DNA of 22,575 bases, taken from the IMG/VR virus record IMGVR_UViG_3300042389_000786, positions 1 through 22,575 of that record; one strand, 5' to 3'. Below are positions 1 to 22,575 of the stretch, one piece after another. This DNA comes from a virus. The notes under the pieces were generated by a model. It was not told the origin of the DNA. It saw only the letters and a program-made list of their open reading frames with translations, and did not search any database. Every line of letters starts with the position of its first letter. The first letter of the stretch is position 1. Both the position numbers and the translations under genes were made by a program.

Positions 1-374
1 TGCTGCAGGTTGGCCCCGTACATCTGGTTCATGGCGCCCTGCTGGTTCCGGATGTCGGTACCCATCGCGTTCGCCAGCGCCTGATCCCAGCTCGCAAACT
101 GCTGCTGGGTTCCGCCACGCTGCTGACTTGGACGGACCGGAGAACCGTAGTTCGCCGTGATCCCCATCGTGCCACCCGTGCGAGCCTCAAAGGATCGACC
201 TGGTCCTTGGCGCTGTGCCGGCGAGTTCAGCCCGACGTTCTGCACCCCACCCATTCCAGTGGGGGCTGACCGACGACCCATCTGCCGATCGCGCTGTGAT
301 TGGCCACCAAACGGCTGACCGAAGTTCGACAGCGACGAAACTGGATCAAAGCCTTGGGTGTTGAATTGGCTCAT
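1..374 (-). CDS. Gln/Gly-rich phage protein, N-terminal part (cut by window edge)
   Basis: The reading frame opens at the ATG at 374 and stays open for 124 codons to the left edge, so only the N-terminus is visible. It starts MSQFNTQGFDP and is rich in Gln, Gly, Asn, Arg and Ser with no recognisable domain. Its ATG shares one base with the TAA stop of the preceding nozzle-like gene (TAATG), which indicates translational coupling within the same late operon. Position after the tail nozzle gene and the composition would fit an internal virion or ejection-type protein, but that is inference only. One copy of the dispersed 9-mer lies inside it (257-265) and is read as Ala-Pro-Thr-Gly. Confidence 0.7.
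   Translation of the reverse strand, partial: MSQFNTQGFDPVSSLSNFGQPFGGQSQRDRQMGRRSAPTGMGGVQNVGLNSPAQRQGPGRSFEARTGGTMGITANYGSPVRPSQQRGGTQQQFASWDQALANAMGTDIRNQQGAMNQMYGANLQ
257..265 (+). repeat. Dispersed 9-mer CAGTGGGGG, copy 1
   Basis: Exact copy, antisense to the partial Gln/Gly-rich gene, read there as GCC CCC ACT GGA (Ala-Pro-Thr-Gly). Confidence 0.85.
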
Positions 375-3300
375 TAGCTTCCTCGAATCTGGGTGGATCG
401 TTCGACCGACGTAATCGCACCGCGCACAATACAGCCCATCAATCGGAAGTCGAGATCAGGGCACAGAATCCGGATTCCGGGGGTCAACGTCGTACCCTTG
501 GCACCGTATCTCCCGTCAGAAGAATCGGTACCAAAGGCTGCATATACCACACCTTCATCGGCTTCTACTGACGAGTACAACGCCCGTGCCGTATCGTACG
601 TTTCCGCTGTGTACGTCGGGGTTCCTGCAACGCCCGAATACAGCAATCCCGTGAACCGGTTGAGAGGAATGGCCGTCAGTTCATCGCGGGTCGCCCCACC
701 AGAGACATCTGAAAACGAAGCCCCGATGCTTCCGACAACCTTCATCCGGAAGAAGTCCGCATTCGAGAAGGTCATCCCCTGCTCGGTCTCCATCCCCAAC
801 GGGTGGCCAGCCCACTCAAACACGACCGGGCTCACAACGAACACGTCTCCAGCCGTGGTGTTGTTGACCCACGAGTTGGCACCCGCGTTGTCCACGATCA
901 CGTCGTTCGTGTTGTTATACATGATCTTGAACTTGCGACCGATGTACGGGGTCATCGCCGCATTCGTAGACCAAACAAGGTAGGCGTACGAGAACCGCCA
1001 AGCTCCCGCCGTCACAATCGTGTTCACGGCGCTGAACGGAATCCGCTTACCAATGTTGTCCCAAGACCCTGTCGCAACAAACCGCGAATCCCCGTCGAAG
1101 TCCAACGTCGTGATTCGTCGCGTGTATTCGTAGGCAGCTGTCGCAATCTGGATCTCTCGCGACTGGTAGCAATCGACGGTGTACACCTGCGGACCAGTCC
1201 AACTGCTATTACCAGTGCCCGACGCTCGCGTGTCTTGCCAGTTCAACAAGAAGAACGCTCTTCGACTCAAGCTGTTCGTTGGGCTAACAAAGCCACTCGA
1301 CTCGATCGGCCACGACCCTTGAGCCGTCAACGCAAAGTTGGCATCCGCAACCTTCGTAGTCTTTCCCGTCGAGAACCACAGAACGTACATCTCTTCCTGC
1401 GTCGGATTGTGGACGAACAAGCAGTTCATAAACGGGTCGTGCACAACCTGGAGCACAGACAGATCCGTCTTCCACTCCTTGGCCATGACGCTGTTCAAGT
1501 TGCGAATCTCGTCAAGCTGGCCCTGCGCGTCCACGCTCTTCAAGCCGTGGCTCGTCACGTAGTAGACCGAGCTGCCCACTGAATCAGCGGCCCGAGGATT
1601 CACGATGCCGTAGCCCTCGTGCATCTCCGTCACTTTGATGTACGGCCCACTCTTCCGAATGTGGTAGACCTTGTCGCGCGAGAGTCCGATCGCATTCGAT
1701 CCTGCTCGCCCGAACTTCACAACTTCGTTACTTGGAACAGTGGGGGTATACCGATTGAACGGGGGGAACAGCTCCGGCACAAGATCCATCAAGCTGGACC
1801 AGCGCATCTCACCCAATCCACGAACCGTATCCGAGACTCGTTTCGTCTCCGTTGTCGACTCTGGTGGTGCATCAATCTTCGACACCAACATCGTGTTCTG
1901 GTGGAACAGCGCAGTGCCACCGAACGGCATCTTCTCATCAAAGACGCTGCGATCGACGTACGCATCCTGATAGACCAACTGCTTGTCTTCCAACTCGTAG
2001 AAGTACATGGCGTGTCGGCTCGTCGTTGCATCCCCGAACGTACGACCTGTGCCGTTCAAGCAAGTGTGGTAATCCGACAACCGAACAACCGCGTCCAAGA
2101 ATGGCAACCCTGCGACCATTGTGCCGCCGGCATCCTGAATCTTGACGCTTCGGTACACGTACATCAGATCGTACTTGCCGGAGTCGTACACGATCTCGAT
2201 GCCTACGTACTGATCGTTCTTCACGCTCAGGTTGTTTCCACCCTGCGTACGCGCGAGAATGAAATCTTCGCTGCGAACTTGCGCCACGGTGCTGAACGCG
2301 CTCTTGCGACCCGTCTTCGAGTTCACCAGCACGTATCCGAAGCTGTAGTCACCCGGCTCAAACTTACGAGCTTGATAACGGTTCTCCGTCGTGAACGAAC
2401 CTACGATGCTCTGATAGAAGAATCCAACACAGTCCGTACGCTTGACACCCACTTTCCAGTAGTAAGTCTTGCCGTATGCCAACCGAAGATTGGGGAACAA
2501 CTGCGCTGGCGAATAGTTCGAGACAGCCAGATTAGTAGCAATGCAGTGATCATCGAGGGCGCCTGTGCCTTCTTCAACCAAGTACACGTCCCATCGGACG
2601 TTCGCATCCAACGCTTCCCCGTCTGGGTAATACGAAGTCCAGTCCAACTTCGGGGTCACGCTCACATTGGTCTGCTTGTTCGCAGGCGTCAACAACTGCG
2701 TTAGAATCCCGACCCCATCCGTGCAAGCACTTCCAGTCGGAGTGTGCGAATTGGGGGATCCTGGTTGAGAAACAGCCCCAGCCGCCGGCACAGTGTCGTT
2801 GTAACAGATGCCCGACGCCTCATTCGGAAACAGGTTCGAGCTCGTGTACGGGTTCTCCGCCAACATCACAACCTGCGCGGACGCCGGTCGTCCCGTCTCC
2901 AACGTCGTAAACGACCCAGGCGCAATCCCACGTTCGGGGCTCGCCAACGATGGCTGCATCCCTGGGCCCGGAATCGTACCTGTGCCCGTGGATCCGATAA
3001 CTGTCGGCGTCAAGAACGTCTTGTTGGTGTACGTGACCGTCAACTTCGGACGGATCCCGTAGTTCGGCTGGGTCCGTCCCGCAAACGAGATCAAGTTGCT
3101 TGCCGTGCTTCCGCGCACAATCACGTCGGTCTTCCTAGTGAACGACTGCGACAACCCGCTCACTGCGCGTTGCACAATGTTCGTCGCCGTCAACTGAACC
3201 TTGCCCAGATAGTTCTTCAGCAGCGTCGAGGAGATCTCGTGGGCGGCCTCGTACGTCCCACCTGCCGTACCCCACGCGGCCGAGGTCGTGCGGTTGTTCC

Positions 3301-4072
3301 ACGTGACCTGCGCCTCATTCCAGAGTACTCCCGTTGCAGAAGGATCGCTCACAGGGGCCACGTACAACGTACCTGAACTACCCGTCAACGCATTACCCGT
3401 GACGGTGAACTCCAACACCGCAGACTCAACAGTCTTTCCGGTCTCAGCCGAAGTATCAAACCGTAGCAGGGTATTCTTGGTGGTACCCCCACTGATTACT
3501 TCGAGTGTCAGGGGTTGGCTGCTTTCGTAGTTGGTAGTTGCTGCGGCGCTGTTGATGAAGGCGTCTGCCTCGCAGGCGTACTCCTTCGTGCGCGTAGCCT
3601 CGATGTAGAACAGGGACGGACTGCGCCCCTCAAGGAAGCAGTACACAAAGCGCCCTGCAACTTGCACATCAAACTGGCCCGTCGCTGGAGCCGCGTCCAT
3701 CAACTTCACGCAACGGGTGAAGCTCTGATTGACCGAGTCCCAGTAGTCGATGAAGACATCCGATACAGTGGGGGTTGCCGGCCTCACTGCCCGATACACG
3801 AACCCGTAGGCGTACTCTTCGGATCCGATCCGGAAGTCCACCGCCTTGAAGTCAACGATCACGGACTTGTGCGTGTGGTTGGTTTGGTTCTGAAGCTCGG
3901 TGATCGTGTACGCCAGCTTGAAGCCAGGGAACGGTCGGAGGCCACCCTCACTGGAACCGTCGACGCCTGTCATCTCCGAGGAGAAACCACGTTGAACACC
4001 TGGGCGCTCAACGCGCTTATCCAACGTCGTCTCCATCACAGGGTATGACCAGTCAGTCTTGAGATCAGCCAC
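374..4072 (-). CDS. Large tail nozzle/tail-tube-like protein with inserted beta domains (1232 aa)
   Basis: Probable virion tail protein. The start is a GTG at 4072, preceded by the good ribosome-binding sequence GAGAGGTG. Residues about 1-165 carry the N-terminal segment PGVQRGFSSEMTGVDGSSEG followed by beta-rich sequence, and residues about 566-1232 look like a continuing beta-propeller-type nozzle. Between them lie two apparently inserted modules. Residues about 168-348 resemble a DNRLRE/CBM96-type surface domain (DAFINSAAATTNY, LLRFDTS, WNEAQVTWNN, RPKLTVTY). Residues about 460-562 resemble a bacterial fibronectin-III-like domain (TNVSVTPKLDW, LAYGKTYYWKV, GSFTT). Known podovirus nozzle proteins sit late in the head-tail operon, as here. 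The stop overlaps the next start. Three copies of the 9-mer fall inside (1738, 3486, 3766). The exact family is uncertain; a tail stabilisation or fibre-anchoring protein is the alternative. Confidence 0.68.
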   Translation of the reverse strand: MADLKTDWSYPVMETTLDKRVERPGVQRGFSSEMTGVDGSSEGGLRPFPGFKLAYTITELQNQTNHTHKSVIVDFKAVDFRIGSEEYAYGFVYRAVRPATPTVSDVFIDYWDSVNQSFTRCVKLMDAAPATGQFDVQVAGRFVYCFLEGRSPSLFYIEATRTKEYACEADAFINSAAATTNYESSQPLTLEVISGGTTKNTLLRFDTSAETGKTVESAVLEFTVTGNALTGSSGTLYVAPVSDPSATGVLWNEAQVTWNNRTTSAAWGTAGGTYEAAHEISSTLLKNYLGKVQLTATNIVQRAVSGLSQSFTRKTDVIVRGSTASNLISFAGRTQPNYGIRPKLTVTYTNKTFLTPTVIGSTGTGTIPGPGMQPSLASPERGIAPGSFTTLETGRPASAQVVMLAENPYTSSNLFPNEASGICYNDTVPAAGAVSQPGSPNSHTPTGSACTDGVGILTQLLTPANKQTNVSVTPKLDWTSYYPDGEALDANVRWDVYLVEEGTGALDDHCIATNLAVSNYSPAQLFPNLRLAYGKTYYWKVGVKRTDCVGFFYQSIVGSFTTENRYQARKFEPGDYSFGYVLVNSKTGRKSAFSTVAQVRSEDFILARTQGGNNLSVKNDQYVGIEIVYDSGKYDLMYVYRSVKIQDAGGTMVAGLPFLDAVVRLSDYHTCLNGTGRTFGDATTSRHAMYFYELEDKQLVYQDAYVDRSVFDEKMPFGGTALFHQNTMLVSKIDAPPESTTETKRVSDTVRGLGEMRWSSLMDLVPELFPPFNRYTPTVPSNEVVKFGRAGSNAIGLSRDKVYHIRKSGPYIKVTEMHEGYGIVNPRAADSVGSSVYYVTSHGLKSVDAQGQLDEIRNLNSVMAKEWKTDLSVLQVVHDPFMNCLFVHNPTQEEMYVLWFSTGKTTKVADANFALTAQGSWPIESSGFVSPTNSLSRRAFFLLNWQDTRASGTGNSSWTGPQVYTVDCYQSREIQIATAAYEYTRRITTLDFDGDSRFVATGSWDNIGKRIPFSAVNTIVTAGAWRFSYAYLVWSTNAAMTPYIGRKFKIMYNNTNDVIVDNAGANSWVNNTTAGDVFVVSPVVFEWAGHPLGMETEQGMTFSNADFFRMKVVGSIGASFSDVSGGATRDELTAIPLNRFTGLLYSGVAGTPTYTAETYDTARALYSSVEADEGVVYAAFGTDSSDGRYGAKGTTLTPGIRILCPDLDFRLMGCIVRGAITSVERSTQIRGS
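1738..1746 (+). repeat. Dispersed 9-mer CAGTGGGGG, copy 2
   Basis: Exact copy in the nozzle-like gene, read as ACC CCC ACT GTT (Thr-Pro-Thr-Val). Confidence 0.85.
3486..3494 (-). repeat. Dispersed 9-mer CAGTGGGGG, copy 3
   Basis: Exact copy with the full extended consensus ATCAGTGGGGGTACC, inside the inserted DNRLRE-like domain; read as Ile-Ser-Gly-Gly-Thr. Confidence 0.85.
3766..3774 (+). repeat. Dispersed 9-mer CAGTGGGGG, copy 4
   Basis: Exact copy in the nozzle-like gene, read as ACC CCC ACT GTA. Opposite in orientation to copy 3, 280 bp away. Confidence 0.85.
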
Positions 4073-4085
4073 GGTTCACCTCTCT

Positions 4086-4517
4086 CTAAATCTCTTTAGG
4101 CCACTTGTTCAAAGGACAAGTTGCTTTGGGCATAGTCGCCTTGATTGTGAGTTCTGCTCGTTTACTTCCTAAGTTGCAACCACATTTAGTGCACCAACCT
4201 AATTGGCCTTCTGTGGCATTCGTAGAATCTAAAGCTGGACAAACACGACAAAGAGAAAGTCGTGCTTCAAGAGCATCTCCTTGCAAAGGACCCTCAACAA
4301 CTCGGCTGATCTCTGCCTTTGCCCAACTCATCGCTTTTTGGATCAGGGTTTTAGGTGGGGGCGCAGGTGGCTTCACAACCAGTTGCACTATTGCTGGTTC
4401 GGTTGAGACGCGATGAGGGCAAAGCTTTTTACAAATGCCTTCAGAAGGTCTTGGGCCATAAAGCTTCCGACCTTGTTCGTGACTGCATTCTTGCCCGTTG
4501 TGGTACTCACATCTCAT
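4086..4517 (-). CDS. Small zinc-ribbon-like cysteine-rich phage protein (143 aa)
   Basis: The start chosen is the ATG at 4517, which forms an ATGA overlap with the TGA stop of the gene before it; a second in-frame ATG at 4529 would add four residues. Ten cysteines are visible. The C-terminal part has CRVCPALD, then WCTKCGCNLGSK and finally CPLNKW, the CxxC...CxxCGC...CPLxKW arrangement common in small phage proteins with a presumed metal-binding ribbon. The N-terminal part has another cysteine set (CEYHNGQEC, CKKLCPH). The middle is proline-rich, then helical. Function is unknown. It is the last of three consecutive cysteine-rich genes, lies in AT-richer DNA than the flanking capsid genes, and precedes the nozzle-like gene by 13 bases. 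Confidence 0.75.
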   Translation of the reverse strand: MRCEYHNGQECSHEQGRKLYGPRPSEGICKKLCPHRVSTEPAIVQLVVKPPAPPPKTLIQKAMSWAKAEISRVVEGPLQGDALEARLSLCRVCPALDSTNATEGQLGWCTKCGCNLGSKRAELTIKATMPKATCPLNKWPKEI

Positions 4518-5545
4518 GTGTACTCCCAAAACCCTGGGGGTCCAGCTTCAATGCGAACAGAACAACATCCGGAAGAGACATCTAAACTGGCCCCGCATTG
4601 GTCACAAGGGTTGTAACCCGTTGTAATAGATGGGCCATCACAGAAGGGGAAAAGGCGAGTACCTATCCCTCCTCCCGGGATGCACAACTCAGGCACGTCT
4701 TGCTCCGTAAACTCTTCAATCGAAGACAAAGCAAAAGGCCCCCTGTTTACAGAGGTATTATCAACACAAGGAAGACAACCTATCGTACCTAAACAACCCT
4801 CTTCGATACCGAGAGGTTCACCGCACCCGTCTTCAACTTCGTAACACCAACCTAAAAACCCCGCAGATCCATCGATCTGATCTAACGGGTCGTAGTCGGA
4901 GGCATAAGAAATTGTAGCTCCTCGACAGTAAGCACCTACAGGCGGGTACTGATAGAAGTCTCCACAACCCGTAAGGTTTCCTTCCGGATCTCGATAATCC
5001 ACCGCTCCATCTAAGTTTCCATCGAGTGGGAATCCACAGATAGACAAACGGTGAATCCACCCTTGAGCGGTTGTTCCTGTCCAATTACACCCGCTCGGTG
5101 TTGCTCCATAAGGAAGTATGTCTAAACAAAACCTAGTTAATCTAACCCCGTCTACAGATTGGGAGCTAATCAACGTGGATTCTGGATCGCATTGGTCGCA
5201 ATGACTTGCATAACTTTGACGTGTCAAAGTCCAAGAAACTTCTAAAAACCCTGTTGCTCTGTAACAACAACAACTACAAACAGTTCCTGGGCTACAACAC
5301 CGCTTTACAAGGTGGGCAACCACAGGTGTATACAAGGTATAAGAGATAGAAAGAGAAGATTCTAATGGAAAACTTTCTGGTTCTCCTGAAACGCACGAGC
5401 AACCAGGTAGGTCAATCCTTCTTCTCCAAGTCGCTGAATAAGAACCGGCAATGTTGTCGACAAGGTAAGTTGTGCCCATCCATTTTGGGCAGTTATCGAT
5501 TGCAGGAGTGCAACAACAACCAGCGGCAATGATTCCGTTAGACAT
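4514..5545 (-). CDS. Extremely cysteine-rich protein of unknown function (343 aa)
   Basis: No family recognised. The protein has 30 cysteines in 343 residues, often paired or in runs (GCCCTP near the N-terminus, KRCCSPGTVCSCCCY near residue 90, SHCDQCD near 120, PCDQCGASL and GCCS near the C-terminus). The CDQC pairs resemble zinc knuckles; otherwise the sequence is rich in Gly, Ser, Asp and Pro with few charges, like a beta-rich extracellular or virion surface protein. There is no signal peptide or membrane segment. Its ATG overlaps the upstream stop by 8 bases (ATGTCTAA) and its stop overlaps the next start, so it is in the tail operon. By eye the DNA is clearly more AT-rich than the capsid genes. 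Disulfide-stabilised or metal-binding virion decoration is a guess. Confidence 0.72.
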   Translation of the reverse strand: MSNGIIAAGCCCTPAIDNCPKWMGTTYLVDNIAGSYSATWRRRIDLPGCSCVSGEPESFPLESSLSISYTLYTPVVAHLVKRCCSPGTVCSCCCYRATGFLEVSWTLTRQSYASHCDQCDPESTLISSQSVDGVRLTRFCLDILPYGATPSGCNWTGTTAQGWIHRLSICGFPLDGNLDGAVDYRDPEGNLTGCGDFYQYPPVGAYCRGATISYASDYDPLDQIDGSAGFLGWCYEVEDGCGEPLGIEEGCLGTIGCLPCVDNTSVNRGPFALSSIEEFTEQDVPELCIPGGGIGTRLFPFCDGPSITTGYNPCDQCGASLDVSSGCCSVRIEAGPPGFWEYT

Positions 5546-6359
5546 CGCAAGTCACAGTCAAAGGGTTTTCCATGTGGAACCAAGGACGCCCATCTGCATC
5601 CAAGAACATTGGGACTACAGAATTGTCGCGGATTCTTTTACGGCCAACAACGGTACCTGCCGGGACGGTGTTGCCACCGTTGTTAGGTATTGAACACTCG
5701 TAAACATTGTATGCGACATACGTGGACAAAGCAGAAGATCTAGCTATTTGGCCGGAAGAGGCAACCAAGATCTCTATCCACGAATAAGTCCAAAAGGTTC
5801 CCGCACAATCAACACTGGTAAGCCCTGCTTCTGAACAGGTAATCCCTGTGATCCGAGCTTTGAAGACTGTTTCCGAAGGCCCGAACCCACAGTCACAACC
5901 CCCACTGCCTTCAAGGCCACCTCCACTTGAAGCACCACAGCCATCAACCAGACACTCATCAATCCCCAAGAACAAGCCGTTAGGGTCTTGAAGACAACGA
6001 CCAGAGATGCAGGAGTACCGCAGTTTCTCCTCTGGGCCCACCGGCGGAACAGAGCCTGGGTTCGCGGTTGGAGAGATGGCGGTCGTTGCAGGATTGCCGA
6101 CGACGTTGAAGAACGCGAACGACGTGTCCCCGAAGCCATTGCCGCCAGGCATGAAGAACTGCGCTGGCAACGACGGACCCGTTTGATTCGGGGCAGAACC
6201 AGGTGCAGAGTAACTGGTGGGGTCTACGAACTTAAGGCCAGGAGCCAACGTGACAATCTGAAACCCGTTCGTCATGCGTTGCGTGAACGCTTGCGAGAAC
6301 ACAGGGAGAATCTGCTCGAACTCCCGGTTAGCGGTGTTGAGAAGTTCGTCGTTGTTCAT
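5538..6359 (-). CDS. Structural-module protein with internal cysteine motif (273 aa)
   Basis: It starts MNNDELLNTANREFEQILPV; its ATG shares one base with the TGA stop of the adaptor-like gene (TGATG). The N-terminal ~100 residues have no cysteine and look like a structural domain. At about residues 112-136 a module begins with YSCISGRCLQDPNGLF followed by CLVDGC, a C-x4-C...G-x-F...C-x3-C pattern of the kind seen in environmental virion-associated proteins. A Gly/Ser-rich linker with CDCG follows, then a beta-rich C-terminal region ending TVTCDV; ten cysteines in all. Position directly after the adaptor fits a head-tail or tail accessory protein, but the function is not established. It holds one copy of the 9-mer (5899). 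Confidence 0.7.
   Translation of the reverse strand: MNNDELLNTANREFEQILPVFSQAFTQRMTNGFQIVTLAPGLKFVDPTSYSAPGSAPNQTGPSLPAQFFMPGGNGFGDTSFAFFNVVGNPATTAISPTANPGSVPPVGPEEKLRYSCISGRCLQDPNGLFLGIDECLVDGCGASSGGGLEGSGGCDCGFGPSETVFKARITGITCSEAGLTSVDCAGTFWTYSWIEILVASSGQIARSSALSTYVAYNVYECSIPNNGGNTVPAGTVVGRKRIRDNSVVPMFLDADGRPWFHMENPLTVTCDV
5899..5907 (-). repeat. Dispersed 9-mer CAGTGGGGG, copy 5
   Basis: Exact copy in the Gly/Ser linker of the 273-aa protein, read as GGC AGT GGG GGT. Confidence 0.8.
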
Positions 6360-7243
6360 CAGAACACGAAGAGGTTCATGTTGTCGACGGTACCCCCACT
6401 GAATCTCTTTCCAGTGCGGGAGTTCATGTTGCCCAAGGTGTCATGCGCGGTCTTGATGGCTTGGCGGTACGCGAACGCCAACGATTGCTGTTGGCCCTGC
6501 GAGATCTTTCGACCAACGCCAGCCCGCATCGCCGCGCTCAACGAGACTGCATCAACCATCGGCTCCATCACGAACGGAACTACCTCGTAGCTGTAAGAGC
6601 CTGCCGCGTTCGTGGCAGGAGTCCGCAGCGTGGCCACTCGGGTGGTCGCGTTGTACGCCGAGATCGTGCACTCGTCCGTGACATTGGCCCCAAAGATCCG
6701 CAAGTAGCAGCCCACGTAGGCGTTCTCGCGCTTATCGAGGGAGCCCAAGAAGCCACTAGATGGCAACGTGAATGTCCCGTTCGCATTCAAAGTTCCTGTC
6801 GTTCCGGCGACGTAGTGAGCGGCGACGTCGCCCGACGGAACGTACAGGATGGTGTACGTCTTGGCCTCGGTCGGGTAGGGCTTGAACGAGATCAGGTTGC
6901 CCTCGATCGACCAACCTGGGCCGTACACGTTGAACTCGCTACGAGGGTGGAAGTCCTCGATGAACACGCCCGTCGACGCATTGACGACACCCACCCGAAG
7001 AACCTGGCGCACCATTGGGGGCAACCGGTAGTACTGGGTGTTCGCAGCAACCGTGATCGTGAGCGGAACCACGACCTGTGCGTCTGACATCATGGAGACC
7101 CGCGAGACCACGTCGGTCATCGCGCTCGACATGAAGAACCGCACCAAGTAGTTATCGTCGTACTTCGCGTCCAGATCCGGATCATCCAAGTAGTGGCGAA
7201 CCTTCTCGCAGTACGTCTTGATGATGGATCCGGTTGAGTGCAT
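6359..7243 (-). CDS. Probable head-tail adaptor/connector protein (294 aa)
   Basis: It begins MHSTGSIIKTYCEKVRHYLD with an acidic, helical N-terminus (residues 1-50), a long beta-rich middle (TVAANTQYYRLPP through the region containing YTILYVPSGD) and a C-terminal helical stretch (QQQSLAFAYRQAIKTAHDTL). This helix-beta-helix arrangement, the length near 300 aa and the position two genes after the major capsid protein match podovirus adaptor or tail-tubular-A-type proteins that sit under the portal. No catalytic motif is seen. The preceding gene's TGA ends three bases before this ATG. A 9-mer copy near the 3' end (6393) is read as Phe-Ser-Gly-Gly-Thr. The adaptor assignment is inferred from architecture and order rather than a specific motif. 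Confidence 0.62.
   Translation of the reverse strand: MHSTGSIIKTYCEKVRHYLDDPDLDAKYDDNYLVRFFMSSAMTDVVSRVSMMSDAQVVVPLTITVAANTQYYRLPPMVRQVLRVGVVNASTGVFIEDFHPRSEFNVYGPGWSIEGNLISFKPYPTEAKTYTILYVPSGDVAAHYVAGTTGTLNANGTFTLPSSGFLGSLDKRENAYVGCYLRIFGANVTDECTISAYNATTRVATLRTPATNAAGSYSYEVVPFVMEPMVDAVSLSAAMRAGVGRKISQGQQQSLAFAYRQAIKTAHDTLGNMNSRTGKRFSGGTVDNMNLFVF
6393..6401 (-). repeat. Dispersed 9-mer CAGTGGGGG, copy 6
   Basis: Exact copy near the 3' end of the adaptor-like gene, read as TTC AGT GGG GGT ACC. A one-mismatch word CAGTGCGGG lies 11 bases away at 6412 on the plus strand. Confidence 0.85.
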
Positions 7244-7246
7244 GGT

Positions 7247-7798
7247 TCAGCCCGTGGAAATGATCTTCTCGTTCATGGCCCAGCGTAGCAACTCCCGCAT
7301 CTGGTCCAGCTCTGGCCCGTCGTCCGGAACATCTTCAAGACTCAGTTTGTCGGCGGCTTCATCCAGCTTCCGTTTCCGAAGCACCTTCTCCATGTCATCG
7401 AGCACGGTCTTTCGATCCATCAGCGCACTCTGCCGGTCGCTGATTTTCTGAAGACGGTTCTTTCGCATCTCGTCGACCATCTCGTGCTCTGGCTTGCAGC
7501 GCCACATCAACCATTCCATGTCGGGCAGATCTGCCGGATGATCTCCCGGAGGACCCGAGAAGAGGCAGATCTCGGTCGCAGCCGCAATCCCCTGCCCGAA
7601 CACCTTCGGTTTTACAGACCATTGAGCCAGACCAAACTTGCCGGTCTTCCGATGGCGGTACACGAATAGGTTGTCCAACCCCGTCTTCCGCTGCAGGCTC
7701 TCCAACCACGGGCACGGAGGAATCAGCTCAAACTTGTCGGGGGTCATCTCCGTACCCATAAGCAGGGCTACGGTGATCTCGTCGTCGGACATCGTCAT
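7247..7798 (-). CDS. Unknown structural-module protein with charged helical C-terminus (183 aa)
   Basis: The start chosen is the ATG at 7798 because GGAG lies 8 bases upstream; an upstream in-frame ATG at 7846 would read through the hairpin at 7817-7844 and lacks a ribosome site. The protein begins MTMSDDEITVALLMGTEMTP. Residues about 20-90 contain aromatic-rich sequence (PPCPWLESLQRKTGL, FVYRHRKTGKFGLAQWSV). Residues about 105-183 are highly charged and probably coiled (DRKTVLDDMEKVLRKRKLDE). It lies between the major capsid gene and the adaptor-like gene, so it is likely a head completion or head-tail accessory protein, possibly expressed at a lower level than the capsid because of the hairpin. 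No family is recognised. Confidence 0.75.
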   Translation of the reverse strand: MTMSDDEITVALLMGTEMTPDKFELIPPCPWLESLQRKTGLDNLFVYRHRKTGKFGLAQWSVKPKVFGQGIAAATEICLFSGPPGDHPADLPDMEWLMWRCKPEHEMVDEMRKNRLQKISDRQSALMDRKTVLDDMEKVLRKRKLDEAADKLSLEDVPDDGPELDQMRELLRWAMNEKIISTG

Positions 7799-7816
7799 GT
7801 AACACTCCAAAGAATA

Positions 7817-7844
7817 GGGGCCACCCCATTTACGAGGTGGCCCC
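7817..7844 (-). terminator. GC-rich hairpin after the major capsid gene, possible intrinsic terminator/attenuator
   Basis: A perfect 9-bp inverted repeat (GGGGCCACC and GGTGGCCCC) flanks a 10-base loop, 26 bases past the stop of the major capsid gene and before the ribosome site of the next gene. On the transcribed minus strand it is followed by TATTCTTT, a weak U-tract, so termination may be partial. A strong hairpin after the capsid gene is a common way for phages to lower downstream expression or protect the mRNA 3' end. Confidence 0.6.
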
Positions 7845-7869
7845 ATTGTACCGTCATGTCACTGAAGGA

Positions 7870-9537
7870 TCACATGTAAACGCGATCTTCGGTGATGCCC
7901 GTGAGCTTCATGCCGTTGACCTGATCAGGAACCAGCTGCATGCGGATACGACCCGGCATCTGGCTCGCCTGAGTGACCAGGTTGGTTCCGCCGGTGCTCG
8001 GAGTCGTGTAGATCGGCAACTGGTTGGTCGAGGTACCGGTGATCGCGCCCGCGACGAACTCGAACGGAACGTAAGCGTCCGCCTGGCTCATCTTGGACAT
8101 GCCGTTCGGGCTCGGTGGAACGTACTTCTTCCAGTTCTTGCCACCGAGCTTGATGCCGTACAAGGTGCCTGCTTCGACGAACCGCGAGGTGTAACCCTTG
8201 TAGGTGTGACCCTCGAAGCTGAAGCTGAAGCCTTCTTGTTGGCCTTCGTTCGTGATCGACGCAACACGGTTGGTGCGATCAATGCGGTACTGGCCGATCT
8301 TCTGCGACTCGTACGCGCTCCACACACCTTCGGACGCAACGAGCGTGTCGATGGTGTGACCGAGTGGCTCGAACGCCGAGTGGACGCGCTGGAGGTAACG
8401 CTTCAGGTTGTACTCAGTCAGGACGCCGTTGACAGCGTACTTGAAGCTCTTGAACTCTGGACGCTCAGTCACGTCGATGAAGTCCGTCGAATCAGACTCA
8501 CCACCGAGAAGCGCCGTTGGACGGGTACCGCCCGTTTCAGCACCACTCTTGAGCCAGCTGTTGATGCCGGCAATGCCGGTGTACGACGCCGTACCTGCGT
8601 TGTTGACGAGGTGGCTGTTAGCGTACACAACATCACAGTTGTTGTTGAGCTCAGTGATGGCACTGATCGTGCCCGCTGCAACCGCATCGTCTTGGAAGTT
8701 ACCGACTGGATTGACCGTGGTAACAAGGACGACCTTGTTGGTCAGTGGGTCGACATTCTCGACAACAACTTGAACACGGGTGCTGCGAGTAGACTCGCTA
8801 AGGGCGAGCGCAGGAGCAGCCGTAGCTTGATCCGCACTGTCGTTGAGGCGCTTGCCAACAACTGCACCAGAAGCAGCACCGGAGTTCCACAAGAGGTCGA
8901 CGCGCTGACCACGGCTGAAGCGGTGGACTGCGTAGTTGTTGGGCTCGAACGTGATGCGGTACTGACCGGTCGAACCGATCTGTGCCGAAGTCGCGTTCGT
9001 AATCGAGCAGAGCTTGTACGAATCGTTCTGCGAGAGGTACCAGTAGTTGCACAGCGTGTGCGCCATGTTGCGGGCGAACGCGGTGAGCTTCGGAGCAACC
9101 ACTTGGTCGATGAGGGCCGGCGTAGCGTCGGCTTGCTTCTCACCAAGGGTGATCATCAGGTTGGTGACAAGCGAACGCATCGGGATCGCGAGGCGATATG
9201 CCGTGGCGTTTGGACCCTCAAGCGGGCTTGGGTAAGCCTGATTCGCCTGTTGGGTGTGCATGAGTGGGCCAAGCACCTCCGTGAGATCACCGTAGAGATC
9301 CTTGTCCCCAAAGCCTTGACCAGCTTCGATCACGCCAGTGAGGCTGCCCATGAAGAGCTTGGTGATCTTGAGGTCACGGCCGAGATCGCCGGAGTTGCCG
9401 ACGCCCTGGCTGGTGACGACGTTTTCGCGCCACACCGGATCGAGACCGGCGAGGAACACGCGCATCGACTTGTTGAGAACTTCCTGAATGCGATTTGACT
9501 GACGGTCGAAGATCGACCCGGTTGTTGCGAAAGGCAT
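7870..9537 (-). CDS. Major capsid protein (555 aa)
   Basis: Recognised mainly from position directly after a scaffold-like gene and from composition. It is an uncharged-to-mildly acidic, Thr/Val/Gly/Asn-rich protein with a helical N-terminus (MPFATTGSIFDRQSNRIQEV), a central helix (APKLTAFARNMAHTLCNYWY) and a long beta-rich remainder, as in HK97-fold capsid proteins. At 555 aa it is longer than typical HK97-fold subunits, so an insertion domain is possible in the middle third. The start at 9537 has GAAGGAA about 9 bases upstream and the scaffold stop lies 17 bases before it. A strong hairpin follows the gene. It contains no copy of the 9-mer although the genes on both sides do. Confidence 0.85.
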   Translation of the reverse strand: MPFATTGSIFDRQSNRIQEVLNKSMRVFLAGLDPVWRENVVTSQGVGNSGDLGRDLKITKLFMGSLTGVIEAGQGFGDKDLYGDLTEVLGPLMHTQQANQAYPSPLEGPNATAYRLAIPMRSLVTNLMITLGEKQADATPALIDQVVAPKLTAFARNMAHTLCNYWYLSQNDSYKLCSITNATSAQIGSTGQYRITFEPNNYAVHRFSRGQRVDLLWNSGAASGAVVGKRLNDSADQATAAPALALSESTRSTRVQVVVENVDPLTNKVVLVTTVNPVGNFQDDAVAAGTISAITELNNNCDVVYANSHLVNNAGTASYTGIAGINSWLKSGAETGGTRPTALLGGESDSTDFIDVTERPEFKSFKYAVNGVLTEYNLKRYLQRVHSAFEPLGHTIDTLVASEGVWSAYESQKIGQYRIDRTNRVASITNEGQQEGFSFSFEGHTYKGYTSRFVEAGTLYGIKLGGKNWKKYVPPSPNGMSKMSQADAYVPFEFVAGAITGTSTNQLPIYTTPSTGGTNLVTQASQMPGRIRMQLVPDQVNGMKLTGITEDRVYM

Positions 9538-9554
9538 GACTTGTTTCCTTCAGA

Positions 9555-10499
9555 TCAGATTGCGGATTCACCTGGAGACGATGCCAATGCCCGCTTGATC
9601 GTGTCTGATGCGAAGTTCTTGACCTGGGACTCAATGTCGCTCAGGGATGCACCAGGCTTGTACTCAGGCTCGGGAACTGGCTTAGAGCGCAGAATCTCCT
9701 GCGCGTCGAGTCCGGTGACCGTTTCCGAAGACCGACCCAAACGGTCAATGTCTCCGATTACCGACCGAAATGTGCCCACTACGGGCTCTACTGCTTTCTC
9801 AACCTCTTCGGACATCCATGCGTCCTCAAAGGTTCCTGCGGAAGCCCGTCGGGCTTGCATTCGTTCGATGGCCCTCTGCTCAAGCTGAGACCGCAAGGTC
9901 TGCTTCGCTTGCTGGAGGCCCTCGTCACCACGAGTGGACTTCGCGCTTTCCAGAAGTCTCTGGAAATCAGCGTTCTTTTCCAGCACTCGATCCAACTGGG
10001 AGTTGAGGTTCTCGCGGAGTTCCCTCACGCGCATCTTGTGAAGTTCAGCTCGCTGTGCCTCAAGTTCCTGTCGGAGAATCTGTTCGTTGCTCATGGTGTC
10101 CTCTTGTGAACCCCCACTGGGATCGGTGTCGTCTTCCAGATCGGGGAGATCGATCTCTTCAATCTCGTCTTCATCGTCATCGGGGAACTCCGGCGCATCG
10201 TCTTCGGTGTCCGGTTCCGAGGTACCCTGCTGCATACGTGCGCGTACAGCTCCGAGGTACTGGTCGATCTGTTGATCCTCGTACCCAAGGTCCGCCAAGA
10301 TGTTGCGGGTCGCATCTTCACGCTCATCTGCCGAAGCATCAGCGCGGAACAAAGTACCAACGCGCTTCAGGTCTCCCTGCAGCGTGTCGTTGATCTCGAT
10401 TGCTTCCGCCAGATCCTTGCGGCTCTGCACGAGATCCCCGATGGAAACCTCGGTGCCGTCGTCAAGCGTGATCGTTGTTGAAAGGTCGATGTCTGCCAT
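9555..10499 (-). CDS. Capsid scaffolding protein (314 aa)
   Basis: Typical scaffold composition: an acidic middle region (residues about 95-126, with runs of Asp/Glu such as EFPDDDEDEIEE) followed by a long charged helical or coiled-coil half (residues about 140-230) and a short basic C-terminal helix (VKNFASDTIKRALASS), which in known scaffolds contacts the coat protein. It would direct procapsid assembly and be lost or ejected on maturation. It is placed between portal and major capsid as expected. Its ATG abuts the portal stop (TAAATG), implying coupling. An internal ATG at 10094 with a strong ribosome site could produce a shorter product. Confidence 0.85.
   Translation of the reverse strand: MADIDLSTTITLDDGTEVSIGDLVQSRKDLAEAIEINDTLQGDLKRVGTLFRADASADEREDATRNILADLGYEDQQIDQYLGAVRARMQQGTSEPDTEDDAPEFPDDDEDEIEEIDLPDLEDDTDPSGGSQEDTMSNEQILRQELEAQRAELHKMRVRELRENLNSQLDRVLEKNADFQRLLESAKSTRGDEGLQQAKQTLRSQLEQRAIERMQARRASAGTFEDAWMSEEVEKAVEPVVGTFRSVIGDIDRLGRSSETVTGLDAQEILRSKPVPEPEYKPGASLSDIESQVKNFASDTIKRALASSPGESAI
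10092..10104 (-). promoter_or_regulatory. Internal ribosome-binding site and ATG within the scaffold gene
   Basis: On the minus strand AGAGGA lies four bases before an in-frame ATG at 10094 (scaffold residue 136), exactly where the acidic region ends and the coiled-coil half begins. Translation from here would give a 179-residue C-terminal scaffold isoform. Internal scaffold starts are known in other phages (for example lambda Nu3 within the C gene); here it is inferred only from sequence. Confidence 0.4.
10111..10119 (-). repeat. Dispersed 9-mer CAGTGGGGG, copy 7
   Basis: Exact copy in the scaffold gene just upstream of the internal ATG at 10094, read as CCC AGT GGG GGT TCA. Confidence 0.85.
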
Positions 10500-12521
10500 T
10501 TACATCCCTTGCATCTGGGGCACCATTCCGGGCTGCGGAGCCGGTGCCCCCTGCTGGAGCCCCTGCAGCTGGGCCATCTGCTGGTCCAGTTTGCCTAGCA
10601 TAGCCACATCGTCAGGATTGGGAAGGGCATTCGGCAACACAAGTCCCATGAATCCGAGCATCGTCTTGTGGTACTCAATGAATGCATTCTGTACCTCGGC
10701 CGACGCAACCGCCATCGTCGGTGAAGCCATGAACGAATTGAGCACTCGGATCTGCATCTCGGGCTTCGACGTCTGTGGCGTCAAAATCAACTGCCCGGGT
10801 TCCTTGCCGTCACCGTACAACAGCAAACAGTTGCGGACCACGGACTCGTAGGCCGACTGATGCTCGTCGGTCCACATCGCGAAGTCGAGACCTTCCTTCA
10901 GCGCGAACAGCATGAAGGTGTCCGGATCAATCTGGAACTGCTGCTGAAGCTGGAGGGCTTCCTGCTTGCGAGCCACCTTGCTCCTTGGATTGATGTCCTT
11001 GATCTTGAACGACAGCTGGCTCAACGACGGCAACGGATTGCGCTCGAAGCTCACAGCCATCGTCTCTGGATCCACCACAACGCCCGCAAGATCCAGCGTC
11101 AACTGATCCACGGTGAACGTCTTCGGGCTGAACACAACCTCACGCACCGAGCCCGCAAGCACCGCTCGATAGCAGTCCCCCCACGCTTGCTGCACACCAG
11201 CAGTCGGCGTGTTCATCGCTCGGTTGACCTGTTCATCCAAGAACTGCAGACCCGTGGCCGAGTCCACCCGGCCCTTCTCCGCAATCAAATCACGGATCGG
11301 GTTCAATCGATCGATCTGCTGAACCGCGAACGCGCTCACGCGCCCGGGCACGTCACCCGAGTTGTACGGCGTAATGTTGAACGGTCGGAAGCCTTCGCTG
11401 ATCGGATCCGGTTCCCATGGGAACACCCGCAATCCCTGACCGACGTCTCGCAACATCGTGTTCGCGTTGAACGAGCCGTGCGGCAACACCAACACACCGT
11501 ACTTGTCGATGTCCCGAATGTTGTTGAACAGCGACTTCTGCAACCGTTCTGCCTCCCGACACAGCGGGAACAACAGATCAAAGACGCCAGCTCCGTGGAA
11601 CGAACCGTTCTCCATGAACCGTGCGAACCCGATCGGGCAGTAAACCTCTTGGCCCTCCAGATCCTCATCGTGAATCACGTACTCACCACTCGTCACCACG
11701 TATCGGGTGACAGTGTCCCGAGGACCCTTCAGCCACAACTCACGGACCCGAACGACCTGCATCGAGTCGGCTTCTGGATCGTGCCCGACGACCTTCTGAT
11801 CCGAATAGACCACCTGAGAACCAAGGGTGTACTCGTTGGCGTTCTGCTGCTCGAAAGTCTCGCCCGGCTTGATCGTGTAGAACTCCATCCGTTCCTTGTT
11901 GCGAGCAACCTTCGGGCCGAACGTGTCCTTCAGGAAGTCCATCGACACGACGCGCTGCCTCAACAACCCGCGCTGCTTCGTGTAGTCCGCCGTCAAACTC
12001 GGGAACGGGAACAACTCCATCGGGTGCACCACCTCCAGATCAGCAGTCATGCCGATCGTCGGGTGATTCACCATGTGGCCTGTGATTCCGCAGGAACCCA
12101 GAAGCGCGAAGATGTGGTTGAACTGGGGGACCACCCGCTGCAACTGATGATCCGAGACCACCTGATCCAGCATGATCTGGGCGATCGACCGCTGCCGGAT
12201 CGAGCTCAACGACGACCCTACCCGCATCACGAGCGGCCTAAAGTCCAAGCTGCTCAGCCGGCCAGAGATCTTGTCCACGGCACTGAGCAACTCGGACGAC
12301 TGGAAGTCCAGCCGGTCCTGCTCGTCCAGATAAGAATATCGGACGGTGCCACTCTCGGGGTCGAACACATCAAACTGACGGGCCCCCATCAGGTAGTACA
12401 GGGCCACGAGCCACGTCGCCCTGCGGTACGCCAGGCGATTCGTCTCCCGTTCGCAGTGCTCGTCGATGATCCGAGCCAACGCCATCGGATCCTTGGTCAG
12501 TTTGATCTTGTCGTTTGCCAT
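10500..12521 (-). CDS. Portal protein (673 aa)
   Basis: Forms the dodecameric DNA channel at one head vertex and binds terminase during packaging. The length and architecture fit podovirus-type portals (P22 gp1 is of similar size). There is a helical N-terminus (ARIIDEHCERETNRLAYRRA), a wing-like mixed region with many Trp, Phe and Pro residues (EVVHPMELFPFPSL, WEPDPISEGFRPF), and a helical stem and crown region (AFAVQQIDRLNPIRDLIAEK). A Gln/Pro/Met-rich tail ends at residue 673. Position between large terminase and scaffold supports the call. The ribosome site before 12521 is weak (AGG), consistent with coupling to the overlapping upstream ORF. The first 152 bases are overlapped in another frame by the 141-aa ORF. 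Confidence 0.88.
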   Translation of the reverse strand: MANDKIKLTKDPMALARIIDEHCERETNRLAYRRATWLVALYYLMGARQFDVFDPESGTVRYSYLDEQDRLDFQSSELLSAVDKISGRLSSLDFRPLVMRVGSSLSSIRQRSIAQIMLDQVVSDHQLQRVVPQFNHIFALLGSCGITGHMVNHPTIGMTADLEVVHPMELFPFPSLTADYTKQRGLLRQRVVSMDFLKDTFGPKVARNKERMEFYTIKPGETFEQQNANEYTLGSQVVYSDQKVVGHDPEADSMQVVRVRELWLKGPRDTVTRYVVTSGEYVIHDEDLEGQEVYCPIGFARFMENGSFHGAGVFDLLFPLCREAERLQKSLFNNIRDIDKYGVLVLPHGSFNANTMLRDVGQGLRVFPWEPDPISEGFRPFNITPYNSGDVPGRVSAFAVQQIDRLNPIRDLIAEKGRVDSATGLQFLDEQVNRAMNTPTAGVQQAWGDCYRAVLAGSVREVVFSPKTFTVDQLTLDLAGVVVDPETMAVSFERNPLPSLSQLSFKIKDINPRSKVARKQEALQLQQQFQIDPDTFMLFALKEGLDFAMWTDEHQSAYESVVRNCLLLYGDGKEPGQLILTPQTSKPEMQIRVLNSFMASPTMAVASAEVQNAFIEYHKTMLGFMGLVLPNALPNPDDVAMLGKLDQQMAQLQGLQQGAPAPQPGMVPQMQGM

Positions 12522-12795
12522 TTCGTGCCTGTGCTTTCCGGGCCGCGAACCCGCCGGGGACCATCTGGACTTGGTTCCTTACTTGAGCGTATTGAGTCAC
12601 CGACTCCTTGGGAGGGAGGTCGGCAGCATACGGGGAACCCCCACTGATTCCTACGGACGGGTGACGTGCGCCATTGCCGAAGTAGGAAAGACAGAGAAGC
12701 CCCATCCAAGCATCGGAAATTGTGACCTCTTGATCCGCCCCGCGATCCAGTGGGGGTTCTTTCTCTACAGAACCTCCGAAATACCATCGAGCCAT
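12370..12795 (-). CDS. Unknown 141-aa protein between terminase and portal, overlapping the portal start
   Basis: The frame opens at ATG 12795 (an earlier in-frame ATG at 12873 would lie inside the terminase gene) and runs 91 codons before reaching the portal start. It then continues about 50 codons in another frame within portal coding sequence. The protein starts MARWYFGGSVEKEPPLDRG and reads like an ordinary soluble protein up to about residue 92 (DAWMGLLCLSYFGNGARHPS), after which it becomes polar and Gly/Asp-rich as expected of a shadow. No other gene fills the 305-bp space between terminase and portal. The ribosome site is poor. Two copies of the 9-mer in inverted orientation lie inside (12638, 12748). 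It may be a real gene with an overlapping tail or one shortened by a frameshift; no family recognised. Confidence 0.5.
   Translation of the reverse strand: MARWYFGGSVEKEPPLDRGADQEVTISDAWMGLLCLSYFGNGARHPSVGISGGSPYAADLPPKESVTQYAQVRNQVQMVPGGFAARKAQARNGKRQDQTDQGSDGVGSDHRRALRTGDESPGVPQGDVARGPVLPDGGPSV
12638..12646 (-). repeat. Dispersed 9-mer CAGTGGGGG, copy 8
   Basis: Exact copy with full extended consensus ATCAGTGGGGGTTCC in the 141-aa ORF between terminase and portal. Confidence 0.85.
12748..12756 (+). repeat. Dispersed 9-mer CAGTGGGGG, copy 9
   Basis: Exact copy inverted relative to copy 8, 110 bp away. It is read in a different codon register (GAA CCC CCA CTG GAT). Confidence 0.85.
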
Positions 12796-12826
12796 GGCCT
12801 CAAAAAGACCTTGGGGTACTCGGGAT

Positions 12827-14791
12827 TCAGATCTTGGAGCGCCCGTTCGGTCGTGCATCTGGGGTTCGTGCATCGAGGATCTCGTTGATTTGGCTTGCGG
12901 ACAACTGGTTGATGTCTAGACCTTCGCCGATGTGCATACCACCCTCTACGAAGTCGCCGTCGCGAAGGCGCTCGAACAAGGTCTTCTGGGCTGCAGCAGG
13001 TCCCGCCTTCGAGAGCCGGCCTTTCAGGATGAACTGGGACATGGCGACCGCATCCAAGCAGTCGTCCTTCTCCAGTCCACCGTCTTGGGCTTCGGGGTTG
13101 AACGACTCGATCTGGTCGAAGAGGTGACGCCACGGCAACTGGTCACGTCGCCACAGCGGCAACTTGATCTTGCCGTGCTCGAAGCGGAACTGGAGACCGG
13201 CGATCTTGTCCTGCTTCTCCGAGATGCCCGGGTTCAGCTTGACGATCTTCGGCAAGTGCTCCACGCCAGCCATGTCGTTGGCGCGGGTCGAAACGATCGA
13301 AGAGAGCGCGTTGTAGAGTGAGACGCCCTGACGAACCGATTCCGGATGAACTGTTGGACATTTCCAGCGATCTGCCATCTCGAAGATCCCGCGCACCAGC
13401 TCGGACTCTTGGCCCTGACGAGCCCAGAGGTCGAGGACGAACAGGTCGTTCTGAGGTGACACGGCCATCAAGCAGCAGACCTTGAAGTCCGAGTCCTTGC
13501 CGGACGTGTGCGAAGTATCGGCGGTGATGAACGTACGGACGTAGCTGCGGAGGAAGTCAGGCAACGGCATCCGCTGAAGGCTGAGCTCGTCGCCGCGACG
13601 CTCATGCCAGCAGATGTACGTGGTCGTAGCGAGCGGTTGGTCGAGACGGTCGTCGATCTCCTCGAACCACCAGCCGTGCTTCACGTCATCCAAGTCCCCG
13701 AAGAACGCGCCTTCTCCGTCGCCAGGGGACGCCAAGTACTCCGAGGCAAAGTTGGCGGACCCGATCGTTTCACGGATCTCCTCCAGCGAAAGAGACTCCT
13801 TGAATCGTGGGCGCGTAACTGCTAGTTTCATGCGCTCTTCACGAGTCGTTGGCCACATGTCTGGCCAGCATGACATCATGGAGCCGTTCTCTTCAATAGC
13901 CGCAGGGATCACGAGACGGGACCACCGATTGAATCGGGGATCCTTCGCCCGTTGTCCTTCCGGCGTGTCATCCAACTGCATTGCGTGCCACAGATAATGG
14001 CGTTTCGACACGAACGTACCGACCCAATCGACTCCTGTATCTGGGCGCGTGACCATCGGGATCACGATCTTGAACAGCAGTTCCGACATGTACGCCCGAA
14101 GCACCGACATTGGCGTCGAGCTTTTCGGATCGTACTCAGGATCGTCAAGACGGTATCGACGTGGACGGCCACCACGCTGCTTCGATGACGCGCTCAAAAG
14201 CCGCAGCCATGACCCGTTGTTCAAGATCATGTGCTCGGTGCTGAACGAGCCTTCGCCACGACGGGGCACGATTCGGTTGCCGTCGTACTCCGGCGAGAAG
14301 TCGTCGTTGATCCGCTGGTTGTGGATCAGCTGGCGCTTGATGCGCTCGCCGACCTCACGCGCGTTCGGGTGCGTCGACGTTGCATAAACGAATGAATATG
14401 CAGGCCGCGTAATCAACCGGAGCAGCATGTCCTTGCAGTTCAGGTACGACTTCGCAGAACCACGAGGCGCAACCGCCGCCGTCAAACGGTACGAAGCCCA
14501 CTGCCGCAGCAGGACCCAGTGGAAGTCCGGCGTTTCCAGCGGCGTGTCGTCGTAGAACAGCGGATTGAAATCAGCTTCGTCGTCAGGCCACAAGTAATAC
14601 CGATCGAACCACCACACCGAAGCCACAAGATTGTTGCCTCGGGTCTCTAGGTTCTCTTCGGGAATCAACCACTGACGACAAGCGTTCACTCGCGCCATCC
14701 GCTGACCATCTTCGGTCAGATCGTCGTAGTCTGCCGGCAGCGGATAATTTGGGTTGCCATCCTCACGACTTTGGATCTTCTTGATTTCCAT
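12827..14791 (-). CDS. terL: Terminase large subunit (654 aa)
   Basis: The ATPase-nuclease motor that packages phage DNA. A Walker A-type motif is visible at about residues 108-115 (APRGSAKS) and a Walker B-type motif with catalytic acidic residues at about 213-219 (YRLDDPE). The RNase H-like nuclease acidic positions are at about D425 (TADTSHTSGKDSDF) and D576/D577/D580 (KDDCLDAV). The ~100-residue N-terminal extension before Walker A makes it longer than many terminases. Its ATG shares one base with the TGA of the preceding small gene (TGATG). No 9-mer copy is present. The fold and motifs make this one of the surest calls in the window. Confidence 0.95.
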   Translation of the reverse strand: MEIKKIQSREDGNPNYPLPADYDDLTEDGQRMARVNACRQWLIPEENLETRGNNLVASVWWFDRYYLWPDDEADFNPLFYDDTPLETPDFHWVLLRQWASYRLTAAVAPRGSAKSYLNCKDMLLRLITRPAYSFVYATSTHPNAREVGERIKRQLIHNQRINDDFSPEYDGNRIVPRRGEGSFSTEHMILNNGSWLRLLSASSKQRGGRPRRYRLDDPEYDPKSSTPMSVLRAYMSELLFKIVIPMVTRPDTGVDWVGTFVSKRHYLWHAMQLDDTPEGQRAKDPRFNRWSRLVIPAAIEENGSMMSCWPDMWPTTREERMKLAVTRPRFKESLSLEEIRETIGSANFASEYLASPGDGEGAFFGDLDDVKHGWWFEEIDDRLDQPLATTTYICWHERRGDELSLQRMPLPDFLRSYVRTFITADTSHTSGKDSDFKVCCLMAVSPQNDLFVLDLWARQGQESELVRGIFEMADRWKCPTVHPESVRQGVSLYNALSSIVSTRANDMAGVEHLPKIVKLNPGISEKQDKIAGLQFRFEHGKIKLPLWRRDQLPWRHLFDQIESFNPEAQDGGLEKDDCLDAVAMSQFILKGRLSKAGPAAAQKTLFERLRDGDFVEGGMHIGEGLDINQLSASQINEILDARTPDARPNGRSKI

Positions 14792-15234
14792 CAGTCGTTC
14801 AGAGCCCGACGAAGATCTCCGTCAATGAACAACTGGGCAGCAGCCAACTGGCACAACACCATCAGCATCATGGTCGGATCCGATGTGCCCGGAGACACAA
14901 TCGAAACCCGTGACGCGACCTCTGCCCACTTGTGATTGATGAGCCCGTCTGGGCCACACAGCGTCTTCCGAAGTCGAGCTCCGAAGTCCGATGGGTTTCC
15001 AACCAAACGATCTATCTCGATGACACCGAGGTCCTCGAACGTCATCGCGCCCCCACGCGCGAAGTCCTCATTACGAAGCCGAGGGGTCACTCGGTCGAGT
15101 TTCTCCAGTACTTGTGGCCGGTGGGAGGACACGGGAGGAGATGAAGGACTTGCCAGGGATTGGAAGCCCGCGAACTTGGGAGAGGAGGCGGGATTCTGAG
15201 CGGGTGCGTTCGACGAGGGTTCCGTCTTCTTCAT
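14791..15234 (-). CDS. Small pre-terminase protein (147 aa), start uncertain
   Basis: The stop overlaps the terminase ATG by one base. The longest frame starts at ATG 15234 with MKKTEPSSNAPAQNPASSP, a Ser/Pro/Ala-rich segment, but has no ribosome site there and overlaps the preceding gene by 164 bases. An internal ATG at 15045, preceded by a G-run (GTGGGGGCGC), would give an 85-aa protein with no overlap. The confident part is the C-terminal region (FEDLGVIEIDRLVGNPSDFG, then GLINHKWAEVASR and a Met/Leu-rich helix MMLMVLCQLAAAQLF). Position immediately before the large terminase suggests a packaging role, perhaps small-terminase-like, but no specific motif shows this. Confidence 0.6.
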   Translation of the reverse strand: MKKTEPSSNAPAQNPASSPKFAGFQSLASPSSPPVSSHRPQVLEKLDRVTPRLRNEDFARGGAMTFEDLGVIEIDRLVGNPSDFGARLRKTLCGPDGLINHKWAEVASRVSIVSPGTSDPTMMLMVLCQLAAAQLFIDGDLRRALND

Positions 15235-15493
15235 GGGAGACCATTCTAACAGATCCAGTCGAGATCATGCCATTCACTTCTGCAACTTCTCGTACACGCC
15301 TGTTCAACCTTTGCAGAGCGGCAAGCCTCGTGTTGTCTTCCAGCGAATTACGGGCGATATCGATGTACATCGACACCTCCTCCTCCACATCAAAGCCGGA
15401 CCGCTGAATGGCTGCAGCCACCCCGTCAATCGAGAACATCGAGCGGATCACACTCTCGCCGTCCTCAATGGTCTCTTTCGTCTTCGGGTTCAT
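15071..15493 (-). CDS. Small helical protein, candidate small terminase subunit (140 aa)
   Basis: It starts MNPKTKETIEDGESVIRSMF; its ATG overlaps the stop of the 465-aa gene (ATGA). Residues about 20-75 look helical (VAAAIQRSGFDVEEEVSMYI, DIARNSLEDNTRLAALQRLN, RRVREVAEVNG), followed by a polar tail ending in Ser/Pro/Thr-rich sequence that overlaps the next gene's 5' end. Helical, DNA-binding-sized proteins just upstream of the large terminase are often small terminase subunits that recognise the packaging site. Order and composition fit, but no diagnostic motif is visible. The last ~54 residues share DNA with the disputed N-terminus of the next gene, so one of the two frames may be shorter than annotated. 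Confidence 0.65.
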   Translation of the reverse strand: MNPKTKETIEDGESVIRSMFSIDGVAAAIQRSGFDVEEEVSMYIDIARNSLEDNTRLAALQRLNRRVREVAEVNGMISTGSVRMVSHEEDGTLVERTRSESRLLSQVRGLPIPGKSFISSRVLPPATSTGETRPSDPSAS

Positions 15494-16887
15494 GCTGCCT
15501 CCCGTTCACCCATGCCTGCGTACATCGCCGCCGACAACAGGGCCGCGATCGCCAACACAGCCACGGGATTCTTCGGCGTCACTCCGAGCCGCTTCGCAGT
15601 CTGCTTCATAATCTTCTCTGCTTCCGCCGGCTTCAGGATCTTCTCCTGAACGACCTTCTCGGTCAGTCGAGTCTCCGACGGAATGCCCGCCTCTGGCCCA
15701 CGACGCTGAACGCCCGGCCTGATCGTAGGCTTAGTCCGGCCCGCCGTCATCTGCACGATCCGATCTCGCGCTTCGGTCCCGTACAAGTCCTCAAGAGACC
15801 TGAGAACACGAACCAACCGCTCTTCCGGCGGCAACGCTTTCAAATTACCACCCGCATTTCTCACAAGAGCATACTGTTCTTCTTGAGAGATAAACTGCTT
15901 GATGTTGTCAGCGATCGCCTTGTAGCGACCTTCGGCGTCGAGAGCGCGGAACTCTTGGGTGGTCATCTGCCGGAACTTCGCAGCCTCACGGGCCCCGATG
16001 TCCTTGCGAGCCGCCCTCAACGCCTGTTGGATCAACGGGTTGTTTGCGTCCAACTTGGGAGTCAACGGAAGATCATTGGGGCCACGGCCCTTCCGAAGCC
16101 CGATGGACGGACCCAACCGCGACAAGAACATATTGATCGCATCAGCCAGCAACGGTCCAGAAGCCTTACTACCCTTGGCCTTCATAACCGCCAACTCACC
16201 GTGCAACGACTCAATGTAGTTGCTTCGAGCCAGCACTCCCGAACGCTTCTTCCAACGCTCGTTACCACGAACACTCATCTCGGCGGTGTCAGGTGCAGTC
16301 GCCATTCCCTCAAGCAACAACGGCAGGATGATTGCTTGACGGACATTGCTCGCATGGATCTTTGGACCAGCAGCAAAACCCGCTTGCAACACAATGTGGT
16401 ACGGCTCCCCGAACGAGTTCAACAGCTCAACGGCTTGCTTGATCTCGGGTGCAGTAGCACTGTACTTCTTGCTCGCCAGAAGCTTCTTCGTGTGCTCATA
16501 GAACTCGGCCGTGAGCTTCGGATCGTCGAATGCGGGAGAGATCGACGAGAACTCAAACGGCATGTCCGGCTGCACGTCAACCCGAAAGAACGGATCCACG
16601 AAGTTCCCGATTGGAGCCCGCGTGACCCCGAAGGTTTCCGTGTACGGATTGCCCTCAATGATTCCCTTGAGCGCCTCGGTCATCCTGCCGACCATGCGCT
16701 TCGAGCCACCAGCTAACTGCTTCGCCTCATCCTGCAGCAGTTCCGCTTGCCCAGGATACGGCCGCTGAGGCACCGGCGTTTCCCGCCGAAACATCTCAGC
16801 AGAAGCTCGACCGCCCGTGGGGACGTCCTCGGACATCACACCACGGGCGCTCAGTTCAGCTAGGAATCTGGTGTCGAGTTGGGACAT
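15490..16887 (-). CDS. Unknown 465-aa phage protein with C-terminal hydrophobic segment
   Basis: No family recognised. The start at ATG 16887 has a run of five Gs four bases upstream as its only ribosome-like sequence, and this run is the G5 of a copy of the dispersed 9-mer. The protein is Ala/Arg/Glu-rich and mainly helical. A central region (ASNVRQAIILPLLLEGMATA) is followed by basic segments, and residues about 440-458 (NPVAVLAIAALLSAAMYAG) could form one membrane-spanning helix. The stop overlaps the next gene's ATG (ATGA). An internal virion or ejection protein that contacts the host membrane would fit the helical build and hydrophobic tail, but that is speculation. Confidence 0.75.
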   Translation of the reverse strand: MSQLDTRFLAELSARGVMSEDVPTGGRASAEMFRRETPVPQRPYPGQAELLQDEAKQLAGGSKRMVGRMTEALKGIIEGNPYTETFGVTRAPIGNFVDPFFRVDVQPDMPFEFSSISPAFDDPKLTAEFYEHTKKLLASKKYSATAPEIKQAVELLNSFGEPYHIVLQAGFAAGPKIHASNVRQAIILPLLLEGMATAPDTAEMSVRGNERWKKRSGVLARSNYIESLHGELAVMKAKGSKASGPLLADAINMFLSRLGPSIGLRKGRGPNDLPLTPKLDANNPLIQQALRAARKDIGAREAAKFRQMTTQEFRALDAEGRYKAIADNIKQFISQEEQYALVRNAGGNLKALPPEERLVRVLRSLEDLYGTEARDRIVQMTAGRTKPTIRPGVQRRGPEAGIPSETRLTEKVVQEKILKPAEAEKIMKQTAKRLGVTPKNPVAVLAIAALLSAAMYAGMGEREAA

Positions 16888-16891
16888 TCAA

Positions 16892-16900
16892 CCCCCACTG
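16892..16900 (-). repeat. Dispersed 9-mer CAGTGGGGG, copy 10 (intergenic, in ribosome-site position)
   Basis: The only copy outside coding sequence. Its G-run ends four bases before the ATG of the 465-aa gene and is the only ribosome-site-like sequence there. Context ATCAGTGGGGGTTGA. Confidence 0.85.
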
Positions 16901-16901
16901 A

Positions 16902-17048
16902 TCAACCGCCTTTGCCGCCACCACCTGGTTGGAGACCCGCGTTTGCGGAGCGAGAACGAGCACCGGAAATCATGTTCGTCTTGCCGCGCACGTTGCGCTT
17001 GGTGCTCACAGCCTTCACCTTGGAACTGGTCGTCTTCTTCTTTGCCAT
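16902..17048 (-). CDS. Tiny basic protein (48 aa)
   Basis: Not detectable by length thresholds but well supported by context. It starts MAKKKTTSSKVKAVSTKRNV, ends in a Gly-rich tail (PGGGGKGG), and its ATG shares one base with the stop of the gene before it (TAATG). It is strongly positive (many Lys and Arg) with almost no acidic residues, resembling histone-H1-tail-like or DNA-condensing peptides. It is the last of six consecutive micro-genes. The stop at 16904-16902 sits directly before a 9-mer copy at 16892-16900 and the start of the 465-aa gene. Role unknown; nucleic-acid binding in the virion or infected cell is a reasonable inference. Confidence 0.72.
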   Translation of the reverse strand: MAKKKTTSSKVKAVSTKRNVRGKTNMISGARSRSANAGLQPGGGGKGG

Positions 17049-17182
17049 TAGACCTTACCTCCCTTGCGGGGCATCTTGGTGGCCGTAACCTTCTTCATGG
17101 TGCCGGTCTTCTTTGCAGCGTTTTTCGCAGCTGCCTTTCCCTTGACCGTGTATGGGAAGCTCTTTCCGTTGACCTTCGGCAT
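17048..17182 (-). CDS. Tiny basic KSFPYT-type phage protein (44 aa)
   Basis: It starts MPKVNGKSFPYTVKGKAAAK and continues with Lys/Ala-rich repeats (NAAKKTGTMKKVTATK), ending RKGGKV. Small phage proteins with an MP-x-V-x-G-K-x-FPYT start followed by an Ala/Lys tail recur near virion genes of environmental phages; the function is not known to me. The frame begins two bases after the stop of the acidic 61-aa gene and its own stop overlaps the next ATG. High Lys content and lack of acidic residues suggest DNA or membrane interaction. Confidence 0.75.
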   Translation of the reverse strand: MPKVNGKSFPYTVKGKAAAKNAAKKTGTMKKVTATKMPRKGGKV

Positions 17183-17184
17183 GG

Positions 17185-17370
17185 TTAGCCCTTTCGCTGA
17201 AGAGAATCAGGCAAAAGGATCGAGATCTTCAGCATGATCCCTTCCTCTTCGTGGCCATCGCAGCCACATTCACCCTCTTCTTCATCATCGTCGTCTTCCT
17301 CTTCGGAGTACTTCGATTTCTTGGAGGGCTTGCCAAGTGTAGCAGGTGGTAGCATCGGACGCTTCGCCAT
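17185..17370 (-). CDS. Small protein with polyacidic stretch and CxC (61 aa)
   Basis: It starts MAKRPMLPPATLGKPSKKSK, basic for about 20 residues, then switches to a run of Glu/Asp (residues about 22-32), CGCDGHEEEG (possible metal ligands Cys, Cys, His) and a hydrophobic-basic end (IMLKISILLPDSLQRKG). It follows the 55-aa gene's stop after three bases and ends two bases before the next start, so it is part of the micro-gene cassette. The charge segregation makes it unlike its basic neighbours; it could neutralise or chaperone them, but this is conjecture. Confidence 0.68.
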   Translation of the reverse strand: MAKRPMLPPATLGKPSKKSKYSEEEDDDDEEEGECGCDGHEEEGIMLKISILLPDSLQRKG

Positions 17371-17373
17371 CGA

Positions 17374-17541
17374 TCAACCTTTCGATTTCATGCGCTGCTT
17401 GATCGCAGCCATGCGGTCCTTCATGGCCTTCATGTTCCGTGGCTTCCGCTTCTTGGTCAGCGGCTTCAATGGATCAGGATGAGGCTGATTGGCCTCTTCG
17501 TGCATCTTCGCCCGGTCGTAGCGTCCGTGTAGGTTTGGCAT
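17374..17541 (-). CDS. Tiny basic protein (55 aa)
   Basis: Translated by hand from the ATG at 17541, one base after the preceding stop (TGA C ATG), to TGA at 17376-17374. It starts MPNLHGRYDRAKMHEEANQP and continues into a Lys/Arg/Met-rich helical half (KPLTKKRKPRNMKAMKDRMA, then AIKQRMKSKG). No family is recognised. The tight spacing on both sides and a sequence typical of its basic neighbours support it as a real gene. Confidence 0.7.
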   Translation of the reverse strand: MPNLHGRYDRAKMHEEANQPHPDPLKPLTKKRKPRNMKAMKDRMAAIKQRMKSKG

Positions 17542-17542
17542 G

Positions 17543-17794
17543 TCAGCAGTTCCAGGCCCGAAGGCTCTTGTTGATGCGGGAGTTTGGATCGTTCGCAGTC
17601 TTCGCGCTCGTGAGCCGATTCTTCATGCCCTTCATCCGAGCACAGAAGCTGTTGCGCCGTGAGCCACCCTCAGGCTGCGGTCTCTTCAAGTTGCCGCCGG
17701 TCGCCCGGTTGTACGCCTCCCGACCAGCTTCACTGAGCCCACCCTCTGGGTTCTTGTGGACCGCCTTGAACTTGAAGCGCTTCTTCGCCGCCAT
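17543..17794 (-). CDS. Conserved small phage protein, GGLxxxGRxAYNRATGGNLK type (83 aa)
   Basis: The start at ATG 17794 overlaps the preceding TAA (TAATG); an in-frame ATG 66 bases upstream would run back through the neighbour. The signature is GGLSEAGREAYNRATGGNLK near residues 18-38, then PQPEGGSRRNSFCARMKGM and a C-terminal RINKSLRAWNC. I recognise this as a widespread short phage protein type (possibly the DUF6321-like group; the number should be checked) with no known function. The conserved Arg, Tyr, Asn and terminal Trp-Asn-Cys suggest a compact fold that binds nucleic acid or a virion protein. It is the best-conserved member of the micro-gene cassette. Confidence 0.85.
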   Translation of the reverse strand: MAAKKRFKFKAVHKNPEGGLSEAGREAYNRATGGNLKRPQPEGGSRRNSFCARMKGMKNRLTSAKTANDPNSRINKSLRAWNC

Positions 17795-17925
17795 TACTTG
17801 CTCCGCTTCTTGGGTGCCTTCTTCGGGAGCGACTTCATGTTCGGAGTTTCCTTCGCCCACTTCTTAGCGGTCTTCGGCATCTTCGCGAACATGTAGCCCT
17901 GCTGGGCCTTCGACTTGAACGGCAT
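17794..17925 (-). CDS. Conserved tiny basic phage protein, MPFKSKAQQGYMFAK type (43 aa)
   Basis: It starts MPFKSKAQQGYMFAKMPKTA and continues KKWAKETPNMKSLPKK with a basic end. Short proteins of this type (SKAQQRxMFAK...WAKETPNxKxLP) are common beside virion genes in many phages; function unknown. A strong AGGAGG lies 9 bases before the ATG at 17925, making this the probable ribosome entry point for the whole micro-gene cassette, since the following genes are coupled by overlaps or 1-3 base gaps. The stop TAA overlaps the next ATG. Confidence 0.85.
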   Translation of the reverse strand: MPFKSKAQQGYMFAKMPKTAKKWAKETPNMKSLPKKAPKKRSK

Positions 17926-17944
17926 ATCAGTAGCCCTCCTGGTT

Positions 17945-18361
17945 TTACTGACGGCCCATTTCATCCCTCATCTGGTAGCCCTTCTTTAAAACAAGCTTGC
18001 TTCGTAGAAGCTTTGGCTTTTTCTTTTGTGCCCGGAATTCAGCTCCGCTAGGAAGACCTAGCTGTTCTCGTCTTTCGCGCGGGAACAAACGCTCAGTCTT
18101 CGTCTGGGAACGTTTCTTTTCCTCTACTGCCCTCTCCAAATTAGCGAGGAAGTCCGCCTTGAGCACGACTTTGTTTTCAGGAACCGGCTTACCGGTCCTG
18201 AACATGTAGGATTCATGCACTAAGTCTCTCGTCTTGTTGTGTCGCCTCAAGCCCTTTGCGACACTGGTCTCAAGTGAAGTGCGGAACTCCTTTCCACCCT
18301 TACCGAATGCGCGAACAAGATCGGTGAACATTTCTTTGGCAACGACGACGTACTTGGCCAT
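17945..18361 (-). CDS. Basic protein of unknown function (138 aa)
   Basis: It starts MAKYVVVAKEMFTDLVRAFG. The sequence is Lys/Arg-rich throughout with a helical, coiled-coil-like centre (ADFLANLERAVEEKKRSQTK) and a basic C-terminus (AQKKKPKLLRSKLVLKKGYQ). No motif is recognised. It starts three bases after the stop of the HTH-like gene, with AGGA upstream, and its stop lies 19 bases before the cassette's leading ribosome site. The DNA is somewhat more AT-rich than the surrounding large genes. Confidence 0.75.
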   Translation of the reverse strand: MAKYVVVAKEMFTDLVRAFGKGGKEFRTSLETSVAKGLRRHNKTRDLVHESYMFRTGKPVPENKVVLKADFLANLERAVEEKKRSQTKTERLFPRERREQLGLPSGAEFRAQKKKPKLLRSKLVLKKGYQMRDEMGRQ

Positions 18362-18364
18362 GGG

Positions 18365-18805
18365 TCAGGTCCTGGGGTTGAGAAGGTTGAGCATCCGGCG
18401 AGCTGCGTCACGGGACTCGTCGATGGTGCGTTGTTCCAGTTCTACGCCGTCCATGATGCGGGCTTTGTTGATCTCTTCGATAAGGTTCGGCAGATTAGCT
18501 TCGATGTACTCGCGAGGCACTGAAACGGCTTGCGATTTGCGACGCTTCCCCCGTGTCAGTGTGGTGCAGCCGGGTACGAGGAAGTCGGGCTGACCGAAAC
18601 GGCAAGCAGCCCACATCCCGATCCGGAACATGTGGATGTTCACAAGCCAGTCATCGTGGATCTGCAGCATCGGAACCCCGATGGACCGACACATCTTGCG
18701 GAACGTAGCCGGCTTCATCTGAAGCTCGTCACAGAACCGTGACTCGTGAACCCATCGGAGCCCACCGCCGAGACTGAAGGACATGCCCTTCTTCTGCTTG
18801 CTCAC
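18365..18805 (-). CDS. Possible helix-turn-helix DNA-binding protein (146 aa)
   Basis: Starts at a GTG (18805) that overlaps the preceding TGA as GTGA. Residues about 22-50 (RFCDELQMKPATFRKMCRSI, then GVPMLQIHDDWLVN) have the helix-turn-helix followed by beta-wing look of MerR/excisionase-like domains. A central region has Trp and Cys (MWAACRFGQPDFLVPGC), and the C-terminal half is charged and helical (EYIEANLPNLIEEINKARIM). It could be a transcription or packaging-site-binding protein; as the only HTH-like product seen here it is a candidate reader of the dispersed 9-mer, which is a guess. The HTH assignment rests on pattern only. Confidence 0.6.
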   Translation of the reverse strand: MSKQKKGMSFSLGGGLRWVHESRFCDELQMKPATFRKMCRSIGVPMLQIHDDWLVNIHMFRIGMWAACRFGQPDFLVPGCTTLTRGKRRKSQAVSVPREYIEANLPNLIEEINKARIMDGVELEQRTIDESRDAARRMLNLLNPRT

Positions 18806-21312
18806 TTAGCCGCCTTCTTCTTGGTTTCGGCGCGAGCGGACTTGTAGCCCTCGACGACGCCCTTCGCGCCGCGCTTTGTCGCATTGGCAAGACGGTTGGT
18901 TCCGCGCACCGTTGCATTGGCGAGACGGTCAGCTCCACCGATCAGTTTCTCAAGAGCCGCATCGACTGCTTGTTGGATCACAGGGTCTACAGGAATCGGT
19001 GCCTTCGCTGCCGTCTGTCGAGCGATCTGCGCGTTTGCTGCACGACCTTGAGCAACCCGACGAGCCGTTTCCTGCTCATTGCGGATCTTTTGCGGAGGTA
19101 CCGGCGGAAGGTCTCGGAACAATCGACCTTGGCCCCGAAGATCTGCCCCAGATTCTGAAGGAGCAGGCTTGATGGCATAAGGGGTTTCCACAGGTGCACG
19201 TGTTGTTTGCGTCGGAACATCCGCCCTAGTGAAGCCCTCAAGCAACCGTTCACCGTTCGGCATCATGGTTTGAGGGTAAGGAGGTCGCGTTGCTCCAACG
19301 GGGGTTTTCGACGGAACCAAGTTGGCAAGAGGATCTACTCCTGTTGGAACTGGACCCAATGGCCCGTAGATAGGAACGGTGGCTTCGGGGAGTCCGCCGG
19401 AGTACGGATTGGTGCGAGCCGTTCCTTGAGGCACAGGCATGTCGACAACTTGGCCCGGTTGACCAGGGTTCACTTGCGTAGTAGCTTGTGGGGTGTAGAA
19501 GTCACCCATGCCCGGGATTCGCTGGCGAGGGTTGAACTTCATACCCCTCTCGAAGCCAGGGGAAACTTGAACCGGATTGACGCGCTCTGTTGTTGGTGCG
19601 GTCTGGCCCTGAAGCATCGGGTTGTCGACGACGGGTTGAGCGCGGACAGGCGCAGGGGCTGGTCCGGCTGGTCCACGGATGCCGGCAGCGGCACCACCGA
19701 GCAAGTCTTGGACTGCACCCTGCATCTGTGCTTGAGTTTGACGCGCCTCAGCAGCGGCTCGTTCCTCGGGCGTACGAGCGCGATCAACTTCACGCTGCGC
19801 CAACTCCGCAGGAAGTGGTGCACCAAGAACTCCAGTGCCTGGACGAAACGGAGCTGCAACTGGGCTGTTATACAGGTCGCGCATAAAGCGATCGAAACCG
19901 GTATTCGCTCCTCGCAAGAGCTTCTCACCAGAGGACCTGTTGTTGAGTTCTGCGTAACCAGTGGGGTCGAAGCCGACGCGGCCAGCTTCTTCAACCATTT
20001 GGCGCTGTGCCATCTGTTGTTCTACAGCAGCTCGTTGATCCGGCGGAAGCGTAGCCAAGAGTTCTGGAGGTACCCCCACTGATTGGGTGGGTGCGGCTGG
20101 AGTTGCGGCTGAAACTGGGGTAGGAGCAGCGGCAGGAGCAGTGCTTGGAGGGATTGGGCCGAAGAGCTTATCGAGGTAGCCGCCGCGTTGCAGGTCGGCT
20201 TTCAGTTTGGCCTGCTGTTCTGGAGGGATACCGTAATCGGTGACCATCTTGTTGAACGCAGATTCCATCTTGGCGTTGTACTCAGGATCTGCGGCACCAG
20301 CGTTCGTGTTCGGAATGCCCGCAAGGTTCTTCAACTCCAAGCCAAGTGAGCCGACTGCTTTGTCGGCTGCAGCCTGATCTCTTGCCGAACTACCACGGAA
20401 GTAACCCGTTTCGTATCCACCTGGAGTTCCAGCGTTCACAAGCTCGGCGATCGTTTCCAAAGCGGATGGGGCACGACCGCCACGAGCAGCGGTGTTCAAC
20501 AAGCCCCGAGTGTTTGCCGAAGTATCAGAAGTGGCGACTTGAGACAGTTGACCAGTGGGGGTCTCCGCAATCATCCCTCGGATCTGCTCAGCCATTGCAC
20601 CCAGGTTAGTGGGGGCTGGAGGACCGACGTCTTCGGGGTTCGGGTAGGGAATTGAAAGTTCAGGAGTAGTGGGACGAGGGGTGTACTCCCTGACAAGTTT
20701 GTCAAGGTATTCTCGGTTTTTCTGTTCCGCTGCGTCGACTCCGCCGGTAAGATTGGCGGACGTAAAACGTCCCTCGTTCTCGGCATTGAACTTCGCAGCC
20801 AACGCCTCCGTCTCAGCTTTCCCAGCCTTACGCTCAGCTACACGTTCACGGATTCGATTCTTGTAGAGTTCTTGCCGACCGGCCATCCGCTCCTGTGCAG
20901 CGATTCCACGAATAGCGTTGTTGTAACGCTGCAGGATTCGTTGAGGATCTGGAGAAGCGTCGGTTCCGTAGAGGCCGCTCATCTTCAGCATGTCCATCTC
21001 GTTGCGATACTGCGCCTCCGCAGCGTTCCGCAACTGATCGAACATTGAGCGGTCCTTCGGAAGACCAGCAGTAGACGTCGTAGCCTTCGTAGCTTTCGGA
21101 GCCCCAACAGTAGAAGCCGATTGAAGACGAGATCGCGGATCTTGTTCCGGTGTCGTTCCACTCATGGGGAACTCGGCAGCGGTCAAGGGCTTGCGTGAAG
21201 AACCCCCACTGATACCAGTAGGTTGACCCTTGCGGGCTTCGAGCTCGCGCAAGAAGTATGTTGGGTCCATCAGGTATTGGGAAGACAAGAGCGGGTTTGG
21301 CATCTGGGACAT
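18802..21312 (-). CDS. Large low-complexity phage protein (836 aa)
   Basis: The start chosen is ATG 21312, with AGGAG 7 bases upstream; an earlier in-frame ATG at 21543 would run antisense through the helicase gene. The protein begins MSQMPNPLLSSQYLMDPTYF. It alternates helical charged stretches (ELYKNRIRERVAERKAGKAE near residues 145-165) with long Pro/Ala/Thr/Gln-rich disordered linkers, and ends in a basic C-terminus (GYKSARAETKKKAAK). A tandem 11-residue repeat is at residues 795-816. No enzymatic motif is recognised. Size, low complexity and operon position suggest a virion internal protein, possibly ejected with DNA, but this is not shown. It holds three exact 9-mer copies and the one-base variant. 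Confidence 0.75.
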   Translation of the reverse strand: MSQMPNPLLSSQYLMDPTYFLRELEARKGQPTGISGGSSRKPLTAAEFPMSGTTPEQDPRSRLQSASTVGAPKATKATTSTAGLPKDRSMFDQLRNAAEAQYRNEMDMLKMSGLYGTDASPDPQRILQRYNNAIRGIAAQERMAGRQELYKNRIRERVAERKAGKAETEALAAKFNAENEGRFTSANLTGGVDAAEQKNREYLDKLVREYTPRPTTPELSIPYPNPEDVGPPAPTNLGAMAEQIRGMIAETPTGQLSQVATSDTSANTRGLLNTAARGGRAPSALETIAELVNAGTPGGYETGYFRGSSARDQAAADKAVGSLGLELKNLAGIPNTNAGAADPEYNAKMESAFNKMVTDYGIPPEQQAKLKADLQRGGYLDKLFGPIPPSTAPAAAPTPVSAATPAAPTQSVGVPPELLATLPPDQRAAVEQQMAQRQMVEEAGRVGFDPTGYAELNNRSSGEKLLRGANTGFDRFMRDLYNSPVAAPFRPGTGVLGAPLPAELAQREVDRARTPEERAAAEARQTQAQMQGAVQDLLGGAAAGIRGPAGPAPAPVRAQPVVDNPMLQGQTAPTTERVNPVQVSPGFERGMKFNPRQRIPGMGDFYTPQATTQVNPGQPGQVVDMPVPQGTARTNPYSGGLPEATVPIYGPLGPVPTGVDPLANLVPSKTPVGATRPPYPQTMMPNGERLLEGFTRADVPTQTTRAPVETPYAIKPAPSESGADLRGQGRLFRDLPPVPPQKIRNEQETARRVAQGRAANAQIARQTAAKAPIPVDPVIQQAVDAALEKLIGGADRLANATVRGTNRLANATKRGAKGVVEGYKSARAETKKKAAK
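18865..18930 (-). repeat. 33-bp tandem duplication encoding an 11-aa repeat
   Basis: Two adjacent 33-bp units encode DRLANATVRGT and NRLANATKRGA near the C-terminus of the 836-aa protein. The core GCATTGGCRAGACGGT (plus strand) recurs at 18881 and 18914. The in-frame duplication is slightly diverged, so it is not brand new. Confidence 0.85.
20073..20081 (-). repeat. Dispersed 9-mer CAGTGGGGG, copy 11
   Basis: Exact copy with context ATCAGTGGGGGTACC identical over 15 bases to copy 3, but read in another codon register (TCA GTG GGG GTA). Confidence 0.85.
20553..20561 (+). repeat. Dispersed 9-mer CAGTGGGGG, copy 12
   Basis: Exact copy in the 836-aa gene, read as ACC CCC ACT GGT (Thr-Pro-Thr-Gly). 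Confidence 0.85.
20607..20615 (+). repeat. One-base variant of the 9-mer (TAGTGGGGG)
   Basis: Differs from the core only at the first base; same orientation as copy 12 and 54 bp from it. Read as GCC CCC ACT AAC. Confidence 0.55.
21203..21211 (-). repeat. Dispersed 9-mer CAGTGGGGG, copy 13
   Basis: Exact copy with full consensus ATCAGTGGGGGTTCT, about 100 bp inside the 836-aa gene from the divergent junction; read as Ile-Ser-Gly-Gly-Ser. Confidence 0.85.
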
Positions 21313-21339
21313 AAGGGCTCCTACAGGAAGGATAATCGG
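21313..21339. promoter_or_regulatory. 27-bp divergent intergenic region with back-to-back ribosome sites
   Basis: Only 27 bases separate the ATG of the minus-strand 836-aa gene from the plus-strand helicase ATG. Both ribosome sites are inside it (AGGAG on the minus strand, AGGAAGG on the plus strand, about 8 bases before 21340). There is no room for two ordinary promoters, so these must lie inside the opposite gene's coding sequence. Confidence 0.7.
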
Positions 21340-22575
21340 ATGACTTTGGGTACACAACAAAACCCTTTGCGAACAACTGAACCAATGAAGGTCGCAAGGG
21401 CCATGCTGCAGGTTTGTTTTGAGGACGGGATGGGATTGAAGGAAGTGCAGGGCCGGCTGTTCGAGTGGTACGGCGGCAAGTGGGTGCAGAGGGATCAGCA
21501 GTGGCTTGAGGACGCCGTGTGGCGATGGGCCGAGGATCTGCACGTCAGTGACGATCAGAACGGACTCGTCGTGGAGCGGTACGGCCCAACCGAGTTCAAG
21601 GTGTCAGGGATCGTGCGGGCGTTGCAGGCGCTGTGCCGAGTGGCTGCGACCGAAGTGCCGCAGTGGCTTTATACGGACTATCGGGATCGGCTGATGGATC
21701 CAGGGTGCGCGATCGCGTTCAGAGACGTGATCGTGGACGTGAAGGCGAGCGCGGGCGTTGGTGCGATGGTGTGTGTTCCGCGAGGACCGGAGTGGTTTGA
21801 TCCGTGCGTCGTGGACGTGGATTTGGATACGGGTGCGGAGTGCCCGAGGTGGATGCAGTGTTTGGAGGAGTGGAGTGGTGGGGATGAGACGTGGAAGGAG
21901 CTGTTGCAGCGGTGGATGGGCTACTCGATGATGGGCCACCGGCGTTACGCAAAGTGGATGCTGTTCCACGGAAAGATTAGGGCGGGCAAGGGCACCATCA
22001 GCACGGTGATGCGCTGGCTCGTGGGTGGGACTGGGTTCGTGGGTAGTAGTTTGGATGAGATCGCGGGCAGCTTTGGGTTGGACGGGCTGGAGTTCGCGAG
22101 AGTGCTGTGCATCTCGGAAGTGAGCGAGCTCGATTCGCGGGAGGGCGAGGTCGCGGTTCGGGTGCTGAAGAACGTGCTCGGACGGGATCCGATCTCGATC
22201 AATGCGAAGTACAAGCGCCAGATGCGGAACGTCGTGGTGAGCGCGGCCCCGTGGGTGCAGGCGAACGAGATCCCCCAGTTGCCGAACAAGGGCCGTGGCT
22301 TGAGTGGGAAGATGCTGGTGCTGCCGTTTGAGCGGAGCTTCGAGGGCAAGGAACAGCACAACCTGATGGACGTGCTAAAGGGCGAGCTGGCGGGGATCGC
22401 AGCTTGGGCGCTCAGGGGCGCGATCCGGTTGGAGGGTGCAGCGGACTCGGAGAAGTTCGCCCCCACTGATGGCGGGCTGAGGGTGGTCAAGGATTACCAC
22501 CTGACCAATAACCCTTTCGATTACTTTTTGGAGGCGCGGTTCGTGAAGAACAGGGGTGGGTTCGTGGCGAATGAG
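21340..22575 (+). CDS. P4/D5-type SF3 replicative helicase, N-terminal 412 aa (cut by window edge)
   Basis: The only plus-strand gene in the window. It starts MTLGTQQNPLRTTEPMKVAR after AGGAAGG and stays open to the right edge. Residues about 169-205 match the D5-N-type region preceding the helicase (CPRWMQCLEEWSGGDETWKE, LLQRWMGYSMMG). Walker A is at about 210-220 (HGKIRAGKGTI) and Walker B at about 254-262 (RVLCISEVS, E260). A sensor region follows at 299-313 (VVSAAPWVQANEIPQLP) and a probable arginine-finger region at 325-334 (MLVLPFERSF). Known P4 and poxvirus D5-type proteins unwind DNA at replication forks and often carry an N-terminal primase domain; only about 165 residues precede the D5-N region here, with no primase motif seen. 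One 9-mer copy lies at 22460. Confidence 0.88.
   Translation, partial: MTLGTQQNPLRTTEPMKVARAMLQVCFEDGMGLKEVQGRLFEWYGGKWVQRDQQWLEDAVWRWAEDLHVSDDQNGLVVERYGPTEFKVSGIVRALQALCRVAATEVPQWLYTDYRDRLMDPGCAIAFRDVIVDVKASAGVGAMVCVPRGPEWFDPCVVDVDLDTGAECPRWMQCLEEWSGGDETWKELLQRWMGYSMMGHRRYAKWMLFHGKIRAGKGTISTVMRWLVGGTGFVGSSLDEIAGSFGLDGLEFARVLCISEVSELDSREGEVAVRVLKNVLGRDPISINAKYKRQMRNVVVSAAPWVQANEIPQLPNKGRGLSGKMLVLPFERSFEGKEQHNLMDVLKGELAGIAAWALRGAIRLEGAADSEKFAPTDGGLRVVKDYHLTNNPFDYFLEARFVKNRGGFVANE
22460..22468 (-). repeat. Dispersed 9-mer CAGTGGGGG, copy 14
   Basis: Exact copy in the helicase gene (ATCAGTGGGGGCGAA on the minus strand), read on the plus strand as GCC CCC ACT GAT. Shows the motif is not confined to the late minus-strand operon. 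Confidence 0.85.

Follow-up and report, generated by a model that had tools for sequence, protein, structure and literature searches.

The nine-base word CAGTGGGGG is dispersed through the genomes of a family of uncultured tailed phages, and we consider it virtually certain that selection at the level of the DNA acts on it as a strict, polar word. A DNA-reading machine appears to recognise this word, and the machine is probably the virus's own. The window, by which we mean the whole 22,575-base stretch analysed, is a fragment of one such phage genome (~53 kb), whose structural and replication genes occupy opposite strands. It contains 14 copies of CAGTGGGGG, and in 12 of the 14 the next base is T, giving CAGTGGGGGT. 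Window matches with at most one mismatch to CAGTGGGGG number 19, compared with 6.4 +/- 2.6 in shuffled sequences.

Six copies in the window, all on the minus strand, are read as xSGG (CAGTGGGGG at 3486, 5899, 6393, 10111, 12638 and 21203). As CAGTGGGGGT they lie at 3485..3494, 12637..12646 and 21202..21211, each encoding ISGG, at 5898..5907 (GSGG), at 6392..6401 (FSGG, in a SU10-adaptor-like gene) and at 10110..10119 (PSGG, in a scaffold-like gene). The scaffold-like site is kept in 34/34 aligned relatives and the site at 12637..12646, in a small gene between terminase and portal, in 18/18; the adaptor-like site is conserved in G001 and G002 only. A second register, (A/T)PT, is used at 257, 1738, 3766, 20553 and 22460 and by a one-mismatch variant at 20607. 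Here the plus-strand CAGTGGGGG at 257..265 is antisense in a partial minus-strand gene at the left end, and its reading as Ala-Pro-Thr depends on our correction of the frame, with the ATG complement at 372-374. The plus-strand CAGTGGGGGT copies at 1738..1747 and 3766..3775 encode TPTV in gene 374-4072(-), to which they are antisense, and that at 20553..20562 (plus strand) encodes TPTG. A minus-strand CAGTGGGGG at 22460..22468, antisense in the plus-strand DUF5906 helicase gene, reads APTD and is kept in 12/13 relatives. The remaining copies, all CAGTGGGGGT, are read as PPL (12748..12757, plus strand) and SVGV (20072..20081, minus strand; CAGTGGGGG at 20073) or are non-coding, the last lying at 16891..16900 on the minus strand (CAGTGGGGG at 16892), just upstream of the start codon of gene 15490-16887. 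The PPL copy is the divergent partner of the 12637 copy, 110 bp away at a spacing that is equal in relatives. Both of these registers (12638 and 12748) were read in the frame of ORF 12370-12873, which was chosen because changes in the relatives hit its third positions.

The same peptides are also encoded without the word. An earlier note on this DNA, made from the letters alone, had pointed to Thr-Pro-Thr-Val occurring three times in gene 374-4072(-), and we find it there as ACC CCC ACT GTT at 1736-1747 and ACC CCC ACT GTA at 3764-3775, both with the word, and as ACG CCG ACA GTT at 2999-3010 (minus strand) without it. The parallel observation on Ser-Gly-Gly also holds, with AGT GGG GGT at the motif copies and TCC GGC GGA at 19393-19401 where the word is absent; TCT GGT GGG at 695-703 is a second word-free instance. 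We reproduced the count of coding registers given there (six SGG, six (A/T)PT counting the variant, which is the 20607 site, and two others). The further claim that the word occurs in several frames and on both strands is borne out across 39 related records, in which all six registers are used and the copies divide 313:171 between orientation F, with the word on the strand of the terminase large subunit gene (12827..14791, minus strand; phrog_38, 1.4e-39), and orientation R.

These 39 records, the window among them, come from uncultured phages of ~53 kb, either as whole records or as fragments. Together they hold 484 copies of CAGTGGGGG against 6.0 expected under a second-order model (O/E ~80), a density of ~5-6 copies per 10 kb (~0.55/kb), or ~30 per genome. 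In nearly all of the records no other 9-mer is as common as CAGTGGGGG, over a range of GC content from 48 to 67%. All 27 one-mismatch words are at background, with 0-14 copies each across the 39 records, indicating that recognition is all-or-none over the nine bases.

To separate the DNA word from the protein it encodes, codon alignments of orthologue pairs were compared only where the amino acids under the word were identical. Whole-codon identity was 0.81 under the word and 0.28 in the flanks for pairs at 30-40% codon identity, 0.80 vs 0.43 at 40-50%, and 0.73 vs 0.56 at 50-60%, so that the DNA-level selection proposed in the earlier note is supported, above all by the diverged pairs. Over 33 site columns, mean identity was 0.82 for the word, 0.53 for the flanks and 0.35 for the same codons elsewhere in the gene; 27 columns lay above their flanks and 28 above the same codons elsewhere, with P values indicative only because the columns share genomes. 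The prediction that the word would be conserved while neighbouring synonymous sites vary is thus borne out overall, but it fails at one site in the portal-like gene. There the window encodes Thr-Pro-Thr without the word at 11202..11210 (minus strand, ACG CCG ACT), 19/35 relatives carry the word at this peptide, and the synonymous codons are no better conserved than the flanks (0.56 vs 0.58), which is the refuting outcome at this one site.

Occupancy points the same way. The word fills 334 of the 632 coding places with a compatible peptide (~53%), where codon usage predicts 10.7 (1.7%), which bears out in quantitative terms the suggestion that it is placed where its codons are tolerated. Eleven control words, of equal composition or with one base changed, were observed 1-28 times, most of them near expectation, and filled 0-4% of their places, at most 11%. 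Chance or composition is ruled out by the excess over expectation (484 vs 6.0), the one-mismatch background and the control words. Sites in the PD-(D/E)XK gene (9/9) and the ERCC4 gene (8/8) are universal, as are those in the scaffold-like and terminase-portal genes described above; most word sites are lineage-specific, with single sites gained and lost. Alternative word sites no more than 20 bp away number 22 vs ~5 by extrapolation, which suggests that the word is re-created at shifted registers, although gap placement may inflate the excess.

The orientation of the word follows the DNA molecule rather than transcription. Sense and antisense copies number 183:90 in plus-strand genes and 17:53 in minus-strand genes, and these opposite ratios mean that orientation tracks the molecule (~2:1); a transcription-linked signal is ruled out by the orientation in minus-strand genes. 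Polarity in clade 3 is likewise molecule-wise (48:14 and 12:36, ~3:1). In either gene set, possible coding places are more often filled by F than by R words (0.55 vs 0.43; 0.74 vs 0.45), and the bias is even along the whole length of five near-complete genomes. Third-position skew indicates that one strand is G-rich throughout; from this genome-wide excess we infer that replication may be mainly one-directional. Words are spaced ~1.5-2 kb apart. Same-strand words less than 150 bp apart are rare (2 vs 11.4 expected), whereas words on opposite strands lie within that distance of each other more often than expected (32 vs 12.5), and one pair 18 bp apart is conserved in 7/12 genomes. Because many of these opposite-strand pairs are orthologous, they represent fewer than 32 independent events.

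Deeper relatives, with terminases ~50-55% identical, use words of their own instead of CAGTGGGGG. One large clade has GAGTGGGGG and another GTGGGGGGA, with TGGGGGGAC and CGTGGGGGG extensions, and few copies suggest TAGTGGGGG and TAGTGGGGA as the words of two lone branches. These dialect labels cluster strongly on the phage tree. In the sister clades, about half of the coding places that could carry the clade's own word do carry it (77/126, with 1.8 expected, and 110/216, with 5.9 expected), and in each dialect clade the words of the other clades are far lower. Site positions mostly do not coincide between clades, which implies that each clade built its set largely anew and that density and orientation matter more than fixed regulatory places. 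To our knowledge, most examples of short polar words that direct DNA machines, such as Chi, KOPS and uptake words, come from bacterial chromosomes. In this large family of uncultured phages such a word occupies about half of the possible coding positions, and sister clades have replaced it genome-wide. The dialects form a natural series of specificity changes for studies of coevolution, and the word offers a concrete target for finding its reader protein as well as a marker by which fragments of this family can be recognised without a protein search.

No enrichment outside the phage family was found in the DNA searched. In IMG/VR pair-pattern scans dense contigs occurred within this family only, and unrelated phage contigs were not enriched. 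When 84,980 GTDB species genomes were scanned for close word pairs, the 80 of 98 matches listed were all tandem repeats, with no dispersed enrichment, and in 28 whole bacterial genomes the word was at control or background counts. One MAG, whose phylum is centred on a myxobacterial genome, contains three contigs (48.6 kb in total) that carry the terminase, portal, PolA, nuclease and Sak4 genes of a clade-3 phage. These contigs hold 35 of the 74 GTGGGGGG copies of the MAG, the other ~3.55 Mb being at control density; binning is no proof of host, and the true host is not identified. No such phage was found in 777 sampled genomes from one planctomycete-centred phylum and one alphaproteobacterial class. 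INPHARED contains no close relatives of the terminase, portal, MCP or nuclease, and the terminase, portal and major capsid protein had no match among 50,697 phage records. Rfam gave no match, and CAGTGGGGG was not found in the literature searched.

Because no host enrichment was found, a phage-encoded reader is the more likely one, and we think it likely that the word is read by phage-encoded machinery, with no protein shown to bind it. The replication set comprises a DUF5906 helicase, a Sak4-like AAA_24 protein, a PD-(D/E)XK nuclease, an ERCC4 nuclease, PolA and UDG, of which the nuclease, Sak4, ERCC4, PolA and helicase genes are common to all three dialect clades. The nearest solved folds to a model of the nuclease (pLDDT 81) are the nuclease domains of AddB, AdnA and RecE, the match covering the nuclease domain only (query TM 0.27-0.29). 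This predicted resemblance to enzymes of the kind that Chi controls is suggestive only.

The word can be assigned to none of the phage nick words, host Chi or stoperators, and we infer, with slightly less than even confidence, that in its function it comes closest to a polar signal of the Chi type. A role as a Chi-like signal in DNA-end processing or recombination is held at that same tentative level, the mechanism being inferred without binding data. Phage machinery would move along or process the phage DNA mainly in one direction. The candidate reader would be the conserved recombination set of AddB/RecB-type PD-(D/E)XK nuclease, Sak4-like annealing protein and ERCC4 nuclease, and the word might mark DNA as the phage's own, limit degradation from one end and promote recombination or concatemer formation. 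Selection would then prevent words in the right orientation from falling below a certain density wherever the encoded protein permits, and a shift in the specificity of the reader would draw all sites after it, giving rise to dialects. Somewhat more tentative still is the broader proposal of a self-recognition code in a lytic phage family, in which a Chi-like or otherwise polar word of the phage's own is read by the nuclease and recombination machinery of the phage and not of the host, and specificity and the ~30 sites switch together to yield the dialects. Several points count against a Chi-like signal. Known Chi readers have a helicase beside the nuclease, whereas the phage nuclease stands alone. 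The polarity of ~2:1 (3:1 in clade 3) is weaker than that of one-strand phage nick sites, and divergent pairs, such as that 18 bp apart, have no ready explanation. Phages with their own recombinase and a RecBCD inhibitor also tend to be without host Chi sites (PMC3784561), so the need for a Chi-like signal here is not obvious.

An unlikely alternative is that the words are sites of a phage-encoded site-specific nickase, as known from T5, phiKMV-like and tf/LUZ24-like phages, which would leave single-strand interruptions in virion DNA. Phage tf has 14 nicks in a strict 9-bp consensus, with a variant word in relatives, and the tf-type motif is enriched in a 61-phage group, its function unknown (PMC3517423, PMC11780129). 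CAGTGGGGG is equally short, strict and phage-specific, and has dialects. With the nick words of tf/LUZ24-like (TACTRTGMC / WACTRTGAC), phiKMV-like and T5 phages it shares confinement to one phage group, variants in relatives, a location both in and outside genes and an unknown function. It thus behaves as a strict short word of a single phage group should, but not as sites that all lie on one strand: known nick words occur in 9-14 copies on one strand only, whereas here a third of the ~30 copies are on the other strand (2:1 to 3:1). The enriched close opposite-strand pairs, above all the 18-bp pair, would carry a risk of double-strand breaks. The present word nevertheless bears on the strict nick-associated words of phages, whose function has been unexplained for 50 years.

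That the words are the host's own Chi (for RecBCD, AddAB or AdnAB), adopted to protect phage DNA, is quite unlikely. The word is G-rich and polar with an orientation bias along the molecule, as Chi should be, and lambdoid phages without recombination functions, which are enriched in E. coli Chi (PMC3784561), offer a precedent. Chi in E. coli (GCTGGTGG), in other species and in phages without RecBCD inhibitors is likewise G-rich, polar, dispersed, located inside coding sequence and different between lineages. Chi is, however, enriched in the host chromosome, at ~0.2/kb (PMC3784561), whereas the present word reaches ~0.55/kb in the phage with O/E ~80, and no host chromosome with the word was found. 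Over-representation in a host chromosome was seen neither in the GTDB scan, with its tandem repeats only among the matches listed, nor in the 28 genomes, nor in the MAG, which outside the phage contigs is at control level for GTGGGGGG.

It is also quite unlikely that the words are start sites of a sequence-specific primase in mainly one-directional replication, set at the spacing of Okazaki fragments. The uniform polarity along the molecule with the strand G excess, the ~1.5-2 kb spacing, the avoidance of same-strand words within 150 bp and the conserved DUF5906 helicase, which is of primase-helicase type, would all fit. Known primases read ~3-5 bases, in contrast to this strict nine-base word, the similarity of the phage protein to primase families is confined to their helicase half, and the first primer base would not be the same in every dialect, the G run being followed by T, G or A.

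Repressor or stoperator sites silencing transcription genome-wide, as in cluster A mycobacteriophages, are a very improbable explanation. Stoperators are asymmetric sites with a subcluster-specific consensus, present 20-30 times per genome (PMC6550527), and in asymmetry, number and clade-specific consensus they resemble the present word. They are, however, oriented with transcription, whereas the word keeps to the direction of the molecule even where the surrounding gene is transcribed the other way. One-mismatch copies show no enrichment, and the G019 genes scanned, many of which have no family match, yielded neither a repressor nor an integrase family. The DNA uptake sequences of Neisseriaceae and Pasteurellaceae are similar as short genome-wide words with clade dialects that are tolerated in genes, but they are words of bacterial chromosomes for transformation, whereas this is a lytic-looking phage genome. 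A by-product of coding or mutational bias is rejected as next to impossible, for although SGG, PT and VG peptides are common where the word occurs and favoured peptides and G-rich composition might generate it, control words are at expectation in the same peptides, six registers are used and the codon test opposes it.

Beyond the nine bases, base 10 is T in 74% of copies and G in nearly all copies of four records (G003, G006, G021 and G030). On the terminase tree the rows with G at base 10 fall in at least three places, implying that all sites of one genome have switched together, and more than once. The contigs with G at base 10 are without most replication genes.

In the scaffold-like gene (window 10085-10119) and its orthologues, among them loci L062 and L060, the universal copy of the word is followed by an in-frame ATG that has an AGAGGA-like ribosome site ahead of it. 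As this ATG shows no variation across 32 aligned rows, the arrangement suggests, from sequence alone, a nested internal start of the kind that would define a protease/scaffold pair.

Two copies of the word are also kept in inverted orientation, 18 bp apart, within a 120-aa gene, where they read CCCCCACTG-N9-CAGTGGGGG (phage records G019, 32683-33045; G009, 494-862; and G007, 409-437). Words of the other dialects occur in this same region. The replication arm of G019 additionally encodes a protein with a Major tropism determinant N-terminal domain (Mtd_N; L075:3149-4048, minus strand). The DUF5906 protein, found at L073:1778-3205(-) and at the right end of the window, corresponds to phage primase families over their helicase half only, and no primase domain was found among the genes scanned.

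The long-branch terminase relatives (L291, L283 and L285) revealed no clear dialect within the sequence examined. In the clade-3 contigs L267, L268 and L270, CCGCGATAC is a second over-represented word, with 4-5 copies per 10-21 kb. A clade-3 phage genome split over three contigs (C7, C18 and C72; loci L311-L314) was included in the bin of MAG G1026, a co-occurrence that offers an initial hint as to the host. The phylum of this MAG is that of a myxobacterial genome.

Follow-up and report, generated by a model that had tools for sequence, protein, structure and literature searches.

What is the role of three overlapping, cysteine-rich genes that lie between the adaptor and the tail gene of a phage, in DNA more AT-rich than that around them? 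The stretch analysed here (the window) is a complete IMG/VR record of 22,575 bases, apparently a fragment, because the contigs of its relatives reach 53–54 kb. Its genes run on the minus strand from the terminase through further head genes to an SU10-type adaptor, followed by the three genes, here A, B and C, and a 1232-aa tail gene.

The terminase matched phrog_38 in a PHROG profile search (1.4 × 10−39), while the portal, scaffold and major capsid genes were named from gene order, without profile support. The adaptor gene (6359..7243, minus strand), upstream of A, matched Pfam PF24175 at 28.8 bits against a cut-off of 27. A nozzle role for the tail gene (374..4072, minus strand), downstream of C, is suggested by its position; its protein matched no PHROG, and profiles of the tail, adaptor, portal and major capsid proteins found nothing convincing among PDB sequences. 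Residues 163–263 of this nozzle-like protein (window 3284–3586) matched the carbohydrate-binding domain CBM96 (PF24517, E = 8.6 × 10−11), so the tail itself may also bind sugars. A long plus-strand ORF (21223–22575), cut at the record end, matched DUF5906 (5.2 × 10−7) and may be the opening of a replication module. Among isolate phages, TerL of the window had one weak match and the major capsid protein, portal, A and C had none; the portal also had no match in genome contigs.

An initial annotation had singled out A, B and C for their 10, 30 and 10 cysteines, and a recount on the open reading frames gave exactly these numbers. All three are on the minus strand: A (5538..6359) encodes 273 aa, B (4514..5545) 343 aa and C (4086..4517) 143 aa. 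The runs described in B are present, with CCC at residues 10–12 (5510..5518, minus strand) and CSCCC at residues 90–94. Against a background of the 13 other window genes tallied, which have 45 cysteines in 5870 residues (0.77%), the chance probabilities of these contents are 6 × 10−5 for A, 4 × 10−22 for B and 3 × 10−7 for C. The coupling proposed for the genes is also real: A and B overlap by 8 bp, and the probable ATG of C shares ATGA with the stop codon of B. The listed TTG start of C at 4529, which gives 147 aa, is probably incorrect; the ATG at 4517, probably the true start, produces the ATGA overlap, corresponds in position to a methionine in relatives of C, and retains the 10 cysteines in a protein of 143 aa.

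AT-richness and exchange of the cassette

The AT-richness, previously judged by eye, was confirmed by measurement. Windows of 600 bp from 3901 to 6000 had GC contents of 0.457–0.510, compared with about 0.53–0.63 elsewhere, no other part of the window being as AT-rich as this island. GC3 was 0.372 in B and 0.378 in C (0.37–0.38 v about 0.72 elsewhere in the window) and 0.558 in A, the lowest value for any other tallied gene being 0.537 and most lying at 0.62–0.80. The change falls within A, as had been suggested for the end of that gene, with a GC3 of 0.67 in codons 1–135 and 0.45 in codons 136–273. By GC3, codon use in the island differs from that of the neighbouring genes.

Comparison with the relative L013 established a swap. 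The terminase, portal, scaffold, adaptor and tail proteins of L013 are 97–100% identical to those of the window. At the DNA level (blastn and identity in 60-bp bins), the flanks are 95–100% identical, and identity falls to about 45% over ~1.87 kb (5.95–4.08 kb). One breakpoint lies inside A (boundary at about 5.90–5.98 kb) and the other at 4082, 10 bp before the tail gene, where identity returns to 97–100%. The N-terminal half of A (5949..6359, minus strand), which for the most part matches L013 at 95–100% identity, belongs with the phage backbone. The exchanged AT-richer segment (4083..5950, neither strand assigned), hereafter the cassette, comprises the C-terminal half of A (5541..5948, minus strand), B and C. 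The middle gene of L013 is of a different class, with 37 cysteines, while L027 (whose contig is labelled L038 in the DNA comparison) has a more distant backbone, at about 90% DNA identity, yet the same B class at 81%. Since one relative combines a near-identical backbone with another B class and the other a distant backbone with the same class, one or other of the lineages has exchanged the allele block.

The major capsid protein is also only 75% identical to that of L013, whereas the portal, scaffold, terminase and adaptor are 98–100% identical, so the cassette is not the sole exchanged stretch. The capsid gene occupies 7870–9537, the DNA match to L013 has a gap at 9006–8579, and by this comparison an exchange also seems to have affected part of this gene. 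Elsewhere, L013 has about 420 extra bases (its positions 1608–2027) where the window has about a dozen (17388–17376), and L038 differs from the window similarly at that point.

The proposal that the island was acquired from another source stands in part. Its DNA has a separate history, as seen in the sharp L013 boundary inside A and the coinciding change in GC3, but its genes are not foreign newcomers. A search with the capsid protein found 31 loci, 18 of them readable from adaptor to tail gene (including the near-duplicates L002/L003, L014/L015 and L017/L018/L020), and in all 18 the genes occupy this slot, in this order, and are cysteine-rich. The exchange concerned one allele of a module already in place. 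L027 (B GC3 0.33) and L002 (B GC3 0.43) have the low-GC class I alleles as well, and L011, which has an AT-richer backbone, is a possible donor type rather than a proven donor. Two simpler accounts were rejected: a foreign island of new genes, because the set is present in all 18 readable relatives, and a low GC typical of the whole family, because the B genes of L014, L016 and L025 have GC3 values of 0.79–0.91.

Variation and distance coupling among relatives

Every readable relative (18/18) carries an orthologue of A, a cysteine-rich B-type ORF with 25–55 cysteines, and C, and the orthologues are cysteine-rich in all relatives. Many have one or more extra genes between the adaptor and A (L005, L011, L016–L018, L020–L021, L026, L030 and L032; none in the window), often of about 280–410 aa with few cysteines.

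Conservation within the set is very uneven. B was recognisable by tblastn in only four of the 31 loci (L002, L003, L011 and L027); the others belong to at least two further classes, which have little in common except their beginning, where a CCC motif precedes further cysteines. Identity of B among relatives is as low as 12.7%, with the short N-terminal CCC motif kept; this end may provide the attachment. Mean pairwise identity over 11 phages was 26.6% for B, 45.4% for C, 48.5% for A, 62.9% for the tail protein, 69% for the adaptor and 76.9% for the major capsid protein. Against L027, dN/dS was 0.318 for B and 0.024–0.169 for the other seven genes. All genes compared among close relatives show purifying selection, which is weakest in B, where positive selection was not seen.

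Amid this variation the cysteines are retained. In class I (four sequences), 18 of 24 cysteines were invariant compared with 47 of 236 other residues (P = 8 × 10−8), and in class II (nine sequences) 23 of the 48 L010 cysteines were present in at least eight sequences, a retention rate above that of every other residue. Cysteine counts in the relatives' B proteins are both odd and even, and parity gives no sign of disulfides. A structure model of B from four sequences (pLDDT 42) consisted mainly of beta strands and was too poor for a structure search or for cysteine geometry. Metal binding, or disulfides formed after release, is plausible. Thioredoxin or glutaredoxin genes had no matches in 10 of 10 related records, which indicates no more than that the search found no helper of this kind encoded by the phages.

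Sequence searches with B reached little beyond the relatives. A single-sequence search of viral contigs found none, and an alignment-based search found four loci, all on contigs already in the relative set; isolate phages yielded nothing beyond two chance-level matches to mycobacteriophage tape measures. Searches of Pfam, PHROGs and PDB sequences matched neither A nor B to any family, fibres and adhesins included, and a class II B profile found nothing convincing among PDB sequences.

We compared distance matrices over the 11 phages. Distances in the N-terminal half of A followed those of the tail gene (r = 0.90; partial 0.89, with adaptor, capsid and scaffold distances removed; permutation P = 0.0002), even with B and C separating the two genes, whereas whole A was poorly correlated with the neighbouring adaptor (r = 0.38, partial 0.13). 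Distances in the C-terminal half of A followed B (r = 0.76, partial 0.68), while those in the N-terminal half were not clearly related to B (r = 0.37, partial 0.27, P = 0.08). B and C were also correlated (r = 0.74, partial 0.67; 0.84 without L013). Physical linkage alone could yield the correlations of B with C and with the C-terminal half of A; it accounts less well for the link of A to the tail.

An alignment of 16 A sequences showed a conserved N-terminal part, a C..C..EC..C motif and a C-terminal beta domain. In an AlphaFold2 model this domain (residues 166–271) had block pLDDT values of about 75–94, and the stretch before it was poorly predicted. Its best structural matches were OB-like barrels, weak at a Z of about 5 and too low to name a fold; chains of IF1 and of the PhiTE and P1 baseplates (Z 5.2–5.3) tied with ribosomal proteins, and the fold may be one outside the list compared. 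The model had no BFVD match at E ≤ 0.001.

These observations lead us to favour, with some reserve, the explanation that the three genes form an exchangeable host-recognition module on the tail surface, B being the recognition protein, A the docking piece and C a maturation partner. The middle gene varies strongly and the set is swapped as a unit; the cassette is therefore probably part of the phage's host recognition. B would be a hypervariable, cysteine-rich tail protein of the virion, binding the receptor, with a fast-changing surface held together by its cysteines acting through metal sites, disulfides completed after lysis, or both. The distance coupling suggests that A docks on the tail and presents B, its N-terminal half fitting the tail protein and its C-terminal half fitting B. 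A swap would then change the exposed part while the docking face remained matched to the particle.

Alternatively, B could serve in the structure or decoration of the neck or tail and stabilise the released particle through cysteine cross-links; it would then have no part in host choice, and its variation would be otherwise caused. We regard this as unlikely. A purely structural part would be expected to be roughly as conserved as its neighbours, and mean identity is 69% for the adaptor, 63% for the tail protein and 27% for B; exchange as a cassette is, moreover, typical of recognition parts. Consistent with a structural role, cysteines are the most conserved residues of B, and B lies between the adaptor and the tail gene. 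Disulfide cross-linked tails do exist: in the available part of the description of Agrobacterium phage Milano (PMC10811340), structural proteins average 2.1% cysteine. Against a structural role, the 8.75% in B is about four times that average.

Gene C and its cysteine-rich neighbour in other phages

The C-terminal part of C forms a zinc-ribbon-like module (CxxC...CxxCxC...CP...W; 4101..4250, minus strand) with columns invariant in 24 relatives. C of the window matched phrog_13558 (E = 8.6 × 10−7, residues 86–143), as did 22 of the 24 relatives. DUF6171 (PF19668) was matched by 10 of the 24 (best 6.4 × 10−5), with no match for C of the window at E up to 1, and two of the 24 weakly matched a Zn-ribbon family. 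Both phrog_13558 and DUF6171 are families of unknown function, and a C profile found nothing convincing among PDB sequences.

A profile search of viral contigs with C gave 169 loci, of which 80 were kept, and a search of genome contigs with C gave two metagenome-assembled genome (MAG) contigs, assigned to Rubrivivax and Porticoccaceae. A script examined the upstream gene at 80 loci, 78 of those kept plus the two on MAG contigs. The ORF directly upstream of C was cysteine-rich in 76 of the 80; among 479 background ORFs at least 200 aa long, the rate was 3.8%. Contigs from the capsid scan hold 16 of the 80 loci, and the other 64 lie elsewhere. At the other four (L149, L183, L190 and L191) the script had missed a cysteine-rich ORF because it chose another one; on inspection such an ORF lies directly upstream of C in all four, giving 80/80. 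The B-type proteins have 12 to 77 cysteines, the one with 12 being cut by the contig end, and reach 1277 aa; CCC occurs in 69 of the 80 script-picked ORFs, usually near the start. On the Porticoccaceae contig (L199:2-8342), a 2507-aa ORF with 107 cysteines, cut at the locus end, directly precedes the C-like gene.

The pair is spread over contigs of 34 to 68% GC, one set of which carries a T4-type gp32 (phrog_224, 2 × 10−106) and another a major tail protein. Among 64 hand-chosen neighbours on 16 contigs, some matched major tail, minor tail, tape measure, tail fibre or tail fibre assembly families and three matched the N-terminal domain of Mtd (Mtd_N); others matched integrase or recombination families. 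Tail genes thus neighbour the pair on other contigs, as the adaptor and the 1232-aa tail gene flank it in the window.

Isolate phages gave a less uniform picture. C of L192 and C of L166 had no isolate-phage match; a C relative gave weak tblastn matches (E 4 × 10−3 to 3) in cyanophages and two Burkholderiales-host phages, a short Listeria record being at chance level. Six records were opened, three of which had a tail-gene context and only two cysteine-rich neighbours (S-SRM01 and S-CRES2). The C-like gene directly follows a gene annotated tail fiber (3 cysteines) in S-CBS2 and an "adhesin tip complex" gene (11 cysteines) in S-SRM01; in S-CRES2 it follows gp92 (1 cysteine), with the 53-cysteine gp91 two genes upstream. 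No tail or cysteine-rich neighbour was seen beside the C-like gene in S-CBWM1, ACP17 or V45v66. C-like proteins are therefore not always paired with a cysteine-rich gene.

As a small zinc-ribbon-type protein whose translation would be coupled right after that of B, C may be the dedicated partner of B, most likely helping it to fold, take up metal or assemble; the arrangement would resemble that of a tail-fibre gene followed by its chaperone gene. A metal could also be the point of the system, B being loaded with Zn, Fe or Fe-S and C its metallochaperone, with the metal serving, for example, docking to metal-siderophore receptors. The invariant CxxC...CxxCxC...C set of C in 24 relatives and the two Zn-ribbon matches fit this idea, as does the abundance of CxxC and CCC clusters in B, where a cluster of four cysteines (83, 84, 90 and 92) is missing as a block in L011. 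Cysteine counts and spacings nevertheless vary widely among B classes, which is odd for a defined cofactor. The available text on Alteromonas phage R22Y (PMC11705849) proposes iron sites in a tail fibre, but these are histidines rather than cysteines, and we judge a defined metalloprotein quite unlikely.

It is very unlikely, in our estimation, that B acts outside the particle, either after release or within the infected cell, and merely travels with the tail genes. By eye, the B-C pair adjoins possible lysis genes on some other contigs, and the virion location of B in the window is itself deduced. The slot between adaptor and tail gene is nonetheless fixed, and distances couple A to the tail and the C-terminal half of A to B.

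Known tail systems and wider meaning

A host-recognition module of this kind would work like a fibre-plus-chaperone module: the short CCC start is kept, the remainder varies, the set is exchanged as a unit, and a small partner gene lies downstream. Homology to known modules was not found, as A and B had no Pfam, PHROG or PDB-sequence match and C matched families of unknown function alone. In cyanophage Pam3, gp24 and gp25 are a tail fibre and its chaperone, and the available text (PMC9608196) describes, as we propose for the cassette, a receptor-facing tail protein with a dedicated phage-encoded partner, docking at one end and recognition in the distal part. We found no sequence relation between the two; the Pam3 chaperone combines a beta-sandwich domain with a helical one, unlike the cysteine-rich, zinc-ribbon-type C, and in that text the fibre is not described as cysteine-rich.

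Milano, with its disulfide-linked tail, is an example of virion tail proteins that are rich in cysteine and produced inside a bacterium, as B would be. The bonds reported in the available part of that work (PMC10811340) map to sheath and baseplate, and the structural proteins there have the lower average of 2.1% cysteine against 8.75% in B. R22Y similarly provides a host-recognition protein proposed to carry metal, in its case through iron-binding HxH motifs, with no cysteine cluster or partner gene mentioned in the available text (PMC11705849). Together with Pam3 they serve as precedents for the mechanism, not as demonstrated homologues of the cassette. In S-SRM01 (MW015081; PMC8557907, as available), the gene for the C-like protein comes right after one annotated as a gp37-gp38 adhesin tip, which has a cysteine cluster; the tblastn match is weak (E about 1), and the adhesin is Gly-rich and has no CCC. 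We recognised no description of the cysteine-rich gene pair and no mention of DUF6171 in the literature searched, which consisted of titles and abstract starts, mostly outside subscription journals.

More tentatively, CCC-type cysteine-rich proteins with a zinc-ribbon partner might constitute a widespread, unnamed class of host-recognition proteins in podovirus-like, siphovirus-like and T4-like phages. A conserved metal or disulfide scaffold would free almost every other residue to change, and the partner would load or fold it. If this is right, a short N-terminus with CCC followed by a small CxxC...CxxCGC...CP..W gene would be a searchable signature, helping to find host-recognition genes in uncultured phages, where they often lack annotation. 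It would also raise the question of how a reducing cytoplasm can yield a protein containing as many as 77 cysteines, and how the zinc-ribbon partner acts. Cultured cyanophages with C-like genes beside adhesin or tail-fibre genes would be the first system in which to ask.
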